Shown here piece by piece: positions 1 through 64,000 of a stretch of 64,000 nucleotides of DNA. How positions within the stretch are numbered: position 1 is the first letter of the stretch; each line of letters begins with the position of its first letter. The translations under genes and the position numbers were made by a program. Location of the stretch: positions 248,001 to 312,000 of the forward strand of contig CACYZY010000002.1 in assembly GCA_902779085.1 (NCBI GenBank). Reading direction: 5' to 3'. The notes under the pieces are model-generated. The model was not told the origin of the DNA and made no database searches. It saw only the letters and a list, made by a program, of their open reading frames with translations. The stretch comes from an uncultured Bacteroidales bacterium. Its GTDB lineage: Bacteria > Bacteroidota > Bacteroidia > Bacteroidales > Bacteroidaceae.

Positions 1-741
1 AAAAAGGGTATGACCATTGAGCAAGCTCGCGAGTTGGTAAAGAACCCTCTATATTTGGGTTGCATGATTATCAAAACGGGTGATGCTGATGGCCAAATCT
101 CAGGTGCTCTGAGCACTACAGGCGATACGTTGCGTCCTGCCCTGCAGATTATCAAATGCTCACCGGGTATAACGTGCGTGAGTGGAGCTATGTTGATGAT
201 TACTAATCAACCTCAATATGGTGAAAATGGCGTGTTAGTGGTTGGCGATGTGGCTGTAACCCCTATGCCTGATGCTAATCAGCTGGCTCAAATAGCTGTA
301 TGTACAGCCGAAACAGCTCGTGCCGTTGGTGGCTTTGACGATCCGAGGGTGGCCATGCTGAGTTTCTCTACTAAGGGGTCTGCAACTCACGAAGTTGTAG
401 ATAAGGTATTAGAAGCCACTAAATTGGCAAAAGAAATGGCTCCTAACTTGAAGATAGATGGAGAATTACAAGCCGATGCAGCGTTAGTCCCATCTGTGGG
501 TAAGAAGAAGGCACCTGGCAGTGAGATTGCAGGTAATGCTAATGTGTTGGTATTTCCTAATTTGGAAGTAGGCAACATCGCTTATAAACTTGTACAACGT
601 TTGGGCGATGCGTTGGCCATAGGCCCTATCTTGCAAGGTATAGCGCGCCCTGTTAATGATTTGAGCCGTGGATGTTCAATTGATGATGTTTATTATATGA
701 TAGCCATTACTGCTTGCCAGGCACAAGCTGCTAAGAAATAA
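1..741 (+). CDS. pta: Phosphate acetyltransferase, C-terminal part (5' truncated by window edge)
   Basis: Phosphotransacetylase interconverts acetyl-CoA and acetyl phosphate in the cytoplasm and feeds acetate kinase. The reading frame is open from base 1, so the gene starts outside the window; the 247 codons seen are the C-terminal catalytic part of a protein usually about 330 residues long. The stretches PLYLGCMIIKTGDADGQISG, FSTKGSA and DGELQADAALVP are typical of the PTA_PTB fold. The ATG at base 10 is internal, not the true start. ackA follows 18 bases downstream on the same strand, the usual pta-ackA operon. The family is clear; only the N-terminus is missing. Confidence 0.95.
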   Translation, partial: KKGMTIEQARELVKNPLYLGCMIIKTGDADGQISGALSTTGDTLRPALQIIKCSPGITCVSGAMLMITNQPQYGENGVLVVGDVAVTPMPDANQLAQIAVCTAETARAVGGFDDPRVAMLSFSTKGSATHEVVDKVLEATKLAKEMAPNLKIDGELQADAALVPSVGKKKAPGSEIAGNANVLVFPNLEVGNIAYKLVQRLGDALAIGPILQGIARPVNDLSRGCSIDDVYYMIAITACQAQAAKK

Positions 742-759
742 TTTTAAAACCCTATATCT

Positions 760-1962
760 ATGAAGATTTTAGTATTGAATTGTGGTAGCTCGTCAATCAA
801 ATACAAATTGTTTGACATGACTGATAAATCTGTCATTGCTTCTGGTGGTATTGAAAAGATTGGTTTGGCCGATTCTTTCCTGAAGTTTGCGCTGCCTGAC
901 GGTGAGAAGAAAATAATACATAAAGATATCCCAGAACATACAGTGGGTGTGGAACTGATTCTCCAGACGTTGATTGATCCTCAGTATGGAGCTATCAAGA
1001 GTTATGATGAGATAGATGCTGTTGGTCACCGTATGGTGCATGGTGGTGAGCGTTTTACTGAGTCGGTATTGCTTACACCCGAGGTACTAAAAGAGTTCGA
1101 GGCTTGCAATGACTTGGCTCCACTTCACAACCCTGCTAACTTAAAGGGAGTGAATGCTGTAAAGGCCATCTTACCTAATGTCCCTCAGATTGGTGTGTTT
1201 GATACCGCCTTCCATCAAACAATGCCTGACTATGCTTACATGTATGCCTTACCATATGAGTTTTACGAGAAGTATAAAATCCGTCGTTATGGTTTCCATG
1301 GAACTTCACATCGTTTTATCACTCAATATGTATGTGATTATTTAGGTGTAAAGAAGGAAGGTCTGAAACTCATTACTTGCCACATAGGTAACGGTGCTTC
1401 TATCGCAGCTATCAAAGATGGTAAGGTGTTGGACACTTCTATGGGCCTCACTCCTTTGGAAGGTCTTATCATGGGAACCAGAAGTGGTGATGTTGATGGT
1501 GGTGTGATAACCTTCCTCGAAAACAAATTGGGTGTAAACGCTGCCCAGATGAGCGACCTGTTGAACAAGAAGAGTGGTATGCTGGGTATCACTGGTGTTT
1601 CAAGCGATATGCGTGAACTCGAGGTTGCACAGAAAGAAGGTAATCCGCGTGCTATTTTGGCTGACAAGATGTACAACTATCGTATCAAAAAATATATAGG
1701 AGCGTATGCTGCTGTGTTGGGTGGTGTTGATGTCATCGTCTTCACTGGTGGCGTAGGTGAGAACCAGGCAAGTATGCGTGCTAACACCCTTGAGGGCATG
1801 GAATTCTTAGGTGTGAAGATAGATCCTGAACTTAATGCAGCAACTGTCAGGGGCAAAGAGGGTATAATCTCTACTCCAGATGCTAAGGTAAAGGTGGTAA
1901 TCTTGGCAACAGACGAAGAGTTGATGATTGCTGAGGACACTATGAATATTATCAAGGCCTAA
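760..1962 (+). CDS. ackA: Acetate kinase
   Basis: Acetate kinase converts acetyl phosphate and ADP to acetate and ATP, the energy-yielding end of mixed-acid fermentation. The 400-residue protein has the normal length and the family signatures: LNCGSSSIKYKLF at the N-terminus (phosphate-binding start of the ASKHA fold), GHRMVHGGERF, RRYGFHGTSHRF with the catalytic-site His and Arg, LITCHIGNGAS and VFTGGVGEN. It lies 18 bases after pta and is followed by a hairpin terminator, so the two probably form one transcript. Confidence 0.97.
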   Translation: MKILVLNCGSSSIKYKLFDMTDKSVIASGGIEKIGLADSFLKFALPDGEKKIIHKDIPEHTVGVELILQTLIDPQYGAIKSYDEIDAVGHRMVHGGERFTESVLLTPEVLKEFEACNDLAPLHNPANLKGVNAVKAILPNVPQIGVFDTAFHQTMPDYAYMYALPYEFYEKYKIRRYGFHGTSHRFITQYVCDYLGVKKEGLKLITCHIGNGASIAAIKDGKVLDTSMGLTPLEGLIMGTRSGDVDGGVITFLENKLGVNAAQMSDLLNKKSGMLGITGVSSDMRELEVAQKEGNPRAILADKMYNYRIKKYIGAYAAVLGGVDVIVFTGGVGENQASMRANTLEGMEFLGVKIDPELNAATVRGKEGIISTPDAKVKVVILATDEELMIAEDTMNIIKA

Positions 1963-1970
1963 TTATTTTT

Positions 1971-2020
1971 AAGATACTGTGTGTGAATTTGTCATAATTT
2001 GCACGCAGTATCTTTCTTTT
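1971..2020 (+). terminator. Rho-independent terminator after ackA
   Basis: AAGATACTG (1971-1979) pairs with CAGTATCTT (2006-2014) and can extend inward through G-U pairs; a T-rich tail follows at 2012-2020. It ends the pta-ackA unit. Confidence 0.7.
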
Positions 2021-2074
2021 TGCCGCATTTAAAGATAAAAGAATAACCATTTAAAGTAAGGAAAGGGCATTGAT

Positions 2075-3085
2075 ATGAAGAAGGTTTTATTTGCATTGGC
2101 TATGGGCTTCGCACTTACTGGATGCGTTTCTGCCTACGATACCTATGATGGAAGTGGGTATAGCAACTATTCTTATGGATACAGCCAGGATTATATCATA
2201 TTTAATAATGGATATCGCTACGGTTACGAAGCTGGTGTTATTGATGCTATTACCAACCGTATGGTATTGGCTATGGCACTTGACCGTGCTCGTGCTGCTC
2301 GCCTACTTGAGTTGAATAGAAGGTATTTCTATATCTTCCATAGCATGCCAAACTATAGCTTTGGCTACTACAACTTCAATCCTGGACCTCCACCTCCTCC
2401 ACGTGGTCCTGTTGGTCCTGGCTATTATGGTGGTTCTAATCGTCCTCCTTATGGTGGTGGCTATGGCAATGGTTATGGCAACTACTATGGGCGCGGACAG
2501 GGTGGATACCGTTCTAGCTATGACGTTAATATGACTGATCGTGACTTGGAGGCAGCTGCGAAGGAATATACTCGTGGTGTGAAATCTATTGTTGGTAACC
2601 AGAACTACTCTGTGTTTGAGACAAGAGTACGTACTGATGCCAAGGCAGCAAAACAGAAGGTTAATGCAGTACGCGTGAATCCGAACTATAATGCTGAAAG
2701 GGTAAATACCAATGGTAACATTCCTTCTACTCGTACTCGTACGGGTACCAGCACCAACGTTCGTACTAATACAAATACTGGTACTTCAACAACGCCTACA
2801 AGCAGTGGAACAAGGGTTCGTACTAATAGCAGTACTACAACTACTCCAGCTAGTACAACTAGCGGTACTAGAGTACGTAGCAATAGCAACTCTACATCTA
2901 CGCCAGCATCTACTACCAGTGGTACAAGGGTTCGCAGTAACAGCAGCTCTTCTGGTACTACGACTCAGCCGAGTTCTACTACTACCCGCACGAGAGTGCG
3001 CAATAATAGTAGTACTTCGAGCAGTAGCACAACTACTACTACAAATACGAGCACTACTACCCGTACTCGTACGCGTACAAGATAA
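2075..3085 (+). CDS. Putative lipoprotein with Gly/Tyr/Pro-rich middle and Ser/Thr/Arg-rich repetitive tail
   Basis: I do not recognise a named family. The N-terminus MKKVLFALAMGFALTGC is a lipoprotein signal with the lipobox LTGC, so the product is probably anchored in the envelope. Residues about 20-80 are Tyr-rich, about 105-150 are Gly/Pro/Tyr-rich (PPPPPRGP, GGGYGNGYGNYYG), and about 210-336 are low complexity, with the motif TRVR followed by N or S recurring among Ser/Thr runs and ending in RTRTRTR. The tail looks disordered and basic and might contact peptidoglycan, DNA or polyanions; this is a guess. An AG-rich ribosome-binding site precedes the ATG. The gene is monocistronic between two terminators. 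Confidence 0.75.
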   Translation: MKKVLFALAMGFALTGCVSAYDTYDGSGYSNYSYGYSQDYIIFNNGYRYGYEAGVIDAITNRMVLAMALDRARAARLLELNRRYFYIFHSMPNYSFGYYNFNPGPPPPPRGPVGPGYYGGSNRPPYGGGYGNGYGNYYGRGQGGYRSSYDVNMTDRDLEAAAKEYTRGVKSIVGNQNYSVFETRVRTDAKAAKQKVNAVRVNPNYNAERVNTNGNIPSTRTRTGTSTNVRTNTNTGTSTTPTSSGTRVRTNSSTTTTPASTTSGTRVRSNSNSTSTPASTTSGTRVRSNSSSSGTTTQPSSTTTRTRVRNNSSTSSSSTTTTTNTSTTTRTRTRTR

Positions 3086-3107
3086 TAATTTAGTATTGGG
3101 AATAATT

Positions 3108-3134
3108 AAAAGGCTGCATATTGCAGCCTTTTTT
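3108..3134 (+). terminator. Rho-independent terminator, convergent gap
   Basis: AAAAGGCTGCA (3108-3118), loop TAT, TGCAGCCTTTT (3122-3132), then T residues. The A/T-rich flanks make it usable in both directions, between the lipoprotein gene and cdaA. Confidence 0.85.
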
Positions 3135-3197
3135 GTTTGTCATATTAACTTTAACTTTTGCATTAAGTGTCAAAGATGCTTGTACTAGTTAGGCTAG

Positions 3198-3962
3198 TCA
3201 ATCTTCTGATGTAAGGATTCTCTCCAACTCCTCTGCATTCAACTTAAGATGGAACTCTCCCTTTTTAGCTACAGATATGCTTCCCGTCTCTTCACTAACA
3301 ATTATGGCCAATGCATCCGTTTCTTGTGATATCCCCATCCCTGCTCGATGACGCAAGCCTAATTCTTTAGGTATATCTAGGTTATGTGCTACAGGTAAGA
3401 TGCATCCAGCAGCTTTGATTCGTTTGTGACTAATAACCATTGCTCCGTCATGAAGTGGACTGTTCTTGAAAAAAATATTCTCTATCAGACGTTGATTGAT
3501 GTTTGCGTCAATAGTATCACCAGTTCGAACGATATTGTCAAGTGGCACATTGCGCTCCACTACAATTAAAGCACCAACTTTTCCTTTTGCCATGTTGAGG
3601 CATGCCATCACAATGGGTAATACATCTTCGTGAGTGCTCTGGTTATCTTTACTACCGAAAAACAATTTTACTAAGGCACTAGCACTATGATGTGAACCTA
3701 ATGAAAAAAGGAAATGGCGGATTTCTTCTTGGAAGAGTACAATAATGGCTATTACACCCACACTGATCAGTTTGTCGAATACTGTACCCAATAACCTCAT
3801 TTCCAACACTTGAGTGACAATTAACCATGAAAGTACAAAAATCATCAGGCCCATAAACACTTTTATTGACCCCGTTGACTTCATCAGTTTATAAAGGTAG
3901 TATAACAAAGTCGCTACCAGAAGGATGTCAATCAAATCCTTAATGCCAAATTGGAAAAACAT
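3198..3962 (-). CDS. cdaA: Diadenylate cyclase, CdaA type
   Basis: The protein makes cyclic-di-AMP from two ATP at the inner membrane. Three hydrophobic segments lie at about residues 9-25, 33-51 and 62-78, followed by a DisA_N catalytic domain. DGA at 172-174 (in SPLHDGAMVI) and RHR at 204-206 (in GLRHRAGMGI) are the two signature motifs needed for metal and ATP binding, and both are intact. Length 254 is normal for the CdaA class. It lies 7 bases after folP on the same strand, so the two are probably co-transcribed. No CdaR-type regulator is seen next to it. Confidence 0.93.
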   Translation of the reverse strand: MFFQFGIKDLIDILLVATLLYYLYKLMKSTGSIKVFMGLMIFVLSWLIVTQVLEMRLLGTVFDKLISVGVIAIIVLFQEEIRHFLFSLGSHHSASALVKLFFGSKDNQSTHEDVLPIVMACLNMAKGKVGALIVVERNVPLDNIVRTGDTIDANINQRLIENIFFKNSPLHDGAMVISHKRIKAAGCILPVAHNLDIPKELGLRHRAGMGISQETDALAIIVSEETGSISVAKKGEFHLKLNAEELERILTSED

Positions 3963-3969
3963 ATCTTAT

Positions 3970-4833
3970 TTAATTACAGTTATCTTGGTTAAATTCAAAA
4001 TTCTTTACGGTCTGCCAAAGTTTGATTGCTTCTACTGCCTCTTTCACGTCATGTACTCTTAAAATGTTGGCTCCTTTGCTCAAGGCAATTGTGTGTAATA
4101 CGGTGGTGCCGTTTAAGGCGTCTTGAGGGGTTATGTCAAGTGTTTTATATATCATTGACTTTCGTGAAAGACCTACAAGAATGGGAAGTTGAAAGATATC
4201 AAATTCATTTAGATGTGCCAGCAACTCAAAGTTGTGTGCTTGTGTTTTGCCAAAGCCAAATCCAGGGTCAATTATGATATCATTCACATTCATCTCATGG
4301 AGTTTCCTCACTTTCTTTGCGAAACTTAACATCACTTCTTTCAAAACATTTTCATATTGGGGAGCTTGTTGCATATTCTGAGGAGTTCCCTGCATGTGCA
4401 TAATAATATATGGAATGCGCGCACAGGAAATAGTAGAAAACATCTTACTGTCCAGTTCTCCTCCAGAGATGTCATTCACCATAGCTACACCGAACTCTTC
4501 AATGCACATTTTCGCCACATCAGCCCTGAAAGTGTCAACAGAAACAATGGCTTTTGGGGCTTCTTTACGTAATATTGCTAATCCCTCACTTAGCCGCCTC
4601 TTCTCTTCTTCTATAGGCAAATCTACTGCCCCTGGGCGTGAAGAATAGGCACCTACATCCAGAAAATCTGCCCCTTCTGCCAACATCTGTATCACCTTTT
4701 GAGATATTTGTTCCGCTGTCAGCATACGGCTGTCCTTGTAGAAAGAGTCAGGTGTCAAATTCAGGATTCCCATTACCTTAGGGGTGGATAGGTCAAGCAA
4801 CTGCCCGTTGACGTTTATTGTTCCTGTAAACAT
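3970..4833 (-). CDS. folP: Dihydropteroate synthase
   Basis: It condenses p-aminobenzoate with dihydropterin pyrophosphate in folate synthesis and is the sulfonamide target. The TIM-barrel protein of 287 residues shows the pterin-binding signatures MGILNLTPDSFY, GADFLDVGAYSSRPGA, SVDTF, VNDISGG, IIDPGFGFGKT and LVGLSRKSM. The start is set by the ATG at 4833, downstream of a minus-strand TACATTTG box. cdaA follows immediately, the folP-cdaA order known in Bacteroidetes. Confidence 0.96.
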   Translation of the reverse strand: MFTGTINVNGQLLDLSTPKVMGILNLTPDSFYKDSRMLTAEQISQKVIQMLAEGADFLDVGAYSSRPGAVDLPIEEEKRRLSEGLAILRKEAPKAIVSVDTFRADVAKMCIEEFGVAMVNDISGGELDSKMFSTISCARIPYIIMHMQGTPQNMQQAPQYENVLKEVMLSFAKKVRKLHEMNVNDIIIDPGFGFGKTQAHNFELLAHLNEFDIFQLPILVGLSRKSMIYKTLDITPQDALNGTTVLHTIALSKGANILRVHDVKEAVEAIKLWQTVKNFEFNQDNCN

Positions 4834-4854
4834 AACTTTCTGTATTTTTGATTA

Positions 4855-4862
4855 CAAATGTA
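4855..4862 (-). promoter_or_regulatory. Bacteroidetes -7 box for folP-cdaA
   Basis: TACATTTG on the minus strand matches TAnnTTTG and lies 22 bases upstream of the folP ATG, giving a short leader. Confidence 0.6.
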
Positions 4863-4874
4863 ATGAAAAAACCT

Positions 4875-4882
4875 TATTTTTG
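4875..4882 (+). promoter_or_regulatory. Bacteroidetes -7 box for murF
   Basis: TATTTTTG lies 22 bases before the murF ATG, back to back with the folP promoter. A second TATTTTTG on the same strand at 4843-4850 could be an alternative start signal. Confidence 0.6.
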
Positions 4883-4904
4883 CATGAATTAAACTCAAGA
4901 AAAA

Positions 4905-6272
4905 ATGATAGATCGTCTTTATCAGTTATTTCAGCAATGTAGTTGTGTAACAACCGACAGTCGTAATTGCCCATCAAATTCTCTGTTTATTGCCCTTAAA
5001 GGGGATAACTTCAATGGTAATGCTTTTGCAGCTAAGGCTCTTGAAGCTGGATGCAAATATGTGGTTGTTGATGAGGCTGCCTATGTGCCGCAGGGTGATA
5101 AGCGTTACGTTTTGGTTGATAATAGTTTGAAGGCTTTACAAGAATTAGCCAACTATCATCGTCGTCAACTGGGCGCACCCATCCCTACCATACAAGACAA
5201 TAGCAATATCCCCATCATTGGCATTACAGGTACTAATGGCAAGACTACAACTAAGGAACTTACAGCAGCTGTGCTCTCAAAAAAATATAATGTACTCTAT
5301 ACTCAGGGTAATCTCAATAATAGTATTGGTGTACCACTTACTGTTTTGCGTATGAAACCCGAACATCAAGTAGCTATCATTGAGATGGGAGCCAGCCATC
5401 CAGGCGATATCCAGGAATTGGTAAATGTTTGTGAGCCTAATATTGGGCTCATCACCAACGTGGGCAGAGCACACCTGCAGGGTTTCGGCTCATTCGAAGG
5501 GGTGAAGCGTACAAAAGGTGAACTATATGATTTCATAAAAGCTACTCATGGAGAAGTGATTGTAAATGCTGATAGTGACGATTTGATGCAAATGCTTGCC
5601 GAAAGAGATATGAACCAAAGTCAGCAAGTTATCTATTATGGTGGTAAAGATAACAAGTACAGTATATCTATTTGTGGCGAGGTAGTAGATCGCTCGGCTT
5701 TTCTACATTTCCGTTGGAGGAGTGAAAACCCTCTTTCTGGTGAGATTGGGACTTGGCATGATGTGCAAACACATCTCATAGGTGATTATAACCTTAGCAA
5801 TATGTTGGCGGCTATCGCTGTTGGTGTGAGGTTCAGCGTAGCTCCTGACTATATTTGTGAGGCCTTATCTTCTTATGAACCGCACAATAATCGCTCACAA
5901 CTTACCAAAACGTCTCACAACACCTTGATAGTAGATGCTTATAATGCTAATCCCACCAGCATGAAGGCGGCGCTTGATAATTTCTATCGTTTAGAGGCTG
6001 ACAACAAGATGTTGATATTGGGTGAGATGCGTGAATTAGGTACTGATAGTCTGAAAGAGCATCAAAATATAGTGCAACTTATTCAAGTATATGGTTTCAA
6101 GGATGTGTTGTTAGTGGGCGAGGAGTTCATCAAGACGGGTTGTCCTTTCCGCTGTTTCTGTGATGTTAATGCCCTTGCGACTTTCATTCAACAGCAACAG
6201 CCGCAGGATAAGACCATCCTTATCAAAGGGTCAAATGGTACTAAACTATATACCTTGCCCGAATTACTTTAA
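4905..6272 (+). CDS. murF: UDP-MurNAc-tripeptide D-alanyl-D-alanine ligase
   Basis: It adds D-Ala-D-Ala to the UDP-MurNAc tripeptide, the last cytoplasmic step of peptidoglycan precursor synthesis. The 455-residue protein has the Mur-ligase order: a short N-terminal substrate domain (DSRNCPSNSLFIALKGDNFNGN), the ATP loop GITGTNGKTTTKEL, the central domain (EMGASHPGDI, LITNVGRAHLQGFGS) and the C-terminal domain (DAYNANPTSMKAAL, LGEMRELG). Length is normal. It overlaps by 9 bases the end of the convergent VanZ-like gene. Confidence 0.96.
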   Translation: MIDRLYQLFQQCSCVTTDSRNCPSNSLFIALKGDNFNGNAFAAKALEAGCKYVVVDEAAYVPQGDKRYVLVDNSLKALQELANYHRRQLGAPIPTIQDNSNIPIIGITGTNGKTTTKELTAAVLSKKYNVLYTQGNLNNSIGVPLTVLRMKPEHQVAIIEMGASHPGDIQELVNVCEPNIGLITNVGRAHLQGFGSFEGVKRTKGELYDFIKATHGEVIVNADSDDLMQMLAERDMNQSQQVIYYGGKDNKYSISICGEVVDRSAFLHFRWRSENPLSGEIGTWHDVQTHLIGDYNLSNMLAAIAVGVRFSVAPDYICEALSSYEPHNNRSQLTKTSHNTLIVDAYNANPTSMKAALDNFYRLEADNKMLILGEMRELGTDSLKEHQNIVQLIQVYGFKDVLLVGEEFIKTGCPFRCFCDVNALATFIQQQQPQDKTILIKGSNGTKLYTLPELL

Positions 6273-6647
6273 CATCTTAGGCAAGAAATAATAGCCAACT
6301 ACAGCAGCTATTATAACACCAGCTGAGTTGGCAGCAAAGTCCAGCCATTCACCGCCACGATGTTCTGTGCAGTATTCTTGCAAGAGTTCCACTATACCAC
6401 CATATAAAAGCGGACAGAGGAAGGCACCTACCCAAGCATGCCAGATGGGTGCATGGGTGTTTTTCTGCCCCTTGTAGAACTCCCACCACAGAAAACTTGC
6501 CATCACGAAATACATGCCTGTATGTACTAGTTTATCTATACCTGGCACGTTATCAAGGTCTGTAGATGGTGGTTTAAAGAAAGAGAGGAAAGTCACCAAC
6601 AAGATGATGGCAATTGAGAGCGGATATCGTAAGATAAAACCTTTCAT
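6264..6647 (-). CDS. VanZ-family membrane protein
   Basis: Small integral membrane protein resembling the VanZ family, whose role outside teicoplanin resistance is unknown. From the ATG at 6647 (MKGFILRYPLSIAII) it has about 127 residues and four hydrophobic segments. The motif DKLVHTGMYFVMA, with Lys and His in the second segment, and LLYGGIVELLQEY resemble the conserved VanZ core. A longer frame runs up to 6725 but would cross the promoter of the divergent transporter gene, so the internal start is preferred. The 3' end overlaps the end of murF. Confidence 0.8.
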   Translation of the reverse strand: MKGFILRYPLSIAIILLVTFLSFFKPPSTDLDNVPGIDKLVHTGMYFVMASFLWWEFYKGQKNTHAPIWHAWVGAFLCPLLYGGIVELLQEYCTEHRGGEWLDFAANSAGVIIAAVVGYYFLPKMLK

Positions 6648-6664
6648 GAGTAAATTATTTATAA

Positions 6665-6700
6665 TTTTGGTACAAAAATACGAATTATTGTGTATTTTTG
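6665..6700 (+). promoter_or_regulatory. Bacteroidetes promoter for the SNF-family transporter
   Basis: TTTTG at 6665-6669 and TATTTTTG at 6693-6700, spaced 23 bases apart. Transcription would start near 6707, which excludes the upstream ATG at 6698 as the start codon. Confidence 0.6.
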
Positions 6701-6748
6701 CACTCAAAATACAAGAAATCGGCACAGATTGATATTATAAGAGTTTTT

Positions 6749-8113
6749 ATGAGTGACGAGAGTAGGGCAAACTTTGGCAGTAAGATAGGCGCCATCTTGG
6801 CGGCGGCAGGCTCTGCTGTAGGCTTGGGTAATATTTGGCGTTTCCCTTATCAAACTGGTAATGATGGTGGTGCTGCATTCATCCTTGTTTATATTGGATG
6901 TATACTTTTCTTTGGCATTCCTGTGATGATAGCAGAGTTTACCATAGGTCGTCATTCTCGTTCTAATACAGCCAGGGCTTATCAAATACTCGCTCCAGGT
7001 ACCCAGTGGAAATGGGTAGGCCGCTGGGGCGTACTCACAGGTTTTCTTATCTTGAGTTATTATGCTGTAGTAGCAGGTTGGACATTGGAGTATTTTCTGC
7101 AGGCTGCAGGCAATTCTTTTATTGGTAAAACGCCAGAACAGTTTACAGAATCTTTCAATACATTTACAGCAAGCCCGTGGCGATCAGTTTTATGGTTGGT
7201 TTTATTCATGTTTGCTACGCATTTTATTATTGTCAAGGGTGTTCAGCAAGGCATTGAGCGTTCTGCAAAGATCCTTATGCCTGTGTTATTCATCCTGCTC
7301 ATTATCATGGCTTTCTGTTCTGTCCTATTACCAGGTTCAGGCCCTGGTTTGGAGTTCTTACTTATGCCTGATTTTAATAAGGTAAATTCAGGGGTGTTAC
7401 TTTCTGCTATGGGTCAGACTTTCTATTCACTAAGTCTTGGCATGGGTTGTCTCTGTACTTACGCATCTTATTTTCAAAGTGACACTAACCTTACAAAGAC
7501 TGCTATCAATGTAGCTACCATAGATAGTATGGTGGCAATTTTAGCAGGTCTTATCATTTTCCCTGCTGCTTTTTCTGTAGGCATTCAGCCCGATGCAGGT
7601 CCCAGTTTGGTTTTCATAACCTTGCCTAATGTACTCACGCGTGCTTTTGCTGGTCTGCCTTGGCTTACCTATATCCTTAGTACTGCCTTTTACCTTTTGT
7701 TGGCATTGGCTGCTCTTACTTCTACCATCTCTATGCATGAGGTGGTGACTGTTTATCTGCATGAGGAGTTCAAGATGAGCCGTCGCAAGGCAGCTTGGCT
7801 AGTCACCTCTATCTGTGGCTTTATTGGAATCATTTGTGCTCTATCTATGGGCATAGGCAAGGAATATACCCTTTTTGGCATGACATTGTTTGATATTTTT
7901 GACTTCGTTACGGCCAAATTGATGTTACCAATAGGCGGTTTCTTCATTTCCATCTTTACTGGGTGGTACCTTGACAAGAAGATCTTGCATGACGAACTAA
8001 ACAGCGGTGGTCATTTGCCAGTATTCCTCTATAAAGCAATCGTTTTCATATTGCGGGTTGTGGCTCCAATTGGCATAGGTTTTGTATTCATCAACGAACT
8101 GGGCGTATTGTAG
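6749..8113 (+). CDS. Sodium-dependent neurotransmitter-symporter family (SNF) transporter
   Basis: Predicted Na+-coupled amino acid or amine importer of the LeuT/SNF family in the inner membrane. The first helix carries the family signature AAAGSAVGLGNIWRFPYQTGNDGGAAF, in which the unwound GSAVGLGNIWRFP forms the sodium and substrate site. About 11-12 hydrophobic segments follow over 454 residues. I chose ATG 6749 (MSDESRANFGSK) because the ATG at 6698 overlaps the promoter box. The substrate cannot be read from the sequence. An HhH gene follows 7 bases downstream. Confidence 0.92.
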   Translation: MSDESRANFGSKIGAILAAAGSAVGLGNIWRFPYQTGNDGGAAFILVYIGCILFFGIPVMIAEFTIGRHSRSNTARAYQILAPGTQWKWVGRWGVLTGFLILSYYAVVAGWTLEYFLQAAGNSFIGKTPEQFTESFNTFTASPWRSVLWLVLFMFATHFIIVKGVQQGIERSAKILMPVLFILLIIMAFCSVLLPGSGPGLEFLLMPDFNKVNSGVLLSAMGQTFYSLSLGMGCLCTYASYFQSDTNLTKTAINVATIDSMVAILAGLIIFPAAFSVGIQPDAGPSLVFITLPNVLTRAFAGLPWLTYILSTAFYLLLALAALTSTISMHEVVTVYLHEEFKMSRRKAAWLVTSICGFIGIICALSMGIGKEYTLFGMTLFDIFDFVTAKLMLPIGGFFISIFTGWYLDKKILHDELNSGGHLPVFLYKAIVFILRVVAPIGIGFVFINELGVL

Positions 8114-8120
8114 TTTTTTT

Positions 8121-8894
8121 ATGTGGCAGTTCATTAAGGATTATCATTTCTATCGACCGGAAGAAAAGCGTGCCATTATAGTGTTGCTTGTCCTTATCGT
8201 ATTAACTATAGGTGCTACTATTGCCTATGAGCGATACCATAAGTCCACAATCTCTCCTTCCGACGAGGCAATTGTGCAAGCCTTTGCCGACTCTATACAA
8301 CGACGGGATAGTCTTGCTGCTTATCGTTCTCGACATAGTAATTACCAACGTAATGATGTGCAGTACCCCCGCCGTAATCAACCCCAACGCTTTACCACTG
8401 CTCGTCGTCAAAGTGAAAGACCTGCACGTGTTTCTAAAGATACAGTGCGTTTACTGCTTATAGATACGTTGACTCGCTATGAGAAAATAGAAAAATATGA
8501 ACCTGGCACATTGGTTAATTTAAATAAAGCTGACACTACTGAACTGAAGAGGATTCCAGGAATTGGTAGTGGTATTGCCCGGATGATAGTGAATTATCGT
8601 AATCGATTAGGTGGTTTTTATAAGGTTGAACAGCTTCGAGAAATTAATCTGGATGCAGGCCAACTCATATCTTGGTTCAGTATTGACGAGACTGATATAC
8701 AAAAGATCTCTGTAAACAAAAGCAGTGTTGATCGTTTACGTAGTCATCCATATATTGATTTCTATCAAGCCAGAGCAATGGTAGAATATCGGCGCAAACA
8801 TGGCAATCTGCAGTCTCTCAAGCCGCTTGTACTATATGAGGAGTTTAATGAAACAGACTTAGAGCGAATAGCTCATTATCTTAGTTTTGAATAG
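8121..8894 (+). CDS. Helix-hairpin-helix protein, ComEA-like, membrane anchored
   Basis: The protein begins with a short cytoplasmic part, one transmembrane segment (AIIVLLVLIVLTIGATIAY), a basic linker, then two HhH units: LVNLNKADTTELKRIPGIGS near residues 130-160 and a second starting ISVNKSSVDRLRSHPYID. The first matches the ComEA double-stranded DNA-binding repeat. ComEA proteins bind incoming DNA in natural transformation, but in Bacteroidetes such proteins are common and their role is not established. Start ATG 8121 is preferred over 8082, which lies inside the upstream gene. Confidence 0.82.
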   Translation: MWQFIKDYHFYRPEEKRAIIVLLVLIVLTIGATIAYERYHKSTISPSDEAIVQAFADSIQRRDSLAAYRSRHSNYQRNDVQYPRRNQPQRFTTARRQSERPARVSKDTVRLLLIDTLTRYEKIEKYEPGTLVNLNKADTTELKRIPGIGSGIARMIVNYRNRLGGFYKVEQLREINLDAGQLISWFSIDETDIQKISVNKSSVDRLRSHPYIDFYQARAMVEYRRKHGNLQSLKPLVLYEEFNETDLERIAHYLSFE

Positions 8895-8910
8895 ATAATT
8901 ACGTTCAAAC

Positions 8911-9564
8911 TCACACTATCATTCCATCTTTAAGATGAATAGTCCTGTCAGTCATTTTCGCCAGACTCTCATCATGCGTCACAATTACAAATGTCTGATT
9001 CAATCGGTTTCTCAAGTCAAAGAATAGTTGATGCAACTCCGTTTTGTTTTGACTGTCCAAACTGCCGGAGGGTTCATCAGCTAGTACTACGTCGGGATGG
9101 TTCACCAAAGCTCGTGCCACAGCTACACGTTGTTTCTCTCCTCCTGATAACTCACTCGGTTTATGTTCTGCTCTGCTTTGTAGACTCATGAAAGACAATA
9201 ATTCCATAGCCTTTTCTCGTGCAGTCGACCTGTCTTTACCAGCTATCATTGCAGGCATCATCACGTTTTCTATCGCTGTAAACTCAGGCAACAGTTGGTG
9301 AAATTGAAACACAAAGCCAATGTGCTGGTTTCTGAAAGCCGATAGTTCCTTCTCCTTTAGTTGGAGTACGTCCATACTGTTAATGAGTACCTTTCCGGCA
9401 TCTGGGGTGTCTAACGTACCCATAACCTGTAGAAGGGTGGTCTTCCCTGCGCCACTAGGACCTACAATGCTTACCACCTCTCCCTTGTCAATATGGAGAC
9501 TGATGCCACGTAGCACTTGAAGGGATCCGAAACTTTTTTCTATATTCTCTACTTGAATCATCAC
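8911..9564 (-). CDS. lolD: ABC transporter ATP-binding protein, LolD/MacB type
   Basis: ATPase subunit of an ABC transporter. Walker A is GPSGAGKTT, the Q-loop sits in [16 protein letters not shown], the signature is LSGGEKQR, Walker B is [12 protein letters not shown] and the switch His is in IVTHD. The [10 protein letters not shown] and PSGSLD features fit the LolD/MacB/FtsE-like group, and LolD (lipoprotein release) is the likeliest, as commonly annotated in Bacteroidetes. No LolC/E permease lies nearby. Its start overlaps the end of the antiporter gene by 4 bases, so translation is probably coupled. Confidence 0.85.
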
Positions 9565-11696
9565 AGTTGTTTTTTAAGCCATTTGTATATCCAAGCCCCA
9601 ATTTTCTCATATAGTTGCACATCGTTGCTGCCAATAGGTTTCGAGAAGGTGATGGTTTCCTTTACCTCATCTCCTATCTGGTCGGGGAATACAAGCATTA
9701 GACTGCTGTTGTTGAAATAGGTATTAATCTGCTTTGGCAGTTCCTCAAATAGAGGATTATAAGAAATGGATCCCCTTCTGGCACTTATAATCACCAGCAG
9801 ATGATCGTAGCTCACATAGCCTGTCAGTAATAGCAGGTCATCCCATTTTTCCAAGTTTGAGAAGTTGGTGCGAGTCTGTTTGTATTTTGTAGCCAAGAAA
9901 CTTTGTATATAGCCTGTAGTCTTTTCGTTTGCGAAAAAATGTACTCTGCATCCCAAAGCTGCTCCCATACGGCAACAGTTTCGTAACCATTTTTGGAAAC
10001 CAGCTTCATATTCCGCTTTTGGTGGTACAGCTACTATGATGCGTCTTATGGTATTAAGAGGCATGAGGAACTTTGCTACTATCACCTCACGATGTACGCT
10101 CTTAAGTAGGTTCTCTGTCACCTTGCCGTAAAAAGAGTCCATGATATTGACCTTGCGGTGCAGACCCACAACGAGGCACGATGCATCCTGCTCCTTGGCA
10201 GTATGGATGATACCAGATGAAACATTTACATCATAGCGACTCAGTTGCACCAGCTTAACGTTGGCGCCTGCTGCAGCTTTAGCAGCCTTGTCCAAGCACA
10301 GCCTGCCTTTCATTTCGCTCTGCTCAGTCCCTGCATCCGTCATTACATGAAGTGCTAATATATTGTCCTCAAATTTGGTACTTCTTATCATTAGTGCCAA
10401 TTCCATCAGGTAGTCTATAGTGTCTAGATATGCCACAGGAATCAAAATCTTTTCTGTAGTACGTTGCTGGTGTTCGTCGGGTTGAGCCTCGTTCATGGCA
10501 ATCTGTCTTGCGGCTTTGTCAGTTACCAAAGAGCTTACGATGCAGGTAACTAAAATCAGTAAAATGGTGCCGTTCAGCACATCCTCGTTCAGCAGTCTGT
10601 TTCCATCAGGCAATATGATATTATAGCCTACCATTACAGCTGCTAGTGTAGCGGCAGCCTGAGCTGTACTCAGTCCGTATATTAATCTGCGCTCTATGCG
10701 TTTAAGTCCAAAAATTATTTGCACGACGAACGACGCTATCCATTTGCCTGCCAGCGCTACACATATCATCACAGCTGCCACTACTATTGCATTGAAACTT
10801 CCGAACAACACATGCAGGTTAATAAGCATGCCCACGCCTATCAGGAAATAAGGAATAAACAAAGCGTTGCCGACAAACTCAAGATGCCCCATCAGTGGAG
10901 AAACATGCGGAATCATCCTGTTCAGCACCAAACCCGTAAGGAAGGCGCCTAAGATGCCTTCCATTCCAGCTAGCTCCATCAGCGCAGCAGCTAAGAATAC
11001 TAGTGCCAATACAAAGATATACTGTGTTACTACCTCGTCATACCTTCTGAAGAACCAGCGCGCTATGCGCGGAAAAATGATAATAATAACTGCTCCAATC
11101 AAGATAACTTTGCAAAGCAGCAGTAACCAATAGGTCCCATTAGCATCTCCTTTATACATACCAGCAACCACAGCCAGCACCAGCAAAGTCAAAGAGTCTG
11201 TTACTGCTGTACCCCCTACGGCAATGCTTACACTTCGCTGGCTAGACACACCGTATCTAATGACGATAGGATATGATACCTGTGTGTTAGAAGCATACAT
11301 ACTGGCCAGTAAAAGAGAAGTTGCCACGCCATAATGCAACAGACTGAGGTTGACGAAGAAGCCTACGATGATAGGAATGGTGAAGCAAAGCAAACCCAAA
11401 GTCAATGCTTTGTATTTGTTCTCTTTAAAGTCGTTCATATTCATTTCCAGACCAGCCAGGAACATGATGTAATACAAGCCAACCTTTCCAAATAACTCGA
11501 AACTGCTGTCACGAGCAAGGATGTTGAAGCCATGCTCGCCCACCAGCAAGCCAGATATGATCATGCCAATGATATGAGGTATGCGCAGTTTGTCAAGTAA
11601 GATAGGAGCGAATAGAATCATTACTAATACGAGCAGGAAGATCCATGTCGGGTCGGTAATCGGGAAGGTTATGTATTGGTTAATCCACTCCATCAT
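9561..11696 (-). CDS. Monovalent cation:proton antiporter (CPA2) with C-terminal UspA-like domain
   Basis: About 390 N-terminal residues form 11-12 hydrophobic segments of the Na+/H+ exchanger fold ([41 protein letters not shown]); the C-terminal 300 residues are soluble and resemble two universal-stress-protein units ([30 protein letters not shown]). The protein likely exchanges Na+ or K+ for H+, with the soluble part as a nucleotide-responsive regulator; this is inferred from architecture. Length 711 is normal for the fused form. lolD overlaps its stop codon. Confidence 0.88.
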
Positions 11697-11845
11697 CTAT
11701 CTCTGTTACATTCTGCATACAAAATAACGAAAAAGTTTCGAACTATTTGTTGTTTTTCTTTATAAAAATTCCCGAGAACCTTATTCTTGCTGCTGAATAT
11801 GAAGGTAGATTCTTTGTATTCATAGCTTAAAAAGTATCACCAAAC

Positions 11846-11876
11846 TTGGCGGATAAGTAAAAAACAACTATCTTTG
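11846..11876 (+). promoter_or_regulatory. Bacteroidetes promoter for asd
   Basis: TTG at 11846-11848, a 20-base spacer and TATCTTTG at 11869-11876, with ATG 34 bases downstream. Confidence 0.7.
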
Positions 11877-11909
11877 CCCTTCAAACTAATTATAAAAGAG
11901 AAGAGAGTT

Positions 11910-12917
11910 ATGAAAGTAGCAATTGTTGGAGCAAGTGGCGCCGTAGGACAAGAATTCCTTCGTGTGCTCGATGAGAGGAATTTCCCTATTGACGAACTAC
12001 TATTGTTCGGCTCACCCCGTAGTGCGGGTAGTAAGTATACTTTCCGAGGTAAAGAGATAGAAGTTAAGCTTTTGCAACATAATGACGATTTTAAAGGCGT
12101 AGATATTGCCTTTGCATCTGCAGGTGCCGGCACCTCTAAAGAGTATGCCGAAACCATTACTAAATATGGCGCTGTAATGATAGATAACTCCAGTGCTTTC
12201 CGTATGGACGCTGATGTGCCTTTGGTGGTGCCTGAGGTGAATGCCCCAGATGCTAAGGTGCGTCCTCGTGGTATTATTGCAAATCCTAACTGTACAACCA
12301 TTCAGATGGTGGTAGCATTGAAACCAATTGAGGAAATCTCGCATATCAAGAGTGTCCATGTATCTACCTACCAAGCTGCCAGTGGTGCAGGTGCGGCGGC
12401 TATGAAAGAGCTTTATGAGCAATATCGTCAGGTGTTGGCAGGTGAACCGGTTACTGTTGAGCGTTTCCAGTATCAATTGGCCTTCAACTTGATACCTCAG
12501 GTGGATGTTTTTACTGAGAACGATTATACTAAAGAGGAGATGAAGATGTTTAACGAAACACGTAAGATCATGCATTCTGATGTTCGTGTAAGTGCAACCT
12601 GTGTTCGTGTTCCTTCTTTGCGTTCTCATTCTGAGGCCATCTGGGTAGAAACTGAAAGACCTGTTTCTGTGGAAGAAGCTAAGACTGCTTTTGCAAAGGC
12701 AGAGGGTTTGGTCATTGAGGATAACCCTGCAGAAAAGAAATACCCAATGCCTCTCTTCTTGGCTGGTAAGGATCCTGTGTATATTGGTCGTATTCGCAAG
12801 GATTTGGCTAATGACAATGGTCTTACTTTCTGGATTGTGGGTGATCAGATTAAGAAAGGTGCAGCTCTTAATGCTGTGCAAATTGCCGAATATCTTATTA
12901 AAGAGAAAGCTCTTTGA
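11910..12917 (+). CDS. asd: Aspartate-semialdehyde dehydrogenase
   Basis: It reduces aspartyl phosphate to aspartate semialdehyde, the branch point to lysine/diaminopimelate, threonine and methionine. The 335-residue protein has the NADP-binding start [18 protein letters not shown], the catalytic-Cys motif [25 protein letters not shown] and the catalytic His in [18 protein letters not shown] 11910 is chosen because the longer frame begins inside the promoter box. A bidirectional hairpin terminator follows. dapB, dapL and dapF elsewhere in the window use its product. Confidence 0.96.
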
Positions 12918-13014
12918 TAATTTGCTGTATCGTATTATTCTTACGACTCGGTCAAACATACAAGCGTGATAGCCCTAACTGTTCCAAATAGTGACAATTA
13001 AGAAATATCAATAT

Positions 13015-13045
13015 ATAAGGCTGCGGAAAAGCAGCCTTATTCTAT
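13015..13045. terminator. Bidirectional terminator between asd and the BadF-type kinase
   Basis: ATAAGGCTGC (13015-13024), loop GGAAAA, GCAGCCTTAT (13031-13040), perfect 10-bp stem in a convergent gap. Confidence 0.8.
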
Positions 13046-13064
13046 ATCATCAATGAACTGTTAA

Positions 13065-13910
13065 CTATAATTCTGCGTGTTTTAGGTGATATTTCACCAA
13101 TCCTTTCATAGGAGTCAGCTCCGTCGACTTCACCAAGCGCGCACCATATATCATTGCTACTTCCTCAAGTAAGCCCTTAAAATCCTGAGCCATGTGTCCC
13201 ACCGCACAGATGGGCAAGTTCTTATAGTCATATTGCAAGATGCAGCGTTCAAAAAACTCTTTGAAATTTCTTCCCACCAGGCTCCTCATATATGGGTGCT
13301 CTTTATGCTCTTTCAAGTATATTGACACCTCCGCCAAGAACAAGTCGGGTTCCTTCATCTCATATACAAAGTCTTGAAGACTATTTGCACTCACGCGGAA
13401 ATGTTGGTAGAAATCTACACTTAACTCCGAAGGAGCCATGTTTTTTACTACGTCTGCTAGAAACATACGACCTAGCACAATAGAGCTACCTTCATCTCCT
13501 AACAAATAGCCGCCAGATAATACTTGTGCTGTGATTTTAGAACCATCATAGTGACATGATCCTGAGCGGTTGCCCAATACGCAAGCGATACCTGCCTTGT
13601 CTTGCAGAAGCCCCCGAGCAGTGGCAAGTAAAGTTGATTCTACAGTTACATGTGCCTTAAACTGAGTGATAAGAGATGCCTCTACCTTTTTCTTTCGCTG
13701 TTCTGTACTGCATCCTGATCCGTAGTAGAACACCTTTTCATATTTTTTGTGGAAAAAGTTTTCCGGTAGGGTGAGTCTTATCAACCTACTGATCTCTCTG
13801 CGTGATTGCGAGAATGGGTTAACCATCTCTGTATTGGCTGTGGCAATCACTTTATCTTTATCTATGATAGCCCATTCTGTAAATGAACCAGTTTCTACTA
13901 TTAACCTCAT
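13065..13910 (-). CDS. BadF/BadG/BcrA/BcrD-type ATPase, N-acetylglucosamine kinase-like
   Basis: Member of the ASKHA superfamily resembling the eukaryotic-type N-acetylglucosamine kinases common in Bacteroidetes. Motifs: MRLIVETGSFTEWAIID (phosphate-1, with E in place of the usual first D), VLGNRSGSCHYDG (phosphate-2) and GGYLLGDEGSSIVLG (adenosine region). It probably phosphorylates an amino sugar, possibly in cell-wall recycling; the substrate is not shown. ATG 13910 is chosen because it lies 25 bases after a clear TACCTTTG box; the longer frame to 13994 would cross that promoter. Length 281 is typical. Confidence 0.82.
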   Translation of the reverse strand: MRLIVETGSFTEWAIIDKDKVIATANTEMVNPFSQSRREISRLIRLTLPENFFHKKYEKVFYYGSGCSTEQRKKKVEASLITQFKAHVTVESTLLATARGLLQDKAGIACVLGNRSGSCHYDGSKITAQVLSGGYLLGDEGSSIVLGRMFLADVVKNMAPSELSVDFYQHFRVSANSLQDFVYEMKEPDLFLAEVSIYLKEHKEHPYMRSLVGRNFKEFFERCILQYDYKNLPICAVGHMAQDFKGLLEEVAMIYGARLVKSTELTPMKGLVKYHLKHAEL

Positions 13911-13934
13911 GAGGGGTACTACTTTGTTTTTCTG

Positions 13935-13966
13935 CAAAGGTAGTGTTTTTTTCCATATCTCTACAA
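13935..13966 (-). promoter_or_regulatory. Bacteroidetes promoter for the BadF-type kinase
   Basis: On the minus strand, TTG near 13964-13966 is followed after about 21 bases by TACCTTTG (13935-13942). This fixes the start codon at 13910. Confidence 0.65.
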
Positions 13967-14157
13967 TAAAACGCAAAAAATGTAAAAAATACATTTTTGA
14001 AAATCCATAATTAATATAGAGAAATAATATCCTTTATCTCCATATTAAAGTGAAATCCTCTTGTATCAGCATTTTCTATTTTACCTGCAAAAAAATTGTG
14101 TAATAGGGTAACATGCATCTTTGTATGACATACTCAACTCTTAAAAAAAAGACTATT

Positions 14158-14191
14158 TACCTTTGCAAACCGTTTTTTTACGCTATCTTTG
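14158..14191 (+). promoter_or_regulatory. Two tandem -7 boxes before the DUF1343 gene
   Basis: TACCTTTG (14158-14165) and TATCTTTG (14184-14191), 26 bases apart. The TTTG of the first can also serve as the -33 element of the second (18-base spacer). The proximal start leaves a leader of only about 12 bases before ATG 14210. Confidence 0.6.
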
Positions 14192-14209
14192 CTCTCAAAC
14201 GATGTTATC

Positions 14210-15436
14210 ATGAAAACGATTTATATTCTCTACTTAACAATTGGTCTGTTTAGCTGTGTCAGCTGTAAAGCTCGTACGCCAAAAATCGATGCTGCGCCTT
14301 TAGAGCTATCTGTTGTAGATGAGTCAGATAGTACTGTTGTTACTGGCGATGCTCGTACTGAACTTTATTATCCTCTGTTGCAAGGAAAGCGTGTGGCAGT
14401 ATTTGGTAACCACACAGCATTGCTGCCAACAGGTGAGCACTTGGTTGATCGCCTTTTACACGATGGTCAGCATGTTACTGCTGTGTTCTCTCCCGAACAT
14501 GGTTTTCGTGGCACTGCTGATGCGGGAGAGCATGTATCGAGTTCTGTTGATGCACAAACCGGCATTCCTATTCTTTCTCTCTATGATGGAGGGAATAACC
14601 GTCCTTCTACTGCATCCATGAGTAAGTTTGATGTGCTGTTGGTCGATGTTCAGGACGTAGGTTTGCGTTTCTATACTTATTATATAACTATGTGCCGTTT
14701 GATGACTGCCTGTGCCGAGTCTGGTAAGGAGGTTGTCATCCTGGACCGTCCTAACCCTAATGGTCATCTAGTGGATGGTCCTATCTTAGATATGAAGTAC
14801 AAGAGTGGAGTAGGCTGGTTGCCCATTCCAGTTTTGCATGGCATGACATTGGGTGAATTGGCGCAAATGGCGGTAGGTAAAGGTTGGTTAGGCACTAAGG
14901 CCGAGTGTAAGCTACAGGTTGTTCCTTGCTTGTATTACACCCATCATACGCTGACAGACATACAAGTTCCACCATCGCCCAATCTTCCCAACTTGCGCTC
15001 TATTTATCTTTATCCTTCGCTATGCTTTTTCGAGGCGACACCTATAAGTGTAGGCCGGGGTACCGACCATCCTTTCCAGGTTTATGGCCATCCTAGGATG
15101 AAGCATCGTAGTTTTACATTCACCCCCGAGAGCCGTTCGGGTGCCAAGAATCCCCCTTTGAAGGGCAAACTCTGTCAGGGTGTCGATTTAAGTAACCTAA
15201 GCACTGATGAAATAGTCAATAAGGGCATTGACCTCAGCTATGTTATCGATGCCTATAAAGATTTGTCTATGGGTGATAAGTTTTTCACTGACTTCTTTGA
15301 AAAGCTCATTGGCGTTTCTTGGGTACGTACCATGATAGAACAGGGTAGTAGTGCCGACGAGATACGTGCTCGTTGGCAATCCGATGTCCAGCAATTCAAA
15401 CAAGACAGAATGCCGTTTTTGCTATATGAGGAGTAA
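14210..15436 (+). CDS. DUF1343 lipoprotein, NamZ-like exo-beta-N-acetylmuramidase
   Basis: Members of DUF1343 studied as NamZ remove N-acetylmuramic acid from the non-reducing end of peptidoglycan fragments. The N-terminus has a lipoprotein signal (IYILYLTIGLFSCVSC) ending near Cys 19. The core shows VFGNHTA, FSPEHGFRG, LVDVQDVGLRFYTY, VILDRPNPNG, PPSPNLP and ISVGRGTDHPFQVYG, which are family landmarks. Length 408 is normal. ATG 14210 is used because the upstream alternative lies inside a promoter box. The BadF-type sugar kinase next door, divergently transcribed, would fit amino-sugar recycling, but that link is inference. Confidence 0.88.
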   Translation: MKTIYILYLTIGLFSCVSCKARTPKIDAAPLELSVVDESDSTVVTGDARTELYYPLLQGKRVAVFGNHTALLPTGEHLVDRLLHDGQHVTAVFSPEHGFRGTADAGEHVSSSVDAQTGIPILSLYDGGNNRPSTASMSKFDVLLVDVQDVGLRFYTYYITMCRLMTACAESGKEVVILDRPNPNGHLVDGPILDMKYKSGVGWLPIPVLHGMTLGELAQMAVGKGWLGTKAECKLQVVPCLYYTHHTLTDIQVPPSPNLPNLRSIYLYPSLCFFEATPISVGRGTDHPFQVYGHPRMKHRSFTFTPESRSGAKNPPLKGKLCQGVDLSNLSTDEIVNKGIDLSYVIDAYKDLSMGDKFFTDFFEKLIGVSWVRTMIEQGSSADEIRARWQSDVQQFKQDRMPFLLYEE

Positions 15437-15524
15437 TGCGTTTTCTTCTTTCATCATAGGGATAACAACCTTATCTAATAGCGTATGATGAATTACGAGA
15501 TGTTATTCGATTCAATAGCTATTA

Positions 15525-16805
15525 TTATCTACCCTTCCATTCTTTTAGATACTGATACCCTATACGGCAGCGGAGGCAGTCATGCTTGTCACAGTATTCT
15601 TTGCGGAGCTGAATCAGTGCTTGTGAATCTGCGGCATTGTTGGCGAGAATGCCAAAACGCTCCCATTGGCGAATGATGTAATTGTTTTCAGGTTTCAGTT
15701 GTTCCAAAAATTCAGAAGCACGGTAGCAAAGAGCATCGTTACCTTTGTGTTTACCATACGCCAGCAAGATAGGAATAACAGTATTGATAAGTAACAGGTT
15801 TAGGGAGTTGTCACTCAACGTTTTCTCACTCATGACCGTTTCTTTGCCAAACACATAATGGCTCTTCCAATAAATAGAAGTGGATGTTTGTAAGAGTGAC
15901 TTGACAGCTTCTACATCTTTTGCTTCCACGATTTTGGAAAACAGCGCCTCTTGATATTGATAAAGATAAGCCAGTTGCGCAATTTTGGTGTGAGGAAAGG
16001 CATGGGGGCGTATACGAAGCAGCTTCCATACCCCTTCTTGCAGTGGAGCCTGGAAGTTGAATTTATGCCTAAGATATCGGTATTCCTTCTGCAAATGTTG
16101 GTAATATGCGTCGTTGAGGGGCTGTTCTAGCAATCCTGCCATTCCGAAAAAGATGGCTTCTACTTGTTGAAGGTCGTCTCGGTGTTTTCCTACTGCTGAT
16201 AAATCAATACGCCTTGCCCATGTTTCAAAGGCATCACCATTGAGGCCAAAACCGAAATTGCGGGCCAAAGTAATGAATAGAACCTGTCCCCAATGACCGT
16301 TGCAGAGGCGAAGTCGTTCGGTAATGACACTAGCCTTTTGGTCGTAACGTTCAGCTTGCAAGGCAGAAAGCCAGCTATGGATAGTAATCATGGGGATATC
16401 ACGCAAAATGGCATAGCAGGCAGGATAGTTGTCTGTGCGCATCAACAGGGCATACTTGCGTCTAATCTCGTCAGGACAAGTCAATAGCAGTTGGGGTATC
16501 TTTTGCGACGATCCGAATCGCACGGCTTCTGCATCGACCTCCCCTACAACATGCAAAATGACATTAGCATAAGCGGGGTTCTGGTGGTGCCCGTGGTTAT
16601 ACCAGTCGCTGGCTTTCTCGTGTATTTCCACGTTGCCTATCCATAAGACACCATTTATCTTTAATTTTGCATTGAAGAAATCAGGACCTGCATGGTGGTT
16701 GTGCATCCCTGCATCAATCACCTCAATCGCTTCACCAGCGGTGGTTTTGAGCCCCTCTAAAGGGAATAATTTATGCTTCCAAGTGAAATGTAATAGTTGT
16801 TCCAT
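15525..16805 (-). CDS. DUF2851 family protein
   Basis: Bacteroidetes-enriched family of unknown function. The N-terminus is typical (MEQLLHFTWKHKLFP), followed by VIDAGMHNHHAGPDFFNAKLKI, GNVEIHEKASDWYNHGHH and NVILHVV, which together hold several His/Asp/Glu residues that could bind metal, and a C-terminal Cys cluster, YCDKHDCLRCRIGYQYLK. Length 426 is usual. The cluster of histidines and acidic residues suggests an enzyme, perhaps nuclease-like, but nothing here proves it. It is convergent to the DUF1343 gene and divergent from dapB. Confidence 0.85.
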   Translation of the reverse strand: MEQLLHFTWKHKLFPLEGLKTTAGEAIEVIDAGMHNHHAGPDFFNAKLKINGVLWIGNVEIHEKASDWYNHGHHQNPAYANVILHVVGEVDAEAVRFGSSQKIPQLLLTCPDEIRRKYALLMRTDNYPACYAILRDIPMITIHSWLSALQAERYDQKASVITERLRLCNGHWGQVLFITLARNFGFGLNGDAFETWARRIDLSAVGKHRDDLQQVEAIFFGMAGLLEQPLNDAYYQHLQKEYRYLRHKFNFQAPLQEGVWKLLRIRPHAFPHTKIAQLAYLYQYQEALFSKIVEAKDVEAVKSLLQTSTSIYWKSHYVFGKETVMSEKTLSDNSLNLLLINTVIPILLAYGKHKGNDALCYRASEFLEQLKPENNYIIRQWERFGILANNAADSQALIQLRKEYCDKHDCLRCRIGYQYLKEWKGR

Positions 16806-16822
16806 TGTTAAGAATGCTTTAA

Positions 16823-16856
16823 TTTGATGACAAATGTAAGAAAAAGATTAACTTTG
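16823..16856 (+). promoter_or_regulatory. Bacteroidetes promoter for the dapB-lepB-wbqC-queH series
   Basis: TTTG at 16823-16826, a 22-base spacer and TAACTTTG at 16849-16856. It overlaps the divergent promoter at 16831-16838, so the two units may compete for polymerase. Confidence 0.65.
16831..16838 (-). promoter_or_regulatory. Bacteroidetes -7 box for the DUF2851 gene
   Basis: TACATTTG on the minus strand, 25 bases upstream of the ATG at 16805. Confidence 0.55.
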
Positions 16857-16900
16857 CACCAAATAAAACGATTACTAATTGATAAACGACACCGATAATT

Positions 16901-17629
16901 ATGAAAATTGCATTGATAGGCTACGGCAAAATGGGTATAATGATAGAGCAGATAGCCAGAAAACGAGGACATGAAATAGTGTGTGTGATTGACATAAACA
17001 ACCAACAGGACTTTGATACAGACGCCTTTAGAAGTGCCGATGTTGCCATTGAGTTTACTGCCCCACAAGCTGCTTACGACAACTACTTGAAAGCATGGCA
17101 GCAGGGCGTGAAGGTGGTGAGCGGTAGCACGGGATGGATGAAAGAACACGGTGATGATGTGCGCAAAGCATGCCAGGAAGAGGGGAAGACACTGTTGTGG
17201 GCGTCGAACTTTTCGATAGGTGTGGGCATATTTACTGCAGTGAACAAATATCTGGCTAAGGTGATGAACCAGTTTCCGCAGTATGATGTGGAAATGGAGG
17301 AGACGCATCATGTGCATAAGTTGGACCATCCTAGTGGAACTGCCATCACACTGGCAGAAGATATTGTGGGCAATTTAGACCGCAAAAAGGCTTGGGCTGA
17401 AGATACAACTGATAAGCAGTTGCTGAGGGTGGACCACATCAGACGTGGCGAGGTACCTGGCATACATACCATACGCTATGACTCTGAGGCCGATTTGATT
17501 ACGATAACACACGATGCACACAACCGCAAAGGTTTTGCACTGGGTGCAGTGCTGGCGGCAGAGTGGACGGTGAACCAACAGGGTTTGCTGACCATACAGG
17601 ATTACTATAAGGATGTTTATGGTTTTTAA
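16901..17629 (+). CDS. dapB: 4-hydroxy-tetrahydrodipicolinate reductase
   Basis: NAD(P)H-dependent reductase of lysine and diaminopimelate synthesis. The 242-residue protein has the Rossmann start IALIGYGKMGIMIEQIA, VVSGSTGW, the catalytic and substrate motif EETHHVHKLDHPSGTA and a C-terminal LGAVLAAEWTVNQQGL. Length is at the short end, normal for Bacteroidetes. It leads a tight four-gene series; lepB follows 9 bases after the stop. Confidence 0.96.
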   Translation: MKIALIGYGKMGIMIEQIARKRGHEIVCVIDINNQQDFDTDAFRSADVAIEFTAPQAAYDNYLKAWQQGVKVVSGSTGWMKEHGDDVRKACQEEGKTLLWASNFSIGVGIFTAVNKYLAKVMNQFPQYDVEMEETHHVHKLDHPSGTAITLAEDIVGNLDRKKAWAEDTTDKQLLRVDHIRRGEVPGIHTIRYDSEADLITITHDAHNRKGFALGAVLAAEWTVNQQGLLTIQDYYKDVYGF

Positions 17630-17638
17630 GTGAGAATT

Positions 17639-19147
17639 ATGCAGAGAATAAAAGACGCAACGAAAAGGCAATGGCTGATGATGAGCATCATGATGGTGCT
17701 ATATCTGTTATTTTTATTATGGATAAAGAGTTGGTGGGGCCTGATAGTGGTGCCGTTTATCTTCGACGCCTATATCACCAAGTTCATCCCTTGGGGCTTC
17801 TGGCACAACTGGAAAAGTGATACTGGACGCTGGATAATGAGTTGGGTGGATGCCATAGTGTTTGCCCTGGTGGCAGTTTATTTTGTGAATCTGTATATTT
17901 TCCAAAATTACCAAATACCTTCGTCTAGTTTGGAAAAGAGCCTGCTGGTAGGCGATTACCTATTTGTAAGCAAAGCTAGTTATGGCCCTCGTGTACCTAA
18001 CACACCGTTGTCATTACCGCTGACGCAACATACTATACCTGGCACAAATATGAAGTCGTATATTGATTGGCCGCAATGGAAATACAAGCGTGCACCAGGC
18101 TGGCAAAAGGTAAAGTTGAACGACATAGTGGTGTTTAACTTTCCTGCTGGCGATACGGTGGCACTGAACTTCCAACAAACCGACTTCTACTCGCTGGCAT
18201 ATGCGGAAGGCAAACGTCGTTATGGCGAAAAGGTGGATATGGAATCGCTGACGCGTGATCAACAGCGCACGGCTTATGATATCTTTTATGCTGAGGGCAG
18301 TAAATTGATAAAGAGCAATCCACGTATCTATGGCGAGGTGGTAGTGAGACCAGTTGATCGTAGAGAGAACTATGTGAAGCGTTGTGTGGGCTTGCCTGGC
18401 GATACACTACAAATCATTGATACGCATGTATGGTTGAATGGCCAACAGATGGAAGATCCTGAGAATATGCAGCTGAACTATTTTGTTCAAACCACAGGAC
18501 CTGTGATTCCTGAAGAGATGTTCAAAGAACTGGGCATCAGCGAGGAGGACCGTTGGGAAATGGGAAGCGACACTTCGTGGGAAAACGAATTGCTAAGTAT
18601 GGGACTGAATACGCGCATGTCCAATGGTAGATTGGCGCCAACCTACAACTTGCCTCTGACAAAGAAGATGCTCGCAGCCCTGCAGGGCAACAAGAAATTG
18701 GTGAGTAAGATAGTGATGGAGCCTGAGCGCGAGAATTTTATTGGTGACCTTTATCCACTAAACCTTTATACGAAGTGGAACCGCAATAATTATGGTCCAA
18801 TATGGATACCTAAGAAGGGGGCAACCATTGCACTAAATGATGACAACCTGCCTATATATGAACGCTGCATTGTGGCTTACGAGGGTAATCAACTGGAGCG
18901 TAAGGACGACGGTATCTATATTAATGGGGTGAAGACCAACGAATATACCTTCCAGATGGATTACTACTGGATGATGGGTGACAACCGCCATAAGAGTGCC
19001 GACTCACGCTACTGGGGCTTTGTGCCTGAGGATCATGTGGTGGGTAAACCGGTATTGATATGGCTGTCACTTGACAAGGATCGTGACTGGTTAGACGGGA
19101 AGGTTCGTTGGAACAGATTGTTTAAGTGGGTGGACGGCATCAAGTGA
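17639..19147 (+). CDS. lepB: Signal peptidase I, large Bacteroidetes form
   Basis: Membrane serine protease that removes signal peptides on the periplasmic side. Two or three hydrophobic segments at about residues 14-50 and 75-92 are followed by the catalytic-Ser box NYQIPSSSLEKSLLVGDYLFVSK, the catalytic-Lys box ENYVKRCVGLPGDTL and the C-terminal box MMGDNRHKSADSRYWGFVPEDHVVG. The 502 residues exceed the roughly 320 of E. coli LepB because of long insertions between the Ser and Lys boxes and before the last box, as in other Bacteroidetes. ATG 17639 is preferred to the GTG at 17630, which directly abuts the dapB stop. Confidence 0.95.
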   Translation: MQRIKDATKRQWLMMSIMMVLYLLFLLWIKSWWGLIVVPFIFDAYITKFIPWGFWHNWKSDTGRWIMSWVDAIVFALVAVYFVNLYIFQNYQIPSSSLEKSLLVGDYLFVSKASYGPRVPNTPLSLPLTQHTIPGTNMKSYIDWPQWKYKRAPGWQKVKLNDIVVFNFPAGDTVALNFQQTDFYSLAYAEGKRRYGEKVDMESLTRDQQRTAYDIFYAEGSKLIKSNPRIYGEVVVRPVDRRENYVKRCVGLPGDTLQIIDTHVWLNGQQMEDPENMQLNYFVQTTGPVIPEEMFKELGISEEDRWEMGSDTSWENELLSMGLNTRMSNGRLAPTYNLPLTKKMLAALQGNKKLVSKIVMEPERENFIGDLYPLNLYTKWNRNNYGPIWIPKKGATIALNDDNLPIYERCIVAYEGNQLERKDDGIYINGVKTNEYTFQMDYYWMMGDNRHKSADSRYWGFVPEDHVVGKPVLIWLSLDKDRDWLDGKVRWNRLFKWVDGIK

Positions 19148-19785
19148 TGGCTGTGGTTTATCTGACAACAGCCTATCTGGCTCCAGTGGAGTATTATGCA
19201 CACATGCTGGCAGCCGATAAGGTGTGGGTGGAGCAGCATGACCACTATATGAAACAGACCTACCGAAACAGATGTATCATTGCGGGACCTTCGGGCAGGA
19301 TAGACTTAACGGTACCAACGGTGAAGCCCGACTCTCTGAAATGTCCTACAAAGGATATACGTATCAGTGATCACGGCAATTGGCGACACCTGCACCTATA
19401 TGCATTAGAGTCGGCCTACGGGCATACACCTTATTTTGAATACTATCGTGATGATTTCGTGCCGTTCTATGAAAAGAGATACGACTTCCTAATGGATTTC
19501 AATGAGGCGTTGCAGGAGATGATTTGTGGACTGATTGACATGCAGCCTTGTGTAGAAAGGACTTCCGACTATGTGCAGGAGGTGGATGGCGGAGCATTGG
19601 ACTTGCGTGAGGTGATTCATCCCAAGCGTGACTATTATAGAATGGATAGGGCGTTTAAGGTATTGCCCTATTATCAGGTATTCCAAGAGAAGCAGGGTTT
19701 CTTGCCGAATTTGAGTATTGTGGATTTGCTTTTTAACCTCGGTCCTGAGAGTTTGCTCTTACTTAAGAATTCTATTGTCTATTAA
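19147..19785 (+). CDS. WbqC-family protein
   Basis: Member of the WbqC-like family, often found near glycan or antigen loci and of unproven biochemistry. Visible family features are YLTTAYLAPVEYYAHMLAADKVWVEQHDHYMKQTYRNRC near the start, LTVPTV, and HLHLYALESAYGHTPYFEYYRDDFVPFY. The ATG at 19147 overlaps the lepB stop (TGATG), indicating coupled translation. Length 212 is typical. Confidence 0.85.
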   Translation: MAVVYLTTAYLAPVEYYAHMLAADKVWVEQHDHYMKQTYRNRCIIAGPSGRIDLTVPTVKPDSLKCPTKDIRISDHGNWRHLHLYALESAYGHTPYFEYYRDDFVPFYEKRYDFLMDFNEALQEMICGLIDMQPCVERTSDYVQEVDGGALDLREVIHPKRDYYRMDRAFKVLPYYQVFQEKQGFLPNLSIVDLLFNLGPESLLLLKNSIVY

Positions 19786-20366
19786 TGTTGAAGATTGTAA
19801 CGCCAAATAAGGATGATAAAGTGTTGCTGCACAGTTGCTGCGCCCCTTGTTCTTCTGCCATCATCGAATGTATGGTGGCCAATGGAATACGCCCTACTAT
19901 TTATTATTACAATCCCAACATATATCCTTTAGAAGAATATGAAACTCGTAAGGCTGAAGCAAAGCGTTTTGTGACAAGTCAAGGTTTGATGTTTGTGGAT
20001 GCCGATTACGACTATGATGGATGGAAAGAGGGTGTGTGTGGACTGGAAAACGAGCCAGAGCGGGGGAAACGTTGTCTGCAGTGTTTCAAAATGCGTTTGC
20101 TGCAGACGGCCCGCTATGCGCTTGAGCATGGTTTTACTACATTTACTACCACATTAGCATCCTCGCGGTGGAAGAGCTTGGAGCAGATTAACGAAGCAGG
20201 TAGATGGGCTTCTGAGCAAGTAGAGGGAGTGACTTTCTGGGAGCAAAACTGGCGCAAGGGTGGCTTGCAGGAAAGGCGTAATCAACTTTTGAAAGAGTAT
20301 GGTTTCTATAATCAACAGTATTGTGGCTGCGAGTTTAGTCGTCTGAGACTGACAAAGAAAGGGTAA
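19785..20366 (+). CDS. queH: Epoxyqueuosine reductase QueH
   Basis: QueH reduces epoxyqueuosine to queuosine in tRNA anticodons using an iron-sulfur cluster. The CC motif near residue 19 (LLHSCCAPCSS), the RCLQC pair near residue 86, and the C-terminal QYCGCEFSR give the conserved cysteines. NPNIYPLEEYETR and TTTLASSRWKS also match the family. Length 193 is normal. Its ATG overlaps the preceding stop (TAATG), so it ends a coupled chain of dapB, lepB, wbqC and queH. Confidence 0.92.
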   Translation: MLKIVTPNKDDKVLLHSCCAPCSSAIIECMVANGIRPTIYYYNPNIYPLEEYETRKAEAKRFVTSQGLMFVDADYDYDGWKEGVCGLENEPERGKRCLQCFKMRLLQTARYALEHGFTTFTTTLASSRWKSLEQINEAGRWASEQVEGVTFWEQNWRKGGLQERRNQLLKEYGFYNQQYCGCEFSRLRLTKKG

Positions 20367-20399
20367 AAGAGGGTTGAATAGGGGCGCTTTATGCGTCAA

Positions 20400-20445
20400 A
20401 ACGAAAAAAAGGCATCATCATTGATGATTATCTTTCGTTTTTTTC
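20400..20445 (+). terminator. Probable terminator after queH
   Basis: AACGAAA (20400-20406) pairs with TTTCGTT (20433-20439) around an inner ATCATC/GATGAT stem, followed by a T run to 20444. Confidence 0.6.
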
Positions 20446-20448
20446 TTA

Positions 20449-20456
20449 TATATTTG
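20449..20456 (+). promoter_or_regulatory. Bacteroidetes -7 box
   Basis: TATATTTG 30 bases upstream of the ATG at 20486; no clear -33 element. Confidence 0.5.
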
Positions 20457-20485
20457 CAAAAGTATAACTACAAAACTACACAAAG

Positions 20486-21775
20486 ATGAAATCAATCATA
20501 CATACACAGTTAAGAATCTGGATGGCTTGCCTCTTGCTGGCAGGCTGTGTCACTACCGCTATGGCCCAGGCCATCACTGAGCGGATGAATGAGAACATGA
20601 TTACCGTAAGTGGTGTGGTGAAGGATCAGAAGTCACATCGCAAATTGGAATATGTGAATGTGTATGTGCCTGGCACGAACATTGGAACCGTTACCAACTC
20701 TGACGGAGCATTTACCTTGAAGTTTAAAGATCCAGGGTCAAAGGTATATATACAATTTTCTTACTTAGGCTATAGCTCCAATCAAGTGGAAGTAGACAGA
20801 CTTGCCAGTACAAACAACGAATATTTCCTTTCGCAAAGTTCCTTTAAACTGAACGAAATCGTTGTTAGTCCTGTAAATGCACGCTTGTTGGTGGAGGAGG
20901 CAATGTGGAAAGTGAAACAGAACTATAGCCCTGTACCAACACTCAACTATTTATTCTATAGAGAGACGGTGCAAAAGCGCAATAGATATATCACCATCTC
21001 AGAGGCAGTGACAGAGGCATTCAAGACTAGCTATACGCAAGGCACAGGCAGAGACAGAGTGCGCATCACTAAAAGTCGTAGTGTGGCAAGCCCCGACTTA
21101 AAGGACACATTGAGTGTGAAATTGGAGGGCGGTCCCAACCTTGCCACTTATGTAGATGCAGTAAAGAACCCCGACATTCTACTAGAGCCTGAATACCAGG
21201 AGATGTATGATTATGCTTTCAAGGACTATGTAACGATAGACGATCGTGTACAATACGCCATCAGCTTTAAACCCAAACCTGTGATGTTGGATTTCCCGCT
21301 TTATGTTGGTACCATCTATATTGACCGCGAGAACCTAGGCATCAGTAGAATAGAATTTTCTATGGATATGAGTGATCCTGATAAGGTGACGCGTCAAATG
21401 TTGCGCAAGAAGCCAGCTTCGATGCGTTTCCGTGCTCAGGATCTGAGTTATTTGGTGACTTACCGCTACCAAGGGGGACGTTATTTCTTAAACTATATCA
21501 GGGCTGAGTTTAAATTCCGTTGTGACTGGAAGAGAAGGCTCTTTGCTACCAATTATACGGTGGTATCGGAGATGGTTGTGACAAACCGTGTAGATAATCC
21601 TTTAGAGTGGGTTACGTATAAAGAGTCATTCCACAATAGTGATGTGTTGTCAGACAAGGTGATGGATTTCTATGATGAAGCGTTTTGGGAGGATTATAAC
21701 ATTATAGAGCCTACGGAATCGTTGGAGCAGGCGGTAGGCAAGCTCCGCAAAGCGATTGATAGAAGTTCGAAGTAA
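20486..21775 (+). CDS. Exported protein with N-terminal carboxypeptidase-like regulatory domain
   Basis: Probable envelope protein. The first 28 residues form a signal peptide (IWMACLLLAGCVTTAMAQA); LLAGC could act as a lipobox, but AMAQA also fits a type I cleavage site. Residues about 40-118 are a CarboxypepD_reg-like beta-sandwich (VSGVVKDQKSHRKLEYVNVYVPGTNIGTVTNSDGAFTLKF, YLGYSSNQVEV). The remaining 300 residues, rich in aromatic beta-strand-like segments, resemble the DUF5686-like proteins that accompany such domains but lack a full C-terminal barrel. Function unknown. Monocistronic by context. Confidence 0.8.
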   Translation: MKSIIHTQLRIWMACLLLAGCVTTAMAQAITERMNENMITVSGVVKDQKSHRKLEYVNVYVPGTNIGTVTNSDGAFTLKFKDPGSKVYIQFSYLGYSSNQVEVDRLASTNNEYFLSQSSFKLNEIVVSPVNARLLVEEAMWKVKQNYSPVPTLNYLFYRETVQKRNRYITISEAVTEAFKTSYTQGTGRDRVRITKSRSVASPDLKDTLSVKLEGGPNLATYVDAVKNPDILLEPEYQEMYDYAFKDYVTIDDRVQYAISFKPKPVMLDFPLYVGTIYIDRENLGISRIEFSMDMSDPDKVTRQMLRKKPASMRFRAQDLSYLVTYRYQGGRYFLNYIRAEFKFRCDWKRRLFATNYTVVSEMVVTNRVDNPLEWVTYKESFHNSDVLSDKVMDFYDEAFWEDYNIIEPTESLEQAVGKLRKAIDRSSK

Positions 21776-21817
21776 TATTACTTTTAGAGCCTTTTTATAA
21801 ATAGTACTACTAGAGTT

Positions 21818-23047
21818 TCAATTATAGCAAAGAACAGAAAGGTTTTGAGGTGCTAAGATTTCTTGAGCTACTTCCTGCAGCAAGTCGGCAGTAAGTAGCT
21901 CAATGTTTTTAAAAGCTTCCTTACTGGTGACGAAACGATGGTAGTGGAGGAAAGTCTTGGCCATGCCCAACGCATTGTTTTCGTTGTTGTCGGAGCTAAC
22001 ACCAATTTGTCCGATGAGTTGCTTCTTAGCAGCACGCATCTGACTGTCGCTGAGGCGTTGGTCGCGAAATAGTTTCAATTCCTTGAACACTAGCTCGATG
22101 CAACGTTCCACATCTTCGTGGTCGCAGCCAAAATAAATAGAGAAGGTACCGATATCGGTATAGGGGGTGTAGTTGGACTCAATTTCATACACCAATCCCC
22201 GATGCTCACGCAGGGCTATGTTCAGGCGACTATTCATACCTGGTCCCCCTAATATATTGTTGATAAGGTTGAGTGCTACTCTCTTGTTGCTTCTACCATC
22301 GTATGCATGTCCACCTATCATGACATGTGCCTGGTGGGAGTGTTTGTTGACATTCACTCGCTTGGCTGTTAAGTGCATTGGCTGCTGGCGATGCATAACA
22401 ACTGGCGTTGTCATGATGCCTGAAGTGCATTTCTCCAGTTCCTTGATCACCTGCTCGATGGTGTAGTTGCCCAACACGAAAAAAATCATATTGTCGGGCT
22501 TGTAGTAGCGGTGGAAGAAAGCATCGGCGTGCGACTTTCCATAGCTGCGCAAGCTATCGGCATTGCCCAGTATGTTGCGCCCAAGAGGATGCCCTGCATA
22601 AATGAGGTCTTCGAAATCGTCAAAAATCAGTTCGGCAGGAGAGTCTTCATACATTTTTATCTCATCGATGATGACCTCACACTCTTTCTCGATTTCATGT
22701 TCTGGAAATACCGAGTGAAATGCTAAATCAGTAAGTAGTTCAGTAGCACGACTAAAGTCCTGCTTCATGAAAGAGCAATACACCACCGTCTCTTCCTTGT
22801 TGGTAAAAGCATTAAGATCACCACCTACATGCTCCATGCGGTTGAGAATGTGCCATGCCTTGCGACGGCTAGTCCCCTTGAATAGCATGTGCTCGATGAA
22901 ATGGGCCATTCCTGGAGTATCAATGTCCTCATCGCGTGTGCCGGCATTTACGGCATATCCACAATAAGCCACCTGCGAAGTAGTTTGCTGCAAGATAATC
23001 CGTAATCCGTTTTTTAAACAGTGAGTGAAGTAGCGCTCAGTTTCCAT
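21818..23047 (-). CDS. M16-family zinc peptidase
   Basis: Insulinase-type metallopeptidase. The inverted zinc motif HFIEH is intact (GMAHFIEHMLFKGTSRR), with the downstream acidic residue in NAFTNKEETVVYCSF. The two-domain organisation and 409-residue length match the bacterial processing-peptidase-like group. No signal peptide is seen when the ATG at 23047 (METERYFTHCLKNG) is used, so it is likely cytoplasmic. That start is supported by a minus-strand TATTTTTG box 20 bases upstream; the frame to 23098 crosses it. Confidence 0.9.
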   Translation of the reverse strand: METERYFTHCLKNGLRIILQQTTSQVAYCGYAVNAGTRDEDIDTPGMAHFIEHMLFKGTSRRKAWHILNRMEHVGGDLNAFTNKEETVVYCSFMKQDFSRATELLTDLAFHSVFPEHEIEKECEVIIDEIKMYEDSPAELIFDDFEDLIYAGHPLGRNILGNADSLRSYGKSHADAFFHRYYKPDNMIFFVLGNYTIEQVIKELEKCTSGIMTTPVVMHRQQPMHLTAKRVNVNKHSHQAHVMIGGHAYDGRSNKRVALNLINNILGGPGMNSRLNIALREHRGLVYEIESNYTPYTDIGTFSIYFGCDHEDVERCIELVFKELKLFRDQRLSDSQMRAAKKQLIGQIGVSSDNNENNALGMAKTFLHYHRFVTSKEAFKNIELLTADLLQEVAQEILAPQNLSVLCYN

Positions 23048-23067
23048 GTGAACATTTATTAAGGCTG

Positions 23068-23075
23068 CAAAAATA
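23068..23075 (-). promoter_or_regulatory. Bacteroidetes -7 box for the M16 peptidase
   Basis: TATTTTTG on the minus strand, placing the start codon at 23047 rather than 23098. Confidence 0.55.
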
Positions 23076-23153
23076 GTATAAACTGAGCGTAAAAACAAAG
23101 AATTCTTTGTTTATAAGTTTGCTTTGCATTATCTTTACAAAAAAAATAGTACT

Positions 23154-23783
23154 ATGGAGAAAGAAACATTGACTTCCTTTCAGGATTTGTTGCGTAAAGA
23201 AGCTGAGGCCATTATGAATATACCCTTGACAGATAGTTTTGTTGAGGCTGTTAATTTAATTGTAGAACAGGTGCATGTCCGTAAGGGCAAATTGGTGACA
23301 TCTGGTATGGGTAAAGCAGGACAGATTGCTTTGAATATAGCTACCACTTTCTGCTCTACGGGCATACCTGCTGTTTTCCTGCATCCCAGCGAGGCGCAAC
23401 ATGGTGACTTAGGTATATTACAAGAAAATGACTTGCTGTTACTAATCTCTAATTCTGGCAAAACACGTGAGATTGTGGAACTTACGGCCTTGTCACATAA
23501 TCTGAACCCTGAGATGAAAACCATTGTTATTACTGGCAATCCTGATAGTCCGTTAGCTAAGGAGGCCGATGTTTGTTTGAGCACTGGCAATCCTCAGGAA
23601 GTGTGTCCGTTAGGAATGACACCAACAACTAGTACTACAGTAATGACGGTAATGGGCGATATCTTGGTGGTGGAAACCATGAAGCAAACAAAATATACCA
23701 TAGAAGACTATGCCAAGCGTCATCATGGTGGTTACCTAGGAAAGAAATCGCGCGAGATACAAAAAAAGATATGCGAAAAGTAA
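23154..23783 (+). CDS. kdsD: SIS-domain sugar-phosphate isomerase, arabinose-5-phosphate isomerase-like
   Basis: Probable KdsD, converting ribulose 5-phosphate to arabinose 5-phosphate for Kdo synthesis in lipopolysaccharide. Only the SIS domain is present (209 residues): SGMGKAGQIALNIATTFCSTG, HPSEAQHGDLG, LLISNSGKTREIVEL and PTTSTTVMTVMGD. The tandem CBS domains of the roughly 330-residue enterobacterial form are absent. Such short forms occur in Bacteroidetes, but a related SIS isomerase cannot be excluded. The pfkB gene overlaps its 3' end by 13 bases. Confidence 0.8.
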   Translation: MEKETLTSFQDLLRKEAEAIMNIPLTDSFVEAVNLIVEQVHVRKGKLVTSGMGKAGQIALNIATTFCSTGIPAVFLHPSEAQHGDLGILQENDLLLLISNSGKTREIVELTALSHNLNPEMKTIVITGNPDSPLAKEADVCLSTGNPQEVCPLGMTPTTSTTVMTVMGDILVVETMKQTKYTIEDYAKRHHGGYLGKKSREIQKKICEK

Positions 23784-24682
23784 TAGGCATCGGTGAGACG
23801 ATATTAGATATCATCTTCAAAAATGACCGACCTTGGACAGCAGTACCAGGGGGCTCGGTGTTTAATAGCATCATATCCTTATCTCGCATGGGACTAAAAG
23901 TCGATTTTGTGAGCGAGGTAGGTAAGGATCATGTAGGAGAAATGATACAGCACTACATGATGGACAATGGTGTATCACCTCAGTATTTGGATGTGTATGC
24001 CGAGAACAAGTCACCTATTTCGTTAGCATTTCTCAATGCTAACAATGATGCCCAATACAGTTTTTATAAGAATTATCCCGAGTATCGACTAATGGTAGAA
24101 TTGCCCGAAGTGGAGGAAAATGATGTGGTGATGTTGGGCTCTTTCTATGCTGTTGATCCCTCTTTACGTCATAAAATGGTGGAATTGCTTCAAAAAGCTA
24201 GAGACAATAAGGCAATTGTGCTGTATGACTTGAACTATCGTTTTCCACACAAGAATGATGCCATGAAGGTTGCGCCAAATATCTTGGAGAACTTGGAATA
24301 TGCTGATATTGTGCGTGGTTCGGAGGAAGATTTCATGTGCCTGTATAACCTCTGTGACGCAGATAAGATTTATCAGGACAAGGTGAAGTTTTATTGTAAG
24401 AACTTCGTCTATACTGCTGGGGCGAAGGAAGTGCAACTGCGAACTGGTAATTTTAGCAAAGCTTATGCTGTGCCATCATTAGACCCCATAAGTACTGTAG
24501 GAGCAGGCGATAATTTCAACGCAGGTATAGTGTATGGTTTGATGAAGTTGGATATAAAGCTTGACGATTTGCCATCTTTGACAGAGGGACAATGGGACCA
24601 GTTGATAGAATATGGAATGAAATTCTCAGCAGAGGTGTGTATGACTACGGATAATTCTGTATCCAAGAATTTTCAAGTATAG
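23771..24682 (+). CDS. PfkB-family carbohydrate kinase
   Basis: Ribokinase-fold sugar or nucleoside kinase. The N-terminus RKVIGIGETILDIIF and GGSVFNSIISLSRMG match the first PfkB region, and STVGAGDNFNAGIVYG is the anion-hole and catalytic-Asp signature. Length 303 is normal. The substrate (fructose or another sugar) is not visible. It starts 13 bases inside kdsD and ends 3 bases before mtnN, so the three are one transcript. Confidence 0.88.
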   Translation: MRKVIGIGETILDIIFKNDRPWTAVPGGSVFNSIISLSRMGLKVDFVSEVGKDHVGEMIQHYMMDNGVSPQYLDVYAENKSPISLAFLNANNDAQYSFYKNYPEYRLMVELPEVEENDVVMLGSFYAVDPSLRHKMVELLQKARDNKAIVLYDLNYRFPHKNDAMKVAPNILENLEYADIVRGSEEDFMCLYNLCDADKIYQDKVKFYCKNFVYTAGAKEVQLRTGNFSKAYAVPSLDPISTVGAGDNFNAGIVYGLMKLDIKLDDLPSLTEGQWDQLIEYGMKFSAEVCMTTDNSVSKNFQV

Positions 24683-24685
24683 TTT

Positions 24686-25336
24686 ATGAAAGTAGGTATT
24701 ATTGTTGCAATGGATAAGGAACTGCGCCAACTCAAGCAGTTGTTTGATGGAATAGATGTAATGGTGCAGAAGTGTGGTATAGGCAAAGTGAATGCGGCTT
24801 TGGGCACACAACGCATGATTAACGAATTTCACCCCGATGTAATTATCTCCAGCGGTTGTGCAGGAGGCAATGGCGAAGAAATTAACGTACAGGACGTGGT
24901 AGTGAGTTCAGAACTGGCTTATCACGATGTTTATTGTGGTTCTGCCATTGACAATAGTACCAAGTACGGGCAAGTGCAGGGTATGCCTGCATCTTTTGAA
25001 CCTGAACCTTGGTTGCTGCAAAAGGCGTTGAACTTGAATTGTGGGGTAAAGGTACATGCAGGATTGATCGTCACTGGTGACTGGTTCGTAGATTCACGTG
25101 AGAAGATGCGTGAAATTGTAGGACATTTCCCTAATGCTAAGGCAGTTGATATGGAGAGTTGCGCCATTGCACAGACCTGCTATATCAACAAAGTGCCATT
25201 CATCTCATTCCGAGTTATCAGCGACATACCATTACGAGATACCGACGCCAGTCAGTATCACGATTTCTGGAACACAATGGCTGAGCATTCGTTTGCAGTG
25301 ACCAAGTCGTTCGTTGAGAGTATAATGGCGGAATAA
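24686..25336 (+). CDS. mtnN: 5'-methylthioadenosine/S-adenosylhomocysteine nucleosidase
   Basis: It cleaves adenine from S-adenosylhomocysteine and methylthioadenosine, producing S-ribosylhomocysteine for LuxS. Visible signatures: IIVAMDKELRQLKQLF with the catalytic-site Glu, ISSGCAGG, TGDWFVDSREK and AVDMESCAIAQTCY, then FRVISDI. Length 216 is slightly short but complete. The stop is 17 bases from the end of the convergent luxS, the next enzyme of the pathway. Confidence 0.92.
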   Translation: MKVGIIVAMDKELRQLKQLFDGIDVMVQKCGIGKVNAALGTQRMINEFHPDVIISSGCAGGNGEEINVQDVVVSSELAYHDVYCGSAIDNSTKYGQVQGMPASFEPEPWLLQKALNLNCGVKVHAGLIVTGDWFVDSREKMREIVGHFPNAKAVDMESCAIAQTCYINKVPFISFRVISDIPLRDTDASQYHDFWNTMAEHSFAVTKSFVESIMAE

Positions 25337-25353
25337 GAAGCCAACGCCTTTTT

Positions 25354-25848
25354 TCAAGCATCAGCAAACACTTTACCATCATCTAAAGTGATGTGCAACT
25401 CGTCATATTCGCAATGGAAATCGTTTTTCAGGCGATGCAGATATCGTTTGCTCTCCCATTTGCACATAGGCAGGTCGTGCAGTAAATAGTTGCCACATGT
25501 TTCTGGTGTGGTAGCGGGTACTTCCTCTTGTGTGAGTATCCATTCCAGGCACTCAATGGTGAGTTGACGCATATCTTCCACGGTATAGTTTCCCGTCATA
25601 ACGATATACATACCAGTAAGACATCCCATAGGACCCACATATACCACATCATCTTTGGCGGATGAATTGCGGAACCATGTGGCCATAAGGTGTTCGATAC
25701 TATGCATGGCTGAAGGTGCAACAGCTGGTTCCTTGTTGGGCTCAGTAATGCGAAGGTCGAATGTTGTGAAACCTTTGTCCTGTCTCGACACATAAATGCC
25801 TGGTTTAAGTTTGGTATGGTCGATGGTGAAGCTCTGAATTACTTCCAT
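25354..25848 (-). CDS. luxS: S-ribosylhomocysteine lyase (AI-2 synthase)
   Basis: LuxS converts S-ribosylhomocysteine to homocysteine and DPD, the precursor of the signal AI-2. The metal ligands are in HSIEH (near residue 50) and in CGNYLLHD, and the catalytic Cys is in VGPMGCLTGMY, where Leu replaces the Arg seen in many homologues after the Cys. SFTIDHTKLKPGIY is the usual N-terminus. Length 164 is normal. It sits 30 bases after sufS on the same strand and may be the last gene of the suf series. Confidence 0.95.
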   Translation of the reverse strand: MEVIQSFTIDHTKLKPGIYVSRQDKGFTTFDLRITEPNKEPAVAPSAMHSIEHLMATWFRNSSAKDDVVYVGPMGCLTGMYIVMTGNYTVEDMRQLTIECLEWILTQEEVPATTPETCGNYLLHDLPMCKWESKRYLHRLKNDFHCEYDELHITLDDGKVFADA

Positions 25849-25878
25849 GATATTTTTCTTTAAAAGTTAATAGACTGT

Positions 25879-27096
25879 TTAGAACATAGAGGCTACTCTA
25901 CGGATACCTGCCACGAGAGCATCCACCTCGTTGTGCGTATTATATATGCCAAAGGAAGCACGCAGAGTACCTTCAATGCCTAATCGATGCATCAGAGGTT
26001 CTGCACAATGATGACCAGTACGCACGGCAATGCCGAGACGGTCAAGTAAGGTACCCATGTCGAGATGGTGGATGTTACCTACCAAGAAGGAGATAACGCT
26101 ACCTCTCTGTTCCATTGGCCCGAAAATTCTGATACCTTCTATCTGTGACATTTGCTGCAAGGCATATTGTGTAAGGTCAGCCTCATAGGCAGCTATGTTG
26201 TTCATGCCAATCTTTTCAACATACTCAAGCGCAGCAGCTAAGCCTGTTGCACCTACATAATTGGGTGTACCTGCTTCAAACTTATAAGGCGTTTGGTTGA
26301 ACGTGGTACGTTCAAAGCTAACAGTCCCTATCATCTCACCACCACCTTGATAGGGAGGCAGACGATCGAGCCACTCACGCTTGCCATAGAGCACACCAAT
26401 GCCTGTAGGACCATAAACCTTATGACCAGAGAAGCAGTAGAAGTCGGCATCAAGTGCTCGAACATCTACAGGCATATGGGGAACGCTTTGCGCTCCATCA
26501 ACAAGTACAGGTATACCATGGTCGTGAGCAATGCGAATGATATCGGCGATAGGGTTGATGGTACCCAGCACATTACTCACATGTGCCACACTCACCAACT
26601 TGGTTTTTTCAGAGAAAAGTTGCTCGAAAGCATCCATCAGCAACACGCCATCATCAGTCATTGGTATCACTTTGACAACAATGCCTTTGCGTTCTGCTTG
26701 CAGTTGCCAGGGTACGATATTGCTGTGGTGCTCCATAGTGCTGACAATCACTTCGTCACCTGCCTGCATTACTTGCTGGCAGAAGGAGGAGGCTACCAGA
26801 TTGATGGCCTCAGTAGTGCCACGAGTAAAAACAATCTCCTGTGCACTCTCGGCATTGATGAATCGGCGTACCGTCTCACGACTTTGCTCCAGCATGTCTG
26901 TTGCCACAACTGAAAGATGATGCACGCCACGATGCACATTGGCATTGGCAGTATAGTATTGCTGCACCATCGTCTCTACCACTTGACGTGGTTTCTGTGT
27001 GGTGGCACCATTGTCGAGATATATAAGCGGATGGCCATATACCTGCGACTGTAATATGGGAAAGTCTTGCCTTATGGATTGAACATCAAAACTCAT
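25879..27096 (-). CDS. sufS: Cysteine desulfurase, SufS type
   Basis: PLP enzyme that takes sulfur from cysteine for Fe-S cluster assembly. IYLDNGATTQKPRQVV at the start, HHSNIVPWQ, the PLP lysine in FSGHKVYGPTGIGVLYG and the sulfur-accepting Cys in RTGHHCAEPLMHR are all present. Length about 405 matches group II desulfurases. The ATG at 27096 (MSFDVQ) avoids overlap with the sufD stop. No SufE is seen; none is needed to make the call. Confidence 0.95.
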   Translation of the reverse strand: MSFDVQSIRQDFPILQSQVYGHPLIYLDNGATTQKPRQVVETMVQQYYTANANVHRGVHHLSVVATDMLEQSRETVRRFINAESAQEIVFTRGTTEAINLVASSFCQQVMQAGDEVIVSTMEHHSNIVPWQLQAERKGIVVKVIPMTDDGVLLMDAFEQLFSEKTKLVSVAHVSNVLGTINPIADIIRIAHDHGIPVLVDGAQSVPHMPVDVRALDADFYCFSGHKVYGPTGIGVLYGKREWLDRLPPYQGGGEMIGTVSFERTTFNQTPYKFEAGTPNYVGATGLAAALEYVEKIGMNNIAAYEADLTQYALQQMSQIEGIRIFGPMEQRGSVISFLVGNIHHLDMGTLLDRLGIAVRTGHHCAEPLMHRLGIEGTLRASFGIYNTHNEVDALVAGIRRVASMF

Positions 27097-27101
27097 AAAC
27101 A

Positions 27102-27899
27102 CTAACTCCTAAACTTCTTTTCTACCATCTCCTGCAACTGTTCGCGAAGAGCAGGGATACGTACTTGTTCCACCACTTCACTCATGAAAGCTGCCATCAG
27201 TAAGAGGCGTGCCTCATGCTTTGAGATACCTCGCTGCTGCATGTAGAACAGGGCACTCTCATCCAATTGTCCTGTACTGCTACCATGACTGCAACGTACA
27301 TCGTCATTATATATTTCTAGTTGAGGCTGTGAAAACATGTGAGCCTCACGGGTGATGCAAAGGTTGCGATTGGTTTGCTCAGACATCGTGTGGTGTGCCC
27401 CTGGCAACACTTTTACCAAGCCTGCATAAGTGCCAGTGGCTTGTTCGTCCAATATATATTTATATAATTGGTGACTGGTGGTGTGTGGCACCATGTGCTG
27501 AACAAGTGTGTTGTTCTCTATATTTTGAGCTCCACCTGCTATTATCAAACCATTGAGCGTCAGCTCGGCACCTTCGCCACACAGGTCTATATGTGAAGTA
27601 TTTCGTGTGTTGCCAGCTGCCAGACTGATGCTGTGTACAAACACTTGAGAGTCGGCATCCTGACTGATATGCAGTTCGTGACTGCGAGTGGTATTGACCT
27701 CGTTGGTGTCTAAGTCGCAAAGGTCGAGGATGGCGCCCTGACTCACATGAATATCAGTGATGAGTTGTCGGCAACTGCCCTCCATCAGCAAATGAAGCTG
27801 CGCACCACTTTCTACGTTGATGTGCAGTTGATGGTCGGCTGACAGTTGCAGCGTCTTTTCCACCACGGTTCCTTTTGCGACAGATATTTCCATAGTCAT
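27102..27899 (-). CDS. sufD: Fe-S cluster assembly protein SufD
   Basis: Scaffold partner of SufB in the SufBCD complex. The beta-helix core and the C-terminal signature VRCSHGSSTGQLDESALFYMQQRGISKHEARLLLMAAF are clear. At 265 residues it is shorter than the 420-450 of typical SufD because the N-terminal region is reduced; the reading frame is intact and starts 9 bases after sufC. The short form may be lineage-specific or reflect a lost N-terminal segment. Confidence 0.9.
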   Translation of the reverse strand: MTMEISVAKGTVVEKTLQLSADHQLHINVESGAQLHLLMEGSCRQLITDIHVSQGAILDLCDLDTNEVNTTRSHELHISQDADSQVFVHSISLAAGNTRNTSHIDLCGEGAELTLNGLIIAGGAQNIENNTLVQHMVPHTTSHQLYKYILDEQATGTYAGLVKVLPGAHHTMSEQTNRNLCITREAHMFSQPQLEIYNDDVRCSHGSSTGQLDESALFYMQQRGISKHEARLLLMAAFMSEVVEQVRIPALREQLQEMVEKKFRS

Positions 27900-27908
27900 T
27901 CTTTATGC

Positions 27909-28658
27909 TCAGCTTTCAAGTTCTTTGATCCAGTCATATCCACGCTCCTCCAGCTCGAGTGCCAATTCAGGCCCAGCTGTCTTGACAATGCGCCCCTTGT
28001 AAAGTACATGCACAATATCTGGTTTGATATAGTCGAGCAATCGCTGGTAGTGGGTGATGACGATGCAACTGGTTTCAGGTGTCATGAGCTTGTTCACTCC
28101 CTCAGCTACGATGCGCAGGGCATCGATATCCAATCCAGAATCTGTTTCGTCGAGGATGCTCAGTTTAGGTTCCAGCATAGCCATTTGGAATATTTCGTTG
28201 CGTTTCTTCTCACCACCCGAGAATCCTTCATTCACTGAGCGACTGGCCAGCTTGTTGTCAAGTTCCACGATGGCACGTTTCTCGCGCATCATCTTCAGAA
28301 ACTCACTGGCACTCAAGTCTGGTAACTTGAGGTACTTGCGCTTCTCGTTGATGGCAGTGCGCATGAAGTTGGTCATGCTTACTCCAGGGATCTCCACAGG
28401 ATACTGGAAACTCAGAAATAAGCCTTCATGACTGCGGTCCTCTGGAGACAGTTCCAGCAGGTTCTTACCATTGAAGGTAACAGTTCCTTGAGTCACCTCA
28501 TATTGAGGATTACCCACCAATACAGATGACAGCGTGCTCTTTCCAGAACCATTAGGCCCCATGATGGCATGTATCTCTCCAGGCTTCACCTGCAGGTTGA
28601 TGCCTCTCAGTATTTCTTTGCCAGCCACACTGGCATGTAAGTCTTTTATCTCTAACAT
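27909..28658 (-). CDS. sufC: Fe-S cluster assembly ATPase SufC
   Basis: ABC-type ATPase of the SufBCD scaffold. Walker [11 protein letters not shown]-loop [14 protein letters not shown], signature [11 protein letters not shown], Walker [18 protein letters not shown] and the switch His in [10 protein letters not shown] are typical of SufC, which has SGGEKKR in place of SGGQ. Length 249 is normal. It lies between sufB and sufD with gaps of 12 and 9 bases. Confidence 0.96.
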
Positions 28659-28670
28659 GTTATTATAACT

Positions 28671-30140
28671 TTATCCCACGCTACCCTCTAACGAGACACT
28701 CAGCAGTTTCTGTGCCTCCACAGCAAACTCCATCGGCAGCTTGTTAAGAACTTCCTTAGCATAGCCATTCACTATCAATCCTACTGCATCTTCTGTTGAG
28801 ATGCCTCGTTGGTTGCAGTAGAATATCTGCTCCTCATTGATCTTGCTGGTGGTAGCTTCATGTTCCACAACAGCCGTCTCATTATGGATGTCCATATATG
28901 GAAAGGTATGAGCTCCACATTTATCACCTAGCAGCAAAGAGTCGCACTGGCTGTAGTTGCGGGCGTTGTCTGCCTTGGCAGCCACACGCACCAAACCACG
29001 GTAGGAGTTCTCGCTCTTGCCTGCAGAGATACCCTTGCTCACGATGGTGCTGCGTGTATTCTTTCCAAGATGAATCATCTTCGTACCCGTGTCAGCTTGC
29101 TGGTAATTGTTGGTCACAGCCACGCTATAGAACTCGGCAGTTGAGTTATCGCCCTGCAGGATGCATGATGGATATTTCCACGTGATAGCAGAGCCCGTCT
29201 CAACTTGAGTCCATGACAACTTGCTGTCATTACCACGCAGATGACCGCGTTTGGTTACGAAGTTATACACGCCACCTTTGCCTTCAGCATCGCCAGGATA
29301 CCAGTTCTGCACAGTTGAGTATTTAACTTCTGCGCGCTCGTGTACCACAATCTCCACAATGGCAGCATGCAACTGGTTTTCGTCTCGCATTGGAGCCGTG
29401 CATCCTTCCAAGTAAGAAACATATGCATCGTCATCGGCCACAATCAATGTACGTTCAAACTGGCCTATATTTCTGGCGTTGATGCGGAAATAGGTGGACA
29501 ATTCCATAGGGCATCTTACGCCCTTGGGGATATACACGAACGAGCCGTCGCTGAACACTGCGGAATTTAAAGCAGCAAAGAAATTGTCAGTGTAGGGCAC
29601 CACAGAACCCAGGTACTTTCGCACTAGCTCAGGATGTTCCTTCACTGCCTCACTGATAGAACAGAAGATAATGCCTTTCTCCTTCAGCTGTTCCTTGAAG
29701 GTGGTCTTGACAGAAACTGAGTCCATCACGGCATCTACTGCCAAACCAGCCAATGCCATGCGTTCCTCCAGAGGTATGCCCAGCTTGTCGAAAGTCTTCA
29801 TCAACTCGGGGTCAATCTCCTTCTTGCCCTCATCCTTGCTTTTCTTGGTAGGGTCAGCGTAGTAGGAAATAGCCTGGTAGTCGATTTCCGGTATACGCAG
29901 GTGTGCCCATGTGGGCATAGTTTGCTTTACCCAATGGCGATAAGCCTTCAGGCGAAAGTCAAGTAGCCATTCTGGTTCACCTTTCTTCTCAGAAATCAGA
30001 CGCACCACATCCTCGTTGAGGCCACGGTCAATGACTTCGGTACGCACGTCAGTGGTGAAGCCGTACTTGTACTTCTCCTCCGCCAGCTGACGTACATAGT
30101 CGTTGTCCTTATATTTCCTGTCCTTCTGTTCCATGCTCAT
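28671..30140 (-). CDS. sufB: Fe-S cluster assembly protein SufB
   Basis: Core scaffold of SufBCD. The 489-residue protein shows [44 protein letters not shown] and the C-terminal [23 protein letters not shown]. The start ([10 protein letters not shown], with ATG at 30140 or 30134) lies 26-32 bases inside the end of cvpA, so translation may be coupled. It begins the Suf part of the long minus-strand series. Confidence 0.96.
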
Positions 30141-30639
30141 TGTTCAGGATATCTTTTGTAAAATCCTGTACTGCAGGCATGAATAAGCCCGCCAACTCAC
30201 GTACGGGATAATACAAGGCAGATGTCTCCTTGGTGTTTTTCTCAATGATTTTATTATCTGAGTCGATATATTCAATCGCACAGATGGCCAGACTGATGAA
30301 TAGCAGCCACTTCACACCACCTAGGGCAGCACCGAGCAAACGGTTAATCCATCCTAGGCAGATGATTTCCAGCGCCTTTGTGAGTAATGATGCCACCAGT
30401 GTAAAAACGATAGGCACCACAATCCAAATCAGGAAGAATGCCAGGACATGCGCAAAGGTAGAATTAGAAGTGACGGTACCCAATAATTGGTCACCCACCA
30501 CACCATACAACGCCTTGGCTGCAAACAAACCTACCACAAGACCTACCAGCGAAGCCAGCTGCTTGATGAATCCTTTGCGGAATCCAATCACCATGCCAGC
30601 CACCACTAATATCAATATGATAATATCAATTACCTGCAT
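30109..30639 (-). CDS. CvpA family membrane protein
   Basis: CvpA family proteins have four membrane segments and were first linked to colicin V export; their general role is uncertain, perhaps envelope integrity. [42 protein letters not shown] and the later hydrophobic stretches near residues 65-90 and 100-120 fit. Length 176 is normal. It lies between infB and sufB, a placement common in Bacteroidetes. Confidence 0.88.
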
Positions 30640-30680
30640 AAACTACAAAGTTTTAACAGTAAAACTATGCCGTAAATTGT

Positions 30681-33599
30681 TTACAGTGTCTGCTTTACTT
30701 CAATCTCCTCGAAGGTTTCAATCACGTCACCCACCTTGATGTCGTTGCAGTTAGTCAAGCTGATACCGCACTCAAAGTTGGTGAGCACCTCCTTCACATC
30801 ATCCTTGAAGCGCTTCAGGGCGTTGATGTTACCAGTATGGATAACGATACCGTCACGAATCAGACGAGCTTTATCAGTACGTTTCACCTTACCTGTCTTC
30901 ACCATTGCACCGGCTACCATGCCCACCTTGCTGATGTTGAATACCTCACGCACTTCGATGGTAGAAGTTACCTGCTCCTTCAATGTAGGAGCCAGCATAC
31001 CTTCCATAGCAGATTTCACCTCTTCTATCGCGTCATAGATGATAGAGTACTTGCGGATATCCACACCTTCCTGCTCAGCCAGCTTGCTGGCACCAGCAGA
31101 AGGACGTACCTGGAAGCCCACGATGATGGCGTCGGATGCAGCAGCCAGTGAAACGTCTGACTCTGAAATCTGACCTACACCTTGGTGGATTACGTTCACC
31201 TGAATCTTGTCGGTAGAAAGTTTGATGAGTGAGTCGCTCAATGCTTCTACAGAACCATCCACGTCGCCCTTTACGATGATGTTCAGTTCGTGGAAATCGC
31301 CCAAAGCTAAGCGGCGACCTACCTCGTCGAGGGTCAGCATCTTCTGGGTACGCAAACCTTGCTCACGCTGCAATTGTTCACGCTTGTTGGCAATTTCACG
31401 AGCCTCCTGATCAGTATCGAACACATGGAAAGTATCACCTGCAGCAGGAGCACCGTTCAGACCTAAGATCAAAGCTGGTTCGGCTGGCAATGCCTTGTCG
31501 ATGCGCTGGTTACGTTCGTTGAACATAGCCTTCACACGACCGAAGTTAGAACCTGCCAACACGATATCACCAATCTTCAGTGTACCATTGCTCACCAGCA
31601 CAGTAGCCACATAACCACGGCCTTTGTCGAGTGATGACTCGATGATAGAACCCGTAGCTTTGCGGTTAGGGTTAGCCTTCAGTTCCAGGAGCTCAGCCTC
31701 AAGCAGCACTTTCTCCATCAGCTCTTCCACACCAATACCCTTCTTGGCACTGATGTCTTGGCTCTGGTACTTGCCACCCCATTCCTCAACGAGGAAGTTC
31801 ATGGCAGCCAACTCTTCCTTTATCTTATCAGGATTAGCTCCTGGTTTATCAATCTTGTTGATGGCAAACACGATAGGCACACCAGCTGCTACAGCGTGGT
31901 TGATGGCCTCCTTAGTCTGAGGCATCACACTATCGTCGGCTGCTACAATGATGATGGCAATATCCGTTACCTTAGCACCACGGGCACGCATAGCGGTAAA
32001 TGCCTCGTGACCAGGAGTATCGAGGAATGTAATCTTTCGACCGTCTTCCATCGTAACGTTATATGCACCGATGTGCTGGGTAATACCACCTGCCTCACCG
32101 GCAATCACATTACTCTTGCGGATGTAGTCCAACAAAGAAGTTTTACCATGATCAACATGACCCATCACAGTTACGATAGGAGCACGTGGTACCAAATCCT
32201 CTTCATTATCCTCTTCTTCCACAACAGCCTGAGAAACCTCAGCGCTCACGTATTCAGTCTTATAGCCAAATTCCTCAGCTACCAGGTTGATGGTCTCGGC
32301 ATCCAGACGCTGGTTGATACTTACCATGATACCCACGCTCATACAGGTAGCAATGACCTGCGTTACCTGAACGTTCATCATGTTAGCCAACTCGTTAGCA
32401 GTCACAAACTCGGTGAGCTTCAGTATCTTGCTCTCCTCCATCTCCAAGTTTTCCTGTTCCATCATACGCTCAGAAGCCAACTCACGTTTTTCCTTACGAT
32501 ACTTGGCACCTTTGCTCTTGGTCTTGTTGGTAAGGCGAGCCAAGGTTTCCTTTACCTGCTTGGTAACGTCTTCCTCGCTTACTTCCTGCTTGAACATAGG
32601 CTTGCGGAAGCGGTCCTTGTTCTTCTTGCCCTTGCCGTTGTTGCCCTCATTGCGTTCGCCTTGCTCTTCACGTTTACGCTTGAAGTCGCCTTCGCGAGCA
32701 GCTTTCTTGATATCAACCTTCTCCTTGCCGATACGAACGCGTTTCTTCTTACCTTCCTGTTTGTTGTCGCTTGGAGTGCTTTCTTTCTCTTCACTATCGT
32801 TGCCGCGAATCTCCTTGATGATGTCTTCCTTCATCTGGCGACGCTGGCTCTGACGTTGTTTCTCACGTTCGTCACGCTCCTTCTTTCTTTCTTCCTTACT
32901 CTTTTTCTTCGGACGGGTAGAAGTGTTCAGCTGGTCGAGGTCCACATGACCCACCACATTCAGCTTGCTTACTTTCACGTCAGTCTTCAGACGGAAGATG
33001 CCATCGCCCTCATCCTGGTCGTCATCAACAGGCTCTTGTTTCACTGGAGCAGGTGCTTCAACCACAGGAGCCGGTTGAACAGGAGTTTCAACCTGCTTCT
33101 TCTCTGGTGCAGCTGCCTGCTGCTCAACAACGGGTTTCTCTGCTACTGGTGCAGGCTCAACAGGCTTTGGCTTTGCAACAACAGGCTCTTCAGCTGGTTG
33201 GCGAACTTCTTCTTTCACCTTGACTTCCACTTTCACTGGCTCTGCTGCTGGTTTGGTCTCAGCATGTTTGGCAGGTTTGTTCAGTTTGTCAAGGTCTATC
33301 TTGCCTATAGGTTTGAACTTCTGCTTAGCCTTTTCTGGTTCAGGTTCATAGCCCTGAATGGCAACAGCAGGTTTCACCTTTTCCTTATCTTTTTCTTTCC
33401 TTCCGAGGATGAACTGATCAGACTTTGCCTTCAGATCCTTGTCGGTACTGAATTCCTGCCTGAGCAAATCAAATTGCTCATCGGTAATCTTGGCATTGGG
33501 GTTCTCCTCCACCTCATATCCCTTTTTCCTCAGGAATTCTACGGCGGTACTGATACCAACGTTCAAATCTCTCGTTACTTTGTTTAATCTAACAGCCAC
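30681..33599 (-). CDS. infB: Translation initiation factor IF-2
   Basis: GTPase that positions initiator tRNA on the ribosome. The 972-residue protein has an N-terminal IF2_N unit ([24 protein letters not shown]), a long Lys/Glu/Pro-rich linker of about 330 residues, a second IF2_N unit, then the G domain with [29 protein letters not shown] and [13 protein letters not shown], and domains II-IV. The linker is low complexity, as usual in Bacteroidetes. It follows nusA by 29 bases. Confidence 0.97.
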
Positions 33600-33628
33600 T
33601 CTATTCTAAGTTTTAAGTTGTTAAGTTA

Positions 33629-34891
33629 TTAATCCTCTTCAAATTCCTTGCGCAGGATCTCCAGTACGTTGTCAACGGTCTCTTCCTCGAGGTCGGCTTT
33701 CTTGATAATCATGTCACGAGGAGCATTCAGTGCAGTCTTAGCTGTCTCGATACCGATAGCCTTGAATGCATCGATCACCCAGTCGTCAATCTCATCACGG
33801 AACTCATCCAGATAGATATCCTCATCCTCCGTTCCATCACCTTCCAGTTCGCGGAATACGTCGATAGTATAATCGGTCAGCATGCAGGCCAGCTTGATGT
33901 TCAAACCACCCTTACCAATGGCCAGACTCACCTCTTCAGGCTTCAGGTATACTTCAGCCTTACGTTCTTCTTCGTTAAGTTTGATGCTGCTTACATGAGC
34001 AGGACTCAGCGCACGCTGGATGAACAGTGCGGTGTTAGAGGTGTAGTTGATTACGTCGATGTTCTCGTTTCTCAACTCACGCACGATACCATGAATTCTG
34101 CTACCCTTCACACCCACGCAAGCGCCTACTGGATCAATGCGGTCGTCGTAGCTCTCAACGGCAATCTTGGCTCTTTCACCAGGGATGCGGGCGATCTTGC
34201 GAATAGTGATGAGGCCGTCGTTGATTTCAGGCACCTCAATCTCAAACAGGCGCTGAAGGAACAGCGGACTGGTACGGCTCAGAATAATCTTGGGGTTGTT
34301 GTTCTTGTTCTCCACACGAGCCACCACCGCTCTGGCAGTCTCGCCCTTGCGGTAGAAGTCGGTCGGAATCTGCTCAGTCTTAGGCAGCAGCAGTTCGTTG
34401 CCATCCTCGTCGAGCAGCAGCATCTCTTTCTTCCATATCTGATAAACCTCAGCACTCACGATGGTACCTACCTTATCTGAATAACGGTTGTAGATAGCAT
34501 CTTTCTGCAGCTCCAAGATCTTACTGCTCAATGTCTGACGCAGGTTCAGAATGGCACGGCGACCAAACTTGCTGAAATCCACCTCGTCAGTAACTTCCTC
34601 ACCCACTTCATAGTCCTCATCAATCTGACGTGCTTCAGAGAGTGAAATCTGCAGGTTGGGATCGGTAACTTCACCATCAGGCACCACCTCGCGGTTTCTT
34701 CTTATCTCCAAGTCACCCTTGTCAGGGTTCACAATCACGTCGTAGTTCTCATCCGAGCCGAAAATCTTTGCGATTACGCTGCGGAAACTCTCCTCCATTA
34801 CGCTCACCAGCGTAGTGCGGTCAATGCTTTGTGATTCTTTGAAATCCTTAAAGGTTTCAATCATGCTCACAGTTTCTGCTTTCTTAGCCAT
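33629..34891 (-). CDS. nusA: Transcription termination/antitermination factor NusA
   Basis: NusA binds RNA polymerase and nascent RNA and modulates pausing and termination. The N-terminal polymerase-binding domain, an S1 domain (VGTIVSAEVYQIWKKEMLL) and two KH domains (DPVGACVGVKGSRIHGIVRELRNENIDVINY; EVSLAIGKGGLNIKLACMLTDYTIDV) are visible. The 420-residue form lacks the extra C-terminal acidic repeats of E. coli NusA. It follows rimP by 2 bases. Confidence 0.97.
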   Translation of the reverse strand: MAKKAETVSMIETFKDFKESQSIDRTTLVSVMEESFRSVIAKIFGSDENYDVIVNPDKGDLEIRRNREVVPDGEVTDPNLQISLSEARQIDEDYEVGEEVTDEVDFSKFGRRAILNLRQTLSSKILELQKDAIYNRYSDKVGTIVSAEVYQIWKKEMLLLDEDGNELLLPKTEQIPTDFYRKGETARAVVARVENKNNNPKIILSRTSPLFLQRLFEIEVPEINDGLITIRKIARIPGERAKIAVESYDDRIDPVGACVGVKGSRIHGIVRELRNENIDVINYTSNTALFIQRALSPAHVSSIKLNEEERKAEVYLKPEEVSLAIGKGGLNIKLACMLTDYTIDVFRELEGDGTEDEDIYLDEFRDEIDDWVIDAFKAIGIETAKTALNAPRDMIIKKADLEEETVDNVLEILRKEFEED

Positions 34892-34893
34892 AA

Positions 34894-35361
34894 TTATTTA
34901 AAGCTGATTAAGTATTTAGTATATTTTATTTCATCCATTTTCAGACAGATGTCCACATCCGTCAGTTTAGGTCTCTTTGCACCTTCTGGCTTGATTTTCT
35001 GCTGAACGGTAATCACCACATGGTCTGCATCTACCTCCTTGAGAATCCCTTTCAGCTTGCGGCCGTCGGTAGTCAGTGTCTCCACTTCCTTGCCAACATG
35101 GCACTCATACTGGCGCAGCACCTTAAAAGGCTGTCCCAGTCCGGCAGAACCTACTTCCAGATCGTAATCCTCGCCTTCAGTGCCCAACTTCTCTTCGATG
35201 AAGCGGCTCAGCTCGGCGCAGTCGTCAATCCATACACCATCCTGATGGTCAATCTCAACACTGATCTTGTTGTCATTACCCAGTGTTACATCTACCAGAA
35301 AGTAATCCTTTCCTTCCAGCCATTCCTGTGCGATGTTTTCTACTGTCTCTTTGTTAATCAT
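34894..35361 (-). CDS. rimP: Ribosome maturation factor RimP
   Basis: RimP is needed for 30S subunit maturation. VDVTLGNDNKISVEIDHQDGVWIDDCAELSRFIEEKL and YDLEVGSAGLGQPFKVLRQYECHVGKEVE match both domains of the family. Length 155 is normal. It is the first gene of the rimP-nusA-infB series and is preceded by a leader that contains a terminator-like hairpin. Confidence 0.94.
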   Translation of the reverse strand: MINKETVENIAQEWLEGKDYFLVDVTLGNDNKISVEIDHQDGVWIDDCAELSRFIEEKLGTEGEDYDLEVGSAGLGQPFKVLRQYECHVGKEVETLTTDGRKLKGILKEVDADHVVITVQQKIKPEGAKRPKLTDVDICLKMDEIKYTKYLISFK

Positions 35362-35383
35362 ACTTACGTCTAAAACTTTTTTA

Positions 35384-35410
35384 CAATAAAAAAAGGAGCT
35401 CTAAGCCCCT
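35384..35410 (-). terminator. Terminator-like hairpin in the rimP leader (possible attenuator)
   Basis: On the minus strand, AGGGGCT (35404-35410), loop TAG, AGCTCCT (35394-35400), then seven T residues. The stem has 7 pairs, one of them G-U. It lies between the -7 box at 35433-35440 and the rimP ATG at 35361, so it could end transcription before the operon. Control by NusA or another factor is inference. Confidence 0.7.
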
Positions 35411-35432
35411 CCTCAAATCATCATTACGGCTG

Positions 35433-35440
35433 CAAAATTA
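35433..35440 (-). promoter_or_regulatory. Bacteroidetes -7 box for the rimP-nusA-infB series
   Basis: TAATTTTG on the minus strand; the transcript would start near 35426 with a leader of about 65 bases. Confidence 0.55.
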
Positions 35441-35525
35441 AGAATAAAAACTCATTCTACAAAATAAATCAGCCTTTTATACGTCTTTTTTGAATAAAAA
35501 TCTAAAAAAAATAAAAAAAAGCACT

Positions 35526-35533
35526 TATCTTTG
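35526..35533 (+). promoter_or_regulatory. Bacteroidetes -7 box for ppdK
   Basis: TATCTTTG 52 bases before the ppdK ATG; the upstream region is A-rich and has no well-placed TTTG. Confidence 0.6.
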
Positions 35534-35585
35534 CAGACTAACACTAACGAAATTAATTAAAACTTAATACCTAACTTTTTTTATT

Positions 35586-38363
35586 ATGGAAGACAAAAGA
35601 GTTTATACTTTTGGTAACGGCCAGGCTGAAGGACGCGCTGACATGCGCAACCTGTTGGGTGGTAAAGGTGCTAACTGCGCCGAGATGAACCTGATTGGTG
35701 TTCCTGTTCCTCCTGGTTTCACTATCACTACTGAAGTCTGCAACGAGTATTTCCAGAAGGGCAAAGAAGCTGTGATTGCTCTCTTGAAAGATGATGTAGA
35801 AAAAGCAGTAGTTCACATTGAGAAGTTGATGAACAGCAAGTTTGGTGATCCAAAGAACCCATTGCTGGTGTCCGTTCGCTCTGGCGCACGTGCATCAATG
35901 CCTGGTATGATGGATACCATCCTGAACCTGGGTCTTAACGACAAGGTGGCTGAGGGTATGGTGAAGAAAACCGGCAACGAGCGTTTCGTATATGACAGCT
36001 ACCGCCGTTTCGTACAGATGTATGGCGATGTGGTGCTGGGTATGAAACCAGTTGACAAGACAGAAATTGATCCTTTCGAAGCTATTATAGAGAAGGTAAA
36101 GGAAGAGCGTGGCATCAAGCTCGACAAAGACCTGAATGTGGATGAGCTCCGCAAGTTGGTGAAACTGTTCAAGGAAGCCATCAAGAAGCGTACAGGCAAG
36201 GATTTCCCAGACAACCCAGTTGAGCAGTTGTGGGGCGCTATCTGCGCTGTGTTCGACAGCTGGATGAACGAGCGTGCCATCCTCTATCGTAAGATGGAAG
36301 GCATACCATCAGAGTGGGGTACCGCTGTCAGCGTGATGGCAATGGTATTCGGTAACATGGGCGACACTTCCGCTACTGGCGTATGCTTCAGCCGTGATGC
36401 AGGTACTGGCGAGAATGTTTTCAACGGTGAGTATCTGGTAAATGCACAGGGTGAAGACGTGGTAGCAGGTATCCGTACTCCTCAGCAGATTACCCTCGAG
36501 GGCTCACGCCGTTGGGCAAAGATGCAGGGCATCAGCGAGGAAGAGCGTGCCAGCAAGTATCCTTCAATGGAAGAGTCAATGCCTGACATCTACAAGCAGC
36601 TGTATGCTATCCAGGACAAGCTGGAGAAGCACTATAAGGACATGCAGGATATGGAGTTCACCGTACAGGAAGGCAAGCTTTGGTTCTTGCAGACCCGTAA
36701 TGGCAAGCGCACAGGTACCGCTATGGTGAAGATTGCTATGGACCTGCTGCGTGAGGATGTCATCGATGAGAAGACAGCTATCATGCGCTGCGAACCTAAC
36801 AAGCTCGATGAACTGTTGCACCCTGTATTCGAGCCTCGCTCACTGCGTCGCGCCAAGGTGCTGACTCGTGGTTTGCCAGCATCTCCAGGAGCTGCCTGCG
36901 GGCATATCACTTTCTTTGCTGACGATGCTGCTCGCGTTCATGGCTTGGGCAAGCGTGTCATCCTGGTTCGTATGGAGACTTCTCCTGAGGACTTGGCTGG
37001 TATGGCCGTTGCTCAGGGTATTGTAACCTGCCGTGGTGGTATGACCAGCCACGCTGCCGTTGTGGCTCGTGGTATGGGTAAGTGCTGCGTAACAGGTGCA
37101 GGTGCCATGATTGTTGACTACAAGAACAAGACGCTGACCATTGGCGACACCGTTCTGCATGAGGGCGACTACCTGTCACTCAACGGTAGCACAGGTGAGG
37201 TTTATGAAGGCCGTATCGATACCAAGGCTGCTGAGGTAAGTGGCGACTTCGCTGAATTGATGTACCTCTGCGACAAATATACCAAGCTGCATGTACGTAC
37301 CAATGCTGATACTCCTCGTGATGCTGCTGTAGCTCACAGCTTCGGTGCCGAGGGTATTGGTCTGTGCCGTACAGAGCACATGTTCTTCGAGGCTAAGAAG
37401 ATTCGCGCTATGCGTGAGATGATTCTGGCAGATACGAAAGAAGGCCGTGAGGCTGCATTGGAGAAGATTCTGCCTTACCAGATGATTGACTTCTACGAGA
37501 TCCTGAAGGTAATGGACAACTGCCCAGTTAACATCCGTCTGCTCGACCCACCATTGCATGAGTTCGTACCTCACGATCTGGCTGGTCAGGAAGCTATGGC
37601 AGAAGATATGGGTGTTACCGTACAGGAAATCCAGAGACGTGTGGCTGAGTTGAATGAGAGCAACCCAATGCTGGGCCATCGTGGATGCCGCTTGGGCAAT
37701 ACCTATCCTGAAATCACTGCTATGCAGACACGTGCCATCCTCGGTGCTGCCATCAAGCTGCGTAAGGAAGGTTACGACCCACGTCCTGAAATCATGGTGC
37801 CACTGATTGGTTTGGTGAATGAGTTCGACTTGCAGGAGAAAGTGATCCGTGAGACAGCAGAGAAGATGTTCAAGGATGAAGGCATTGTGGTTCGTTTCCG
37901 CATCGGTACCATGATCGAGATTCCTCGTGCTGCTCTGACAGCTGATAAGATTGCTAGGCATGCCGAGTACTTTAGCTTCGGTACCAACGACTTGACTCAG
38001 ATGACCTTCGGCTATAGCCGTGACGATATCGCCAGCTTCTTGCCAGTATATTTGGAGAAGAAGATCCTGAACGTTGACCCATTCCAGGTGCTCGACCAGG
38101 AAGGTGTTGGTCAGCTCATCGAAATGGCTGTTAAGAAGGGTCGCAACACCCGTCCAGAGCTTATCTGCGGTATCTGCGGTGAGCATGGAGGTGAGCCATC
38201 ATCAGTTAAGTTCTGCCACCGTGTAGGTCTGAACTATGTGAGCTGCTCTCCATTCCGCGTTCCTATCGCTCGTTTGGCTGCTGCTCAAGCTGCTGTTGAG
38301 GACCTCCTTGCTGAGGAGGCAGAGAAGAAGCGCAAGAAGGCAGAAGCTAATGCAGTAGCATAA
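35586..38363 (+). CDS. ppdK: Pyruvate, phosphate dikinase
   Basis: It interconverts pyruvate, ATP and phosphate with PEP, AMP and pyrophosphate. The 925-residue protein shows the N-terminal nucleotide-binding domain (LLGGKGANCAEMNLIGVPVPPGFTITTEVC), the phosphohistidine motif GGMTSHAAVVARGMGKCC and the C-terminal PEP domain with FSFGTNDLTQMTFGYSRDD and the catalytic Cys in ICGICGEHGG. The tail is Lys/Ala/Glu-rich. Codon use is strongly biased, suggesting high expression. Its last 66 bases and its terminator are repeated 3.76 kb downstream. Confidence 0.97.
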   Translation: MEDKRVYTFGNGQAEGRADMRNLLGGKGANCAEMNLIGVPVPPGFTITTEVCNEYFQKGKEAVIALLKDDVEKAVVHIEKLMNSKFGDPKNPLLVSVRSGARASMPGMMDTILNLGLNDKVAEGMVKKTGNERFVYDSYRRFVQMYGDVVLGMKPVDKTEIDPFEAIIEKVKEERGIKLDKDLNVDELRKLVKLFKEAIKKRTGKDFPDNPVEQLWGAICAVFDSWMNERAILYRKMEGIPSEWGTAVSVMAMVFGNMGDTSATGVCFSRDAGTGENVFNGEYLVNAQGEDVVAGIRTPQQITLEGSRRWAKMQGISEEERASKYPSMEESMPDIYKQLYAIQDKLEKHYKDMQDMEFTVQEGKLWFLQTRNGKRTGTAMVKIAMDLLREDVIDEKTAIMRCEPNKLDELLHPVFEPRSLRRAKVLTRGLPASPGAACGHITFFADDAARVHGLGKRVILVRMETSPEDLAGMAVAQGIVTCRGGMTSHAAVVARGMGKCCVTGAGAMIVDYKNKTLTIGDTVLHEGDYLSLNGSTGEVYEGRIDTKAAEVSGDFAELMYLCDKYTKLHVRTNADTPRDAAVAHSFGAEGIGLCRTEHMFFEAKKIRAMREMILADTKEGREAALEKILPYQMIDFYEILKVMDNCPVNIRLLDPPLHEFVPHDLAGQEAMAEDMGVTVQEIQRRVAELNESNPMLGHRGCRLGNTYPEITAMQTRAILGAAIKLRKEGYDPRPEIMVPLIGLVNEFDLQEKVIRETAEKMFKDEGIVVRFRIGTMIEIPRAALTADKIARHAEYFSFGTNDLTQMTFGYSRDDIASFLPVYLEKKILNVDPFQVLDQEGVGQLIEMAVKKGRNTRPELICGICGEHGGEPSSVKFCHRVGLNYVSCSPFRVPIARLAAAQAAVEDLLAEEAEKKRKKAEANAVA

Positions 38364-38407
38364 TCCTTGTGCAACATAATGAAGAGAGGGGGAAGCCGAT
38401 GCTTCCC
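38297..38407 (+). repeat. 111-bp direct repeat, copy A (3' end of ppdK plus terminator)
   Basis: It covers the last 21 ppdK codons, the stop codon and the left part of the terminator. Copy B at 42055-42165 matches at 107 of 111 positions without gaps (mismatches at 38344, 38351, 38365 and 38373). The two copies lie 3,758 bases apart, in the same orientation, and flank the accessory genes. Confidence 0.95.
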
Positions 38408-38416
38408 TCTCTTTTC
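38382..38416 (+). terminator. Terminator of ppdK
   Basis: AAGAGAGGG then GGAAGC, loop CGAT, GCTTCCCTCTCTT and a T-rich tail; a two-G bulge sits in the left arm. Confidence 0.8.
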
Positions 38417-38425
38417 TTATACCAC

Positions 38426-38449
38426 CTTATTGTCTTATTGTCTTATTGT
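38426..38449 (+). repeat. Three tandem copies of CTTATTGT
   Basis: Perfect 8-bp unit three times, followed by degenerate CACAATGT and CACAAAAT units to 38465. It lies just after the ppdK terminator at the left edge of the accessory segment. Confidence 0.75.
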
Positions 38450-38543
38450 CACAATGTCACAAAATTGGGACTGGCCCAAGATGTTGCATACAAAGAGCGT
38501 TTGAACAAGAACGTCGCATAATTTGCGATAATTTGCAGATTTA

Positions 38544-38575
38544 TTTGACGATTCGGAATTATATTAATATCTTTG
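38544..38575 (+). promoter_or_regulatory. Bacteroidetes promoter for the DUF4143 ATPase
   Basis: TTTG (38544-38547), a 20-base spacer and TATCTTTG (38568-38575). This is one of the best promoter matches in the window. Confidence 0.75.
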
Positions 38576-38576
38576 C

Positions 38577-38611
38577 ACTGAGTAAAATTACTCACTCCAC
38601 TGAGTAAAATT
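38577..38611 (+). promoter_or_regulatory. Operator-like direct repeats at the ATPase start site
   Basis: ACTGAGTAAAATT occurs at 38577-38589 and again, identical, at 38599-38611, two helical turns (22 bp) apart. The first also forms the interrupted palindrome GAGTAA-AA-TTACTC (38580-38593). The repeats fall directly on the expected transcript start and leader, so a repressor or autoregulatory site is plausible. Confidence 0.5.
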
Positions 38612-38619
38612 TAAACGAC

Positions 38620-39807
38620 ATGTACAAGAGGGCTGAATATCAAGTAATAACAAGTAGATTAAAAGAGCCAAGAAGGTTCATTCAAGTTGTGATGGGACCG
38701 CGTCAAGTGGGTAAATCTACTGTTGTTAAGCAGGTGCTTCAAGATTTAAATTTGCCTTATCAGCAGTTCTCTGCCGATAATGTGCCAGCCTCAAATACTG
38801 CTTGGGTATCTAATTGTTGGGCTGCTGTTCGAAGTCTGAAGGAGAGCAAAGTCCTTGATAGTATGATTCTTGTTATCGATGAAATTCAGAAGATATCTAA
38901 TTGGAGTGAGGTTGTAAAGAAGGAGTGGGATGATGATACCTTTCACGATCGCAACATTAAGGTGTTGTTGCTTGGTAGTAGTCGTGTGCTATTAGAAAAA
39001 GGACTTTCTGAGTCGTTAGGAGGCCGTTTCGAAGAAATACGCATGACTCATTGGAGCTATCCTGAGATGAAAGAGTGCTTTGGCTTTACCCTCGACCAGT
39101 ATCTTTTCTTTGGAGGTTACCCTGGTGCAGCCAGCCTGATAAATGAGACAGATCGTTGGGAGCAGTATATACAGTCGGCAATCATTGATGCGACCATCAA
39201 TAAGGATATCCTGATGAATACGCCTATCAGTAAGCCAGCCCTTCTTCGTCAGACTTTTGAACTTGGCGCTTCTTACTCTGGCGAGATTCTCTCTCTCAAC
39301 AAAATGCTTGGTTCTTTGCAAGACGCAGGAAACGCCGTTACTCTGGCAGGTTATATCAATCTGCTTGATGAGAGTGGTATGCTGTGCGGACTTCAGAAAT
39401 ATAGTATCGATACAGCAAGACGTCGAGCCAGTATTCCCAAATTTCAGGTTTATAACAATGCCCTAAAGGTGGTGTATAATCCTCATACATTCGATCAGGC
39501 TATTATGGATCGTAAGGTGTGGGGGCGCATCTTTGAGTCGGGTATTGGTGCTTGGATTGTCAGTCAGGCTTTTGTTCATCGCATTGAAGTGTTCTACTGG
39601 CGTGAGCTTGCCAACGAAGTTGATTTTATTCTTCGCAAGAAGGGAACAGTCGTTGCCATCGAAGTGAAGAGTAATGCCGAAAAGAAAACGAAAGGTCTTA
39701 GTGAGTTTAGGGATAAGTTCAAACCAAAATCGGCATTTATCGTGGGTGATGGTGGTATTAGCGCTGAAGAGTTCCTTTCTATGGATATAAGGAATCTTTT
39801 CAAATAA
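38620..39807 (+). CDS. AAA-type ATPase with DUF4143 C-terminal domain
   Basis: A member of a widespread, horizontally mobile ATPase family of unknown function. Walker A is GPRQVGKST (residues 26-34) and Walker B is ILVIDEIQ (near 84-90); the sensor segment VLLLGSSRVLLEKG follows. The C-terminal DUF4143 part contains ELANEVDFILRKKGTVVAIEVKS, a pattern like the E-x-D-(I/V)EVK core of PD-(D/E)XK nucleases. The length of 395 is complete. It has its own strong promoter and repeat-rich leader and lies inside the segment bounded by the ppdK repeats. Confidence 0.88.
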   Translation: MYKRAEYQVITSRLKEPRRFIQVVMGPRQVGKSTVVKQVLQDLNLPYQQFSADNVPASNTAWVSNCWAAVRSLKESKVLDSMILVIDEIQKISNWSEVVKKEWDDDTFHDRNIKVLLLGSSRVLLEKGLSESLGGRFEEIRMTHWSYPEMKECFGFTLDQYLFFGGYPGAASLINETDRWEQYIQSAIIDATINKDILMNTPISKPALLRQTFELGASYSGEILSLNKMLGSLQDAGNAVTLAGYINLLDESGMLCGLQKYSIDTARRRASIPKFQVYNNALKVVYNPHTFDQAIMDRKVWGRIFESGIGAWIVSQAFVHRIEVFYWRELANEVDFILRKKGTVVAIEVKSNAEKKTKGLSEFRDKFKPKSAFIVGDGGISAEEFLSMDIRNLFK

Positions 39808-39892
39808 TAACTTCATACGTATATCGTTGCAGGCAATGGAGAATAATACAATTAACAGGTAGATAATGGTAAACATTCAAATCAGCAAGAAT

Positions 39893-40120
39893 ATGGATTT
39901 CATTAAATTAGCAAGAAGCAGGTACTCCTACAAGAAGTTTGACTCGCGTCAGATCAGTAAGGAACAACTAGACAGCATCCTGGAGGCAGGACGCGTGGCT
40001 CCGACAGCCAAGAACCTACAGGTACAGCATGTCTATGTGGTGCAGTCTGCAGAAGGCGCAGGACCGTTGGCCAATCACAACAGCCACAAGCCAATTGAGA
40101 AAACAGTAACTTACCTATAA
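39893..40120 (+). pseudogene. Nitroreductase family protein, truncated remnant
   Basis: The N-terminus MDFIKLARSRYSYKKFDSRQISKEQLDSILEAGRVAPTAKNLQVQ is a clear nitroreductase FMN-binding start (RSRYS, AGRVAPTAKN). Family members have about 170-200 residues, but here homology fades after about residue 55 and a stop comes at 76, with the next gene 12 bases later. The FMN domain's central and C-terminal parts are missing, so this is most likely a deletion remnant and inactive. A longer in-frame start at 39866 exists. Confidence 0.75.
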
Positions 40121-40134
40121 ACAATACATCAATG

Positions 40135-41049
40135 ATGAAAGAAAGTTTGTCAAACTCGATATTCATGCTGGCATGCACTTTTCTTTGTGTGATGAGTGCA
40201 TGTGCTCAGGCTCAGTCGAATGATATCGTCGCAGAAGGGGAAACCCCTGTGAAAATCTCCGATTCGTACAGCTTTACAGAAGGACCTGCGGCAGACGCAA
40301 GGGGTGATGTATTCTTTACGGACCAGCCCAACAACAGGATATACCGTTGGAACTGCGAATCCGGAGAGATAACGCTGTTCTCTGATCAGAGTGGCCGCTC
40401 CAATGGGATGTACTTCGATGCCCAAGGTAACTTGATTGCCTGTGCAGACATGGACAATCAGCTCTGGTCTTTCGATACGGAGGGTCATCCCGAGATACTA
40501 ATAACCGACTACCGCGGCAAGCTGCTCAACGGCCCCAATGATATATGGATCTCGAAGGATGGAAGTTATTATCTGACTGACCCTTATTTTAAGCGCGACT
40601 ACTGGACACGCAACCCAGAGCGCCAGCAGCCTGTGGAAGGCTTGTATTATCTTTCTCCGGGAAGCAAACAACTGATTATGCTTGACTCGACGCTTAACAA
40701 GCCTAATGGCCTTGTGGGAACGCCCGACGGGAAACATCTGTATGTGGCTGAAGCAAGGGCAAACAGAATCCTAAAATACGACATTCAGTCTGACGGCTCT
40801 TTGTCGAACCGGCAGGTGTTTGCCGATATGGGGTCGGACGGGATGACGATAGATGACCGCGGAAACATCTATCTTACAGGCCATGGTGTGACCGTATTCG
40901 ATAAGGATGGACAGAAAATAGCCCATTTCCCCATTCCCGAGAACTGGACTGCCAACGTCTGTTTTGGCGGAAAGGAGCGCGACGTCCTGTTTATTACCGC
41001 ATCGAAGTCTGTTTACACCCTGAAAATGCGCGTCCATGGGGTAAGATAA
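40135..41049 (+). CDS. SMP-30/gluconolactonase-like exported protein
   Basis: A six-bladed beta-propeller lactonase-like protein. After a signal peptide ending at CVMSACAQAQ (Cys about residue 23 could be lipidated), the mature part shows SFTEGPAADARGDVFFTDQPNNRIY, SNGMYFDAQGNL, LLNGPNDIWISKDG, NKPNGLVGTPDGKHLYV and DGMTIDDRGNIYLTG, which carry the Glu, Asn and Asp metal ligands of the family. It probably hydrolyses a sugar lactone in the periplasm; the substrate is unknown. Base composition is more GC-rich than the ATPase gene upstream. Confidence 0.86.
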   Translation: MKESLSNSIFMLACTFLCVMSACAQAQSNDIVAEGETPVKISDSYSFTEGPAADARGDVFFTDQPNNRIYRWNCESGEITLFSDQSGRSNGMYFDAQGNLIACADMDNQLWSFDTEGHPEILITDYRGKLLNGPNDIWISKDGSYYLTDPYFKRDYWTRNPERQQPVEGLYYLSPGSKQLIMLDSTLNKPNGLVGTPDGKHLYVAEARANRILKYDIQSDGSLSNRQVFADMGSDGMTIDDRGNIYLTGHGVTVFDKDGQKIAHFPIPENWTANVCFGGKERDVLFITASKSVYTLKMRVHGVR

Positions 41050-41069
41050 AAAATAAAAAAAACGAAAGA

Positions 41070-41183
41070 ATGGAAAGTCATATTTCTAGAGAGGCGCCCG
41101 AGTTGCTGCGCGAAGGAGGTGTCGGCGAACTGAAGGATTGCGATGTAAAAGTGGCAAATGAAAGTGCCTTGTGGCAATCGTAG
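41070..41183 (+). pseudogene. 37-residue orphan ORF, probable gene fragment
   Basis: The frame opens with ATG after an AACGAAAGA ribosome-binding-like stretch and encodes MESHISREAPELLREGGVGE and 17 more residues, ending in TAG. The composition looks like real coding sequence, but I do not recognise a family. It lies 20 bases after the SMP-30 gene. The likeliest reading is the 5' remnant of a deleted gene. Confidence 0.4.
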
Positions 41184-41215
41184 TATTTGATATTCGATAA
41201 ATCGGGATTTATGAC

Positions 41216-41995
41216 ATGAACAAAGTTGCCAGCTTTTTTAAGCCCCTGATGCCCATTCTCTCGGCTGTTTATGGTTTAGCGATTATTTACATAACAGCGC
41301 TGCCTATCGCTGACAATAATCCTACCATCGTTAGCGAAATACTGACATGGCTAATTACATTGGTGGGCATTGCAATGACGTTCTATCTTGTGCAATATGT
41401 CGAACCGAAAATATTCCCTGCGGCTGAACAATTTCCACTGAAGTTGCCTAGTATTTTCGTCTTATTAGGACTGTTGTTGATAGCGCCTCTATGGCTTGTT
41501 GCGGAAGGGTATATCGTATATGGCATGACGTCGCTGGTTCAGCCTGTTCAGATGGAATCGCTGATCTACACAACAGAAGAATTGCGTGAAGACCTTCTAT
41601 CCAGCATACATGCAATATTTCTTGCCCCTGTGCTCGAAGAGCTATGCTTCAGACAAATGGCGATTTCTCCCTTCCGCCGCCGAAGCGCAATAATCGTTGT
41701 CTGTGTGGTGATGGCTTTTTTGTTTGGACTGCTTCACGTGCGCAACTTCCCTGGTGCTTTTATCAGTGCCCTGGTCTACGGGTTTGTGTTTATTTGGTCG
41801 CGAAACATCTGGTATAGTGTGATACTACATGCAGGTCATAACCTCGCTGCCACACTCTTTGCTGTTTACTGCTGGTTACAATTAGGCGACATGCAGATAA
41901 CGAAAATTCCTGTTATCATCCTGCCTGACATGAAGGTCATCATCGCAAGTTTGTTCTTAGCCATTGCAGGAGTACTATTACTAAAGAAGAAATAA
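41216..41995 (+). CDS. CPBP-family intramembrane glutamic protease
   Basis: CPBP (CAAX protease and bacteriocin-processing) family membrane protein with seven or eight hydrophobic segments over 259 residues. The motifs are in order: EELCFRQ (EExxxR), FGLLH (FxxxH) and HAGHN (HxxxN/B). Bacterial members act in bacteriocin immunity, peptide processing or unknown roles; nothing nearby identifies the substrate. A repeat of the ppdK 3' end begins 60 bases after its stop. Confidence 0.87.
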   Translation: MNKVASFFKPLMPILSAVYGLAIIYITALPIADNNPTIVSEILTWLITLVGIAMTFYLVQYVEPKIFPAAEQFPLKLPSIFVLLGLLLIAPLWLVAEGYIVYGMTSLVQPVQMESLIYTTEELREDLLSSIHAIFLAPVLEELCFRQMAISPFRRRSAIIVVCVVMAFLFGLLHVRNFPGAFISALVYGFVFIWSRNIWYSVILHAGHNLAATLFAVYCWLQLGDMQITKIPVIILPDMKVIIASLFLAIAGVLLLKKK

Positions 41996-42054
41996 TAAAT
42001 TCCAATTTAGTGAAACACTAGAAGCTGACATAGAAAAAGATTATCATCAGCTAA

Positions 42055-42165
42055 TGAGGACCTCCTTGCTGAGGAGGCAGAGAAGAAGCGCAAGAAGGCA
42101 GGAGCTAACGCAGTAGCATAATTCTTGTGCTACATAATGAAGAGAGGGGGAAGCCGATGCTTCCC
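42055..42165 (+). repeat. 111-bp direct repeat, copy B (orphan ppdK 3' end)
   Basis: Second copy of 38297-38407. It still encodes the last 21 residues of ppdK in frame up to TAA at 42119-42121, with one Glu-to-Gly and one silent change, but there is no ppdK sequence upstream of 42055. It marks the right boundary of the 3.76-kb segment. Confidence 0.95.
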
Positions 42166-42176
42166 CTTTCTCTTTC
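42140..42176 (+). terminator. Duplicated ppdK-type terminator
   Basis: GGGGAAGC, loop CGAT, GCTTCCCC and a T/C-rich tail. It now follows the CPBP gene and faces the P5-like gene. Confidence 0.65.
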
Positions 42177-42210
42177 TTACCAGCAGTCCTTTAGGTATGT
42201 TTCAGAGGCA

Positions 42211-42759
42211 CTAGGCAGCCAGCTGATGACGCCACTTGTTGCTGTTTCTGAACGCCAGGCGATAGCCTCTGGCAATCTCCTTGGCAGGAACATCCTTCAT
42301 GCGGCAACCGTTCTCCACACAAGTCATGGCTTTGAGCAGTTTGGTGAGCTGCCTCATGCCTTCACTTGTCTCTGGTGGCATCAGCTTTTCTTGACCACCA
42401 GCAGAGCCTATCACCACTTCAATGATGTTTTCCCCGTCGAAGCAACGTTGCAGCTTCTCCTCCGGCAACTGACTGATCAGTGTCAACACATGACTGATAT
42501 AACCTTGTGTGTCGTTGTGGTCACCGGGTGGTGCCCATCGGTTGATGATGTTGCACACGTTGAAAGGCTGCTTGTCCACCGTCTGGAACCTGCGGTAGTA
42601 GCTGGCCAATACCTTCCATGCAGCACGATAGCCATAGGCCATGTTTTCGAACTGTACAAATGCCTTGTCGGTCTGTATGTCGCACTGACCTACCCAATGT
42701 GTGGTACCCCTTCTTATGTTCAGGGGATTATTGTTTCTGAATCCTCTTGTCTCTTTCAT
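42211..42759 (-). CDS. Phage structural protein P5-like
   Basis: The N-terminus KETRGFRNNNPLNIRRGTTHWVGQ with FVQFENMAYGYRAAWKVLASYYRR and INRWAPPGDHNDTQGYISHV matches a family annotated in Bacteroidetes genomes as P5-like phage structural or cell-wall-associated proteins, often in genomic cassettes. The NNPLNIR segment recalls lysozyme-like domains, so a peptidoglycan-active role is possible but unproven. Length 182. Its ATG overlaps the stop of the upstream VirE/DUF3987 gene (ATGA), indicating coupled expression. Confidence 0.7.
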   Translation of the reverse strand: MKETRGFRNNNPLNIRRGTTHWVGQCDIQTDKAFVQFENMAYGYRAAWKVLASYYRRFQTVDKQPFNVCNIINRWAPPGDHNDTQGYISHVLTLISQLPEEKLQRCFDGENIIEVVIGSAGGQEKLMPPETSEGMRQLTKLLKAMTCVENGCRMKDVPAKEIARGYRLAFRNSNKWRHQLAA

Positions 42760-45113
42760 GGTATAGGCATGTTTTTAACTGTTCTACTGTTCGTTGTTCG
42801 TTCTTTCTTCGAGCTGGAATGTGTCTTGCGGTAGGCCATGGTCTTAATATATTCGCCAGTAGTCTCATCCTTTTCTGCATAACCTCTTTTAATCCACATT
42901 CGTAACATGTCCTGTCCTTGTCCGCATTTCCCAGCTTTTCTGCGCACCTCTGTCACGTCATCCTGGGTGAAGCGGTCGGGCAGTAGTTCCAACAGGTTTT
43001 TGGGGCCCCTCAGCATATTCAGCTGTTCCTTGCCCATCTGTTCCTGCATCTGCTCTCCGAAGAATTTCATCTTGCACCATAGGTCATAGCGCTCACTCCA
43101 ACGTACGAAGTGCTCAATCTTCTCGTCCCACTGGCAACCCTGTGCCACATACAAGGTCATGGCTTTCAGATAGGCAATGACGTTGGCACGGTACGACAGC
43201 GCTTCGTAGGCTTCATCGTCGCTCAAGTTAGCTACATCGGCATTTTCTTGCAGCAGTTGTTTGGCAAGCTTTTCAGCCTCCAGGCAGCTGACGATGCCCT
43301 CGGCTGCATTGAGGTTGTCGATATAAGGCCTCAGCTCTTCGGCAAAAGTGTCATCATAGGTGCCGATGACTGGTATATCTGCTCCTCGCTCTGTCAGTAT
43401 GGTGCAGAAGTTGAGTCGGCTCAGCGTTCCATCAGCTAACGAGTTACGGAAATAGTGTTGCCCGTTCTGAATCGTTGATGAGGCGTTCCAATTCCACTTC
43501 ACACGCACACGGGCAGTCACCGACTGCGTCCCCACACGCTCTTGTCCGTACCATCCGTTATCGAATGCCAGGCGTATGATCTGGCTCACCTGCTGCCCCT
43601 TGCTGCTGGTTTTCAGCTGGTCGAGCAGTTCCACCTCATCCAGACGGGTATAGATAAAGTTGCCGTGTGCTTCCTCCAATCGTCGCACAAACGCAGCATT
43701 AGTCATATCACTCTGCACCAGTTGTATGCATAGGTTATCTGGGCGTTTTGGCTTCTCTTTGTTGGCTCCTTTGCGACAGGTCTCTTCACTCCACTCCCGT
43801 TCACGTCTTCTACTTTCCTGGTCACGTCCCTCAATATCAGCTAGTATGTAATCAATAGGCTTGTTCACACAACTTTTTCCCACGCTCATCTTGGCCATCA
43901 GCACGCACATGAAAGTGGGTTGCCGCAGCACATTGTCGATATATCGGAAATAAACGTTGCCTAAGTGGGTGCCCAATGCGGGAAATACAGCGTGTGACAC
44001 ACAGGGTTTGTACAAATTGGGTACTTTTGAAGTAAGCAGCCTGATTAGTGATGGCAACAGTTCTATTGGTGGCATGGGCGGTGGTGTGTTGTCCATTCCT
44101 CCTCCCAGGTTGAGAGTTGTTTGCACCTGCATCCTGCTTCTAGCTATACTGATTGCTCGTTGCACTACCTGCGGCATAAACCTCGATTGTGCCCGGTTAC
44201 AGGCGCTTTCCATTGTTCTGTAGGCTCTGTCGGTATCCTCTCCATAGGTGGGTAGCACCTGCTTGATCCATTCGGGAGAGTCATTGCACACATAACGCAG
44301 ATGACATGCCATCGAGAAGATGAAATTGTTACGTGAACCATGTGCTGGTACGCCACCCAACTGTTCTGCCAGTGCTTCTACTAGGGTCGGGTAGGGAATG
44401 CCATCGTAATCTGTTTCAAATTGACCATTGTCTGCCAAGGGTTGCACTTCTGGCTTCCCCTCCGAAATAGATGTGTTGGCCTTTTCTTTCTCTAATTTAA
44501 ACGGGATTTCTCTCTCTGAATTTTCTCCCTCATTAAATAGCAACTCTTCGTCTATGTAGAAGAAATCTTGACGGGGCACAGCAAAACTGGTACGCGACAT
44601 GTCTTTGCATTTCTCATCAATGCTTTCCTGCATTATGGTGGCTATCCACTGCTGGTCATCCCAAATGCTTATCCCAGAGCGACGTTTCAACACTAAACGA
44701 AGGCCGAAACCTCCTGCCGTACGGTGAGCCGCTGCCAGGAATCCTTTCAGTGGAATATTATTGTCACACAATGTCTGCTTGAACTTGTCAAACAATTCAA
44801 GTGCTTTATCCTTATCACGGTCAAAGTCCATCATAAACAAGCCTGTTGGTTGCAGGAACTGCTCCGAACGACTCCCTTTCAGTTTGGTTACACCAGTTTT
44901 ACGGCACTCATCCACATAGTTCTGGTATGCCTCTTGCACCAGTTCTCCGCCAAAGATGAAAGCAGGCAGTTTTCTTTTACCGGCCTTATTGCTAGTACCA
45001 CGCACTTCGATAATCCGCTTAGCTACTATATCCGAATCGATAATTTCAAAGAACTTTTCCTTTGTGCAAGGCTTCCATTCCTTATCGTTCACACTATTAA
45101 TATATCCTATCAT
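42756..45113 (-). CDS. VirE N-domain/DUF3987-type primase-helicase-like protein
   Basis: A 785-residue protein of the type found in mobile cassettes across Bacteroidetes. The N-terminal part (residues about 1-190) has LQPTGLFMMDFDRDKDKA, an acidic DxD-like site resembling the BT4734/VirE N-terminal domain. A middle segment carries HGSRNNFIFSMACHLRYVCND. The C-terminal half is a P-loop module with VLMAKMSVGKSCVN (Walker A near 407-414) and DEVELLDQL. This suggests a primase fused to a helicase or ATPase acting on DNA; activity is inferred. The last residues (KERTTNSRTVKN) are encoded by a copy of the repeated 22-bp motif. Confidence 0.78.
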   Translation of the reverse strand: MIGYINSVNDKEWKPCTKEKFFEIIDSDIVAKRIIEVRGTSNKAGKRKLPAFIFGGELVQEAYQNYVDECRKTGVTKLKGSRSEQFLQPTGLFMMDFDRDKDKALELFDKFKQTLCDNNIPLKGFLAAAHRTAGGFGLRLVLKRRSGISIWDDQQWIATIMQESIDEKCKDMSRTSFAVPRQDFFYIDEELLFNEGENSEREIPFKLEKEKANTSISEGKPEVQPLADNGQFETDYDGIPYPTLVEALAEQLGGVPAHGSRNNFIFSMACHLRYVCNDSPEWIKQVLPTYGEDTDRAYRTMESACNRAQSRFMPQVVQRAISIARSRMQVQTTLNLGGGMDNTPPPMPPIELLPSLIRLLTSKVPNLYKPCVSHAVFPALGTHLGNVYFRYIDNVLRQPTFMCVLMAKMSVGKSCVNKPIDYILADIEGRDQESRRREREWSEETCRKGANKEKPKRPDNLCIQLVQSDMTNAAFVRRLEEAHGNFIYTRLDEVELLDQLKTSSKGQQVSQIIRLAFDNGWYGQERVGTQSVTARVRVKWNWNASSTIQNGQHYFRNSLADGTLSRLNFCTILTERGADIPVIGTYDDTFAEELRPYIDNLNAAEGIVSCLEAEKLAKQLLQENADVANLSDDEAYEALSYRANVIAYLKAMTLYVAQGCQWDEKIEHFVRWSERYDLWCKMKFFGEQMQEQMGKEQLNMLRGPKNLLELLPDRFTQDDVTEVRRKAGKCGQGQDMLRMWIKRGYAEKDETTGEYIKTMAYRKTHSSSKKERTTNSRTVKNMPIP
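42779..42800 (+). repeat. 22-bp cassette-end motif, copy 1 (inverted orientation)
   Basis: The plus strand contains CTGTTCGTTGTTCG, the reverse complement of CGAACAACGAACAG in copies 2 and 4; the 22-bp match has 2 differences. It falls inside the 3' end of the VirE/DUF3987 reading frame. Confidence 0.7.
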
Positions 45114-45144
45114 TGTTATCAGATGATTACGTTAATACTTGGCA

Positions 45145-45531
45145 TCAGGCACGCTGCTGGTAGAAAGAAAACTCTATAGTTTTTGAGTGCAGGAACTCCA
45201 TGATAAGTTTCATGTCGTTTTCCAATAGTTCACACACCATCTTGTGCCCCAATTTCTTGGGGAATGCCAATTGAATGACCAGCTTATTCGTAGTTGCTTT
45301 CACACATCCGCAGCTGGTGTCTAACAGCACATCATAGCGACAGCCAATCCTGCCTTCCTGCACAGGAGTCACTAGGGTATTGCCGTGCTTGTCGCGCTTG
45401 ACACGGGCACGGAAGCTCAGTTCCTCATTAAAAATTTCACGCTTGAACACAGGTTCCACCTCCATCTGCCCACCGTTGTCGTAAGTTACATTGGCGGTCA
45501 TCGCCACCTTTTTCATCAAAGTCTTTTTCAT
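45145..45531 (-). CDS. Hypothetical cassette protein, 128 residues
   Basis: No family recognised. The sequence begins MKKTLMKKVAMTANVTYDNGG, is basic, and contains RIGCRYDVLLDTSCGCVKATTNKLVIQL, with three Cys in a short span, and a C-terminal helix-like region. It lies 32 bases upstream of the VirE/DUF3987 gene on the same strand and is probably co-transcribed with it. It is soluble and has no signal peptide. It could be an accessory DNA-binding or replication protein, but nothing shows this. Confidence 0.65.
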   Translation of the reverse strand: MKKTLMKKVAMTANVTYDNGGQMEVEPVFKREIFNEELSFRARVKRDKHGNTLVTPVQEGRIGCRYDVLLDTSCGCVKATTNKLVIQLAFPKKLGHKMVCELLENDMKLIMEFLHSKTIEFSFYQQRA

Positions 45532-45692
45532 ACTTCAAAATGTTTTTAATAAATAAATCTGTTCAAACAACTCAGCGCCGAATTGTGTCAGCAAAGGTAA
45601 GGCAAAGTGAAAAGGTCACTCTACAACAACAAAAACTATTTAAGTTGTAATTGGGTACAAAAATAGTTGTAGATTTACGATTTTATGTCGCT

Positions 45693-46280
45693 TTATTCCA
45701 TGCCCTTGCGATGGCGCTCTTCAATCACATCTTCCATGCTATGAAAGATAGCGAGGTGCTCTTCAAGTGATTTTGTCTGCATGGCATGTGATATCTCATT
45801 CTGAAAACTGTTTAGGTTGATGCGGAATGCTTTGCTTATGATGTCCATTAATAGGCAGGTAGGTATTCGCTTTTTGTCTTTGCGCCTTATCAATAAGGGC
45901 TCTGTAAGATTGGCTAAGGCATATAGCACCAGTTCGAGATTCTTCTTGGCACCATGATAATCTGCAAGTTCTATTTCATAGGAAGGGTCGTTTGATTTAG
46001 CATTTGTTGCTTTCTGTAGTTCCAACTCTTCCTCTAACTCGGTTATACGTTGATCCTTCGCTTGTAATATTTCGTCTTTCGATTGGATGATTTGATTTCT
46101 CTCTTTGATTGTTTCTTTGAGCAATTCTATTTCAGCAATTCTTTTGTCAAACTCTTCTCGTGCGTTTTTGATGCTGTTTGTAACAAACTCTGTATATCTG
46201 ATGTTTTCTTCAAGCGAATGCTTACGCTCTTTATTGGTCGCTTCGAGTAAATCCAGTTCATGGTAGTTAGTTTTTTCCAT
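45693..46280 (-). CDS. Hypothetical coiled-coil protein
   Basis: No family recognised. Residues about 10-95 form a strong coiled coil (heptad-like pattern through REEFDKRIAEIELLKETIKE and QRITELEEELELQKATN), followed by a more globular, basic C-terminal half (LVLYALANLTEPLLIRRKDKKRIP). It resembles the N-terminal coiled-coil accessory proteins seen with mobile genes, but no function can be assigned. A TACCTTTG box lies 96 bases upstream. It is first in the minus-strand order before the 128-residue and VirE/DUF3987 genes. Confidence 0.7.
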   Translation of the reverse strand: MEKTNYHELDLLEATNKERKHSLEENIRYTEFVTNSIKNAREEFDKRIAEIELLKETIKERNQIIQSKDEILQAKDQRITELEEELELQKATNAKSNDPSYEIELADYHGAKKNLELVLYALANLTEPLLIRRKDKKRIPTCLLMDIISKAFRINLNSFQNEISHAMQTKSLEEHLAIFHSMEDVIEERHRKGME

Positions 46281-46375
46281 CCACTTTGTTTAATTGTGGT
46301 ACAATAATTTTTTTCAAAACAAAATGTGTATGGAAAAGTATGTAGACTTAAACAGCCATTTGGTTTTGTTGGCTG

Positions 46376-46383
46376 CAAAGGTA
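46376..46383 (-). promoter_or_regulatory. Bacteroidetes -7 box for the minus-strand cassette genes
   Basis: TACCTTTG on the minus strand, leaving a leader of about 90 bases before ATG 46280. Confidence 0.6.
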
Positions 46384-46616
46384 GGAATAATTTTACAAAC
46401 AGCAGCAAAAATCGTCAACTATTTTTTTACTTATTATAATTATTCAACATTTATACAAATAACTGATAAACAAATTATTATATATACGTGTATTTTTATA
46501 TATATAAGTTGAATTGTATAAAATTATAAACATATAATACTATTACATGTGATGTGTTTTTTATAATTTTCCTTTACCATATAATCAATAAAAAAGGATG
46601 TGAAGAGATAGCATTT

Positions 46617-46650
46617 CGAACAACGAACAGATGAACAGTTGTTTTTCTGC
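46617..46650 (+). repeat. Cassette-end motif, copy 2 (direct, long form)
   Basis: It starts CGAACAACGAACAG and runs for 34 bases that match copy 4 (47906-47938) except for one extra T. An internal AACAAC/GTTGTT pair allows a weak hairpin. Confidence 0.85.
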
Positions 46651-46773
46651 TTGTAACTGATGGTGAGAAATGGAAGAATGATTAGCAGTTGTATATTTAT
46701 TTATTATTATATAATAATAATAAAAATTCTTTCAGAGAGGAATTAAGATTGCTGTGTCTGTGCCCATTTTTAT

Positions 46774-46795
46774 TTGTTCAATTGTTCGTTGTTCG
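46774..46795 (+). repeat. Cassette-end motif, copy 3 (inverted)
   Basis: Contains TTGTTCGTTGTTCG, the reverse-complement form of the motif, with 3 differences over 22 bases relative to copies 2 and 4. Confidence 0.65.
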
Positions 46796-47027
46796 GATTA
46801 TCGGGCACAAGATGGCACTTTTTACAGTAGCTTGGTCAGTCCTCTTTCATGCTGAAGTTTTTTTTCTCCAACGAGAAATTTTTTCATGCCTCACGAGGGA
46901 AAAAATAAACTGTGTCTATAGCAGACAACGGCAAATGGTTAACAGGTTGTTAAATCCATTTCAATGCATATTGTAACGCTTTTCGTATCAGCGTATTGTA
47001 ATTGAATTAAAGGAATACTGGGATTCT

Positions 47028-47060
47028 TTTGCATAAGGTGTCAACCGTGGTATATCTTTG
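47028..47060 (+). promoter_or_regulatory. Bacteroidetes promoter for the HU-like gene
   Basis: TTTG (47028-47031), a 21-base spacer and TATCTTTG (47053-47060), 47 bases before ATG 47108. Confidence 0.7.
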
Positions 47061-47107
47061 CACCGTCAAATCGATTCGACAGCATGTTTAACCTTAATCC
47101 CAGAACA

Positions 47108-47668
47108 ATGAGTATCAAAGTAAACGCAAGACAGACACTCCAGAAGATCGGCACCCATGCAGGTCAGTACCGCTATGTCATGCAGACCGAGCTCTACAAC
47201 CGTTTGAACGCCACGAAGGTGTTGAAGGAAGCAGCCCTTCGCAGCGGTATTCCCCAGGGCAGCATGACCGCCTGCTGGCAAGCCATTGGCGATGTCATCA
47301 AGGCATGGGCCACCGAGGGCCATAGCGTCGCCATCCCCGGCTTGGGCTCCATGCGCTTCTCCGTTCGTGCCACCAGCGTAGAGAACGCCGAGGATGTAGG
47401 CACAGGCCTTATCAAGACACGCCGCGTCATCTTCGTTCCCAGCGTCGACATCAAGGACGAGCTGAAGCGCACAGGCATCAACATCACCTGCTACGACAAG
47501 GACGGCAATGTGGTGAAGCAGGTAGCCAGCCAGGACAACGGCGATGTGGAGGACGAGGCATCTACCCGCACTGACGACCAGACCGGTGGCAACACTGGCG
47601 GCAATACTGGTGGTAACACTGGTGACAATGGCGGTGGTGACGGTGGAGGTGACGATCTCCAGATTTAA
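47108..47668 (+). CDS. HU-like DNA-binding protein, Bacteroidetes cassette type
   Basis: Residues about 1-125 match the HU/IHF-like family typical of Bacteroidetes (SIKVNARQTLQKIGTHAGQYRYVMQTELYN, VAIPGLGSMRFSVRA). The tail is disordered: an acidic segment, then Gly/Asn repeats (GGNTGGNTGGNTGDNGGGDGGG). HU-like proteins bend or package DNA. GC content and codon use are clearly higher than in flanking DNA. ATG 47108 is preferred to 47084 because it matches the family start. A smalltalk gene follows 18 bases later. Confidence 0.85.
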   Translation: MSIKVNARQTLQKIGTHAGQYRYVMQTELYNRLNATKVLKEAALRSGIPQGSMTACWQAIGDVIKAWATEGHSVAIPGLGSMRFSVRATSVENAEDVGTGLIKTRRVIFVPSVDIKDELKRTGINITCYDKDGNVVKQVASQDNGDVEDEASTRTDDQTGGNTGGNTGGNTGDNGGGDGGGDDLQI

Positions 47669-47686
47669 TCATAACACTACTACACC

Positions 47687-47803
47687 ATGAAGAACAAAGA
47701 ATTTTGGAAATCCGTTATCCAACTCGTGATATCGGTTTTGACGGCAGCCCTGACTGCCATTAGCACTACCAGCTGCATGGGCCACGGCCCCATCTACATG
47801 TAG
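47687..47803 (+). CDS. Smalltalk-family small membrane peptide
   Basis: A 38-residue protein, MKNKEFWKSVIQLVISVLTA followed by ALTAISTTSCMGHGPIYM, with one hydrophobic segment at residues about 10-27 and a Cys at 30 in TSCMG. The KxxWK start, the single helix and the TSCM end match the smalltalk proteins annotated after HU-like genes in Bacteroidetes. Their function is unknown. It is 18 bases after the HU-like gene and probably co-transcribed; a terminator follows. Confidence 0.85.
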   Translation: MKNKEFWKSVIQLVISVLTAALTAISTTSCMGHGPIYM

Positions 47804-47835
47804 TCAACACCACCTTGTATCATTAGCTACATTAT

Positions 47836-47880
47836 ACGCTACACTTTCTTTTACAAAGATTGTGTAGCGTTTTGTTTTGC
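47836..47880 (+). terminator. Terminator of the HU-smalltalk unit
   Basis: ACGCTACAC (47836-47844) pairs with GTGTAGCGT (47862-47870), with a smaller CTTT/AAAG pair inside and a T-rich tail to 47877. Confidence 0.8.
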
Positions 47881-47905
47881 TATTGTCATGGTTACTGTAA
47901 AGCCC

Positions 47906-47938
47906 CGAACAACGAACAGATGAACAGTTGTTTTCTGC
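47906..47938 (+). repeat. Cassette-end motif, copy 4 (direct, long form)
   Basis: Matches 46617-46650 with one T deleted. Similarity continues weakly beyond (TGATGxTGAGA in both). Copies 2 and 4 flank the HU-smalltalk unit. Confidence 0.85.
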
Positions 47939-48063
47939 AGCCCTTATAGTGATGCTGAGATTTAAAATAGGGGCCCAAAGCTATCACAGCCTCAGGTCCC
48001 CTCAACAAACTTCAAACAATTGTGTTACCCTGAATAATCAGCGTCCCACGTGAGTCAAAGGTA

Positions 48064-50280
48064 TTAACGGATAAATAACAACTCTCGATATTTTGGCAAT
48101 GGCCACAGACTGTCGTCAACAATCAGTTCCAACTTGTCTATTTCATATCGGATAGCATCAAACTTCGGTGCTACCGTGTCGTGGTAAGCAACAGCTTTTT
48201 CGTACTCACCCTCTATCTTGTTGGCTACCTTTCGGGCATTGACAAGCTCCTCTACACCTGCCTCAATGGTGCTGGTTCGTATGGCTATCTCCTCAATGAT
48301 CTTCAGGTTGCGTGCATTCAACTTCTCTGCTTTGTCGGCAGGGAACAGTTTTGAGACACTATCTACATTTTTCAACAATGCTGTCTGATAACGGGTAGCC
48401 ACAGGAATGATGTGGTTCATTGATATGTCGCCTAAAACGCGCGCTTCAATCTGCACTTTCTTCGTGTAGGTTTCCCATTTAACCTCATTGCGTGCCTCTA
48501 ATTCTTTGCGAGTCATTACGCCGAGGCTTTCGAACATCTGTATGCTCTCCGGGGCGAGATAGCTTTTAAAAATCTCTGGACATGATTTCTCAACATCGAG
48601 TCCACGCTTCTCAGCCTCAACCACCCACTCATCACTATAACCATTACCATCGAAACGGATAGGCTTGCATGTCTTGATATCTTCACGCAAAACGTCGATA
48701 ACGGCATGCATTATCGGATTATGTCCTGATCCCTCGAAGTCGTTTTCTATCTCGACAATGCGGGCATCCACACGCTTCTTAAAGTTGACAAGAGCTTCGG
48801 CTACGGCACTATTGAGGGTAATCATTGCGCTGGCACAATTGGCTTCTGAACCTACAGCGCGGAACTCAAAACGATTGCCTGTGAAAGCGAATGGAGAAGT
48901 ACGGTTACGGTCAGTGTTGTCGATAAACAACTCGGGAATCTCGGGGATATCCATCTTCATACCCTGCTTGCCATCCATAGAAAGAATATTCTCACGATCA
49001 GCCATTTCGATATGATCCAGCAACTCAGAAACCTGCTTCCCTAAGAATGATGAGATGATGGCTGGAGGAGCTTCGTTAGCACCTAGACGATGAGCGTTTG
49101 TGGCACTCATAATGGAAGCCTTCAGCAGCCCGTTATGGCGATACACGCCCATCAGTGTCTCAACGATGAAAGTGGCGAAACGCAGGTTCTGTTCAGGTGT
49201 CTTGCCTGGCGCATGCAACAGTACGCCATTGTCGGTTGATAAACTCCAGTTATTGTGCTTGCCACTTCCGTTGATACCTGCAAACGGCTTCTCATGTAAC
49301 AAAACGCGGAATCCATGCTTGCGAGCTACACGCTTCATCAACGACATCAACAGCATGTTGTGATCAACTGCAAGATTGGTGTCCTCGAAGATAGGTGCCA
49401 ATTCAAACTGGTTAGGAGCCACCTCGTTATGACGAGTCTTGCAAGGGATGCCCAGTTCCAAAGCTTCGATTTCCAGTTCACGCATGAAGGAAGCCACGCG
49501 CTCGGGAATAGAGCCGAAATAGTGGTCGTCCATCTGCTGGTTCTTGGCACTGTCGTGTCCCATCAGCGTACGACCTGTTAGCAATAAGTCCGGACGTGCG
49601 GCATAAAGTCCTTCATCAACGAGGAAATACTCTTGTTCCCAACCGAGGTTGGATGTTACCTTCTTGACTGTAGGGTCGAAATAATGACATACTTCGGTAG
49701 CTGCAACATTGACAGCATGCAATGCTTTTAACAATGGTGCCTTGTAGTCTAGTGCCTCTCCAGAGTAGGATATGAATACTGTAGGGATGCAGAGTGTATC
49801 ATCTATAATGAATACAGGACTTGTTGGGTCCCATGCTGAATAGCCACGAGCCTCGAAGGTGGAACGGATGCCGCCAGAGGGAAATGATGAAGCATCAGGT
49901 TCCTGCTGTACTAGCAGCTTACCAGTAAACTCTTCCACCATGCCTCCCTTGCCGTCATGTTCAATAAACGAGTCGTGTTTCTCTGCTGTGCCTTCTGTCA
50001 GTGGCTGAAACCAATGTGTGTAGTGTGTTGCCCCCATTTCTGTTGCCCACTGCTTCATCCCTTCTGCAACAGCATCGGCCACTTTACGATCAAGACGTGC
50101 ACCATTGTCTATAACGTCTATCATTTTCTCATACACATCTTTGGGCAGGTATTTGTACATCTTTTCGCGGTTAAAGACCTTGTTCCCAAAATACTTTGCA
50201 GGTCTTTCTTTTGGCGTGTTAATGTCGAGCGGTTTCTTCTTGAATGCTTCGCCGACCACCTGAAATCTTAGTGTTTCCAT
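48064..50280 (-). CDS. glnN: Glutamine synthetase type III
   Basis: It makes glutamine from glutamate, ammonium and ATP. The 738-residue length and the motifs FQPLTEGTAEKHDSF, FPSGGIRSTFEARGY, the ATP and glutamate-binding segment HEKPFAGINGSGKHNNWSLS and NRTSPFAFTGNRFEFRAVGS are characteristic of GSIII, the form typical of Bacteroidetes and cyanobacteria. It follows dapL by 5 bases on the same strand and is therefore probably expressed with dapF and dapL. Confidence 0.97.
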   Translation of the reverse strand: METLRFQVVGEAFKKKPLDINTPKERPAKYFGNKVFNREKMYKYLPKDVYEKMIDVIDNGARLDRKVADAVAEGMKQWATEMGATHYTHWFQPLTEGTAEKHDSFIEHDGKGGMVEEFTGKLLVQQEPDASSFPSGGIRSTFEARGYSAWDPTSPVFIIDDTLCIPTVFISYSGEALDYKAPLLKALHAVNVAATEVCHYFDPTVKKVTSNLGWEQEYFLVDEGLYAARPDLLLTGRTLMGHDSAKNQQMDDHYFGSIPERVASFMRELEIEALELGIPCKTRHNEVAPNQFELAPIFEDTNLAVDHNMLLMSLMKRVARKHGFRVLLHEKPFAGINGSGKHNNWSLSTDNGVLLHAPGKTPEQNLRFATFIVETLMGVYRHNGLLKASIMSATNAHRLGANEAPPAIISSFLGKQVSELLDHIEMADRENILSMDGKQGMKMDIPEIPELFIDNTDRNRTSPFAFTGNRFEFRAVGSEANCASAMITLNSAVAEALVNFKKRVDARIVEIENDFEGSGHNPIMHAVIDVLREDIKTCKPIRFDGNGYSDEWVVEAEKRGLDVEKSCPEIFKSYLAPESIQMFESLGVMTRKELEARNEVKWETYTKKVQIEARVLGDISMNHIIPVATRYQTALLKNVDSVSKLFPADKAEKLNARNLKIIEEIAIRTSTIEAGVEELVNARKVANKIEGEYEKAVAYHDTVAPKFDAIRYEIDKLELIVDDSLWPLPKYRELLFIR

Positions 50281-50285
50281 AAATC

Positions 50286-51524
50286 TTATAAATTATTGTT
50301 TGTCCATTTTTCTAATCTCATTAATGCTTCTTCTGTCAGCTCGTGACTTCCAAATGCAGTGAATCGCACATATCCTTCACCTGCAGGACCAAATCCTACA
50401 CCTGGTGTGCATACGACATTGGCACCATAGAGCAAGTTTTCAAAGAATTGCCATGAACTGCTGCTATCTGGGGTGCGCATCCAAATATAAGGAGCATTCT
50501 CCCCACCATATACTTCATAGCCTAGTCGACGCAGGGTAGCAAGCATCTGTTTGGCATTATGCATGTAATAGTCTATTGTTGCCTTTACTTGTTTCTTCCC
50601 TTCTGGTGTATAGATGGCTTCTGCGGCTCGCTGACTGATATAGCTTGTTCCATTGAATTTAGTGCACTGGCGTCGATACCACAAAGGATTGAGAGGGATG
50701 CGTTCGCCTGTAAGCGTAGAAGCTGTCAATTCTTTTGGAACGACGGTATAACCACATCTGATGCCTGTAAAACCAGCTGTTTTTGAGTATGAGTGGAACT
50801 CAATGGCACAATGACGGGCTCCACGAATCTCATAGATGGAATGTGGGATGTCATCATCCTGGATGTATGCCTGGTAGGCTGCATCGTAGAAGATGAGCGC
50901 ATCGTTCTTCAGTGCGTAGTTGACCCACTTTCGCAGCTCCGACTTGGTGATAACCATTCCTGTAGGGTTGTTGGGATAACACAGGTAAATTACATCTACA
51001 CGACGATCAGGAATCTTTGGGACGAAACCATTTTCAGCTGTACATGGCATATAGACTACATTTGACCATTTGCCATCCTCTATCGTGCCTGCACGACCTA
51101 TCATAACGTTTGAGTCTATATAGACGGGATAGATAGGGTCAGTAACGCCTATAGAATTGTCCCAACGTATAAGTTCCTGAATGTTTCCAGTATCGGACTT
51201 GGCACCGTCATTTATAAATATCTCATCGATATCAAGGTGAATGCCACGCGGCAGGAAATCGTTCTTTAAGATAGCTTCACGCAAGAACACATAGCCTTGT
51301 TCGGGGCCATATCCCTTGAACCCCTCAGCTGTACCCATCTCATCTGCTGCTTTGTGCATGGCATCAATAACGGCAGGACAGAGTGGTTGTGTTACATCGC
51401 CAATGCCAAGCGAGATAACATTTGCCTTGGGGTGCATTACCTTAAAGGCATTCACCTTTTTGGCTATATCAGCAAACAGGTAGTTGTTTGACAGTTTCAG
51501 GAAATGTTCATTTACTAAAGCCAT
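50286..51524 (-). CDS. dapL: LL-diaminopimelate aminotransferase
   Basis: PLP aminotransferase converting tetrahydrodipicolinate directly to LL-diaminopimelate, bypassing the succinylase steps. The 412-residue protein has ISLGIGDVTQPLCPAVI, FINDGAKSDTGNIQEL, CYPNNPTG and the PLP lysine in FHSYSKTAGFTGIRCGYTV. Length is typical. It sits between dapF (18 bases) and glnN (5 bases), tying lysine/peptidoglycan precursor synthesis to nitrogen assimilation. Confidence 0.96.
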   Translation of the reverse strand: MALVNEHFLKLSNNYLFADIAKKVNAFKVMHPKANVISLGIGDVTQPLCPAVIDAMHKAADEMGTAEGFKGYGPEQGYVFLREAILKNDFLPRGIHLDIDEIFINDGAKSDTGNIQELIRWDNSIGVTDPIYPVYIDSNVMIGRAGTIEDGKWSNVVYMPCTAENGFVPKIPDRRVDVIYLCYPNNPTGMVITKSELRKWVNYALKNDALIFYDAAYQAYIQDDDIPHSIYEIRGARHCAIEFHSYSKTAGFTGIRCGYTVVPKELTASTLTGERIPLNPLWYRRQCTKFNGTSYISQRAAEAIYTPEGKKQVKATIDYYMHNAKQMLATLRRLGYEVYGGENAPYIWMRTPDSSSSWQFFENLLYGANVVCTPGVGFGPAGEGYVRFTAFGSHELTEEALMRLEKWTNNNL

Positions 51525-51542
51525 ATTTTGTTAGCGTTTTAG

Positions 51543-52370
51543 TTACAATTCAAGTTCTATTTCTCCTTCAAAGACGAAAGAAGCAGGCCCCGTCATATAC
51601 ACATGTTGGTCTGCTTCACGCCATTCAATGCTAAGTGTTCCACCATCCATCACGATATCCGATTTACGGCTTGCTCTGCCTGTAACAAATGCAGCAACTG
51701 CAGTAGCACAGGCTCCTGTGCCACATGCCTGTGTAATGCCACTGCCTCGTTCCCAAACTCTGGTTCGTATGGATCCGTCGGAATTGATGTTAGCAAACTC
51801 AATGTTGCAGCGCTGTGGAAAGGCAGGATGATGTTCCAGAAGGGGACCTGTCTCTCCAACCTGATCCACATTGTCGGTAAAAATGACATAATGTGGGTTA
51901 CCCATTGAAACGAATATACCTTGTGTGAGTTCTTGATTAGAAAGATACTGCTGTTCATCCTGCAGTTTAGGCTTAAGCATATCTACTGTAACGCTTTCAA
52001 CTGTTTCACCCTCGACATTCAACCAAAGAGTCTTCACTCCAGAGAGTGTCAGTAGCCGAATTACTTTTTGTTTAGTCAGTCCTCTTTCATACAAATACTT
52101 ACCGATGCATCTGGACGCATTGCCACACATCATGGCCTCTGAACCATCAGCATTGAAGATGCGCATGGAATAATCGGCTTCTGGAATGGGCGATTTGCCA
52201 ATTAATACCAAGCCGTCGGATCCGATGCCTTTATGTCGGTCGCTCAGAAGAATGGCCATTTCAGCTGGTGAAGGTACCTCATACTGCATCGTATTGACGT
52301 AGATGTAGTCATTGCCACAACCATGCATCTTTGAAAATCGGATTTTATGTGACTTTTTGGTACTCATCAT
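51543..52370 (-). CDS. dapF: Diaminopimelate epimerase
   Basis: It converts LL- to meso-diaminopimelate. Two catalytic cysteines are visible in [11 protein letters not shown] and [20 protein letters not shown] at the N-terminus and GNPHYVIF are standard. Length 275 is normal. Two adjacent ATG codons (52370 and 52367) are possible starts. A promoter lies 36 bases upstream. It is the first gene of dapF-dapL-glnN. Confidence 0.96.
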
Positions 52371-52405
52371 TTAGTATATTTGTACTTTTTGTTATGTTTA
52401 TGATG

Positions 52406-52435
52406 CAAAATTATGACAAAAAGTTAGAATACAAA
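52406..52435 (-). promoter_or_regulatory. Bacteroidetes promoter for dapF-dapL-glnN
   Basis: On the minus strand, TTTG (52432-52435), an 18-base spacer and TAATTTTG (52406-52413). Confidence 0.65.
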
Positions 52436-52555
52436 AAGATTCAATAATTATTCTGTCTATAATTTAGTAAAAACTATCAGTTTGTTGATATTATACATCA
52501 TATAATTATAGATTGTAATATTTCTCATTAAATACTGCCTTATTTATCATAATTG

Positions 52556-53917
52556 TTATTTTTTCATGAGATACTGGTTTGTTTTGGCAGCTATCTGTCG
52601 TCCACTAGCCAAAGCTCGTACAACAAGTGAAGCACCATTGGCTGCATCTCCACAGATAAGGACATTTTCAGGATACTGTGGATGCTCAGGTTTTAGGAAG
52701 CCCATGGCTAAGAGCACGAGTTCGGCTTTTATGATTTCTGGCTTACCCTTCTCAACCATAATGGGCCGGCCACCTTCAGGATTTTGTTGCCAATCAATCT
52801 CCTGTATGCGTACTCCTGTCAGATGACCATTTTTGCCGATGAATTCAAGGGTATTGATATTCCAGCGACGTGTACAACCCTCTTCGTGCGACGAAGTGGT
52901 TTTCAGCGTGCGAGGCCAGTTGGGCCAGGGGTTCTGTGGATCATCAGGACCTTCAACGGGTTTTGGCATAATTTCAATCTGAGTAACACTTTTGCAACCT
53001 TGGCGATGGGCTGTACCAATACAATCGGAACCTGTATCACCGCCGCCAATAACTAGTACATCCTTTCCTTTGGCACTAATTCGTTCCGCTTTAGAAAACT
53101 CCATGCCGGCAAGAATGCGGTTTTGCTGACTCAATAATTCAAGCGCTAAATGAACACCCTTTAGCTCACGGCCTGGGATGTTGAGGTCACGAGCTGTGGG
53201 GGTGCCAGTGGCGATGACTATGGCATCGTATTCTGTAGCGAGATGGTTGATGTCTGAAGTAAGAGATATCTGCTGGTTATATTTAAACAGAATGCCTTCT
53301 TCTTCTAATAATTTCAGGCGGCGATTGATTAGAGCCTTGTTCAGCTTGAAATTGGGGATTCCATAGCGTAACAAACCTCCAGCCGCTTCATTCTTGTCAA
53401 ATACTGTAACATGATAACCCAACAGGTTTAAGTCGTTTGCTGCTGCAAGTCCTGCAGGGCCGGCGCCAATAATGGCAACTTTCTTGCCATTTCTGACAAT
53501 ATCAGTGCGTGGTTGAATATATCCTTCTTGGAAAGCCATCTCTGTAATGGCAGCCTCATCCTCACGATTAGTGGTTGGTTCGTGATTAAATCGATTTAAC
53601 ACACATGCTTTCTCACAGAGGGCTGGGCAAATTCTACCAGTGAATTCGGGGAATGGATTGGTATTCGAAAGTAAATGGTATGCCAACTCCCACTCACCTT
53701 TGTATAGTGCATCATTCCACTCGGGTGCTTTATTGCCTAGTGGGCAGGCCCAATGGCAGAATGGCACGCCACAATCCATGCAACGGCTTGCTTGTAATTT
53801 GCGCTCGCGAGTGTTGAGCGTCTGTTCTACCTCTCCGAAATCAAGGATTCTATCGTGTATAGGACGGTAACCTGCTTCCTGGCGGTGTATCTCTAAAAAT
53901 GCTTTTGGATTTCCCAT
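52556..53917 (-). CDS. gltD: Glutamate synthase small subunit
   Basis: NAD(P)H- and FAD-binding subunit of GOGAT. N-terminal Fe-S cysteines lie in CMDCGVPFCHWACPLGN and GRICPALCEKACVLN; the FAD site is VAIIGAGPAGLAAANDLNLLGY, and the second nucleotide site is VLVIGGGDTGSDCIGTA. ATG 53917 (MGNPKAFLEIHRQ) is the family-type start; an upstream ATG adds seven residues. Length about 453. It follows gltB by about 20 bases. Confidence 0.96.
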   Translation of the reverse strand: MGNPKAFLEIHRQEAGYRPIHDRILDFGEVEQTLNTRERKLQASRCMDCGVPFCHWACPLGNKAPEWNDALYKGEWELAYHLLSNTNPFPEFTGRICPALCEKACVLNRFNHEPTTNREDEAAITEMAFQEGYIQPRTDIVRNGKKVAIIGAGPAGLAAANDLNLLGYHVTVFDKNEAAGGLLRYGIPNFKLNKALINRRLKLLEEEGILFKYNQQISLTSDINHLATEYDAIVIATGTPTARDLNIPGRELKGVHLALELLSQQNRILAGMEFSKAERISAKGKDVLVIGGGDTGSDCIGTAHRQGCKSVTQIEIMPKPVEGPDDPQNPWPNWPRTLKTTSSHEEGCTRRWNINTLEFIGKNGHLTGVRIQEIDWQQNPEGGRPIMVEKGKPEIIKAELVLLAMGFLKPEHPQYPENVLICGDAANGASLVVRALASGRQIAAKTNQYLMKK

Positions 53918-53938
53918 AATAATAATTGATAATGACAA

Positions 53939-56900
53939 TTAATAATCGCGTTGGATATCGGCAATCTTCTCATGCAGACGTGCCATCTTCTCTTCCTCTA
54001 ATACTCGTTTGTACTCGATAGGCACTACCTGAATAAAATCGTCAACATATTTAGAGAAATTGTCTAGCATGCGGCCTGCTAATGCAGAGCCTGTATGCAG
54101 GTAATGCTGGCGAATCAGTTCAAGAAGTTCTTTACGACTGACGCTGTCCTCTACCAATGAGAGTTCTACCATATCCATATTGCAATAGTAATCAAAAGTG
54201 TGGTTACGGTCATAAACGTATGCTAATCCACCACTCATACCCGCAGCGAAGTTGCGCCCTGTTTCTCCAAGCACCACAACACGGCCACCTGTCATATACT
54301 CGCAACAATGGTCGCCAGCACCCTCAATGACAGCTATAGCACCTGAATTACGAACTGCAAAACGTTCGCCCACTTTACCATTGATATAGAGTTCGCCAGA
54401 GGTAGCACCATAGAGGCCTGTATTACCTGCAATGATGTTATCTTCTGCTTTGAAGACATTGCTACTGCGAGCAGGTGGCAAGATGCTGATTCGACCCCCC
54501 GAAAGCCCTTTGCCGAAGTAGTCATTACACTCACCCTCCAGTTTGAGGTTGAGGCCACGAACTGCAAAGGCGCCAAAGCTCTGGCCTGCTGAACCCTTGA
54601 ACTTGATATTGATTGTACTGTCGGGCAATCCTGTCTCGCCGTATTTCTTGGCGATGATGCCACTGAGCATCGTTGTTACTGCTCTGTCTGTATTCTTGAT
54701 GGCATAATCGAGTGTTATCTCTTCTTGTGTGTCGATGGCGTTCTTGGCAGCTTTTATTATCTCTTCGTCTTTCACGCCATTTACTTTAGTAAACTGCCCC
54801 CTGTCCCAATATAAAGGTTTGTCAGTTGCTGGCTGATGCAACAAACGTTCGAAGTCAATGGTTTTCTGCTTCTCTGTTGAATTGATGGTGTTTACCTCAA
54901 TGAGTTCCGTGTGACCAATGATTTCCTTTAGGCTATGAACTCCTATTTCTGATAGATACTCACGTACATGCTCTGCCAAAAAAGTAAAGAAGTTTACTAC
55001 ATAATCGGCATGTCCTTGAAAATGTTTGCGCAATACAGGGTTCTGTGTCGCTACACCCATGGGGCAAGTATTGGTATTGCATTTGCGCATCATTACACAA
55101 CCCAATACTATCAGCGGCAAGGTGCCAAATGAAAACTCATCAGCTCCAAGCATCGCCATGATAATGACGTCTTTGGCTGTTTTCAATTGTCCATCTGTCT
55201 GAAGGCGTACTTGATTGCGAAGACTGTTTATGACAAGTGTTTGCTGAGTTTCAGCCAAACCGATTTCAGGTGAAATGCCGGCAAACCTTATGGAACTGGC
55301 TGGTGAAGCACCTGTGCCACCCTCGGCTCCACTGATGACGATGAGGTCGGCTTTGGCTTTTGCCACGCCGGCAGCAATGGTTCCTACACCACTTTCGGCT
55401 ACGAGTTTCACGCTTACTGCAGCAGTAGGGTTGATATTTTTTAGATCAAATATCAGCTGAGCCAAATCCTCAATGCTGTATATATCATGATGGGGAGGAG
55501 GAGAGATAAGCGAAATGCCAGGGATGGCGTTGCGTGTTTTCGCAATGATATCATTCACCTTGAAACCTGGCAACTGTCCACCTTCTCCAGGTTTAGCACC
55601 TTGTGCCACTTTGATTTGTATCTCCTCAGCATTTACTAAATATTCGGCTGTCACGCCAAAACGTCCACTGGCTATCTGTTTTGTCTTACTTGATAGTGAG
55701 ACACCATCTACCTCGGTATGGTAACGTACATTGTCTTCTCCACCTTCACCTGTGTTACTTCTGGTGCCTAGCTTATTCATAGCAATGGCCAGTGCCTCGT
55801 GGGCCTCTATGCTCAGTGCTCCAAAGCTCATGGCACCAGTTACAAAGTGCTTTACAATGCTTTCAACAGGTTCCACTTCTTCGAGAGGCGTAGGCTTGGC
55901 TGCTTTTTTCCAACCTAAGAAGTCGCGAATGAAGATAGGGCTCTCTTTTTTATCGACCATAGCAGCCCACTCTTTAAACTTCTTATAGCTACCCAATCTT
56001 GTGGCTAATTGCAGGTTAGCTATAGTCTCTGGATTCCAAGCATGCAAGATACCGTCCTTACGCCATGAGAATTGACCTTGGTTTTGCAAGAAAGTTTGTT
56101 TCATGGCTGCATCATGCATACGTTTTGCATCACGTGCAATCTCTTTCAAACCTATACCACCAATGGTACTTACTTTTGTACCAAAGTATCTCCTGAGTAA
56201 ATCTTCGCTAAGTCCGATACTTTCGAAAATCTTCGCTCCTCGGTACGAGCGAATGGTGGATATGCCCATTTTTGACATAATTTTCTTCAATCCTTTGTCT
56301 ACTGCTTTGATGTAGTTCTTTTCTGCAGTGGAATATTCTTCTTGGATCTTCCCTTTTTTCACCAGATCATCCAAGATGGCAAAGGTCATATATGGGCACA
56401 AAGCTGAAGCACCATAGCCAAGCAACAACGCAGCATGCATCGTCTCTCGTATCTCGCCACTTTCTACAATGAGGGCAGTCTGTACACGCTTACCCACACT
56501 GATTAGGTAGTGGTGGACTGCAGATACGGCCAGCAGTGATGGGATGGCAGCATGTTGTTCGTCAATGTCGCGATCAGAAAGAATGATGTAGTTAACTCCT
56601 TCATCAACGCATGATTCTGCCTCCTTACATAGATCGTCGAGGGCTTGGTGTAGTCCATTCTCTCCACGATTTGCATTAAATAGAATAGAAAGTTTCTTCG
56701 TTTTGAACCCCTTATAGCGGATGTTGCATAAGATGTCAAGTTGAGTGTTAGTTAGTACGGGTTGTGGCAAACGCACCATCTTGCAGTTACTAGCGTCTGG
56801 CGTCAGTATGTTTGTTCCCACAGCTCCAATATATTCCGTTAAGCTCATTACCAATTCCTCGCGGATGGGGTCGATGGCAGGGTTTGTTACCTGAGCAAAC

Positions 56901-58432
56901 TGTTGCCGGAAATAATTGAAGAATAATTGAGGACGGTCACTTATAACAGCCAGTGGTGTGTCGTTACCCATTGCTGAAACGGGTTCCTGAGCAACTGTGG
57001 CCATCGGCACAATAATACGATCGATATCCTCTTGCCCGTAGCCGAAATTCACCAACTTACATTCTAGGTCTTTTACACCATTGTCCACATGGCGACCGCT
57101 TTTTAACTTCTCTAGTTGTACACGGTTCTCATTCAACCACTTCTGATAAGGATGTGCCTTGGCCAATTGTTCCTTGATTTCACCATCATAGTAAATCTTA
57201 CCCTCCTGCGTGTCAATGAGCAGAATCTTCCCTGGTTGTAGGCGACCTTTGCTTACCACGTCGCCAGGTTCGAAATCCATCACACCTACTTCTGATGCAA
57301 CTACCATCATTCCTTGTTTAGTAATGGTGTAGCGACTGGGACGCAGACCGTTTCTGTCAAGCATACCTCCAGCATACCGCCCATCCGAGAATAAAAGAGC
57401 AGCAGGACCATCCCATGGTTCCATTAATATTGAATGGTATTCATAGAAAGCTTTCAAGTCTTCGCTGATGGGGTTCTTGTCGTTGAAACTCTCAGGTACC
57501 AGTATTGCCATTGCTTGAGGCAGTGTCAAACCACTCATTATCAAGAATTCAAACACATTGTCAAGGCTTGCAGAATCACTCATGCCTTCCTGTACAATAG
57601 GGCGCAGCTCCTTGATGTTGCCCAGCGCTTCGCTGCTTAGCACGCTCTCTCTGGCTTTCATCCAACCGCGATTGCCGCGAATGGTATTAATCTCTCCGTT
57701 GTGTGCCAGCAAGCGGAAAGGCTGGGCTAACGACCAAGTAGGAAATGTGTTAGTACTGAAACGGGAGTGCACCAGTGCCAATCCACTTGTAAAGTAAGGA
57801 TTTGACAAGTCTGGGAAGTACCTCCGTAGCTGCCCACTGGTGAGCATACCTTTATAGATAATGTTCTTATTTGACAGTGAGCAGATGTAAAAATCTATAT
57901 GATGAATGTGGTTTTCAATCTTTTTACGGACCTTATATAAGATGCGTTCAAATACAGGGACATCTTCATCGCTGACACCAGTTACGAATATTTGTTTGAT
58001 ATCTGGTTCTACTTCACGAGCGGCAGCCCCAAGTACCTCAGGGTTAGTAGGAACAGACCGAAGATGCATCAACTGTAAGCCTTCGCGTTCTATTTCCTCA
58101 ATCATGACACTTAGGATTGCCTGTTGGGTTTTTTCTTCTTTTGGAAGAAATACTAGGCCTGTACCATACTTCCCTTTTTCTGGCACAGGAATACCTTGTA
58201 AAAGAATAAACTCGTGGGGAATCTGCACCATAATGCCTGCACCATCGCCAGTCTTGTCGCGTGTTTCTGCACCACGGTGCTCCATATTCTCAAGTACCTT
58301 CAATGCATTATCTACTAGTTCGTGGCTCTTGTTCCCATGGATATTTACCACCATACCTACGCCACAAGCATCGTGCTCATATGCCTGTTGGTAGAGCCCT
58401 TTTTCTTGATTTTGATTTTTACATTTTGTCAT
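53939..58432 (-). CDS. gltB: Glutamate synthase large subunit
   Basis: It transfers the glutamine amide nitrogen to 2-oxoglutarate. The class II amidotransferase Cys follows a 22-residue leader (YEHDACGVGMVV), as in enzymes that cleave a propeptide. The protein then has the central domain, the FMN and 3Fe-4S synthase domain (GEGGEDNVRY, KPGEGGQLPG, CNTNTCPMGVATQ) and the C-terminal beta-helix GXGXG domain (GLSGGRISILPP, GMSGGLAYVYD). Length 1,497 is normal. gltB-gltD is its own unit. Confidence 0.97.
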   Translation of the reverse strand: MTKCKNQNQEKGLYQQAYEHDACGVGMVVNIHGNKSHELVDNALKVLENMEHRGAETRDKTGDGAGIMVQIPHEFILLQGIPVPEKGKYGTGLVFLPKEEKTQQAILSVMIEEIEREGLQLMHLRSVPTNPEVLGAAAREVEPDIKQIFVTGVSDEDVPVFERILYKVRKKIENHIHHIDFYICSLSNKNIIYKGMLTSGQLRRYFPDLSNPYFTSGLALVHSRFSTNTFPTWSLAQPFRLLAHNGEINTIRGNRGWMKARESVLSSEALGNIKELRPIVQEGMSDSASLDNVFEFLIMSGLTLPQAMAILVPESFNDKNPISEDLKAFYEYHSILMEPWDGPAALLFSDGRYAGGMLDRNGLRPSRYTITKQGMMVVASEVGVMDFEPGDVVSKGRLQPGKILLIDTQEGKIYYDGEIKEQLAKAHPYQKWLNENRVQLEKLKSGRHVDNGVKDLECKLVNFGYGQEDIDRIIVPMATVAQEPVSAMGNDTPLAVISDRPQLFFNYFRQQFAQVTNPAIDPIREELVMSLTEYIGAVGTNILTPDASNCKMVRLPQPVLTNTQLDILCNIRYKGFKTKKLSILFNANRGENGLHQALDDLCKEAESCVDEGVNYIILSDRDIDEQHAAIPSLLAVSAVHHYLISVGKRVQTALIVESGEIRETMHAALLLGYGASALCPYMTFAILDDLVKKGKIQEEYSTAEKNYIKAVDKGLKKIMSKMGISTIRSYRGAKIFESIGLSEDLLRRYFGTKVSTIGGIGLKEIARDAKRMHDAAMKQTFLQNQGQFSWRKDGILHAWNPETIANLQLATRLGSYKKFKEWAAMVDKKESPIFIRDFLGWKKAAKPTPLEEVEPVESIVKHFVTGAMSFGALSIEAHEALAIAMNKLGTRSNTGEGGEDNVRYHTEVDGVSLSSKTKQIASGRFGVTAEYLVNAEEIQIKVAQGAKPGEGGQLPGFKVNDIIAKTRNAIPGISLISPPPHHDIYSIEDLAQLIFDLKNINPTAAVSVKLVAESGVGTIAAGVAKAKADLIVISGAEGGTGASPASSIRFAGISPEIGLAETQQTLVINSLRNQVRLQTDGQLKTAKDVIIMAMLGADEFSFGTLPLIVLGCVMMRKCNTNTCPMGVATQNPVLRKHFQGHADYVVNFFTFLAEHVREYLSEIGVHSLKEIIGHTELIEVNTINSTEKQKTIDFERLLHQPATDKPLYWDRGQFTKVNGVKDEEIIKAAKNAIDTQEEITLDYAIKNTDRAVTTMLSGIIAKKYGETGLPDSTINIKFKGSAGQSFGAFAVRGLNLKLEGECNDYFGKGLSGGRISILPPARSSNVFKAEDNIIAGNTGLYGATSGELYINGKVGERFAVRNSGAIAVIEGAGDHCCEYMTGGRVVVLGETGRNFAAGMSGGLAYVYDRNHTFDYYCNMDMVELSLVEDSVSRKELLELIRQHYLHTGSALAGRMLDNFSKYVDDFIQVVPIEYKRVLEEEKMARLHEKIADIQRDY

Positions 58433-58743
58433 AATATCCGGAAAATACTATTCAATCTGTTTGAGTTTTGTTGCAAAGTTATATCAAAAAGAAATAAACT
58501 TAAATGATTAGGTGACCTTTTTACATCTTCAATTTTTATCATTCTTACAATTTGTAACAAACTATAGACATTTTGCTAATATAATATTATCAAATTTTGA
58601 TTTGTGTCTTACAAACTGTTACTATGATTGGTTTTTAACAATCAAAATAAAAGCATCTATTTTGTGCTGCTGACAATACAAAATAACTTTGCGGACGAGA
58701 GAATAATGCAGTAACTTATTAATATAGGTAAAGACAAAATACT
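58433..58743. other. 311-bp divergent control region between gltB and amtB
   Basis: Contains the minus-strand -7 box TAACTTTG (58474-58481) for gltB-gltD and the plus-strand promoter for amtB (TTTG 58661-58664, a 19-base spacer, TAACTTTG 58684-58691). The middle is AT-rich with repeated TTACAA and TTGTAACAAAC-type words. I see no known operator. Confidence 0.65.
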
Positions 58744-60132
58744 ATGAAGGTAAAAAGACGTTGGATAATCCTGATGGCAGCAATGACATTGATAGCCATT
58801 ACAGGACTTTGCGTAGGCGAGCCTACGTTTGAGTGTGACTGGTCGGTAATCTCCGCGGCTGATGTAGCCTGGTTGATTACCGCCACTATTTTTGTGCTGA
58901 TGATGACTCCTGGCTTATCGTTCTTCTATGGTGGTATGGTAGGAGCAAAGAATGTTATCTCGACCATGTTGCAGTCATTTATAGCCATGGGGCTGATTTC
59001 TGTGTTGTGGGTGGTTGTTGGTTTTTCTTTGTGTTTCGGAGATGATATCGGCGGTATCATAGGTAACCCACTTTCGTTTGCGATGTTCAACAATGTAGGT
59101 GGAGCTGTCTATACAACACCTGCTGGAAATATATTAGGTGGAGCCTCTATTCCTTTAGCACTGTTCGCTCTTTTTCAGATGAAGTTTGCCATTATTACAC
59201 CATCACTAATTACTGGCTCATTTGCTGAGCGTGTCAGGTTCTCTGCTTATATGTTTTTTATGATGTTTTTCTTCTTTTTTATTTACTGCCCATTGGCTCA
59301 TATGACATGGCATCCCGAAGGTTTGTTCATGAAATGGGGGGTAGTAGATTTTGCTGGTGGTATCGTAGTGCATGCTTCTTCTGGTGTTGCTGCATTGGCG
59401 GGTGCCATCTTTTTAGGAAGTCGTAAAGCAGAGACCCGTAAGAGCGAACCTGCCAATATCCCCTTTGTATTGCTGGGGGCCGCTTTATTGTGGTTAGGTT
59501 GGTTTGGTTTCAATGCAGGTTCTTCACTTCATGCTGATGGACAAGCCATCAAAGCATTCCTGAACACAAATACAGCTTCTGCTACGGCCATGATGACGTG
59601 GATATTCTTCGACTGTTTGCGTGGTCGCAAACCATCGGCCATGGGTGCAGCCGTAGGCTGTGTGGTAGGTCTGGTAGCCATCACACCATCGGCTGGCTAT
59701 GTTACTGTGGGCCAAAGCATCTTTATTGCGTTTGTCATTACTTTAATTTGTAACATCGCCGTATATTGGCGTTCACGTTCAAGTATCGATGATGCCCTTG
59801 ATGTATTCCCAACACATGGAACAGGTGGTATTTTCGGAACGGTATTGACTGGTATATTCATTCAAGAAGGTCTTATTGCTGGTACATGGGATGGTTTTGT
59901 TATTTTCCTCTACCATCTGCTGGCTATCGTCATCGTATTCGTCTACACCTTTGCCATGAGTTGGTTAGGTTACAAGCTTATTGACAGCCTCATCCCTATG
60001 CGAGTATCTGCTTTTAGTGAGAAAGTAGGGCTTGACTTTTCACAGCATGACGAGCACTATGGACTGGCACACATCGGCGAACGCGAACTGGCAGAGTACG
60101 AAGAGCACCTTCGAGAAAAGAATAAAATCTAA
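58744..60132 (+). CDS. amtB: Ammonium transporter
   Basis: An Amt-family channel bringing ammonium across the inner membrane. The signal-like first segment is followed by about 11 membrane helices: DVAWLITATIFVLMMTPGLSFFYGGMVGAKN, FAERVRFSAYMFFM, and the twin-His region in FAGGIVVHASSGVAAL and DVFPTHGTGGIFG. Length 462. The short C-terminal tail is acidic and Glu-rich. No glnK gene (PII partner) adjoins it, unlike the arrangement in many bacteria. Confidence 0.95.
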   Translation: MKVKRRWIILMAAMTLIAITGLCVGEPTFECDWSVISAADVAWLITATIFVLMMTPGLSFFYGGMVGAKNVISTMLQSFIAMGLISVLWVVVGFSLCFGDDIGGIIGNPLSFAMFNNVGGAVYTTPAGNILGGASIPLALFALFQMKFAIITPSLITGSFAERVRFSAYMFFMMFFFFFIYCPLAHMTWHPEGLFMKWGVVDFAGGIVVHASSGVAALAGAIFLGSRKAETRKSEPANIPFVLLGAALLWLGWFGFNAGSSLHADGQAIKAFLNTNTASATAMMTWIFFDCLRGRKPSAMGAAVGCVVGLVAITPSAGYVTVGQSIFIAFVITLICNIAVYWRSRSSIDDALDVFPTHGTGGIFGTVLTGIFIQEGLIAGTWDGFVIFLYHLLAIVIVFVYTFAMSWLGYKLIDSLIPMRVSAFSEKVGLDFSQHDEHYGLAHIGERELAEYEEHLREKNKI

Positions 60133-60166
60133 ATAATGATATGCAAACTATCAAACAATATAAAGA

Positions 60167-61780
60167 ATGGAACCTAAGTATATTTTTATTACTGGAGGTG
60201 TTGCTTCATCACTGGGCAAAGGCATAATCTCAGCTTCGCTTGGAAAACTGCTGCAAGCACGTGGGTACAACATTACCATTCAGAAGTTCGATCCTTATAT
60301 AAACATTGATCCAGGAACTCTGAATCCTTATGAACATGGTGAGTGCTATGTAACGGCTGACGGAATGGAAACCGACTTGGATTTAGGTCATTACGAACGC
60401 TTTACAGGCATAGAGACAACTCGTGATAACAGCGTGACGACAGGGCGTATTTATTTGAGTGTGATTGAACGCGAGCGTCGTGGCGACTATTTAGGGAAGA
60501 CTATTCAAGTAGTGCCTCATATTACAGATGAGATTAAGCGTCGTATCTTGCTGAACGCTACCAAGCAGCCGCTCGATTTTGTGATTACAGAGATTGGTGG
60601 TACTATAGGCGACATTGAAAGTCAGCCGTTCTTGGAAGCCATTCGTCAGCTCCGTTGGGAATTAGGACCGCAGAGAGCTCTGAATGTGCATCTAACTTAT
60701 GTCCCTTTTCTGGCAGCTGCAGGTGAACTGAAAACAAAACCCACACAGACCAGTGTGAAACAGTTGCAAGGATTAGGTATACAACCAGAAGTGTTGGTCT
60801 TACGTACGGAACATGAATTGAACGACCATATCAGGGAGAAAGTGGCACACTTCTGTAATGTAGATGTGGCGGCAGTCATTCAAAGTCAGGATTTACCATC
60901 TATCTATGAAGTGCCTGTAAATATGCTTCGCCAAGGTCTCGATGCGGTAATACTTCAGAAGATGGGAGTAAAGCCCGAAAAAACGCCAGATTTAGGTTCA
61001 TGGCGTGATTTCTTAGAGAGAAGGAGCAAAGCACAAAAAGAAATTAAGATAGCGTTAGTAGGAAAATATGATTTGCAAGATGCCTACAAAAGCATTATTG
61101 AAAGCCTTGCACATGCGGGAACGTATAACGACCGCAAGGTGAAGGCTGTATTTGTGAATAGTGAGGGTATCACCCGTGAGAATGTGGAAATACAATTGCA
61201 GGGAATGGCAGGTATTGTCATTTGTCCAGGCTTCGGATCTCGTGGCATTGAAGGAAAGATTATAGCTGCTGAATACACGCGTAGTCATGACATTCCTACA
61301 TTTGGTATTTGTTTGGGTATGCAGATGATGGTGATAGAGTTTGCCAGAAACGAATTGGGTTATAGGGACGCAAATAGTGCCGAAATGGATAATAATGCAC
61401 GGCACAAGGTAATTGATCTTATGGAGGAACAGAAGAAAATAACCCAGAAAGGAGGCACCATGAGGCTAGGAACTTATGACTGCAGATTGTTGGAAGAGAG
61501 TAAGACTTGGACTGCTTATGGCAAACAAGAACTCATTCGTGAACGTCATCGTCATCGTTACGAATTCAATAACCTATACCAAAGTGTTTTTGAAAGTCAT
61601 GGGATGAAATGCGTAGGCATCAATCCAACAACTAACCTTGTAGAGATAGTTGAGATACCGGCACTGAAGTGGTATATTGGTACGCAGTTCCATCCAGAAT
61701 ATTCTTCGACAGTGTTGCATCCGCATCCTTTGTTTATGTCCTTTATAAAAGCTTGCATCGATGGAACAACTGAAGCATGA
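60167..61780 (+). CDS. pyrG: CTP synthase
   Basis: It aminates UTP to CTP using glutamine. The synthetase domain starts YIFITGGVASSLGKGIISAS, with DPYINIDPGTLNPYEHGE and ETDLDLGHYERF. The C-terminal amidotransferase has the nucleophile in FGICLGMQ and the His/Glu pair in GTQFHPEYSSTVLHPHPLF. Length 537 is normal. The next gene starts 20 bases inside its 3' end, so the two are coupled. Confidence 0.97.
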   Translation: MEPKYIFITGGVASSLGKGIISASLGKLLQARGYNITIQKFDPYINIDPGTLNPYEHGECYVTADGMETDLDLGHYERFTGIETTRDNSVTTGRIYLSVIERERRGDYLGKTIQVVPHITDEIKRRILLNATKQPLDFVITEIGGTIGDIESQPFLEAIRQLRWELGPQRALNVHLTYVPFLAAAGELKTKPTQTSVKQLQGLGIQPEVLVLRTEHELNDHIREKVAHFCNVDVAAVIQSQDLPSIYEVPVNMLRQGLDAVILQKMGVKPEKTPDLGSWRDFLERRSKAQKEIKIALVGKYDLQDAYKSIIESLAHAGTYNDRKVKAVFVNSEGITRENVEIQLQGMAGIVICPGFGSRGIEGKIIAAEYTRSHDIPTFGICLGMQMMVIEFARNELGYRDANSAEMDNNARHKVIDLMEEQKKITQKGGTMRLGTYDCRLLEESKTWTAYGKQELIRERHRHRYEFNNLYQSVFESHGMKCVGINPTTNLVEIVEIPALKWYIGTQFHPEYSSTVLHPHPLFMSFIKACIDGTTEA

Positions 61781-63566
61781 GTGTGGCGTGGCGTTGATTC
61801 GCCTGCTGAAGCCATTGAACTATTACGTGCAAAAGTACGGCACCTGGCGCTATGGACTTGACAAGCTCTACCTGCTGATGGAGAAACAGCACAACAGAGG
61901 TCAGGAGGGAGCTGGTGTGGCGTGCGTGAATCTTGATGCGCCCGCAGGTGAGGAATATATGTTCCGTGAGCGAGCAGAAGGAAAAGATGCCATTACAGAG
62001 GTGTTCAAAAGAATAGACAAAGGGGAAATGACAACGGATAATGGCCTTGCTTCAGACGATGCAGCTTTGCCTAATTCTCAATTCTCAATTCTCAATTCTC
62101 AATTGTTGATGGGCCATTTGCGGTATTCAACCACAGGTAAAAGCGGTCTGCAATATGTGCATCCATTTTTGCGTAGAAACAATTGGCGTGCAAAGAACCT
62201 CTGTTTGTGTGGTAATTTCAATATGACCAACATTGACGAGGTTTTTTCTTATATTACAGCACAAGGGCAGTCGCCACGTATCTATGGCGATTCATATATC
62301 ACGTTGGAACTGATGGGACACCGCCTAGATCGTGAAGTGGAAAGATTGTTTGGTGAAGCTAAGGCAAAAGGTTTGGAAGGTGTTGACATAACACGCTATA
62401 TTGACAATCATGTAGACATTACCAACGTGCTGAAAACCACGATGCCTCATTTTGACGGGGGATATGTGATGTGTGGATTGACGGGTTCTGGTGAGTCATT
62501 TGCCGTACGTGACCCTTGGGGTATCCGCACTGCTTTTTATTATCAGAATGATGAAGTGGTAGTGCTGGCTAGTGAGCGTCCTGTAATTCAGACGACCTTT
62601 GACCTACAGACGGAGGATATCCATGAGTTGTTGCCAGGACAGTCCCTTATTGTCCGCAAAAGTGGTGAGTGTCTTTTAGAGCAGATACTTCCAAAACAAA
62701 AGTTTTCGGCATGCTCGTTTGAGCGTATCTATTTCAGTCGTGGGTCTGATCGTGATATCTATAAGGAACGTAAACGGTTAGGTGAACAACTTACACCAGC
62801 CATTATCGATGCTGTTGGAGGTGATATAGCTCACACGGTCTTTTCATATATTCCAAATACTGCAGAAGTGGCCTTTCATGGTATGACCGATGGTTTGAGG
62901 CGGTTAGATCACGATGTAAGAATTGAGAAAGTGGTGTGGAAAGACATCAAATTGCGCACTTTTATCAGTGACGGAGCAGAGCGTAACGACCTGGCTGCCC
63001 ATGTATATGACATTACTTACGGTTCACTCGTACCCTTTAAGGATAACCTGGTGGTCATAGACGACAGTATTGTACGAGGTACCACCTTGAGAGAAAGTAT
63101 TTTTAAGATACTTGATCGTCTGCATCCAAAGAAAATAGTTATGGTTTCGAGCTCGCCGCAGATACGCTATCCTGACTATTATGGCATCGATATGTCGCGA
63201 CTTGAAGAGTTATGTGCTTTTCGTGCTGCCATTGCCCTTATTCAGGAGAGGGGTGTACAGAGACTAATTGCTGATGTTTATAGGAAATGCAAAGATAATC
63301 CTATGGCAGAAAACCATGTTCGCGACATATATGCCTCATTTACGGTAGAAGAGATAAACAAGAAAATAGTTGAGATGCTTCGACCTGAAGGGATGCAGTC
63401 GCCCATTGAATTAGTATACCAAAGCATCGAAGGGCTACACGAAGCTTGTCAGTACCATCCTGGCGATTGGTATTTTACTGGGCATTACCCTACGCCAGGC
63501 GGCATTCGTATGGTAAATCAAGCATTTGTAAATTATGTAGAGCAGACATTAAAGTTGCAACTATGA
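61761..63566 (+). CDS. purF: PurF-type amidophosphoribosyltransferase/glutamine amidotransferase, Bacteroidetes form
   Basis: It likely transfers the glutamine amide to PRPP in purine synthesis. The class II nucleophile is Cys 8 in LKHECGVALIRL, so seven residues must be removed. The amidotransferase part shows KQHNRGQEGAGVACV, MGHLRYSTTGKSG and LCGNFNMTN; the phosphoribosyl motif VVIDDSIVRGTTLRESI is intact. The 601 residues are longer than classical PurF (about 470-500), as in a Bacteroidetes subgroup; a distinct paralogue is possible. The linker near residues 95-115 is encoded by four 7-bp repeats. It overlaps pyrG and abuts carA. Confidence 0.85.
   Translation: MEQLKHECGVALIRLLKPLNYYVQKYGTWRYGLDKLYLLMEKQHNRGQEGAGVACVNLDAPAGEEYMFRERAEGKDAITEVFKRIDKGEMTTDNGLASDDAALPNSQFSILNSQLLMGHLRYSTTGKSGLQYVHPFLRRNNWRAKNLCLCGNFNMTNIDEVFSYITAQGQSPRIYGDSYITLELMGHRLDREVERLFGEAKAKGLEGVDITRYIDNHVDITNVLKTTMPHFDGGYVMCGLTGSGESFAVRDPWGIRTAFYYQNDEVVVLASERPVIQTTFDLQTEDIHELLPGQSLIVRKSGECLLEQILPKQKFSACSFERIYFSRGSDRDIYKERKRLGEQLTPAIIDAVGGDIAHTVFSYIPNTAEVAFHGMTDGLRRLDHDVRIEKVVWKDIKLRTFISDGAERNDLAAHVYDITYGSLVPFKDNLVVIDDSIVRGTTLRESIFKILDRLHPKKIVMVSSSPQIRYPDYYGIDMSRLEELCAFRAAIALIQERGVQRLIADVYRKCKDNPMAENHVRDIYASFTVEEINKKIVEMLRPEGMQSPIELVYQSIEGLHEACQYHPGDWYFTGHYPTPGGIRMVNQAFVNYVEQTLKLQL
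62073..62104 (+). repeat. In-frame heptanucleotide repeat, four copies of AATTCTC
   Basis: Perfect units at 62073-62079, 62080-62086, 62087-62093 and 62094-62100, then AATT. It encodes NSQFSILNSQL inside the purF-type gene, just before the conserved MGHLRYSTTG. Confidence 0.95.
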
Positions 63567-64000
63567 TGGTAAGGAGAGAAGCAAAGATAGTACTTGATAA
63601 CGGCACTGAGTTTTATGGTTGGTCGTTTGGTGCATTGAAAAATGTGAATGGGGAGGTAGTATTCAATACCGCCATGACAGGTTATCCAGAGAGTCTGACT
63701 GATCCTAGCTATGCAGGACAGATATTGGTGACGACCTATCCTTTGATTGGCAACTATGGTGTACCTGATACAGGGAAGGGTAGCAACGAGTTGCCTTTAT
63801 TTATGGAAAGCGAAAGAATACATGTCAAGGCACTGGTGGTGGCAGATTATAGTGAGTCTTTTTCGCATTGGAATGCGAAAGAGTCATTAGCAACTTGGCT
63901 AAGACGTGAAAACATACCGGCACTTACAGGGATTGATACCAGACGGCTTACCATGTTGCTCAGAGAAAGAGGCGTGATGATGGGAAGGATCATTATTGAC
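63563..64000 (+). CDS. carA: Carbamoyl-phosphate synthase small subunit, N-terminal part
   Basis: Glutamine-hydrolysing subunit that feeds ammonia to CarB for pyrimidine and arginine synthesis. The 146 codons seen show AKIVLDNGTEFYGWSFGA, VFNTAMTGYPESLTDPSYAG and ALTGIDTRRLTMLLRERG, typical of the CarA N-terminal domain; the amidotransferase part lies outside the window. The start is ATG 63563 or 63566; it overlaps the stop of the preceding gene (ATGATG), so expression is coupled to purF and pyrG. Confidence 0.95.
   Translation, partial: MMVRREAKIVLDNGTEFYGWSFGALKNVNGEVVFNTAMTGYPESLTDPSYAGQILVTTYPLIGNYGVPDTGKGSNELPLFMESERIHVKALVVADYSESFSHWNAKESLATWLRRENIPALTGIDTRRLTMLLRERGVMMGRIIID

Follow-up and report, generated by a model that had tools for sequence, protein, structure and literature searches.

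An orphan ppdK gene end in a Bacteroidales genome, tentatively read as an old integrase insertion scar reworked by homologous recombination

Integration into protein-coding genes is exemplified by the Escherichia coli prophage e14, which resides in icd and brings along a long copy of the gene end. In Bacteroidota, PvCTn-like conjugative transposons have been reported to use the 3' end of ppdK as their integrase attachment site (attB; PMC11005914). This attB contains a 20-bp motif, and insertion is accompanied by imperfect direct repeats and regeneration of the stop codon; integrase insertion at the ppdK 3' end with restoration of the gene end is thus a published route (PMC11005914).

The window, that is, the whole stretch of 64,000 nt analysed here, contains an intact ppdK followed, several genes downstream, by a second copy of its 3' end. 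The features of the region are as follows.

35586..38363, forward strand: ppdK, pyruvate phosphate dikinase, 925 aa, intact (Pfam PF02896, PF01326, PF00391)
38280..38299, forward strand: match to the published PvCTn attB motif, 1 mismatch of 20 (motif from PMC11005914)
38297..38407, forward strand: copy A, comprising 21 terminal ppdK codons, the stop and the terminator
38408..38576, forward strand: DNA behind ppdK common to the window and genomes G006 and G028; G137 shares it up to 38527
38564..39816, forward strand: DUF4143 ATPase with its own leader (ORF 38620-39807), matching candidate defence family PDC-S01
39818..39858, forward strand: remnant, the final codons of a Fic gene that is whole in G028 (TYIVAGNGE-stop versus SYIVTGNRE-stop)
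39866..40120, forward strand: nitroreductase remnant, 84 aa (domain scan)
40132..41049, forward strand: SMP-30/SGL family protein (domain scan)
41070..41183, forward strand: mini-ORF, probably what is left of an HD-like gene that G153 has in full (short match, by eye)
41216..41995, forward strand: CPBP (Rce1-like) membrane protease (domain scan)
41996..42054, forward strand: junction piece X, of which 57 nt align at 91% identity with the DNA preceding copy B of G028, with no other convincing match
42055..42165, forward strand: copy B, an orphan ppdK tail with terminator
42211..47803, no strand assigned: second accessory block, from copy B to glutamine synthetase (endolysin-like protein of 182 aa, 785-aa protein, HU-family protein (PF18291), 38-aa peptide)
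48064..50280, reverse strand: right-hand conserved flank and next conserved gene, a putative glutamine synthetase type III

The two tails lie in direct orientation and are identical at 107 of 111 positions. They form the sole pair in a search of the whole window for direct repeats of at least 45 nt (exact seed of 14), which excludes a chance origin. The true gene end, copy A, terminates in a hairpin of -28 kcal/mol (z -5.0), and the hairpin of copy B is equal to it (-27.6, z -4.2). Copy B remains open in the ppdK frame until a stop; however, an in-frame stop lies about 10 codons upstream, ATG, GTG and TTG are absent from that frame in between, and copy B is therefore not a gene. The repeat described in the original prediction was thus reproduced, as were the domain identities of the ATPase, the nitroreductase piece, SMP-30 and CPBP, and the mini-ORF that it listed as an orphan is present and is probably a gene remnant.

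The extent of the accessory segment is another matter, since it had been thought to be bounded by the repeat and in fact continues past copy B to the glutamine synthetase gene. The variable stretch spans approximately 38.58 to 47.9 kb and is different in each relative compared; the part from 42.2 to 47.9 kb is also absent from these relatives. A comparison with related genomes, proposed at the outset, yielded a single ppdK tail with other cargo at the site in both G137 and G153. Between the two copies, the DUF4143 candidate defence gene occupies the slot of a lost Fic gene, the remnant of which shows that the cargo there was replaced piecemeal. The Fic gene of G028 is of the SoFic type.

The integrase known from this site occurs in the genus. 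A query from G021 (E <= 1e-40, at most nine candidates scored per genome) matched 52 of 158 genus genomes. The best 20 matches were fetched as loci, and for the remaining ones contig and position were compared with those of ppdK. The integrase lies directly beside ppdK in 17 of these 20 loci and elsewhere in three; by coordinates, only G029 and G024 are added to this set, the integrase of G024 being broken by a stop, so that ppdK adjoins an integrase in 19 of 158 genomes. An early survey with local seeds had an integrase starting less than 400 nt behind ppdK in just 3 of 80 loci; this is an undercount, as shown by G056 and G085, both part of the 80, which it missed and the genus search recovered. 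All 17 loci carry the motif with 0-3 mismatches, and in every one the stop codon ends 2.3-4.3 codons past it (stop counted). In G021, three att sites with 0-1 mismatches fall within 99.9 kb, one at ppdK and the others 118 bp and 67.9 kb further along, which suggests repeated insertion there. Given the published route and these 19 genomes, a protein gene is not an unusual target.

At the window's ppdK, the last three bases of the motif already belong to the repeat, which starts at 38297. This position, the published attB and the integrases behind ppdK in congeners together make an insertion at the site likely. Nevertheless, what stands there is not a canonical element. No match to the ppdK-type integrase was obtained in the window's genome (E <= 1e-40; all three candidates scored with the G021 query), and the 52 genomes with a match at that threshold and at most nine candidates per genome include none of G006, G013, G137, G028 and G153. 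PF00589 was not found within about 70 kb of ppdK on its contig in nine genomes, several of them with short contigs, and a scan of proteins from 38.6-47.7 kb, for which the BVU3433-type regulator itself did not serve as a query, returned neither such a regulator nor conjugation genes. In register, copy B matches the motif with 10 mismatches of 20, the best match nearby has 6 and is out of register, and copy B of G028 has 8 of 20, against 0-1 at the inner att sites of G021. Finally, the stop of copy A ends 21.3 codons past the motif, versus 2.3-4.3 in the 17 canonical loci; the 111-bp repeat with its terminator is therefore not the normal product of this integrase.

The history of the repeat is illuminated by G028, which has the same X junction and copy B as the window but other cargo, so that copy B is older than the cargo. 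Together with the piecemeal replacement and the fact that the two copies are not canonical attL and attR, this leaves the five genes between them unsupported as the inserted element; insertion with restoration of the ppdK end survives from that proposal as the published route, with its integrases in 19 of 158 genomes. The same junction in a separately assembled genome makes an assembly or binning artefact very improbable, even though the window's own genome is a 39-contig assembly and much of the genome set is likewise split into many contigs.

In the first part of the repeat, the copies pair by genome at all four informative columns, which looks like homogenisation there. Five columns group them by copy, one inside the 111 nt and four in the CT-rich terminator end just after it; as four of the five lie past the repeat, it is junction X that speaks for a common age of the two B copies. 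At columns where copies A and B of G028 differ, the outgroups agree with A in 10, with B in 5, with neither in 2 and have no majority in 4, a distribution that does not favour B as the older tail. A 10-nt motif at the start of X, AAATnCCAAT, was dropped as a recombination site, for 5 of 100 shuffles reach as many matches as the window and a 20-nt match at 95% occurs in G153 only; an inverted repeat around CPBP is equally weak. Separately, at C61 of G006 a ppdK tail of 99 nt, the same as in G137, lies beside nptA.

We tentatively favour an old integrase insertion scar at the ppdK end, reworked by homologous recombination. A mobile element would have inserted at the attachment site close to where ppdK ends, in an ancestor common with G028 or in a donor of the region, severing the old native tail, which would have become copy B; the integrase and transfer genes of the element would later have been lost. 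The complete tail, copy A, would have been kept or regained: the element may have brought a tail copy or, as is likelier, homologous recombination with the ppdK of a relative restored the full 3' end plus the DNA behind it, in line with the interspecies mosaic of ppdK described below. Piecewise gene exchange between the copies would have followed, leaving Fic in G028 and the DUF4143, SMP-30 and CPBP genes in the window. The origin of copy B through an integrase, and the order of these events, we infer. An extension of this scheme, in which an integrase strands the native tail and the tails and conserved flanks then allow homologous swaps of accessory and candidate defence genes that lack a recombinase of their own, for example Fic (SoFic type) for DUF4143 PDC-S01, strikes us as distinctly unlikely.

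Unlikely, although to be taken seriously, is an origin of copy B through homology-facilitated illegitimate recombination and without any integrase. A relative's DNA would recombine inside ppdK while its far end, in gene X, joined the recipient's ppdK tail illegitimately, pushing the old tail downstream. The long repeat with terminator is thereby accounted for, and the anchor gene itself has the expected history: ppdK is an interspecies mosaic produced by homologous exchange, with identical four-fold sites between the window and G013 numbering 99/154 in nusA and 97/99 in ppdK codons 450-650 (G006 versus G137: 70/149 versus 119/138 in ppdK codons 150-450). This mosaic also supports homologous recombination with foreign ppdK DNA, the alternative put forward in the original prediction. 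In G028, moreover, X forms an open frame beginning 8 nt behind the preceding stop and entering copy B off the ppdK frame, and the same idea has been put forward to explain orphan 3' ends downstream of T6SS effector and Rhs genes (PMC5361080). On the other hand, the model does not predict a junction at the end of a known attachment motif, and a 25-residue query retrieved no full-length X from 158 genus and 399 family genomes, X itself looking truncated. The PvCTn paper (PMC11005914) and the genus integrase search place this explanation second, after the integrase scar.

It is improbable that the ppdK 3' end was duplicated locally in an ancestor common with G028 and the duplicates were later split by accessory genes. 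Copies A and B of G028 have about 160 nt in common at 81%, DNA beyond the terminator included, as a duplication would allow; yet the non-ppdK piece X precedes copy B in both genomes, and no tandem form was present among the matches, with four to five candidates scored per genome.

Carriers of ppdK tails were also sought. A 151-nt query gave no match at E <= 1e-5 in 50,697 phage and 72,556 plasmid records, and the junction X pattern had no match in viral contigs. A single viral-contig pattern match (L153) proved to be a chance match in a long protein, presumably of tail type.

The integrase scar reading connects the variable region behind this housekeeping gene with a known integrase site; the attachment site in ppdK, described for gut Bacteroidota, is in use in this genus as well (19 of 158 genomes). 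The reading further suggests that gene exchange at such a site, candidate phage-defence genes included, can go on after the element is gone.

Compared with known systems, the window resembles prophage e14, whose target is a protein gene too and which also brings a long copy of the end of that gene, but no integrase was found and the scanned cargo is not prophage-like. With the C-terminal displacement of Rhs and T6SS effector genes (PMC5361080) it shares the succession of a complete gene, new genes and an orphan 3' end of the gene itself; here, however, a housekeeping enzyme is encoded, and with tails this similar no new C-terminus was gained at ppdK. From the PvCTn-like conjugative transposons of Bacteroidota it differs in the integrase, which was not found, in the motif missing from copy B, in the 111-bp repeat with terminator and in the stop 21.3 rather than 2.3-4.3 codons past the motif, whereas the gene and the place within it are the same, the repeat starts in the 20-bp motif, the gene end is intact and the direct repeats are imperfect.

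The two direct copies of the ppdK 3' end, copy A (38297-38407) and copy B (42055-42165), match at 107 of 111 positions, as originally predicted, and a whole-window search (seed 14) reports no other direct repeat 45 nt or longer. Beyond the left edge, 5 of the next 10 positions match and none of the 10 after these; on the right, similarity fades over ~20 nt. Copy A proved to be the true end of the intact, 925-codon ppdK, comprising its last 21 codons and stop, followed by a strong terminator. The tail and terminator are retained in copy B, which runs in the ppdK frame to a stop, as predicted, but is not translatable in that frame.

The accessory segment proposed for 38297-42165 is real, but it is only part of a hotspot that extends rightward to the next conserved gene, glutamine synthetase (48064-50280, oriented toward ppdK). 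DNA common to the window and two relatives of the same genus, G006 and G028, reaches 38576 on the left side, and DNA shared with a third, G137, starts at 47892; between these points, no DNA common to relatives was found at E <= 1e-8 or by sliding comparison, the ppdK-tail copy excepted. The whole ppdK-to-synthetase interval is present in four of the compared genomes, and other cargo at the site, the sign suggested by the original prediction, was found in all three relatives, each with different genes.

Contents of the ppdK-to-synthetase interval
Window, 9.7 kb: between the copies, DUF4143, nitroreductase piece, SMP-30, mini-ORF and CPBP genes
G137, 5.3 kb: TonB receptor, PepSY protein
G153, 3.3 kb: HD-like (below the Pfam cut-off), YjbR, hexapeptide transferase, GNAT
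G028, 3.2 kb: Fic, 183-aa protein, copy B

Since the contents vary among the four genomes and copy B occurs in two of them (window and G028), this spot is a hotspot. An accessory block at 42211-47803 holds an endolysin-like protein, an HU-family protein, a 785-aa protein that lacks a Pfam or NCBIfam match and that we take to be VirE-like, and a 38-aa peptide, presumably smalltalk-like. A ~30-nt repeat (GAACAACGAACAG...) lies at 46617 and 47906, and also elsewhere in the window's genome, G137 and G006. The imperfect inverted repeat around the CPBP gene (41193-41210 and 41997-42014; 14/18, counted by eye) may be chance.

Copy B of G028 is preceded by the same 57 nt as that of the window (within 41996-42054), at 91% identity, and the cargo between the copies differs. 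Among 158 genus genomes (at most five candidates scored per genome), only these two match across the junction; a junction-peptide search of the genus returned G028 (1e-11), the window (2e-5) and, beyond these, just G123 (0.4) and G014 (1.0), and in 399 family genomes nothing at E <= 0.01 besides the window. Because G028 shares copy B and the preceding 57 nt but holds other genes, the cargo is younger than copy B. Positions 39818-39858 correspond to the last codons of a Fic gene (41 nt at 88%), placed by a genus-wide search at the corresponding position in G028, and the DUF4143 gene occupies the former Fic slot. Across other genomes, nine matches span the full length of this gene (71-74% identity); they start at 38564-38572 and stop at 39793-39816 in window coordinates, so the gene travels with its own leader. 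By homology, the DUF4143 protein would belong to PADLOC candidate family PDC-S01 (E 1e-183), and the Fic of G028 would be SoFic-like (E 6e-45).

Most of this may be explained, at a little under even confidence, by an old integrase insertion followed by homologous exchange: the insertion would have stranded the native ppdK tail, and the exchange would have given ppdK a full tail again and also swapped the genes behind it. In sliding comparison with another relative, G013, identity is 84-86% in nusA and 90-99% in ppdK, and over ~11 kb (49601-60621) it is 97-100% except in a single 400-nt window (93%); this near-identity reflects either a binning artefact or recent interspecies exchange. The synthetase of G013 is ~110 kb away from ppdK. 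Fourfold sites are identical between the window and G013 at 99/154 in nusA and 97/99 in ppdK codons 450-650, and between G006 and G137 at 70/149 and, in codons 150-450, 119/138. In the more distant G155, G065 and G124 the increase is smaller: nusA values of 0.58, 0.58 and 0.47 compare with ppdK maxima of 0.74, 0.73 and 0.62, so that codon bias alone is insufficient. The window is a mosaic along this region. An orphan ppdK tail of 99 nt also occurs at G006:C61:1204-1302 (L034), its identity being 100% with the tail of G137 and 92% with that of the ppdK gene of G006, beside what is presumably an nptA-like phosphate transporter gene; relatives have no orphan tail at that position.

Copies A and B of G028 differ at 21 columns; the outgroup base is that of A in 10 of these and that of B in 5, a split that does not point to B as the older tail. 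In the four-copy alignment, all four informative columns in the left-hand part of the repeat put A with B per genome; further right, five columns unite the two A copies and the two B copies (one within the 111 nt, four in the CT-rich terminator end just past it), and two columns in the poorly aligned stretch beyond the repeat again put A with B per genome. Displacement of the tail by homology-facilitated illegitimate recombination, a mechanism put forward for T6SS effectors in PMC5361080, is a serious rival, if on balance unlikely. Local duplication of the ppdK tail is improbable.

For the integrase step of the favoured account, a model is provided by PvCTn-like conjugative transposons, whose integration target, as outlined in PMC11005914, is a 20-bp motif of the ppdK 3' end; they make imperfect direct repeats and regenerate the stop. 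With one mismatch, the motif occupies 38280-38299 of the window; the repeat starts within it, at 38297. With a 497-aa integrase from behind ppdK in G021 as query, 52/158 genus genomes give matches at E <= 1e-40. Among the best 20 loci the integrase adjoins ppdK in 17 and not in 3; with G029 and G024, where it adjoins by coordinates (that of G024 broken by a stop), at least 19/158 genomes carry it there, the ppdK-adjoining query favouring its nearest kin in these counts. In the 99.9 kb examined of G021:C1, motif sites with 0-1 mismatches lie at ppdK and at 118 bp and 67.9 kb beyond it, three in all, which suggests repeated insertion behind one ppdK. In G029, two related integrases are separated by 70 kb. 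No match to the G021 integrase at E <= 1e-40 occurs in the window's genome, in keeping with the prediction of no visible integrase; G006, G013, G137, G028 and G153 are likewise absent from the 52, and in nine genomes no PF00589 match lies nearer than ~70 kb on the ppdK contig.

The attachment motif at the repeat edge fits an integrase-type insertion restoring the gene end, but the lack of the motif in copy B (10 mismatches in register) and the tail length do not. The 17 ppdK-adjoining loci show 0-3 mismatches to the motif, and from the motif to the end of the stop codon they have 2.3-4.3 codons, against 21.3 in copy A; moreover, the window repeat takes in the terminator, a form that these loci do not show. 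An integrase event of the usual form alone does not give the window's structure.
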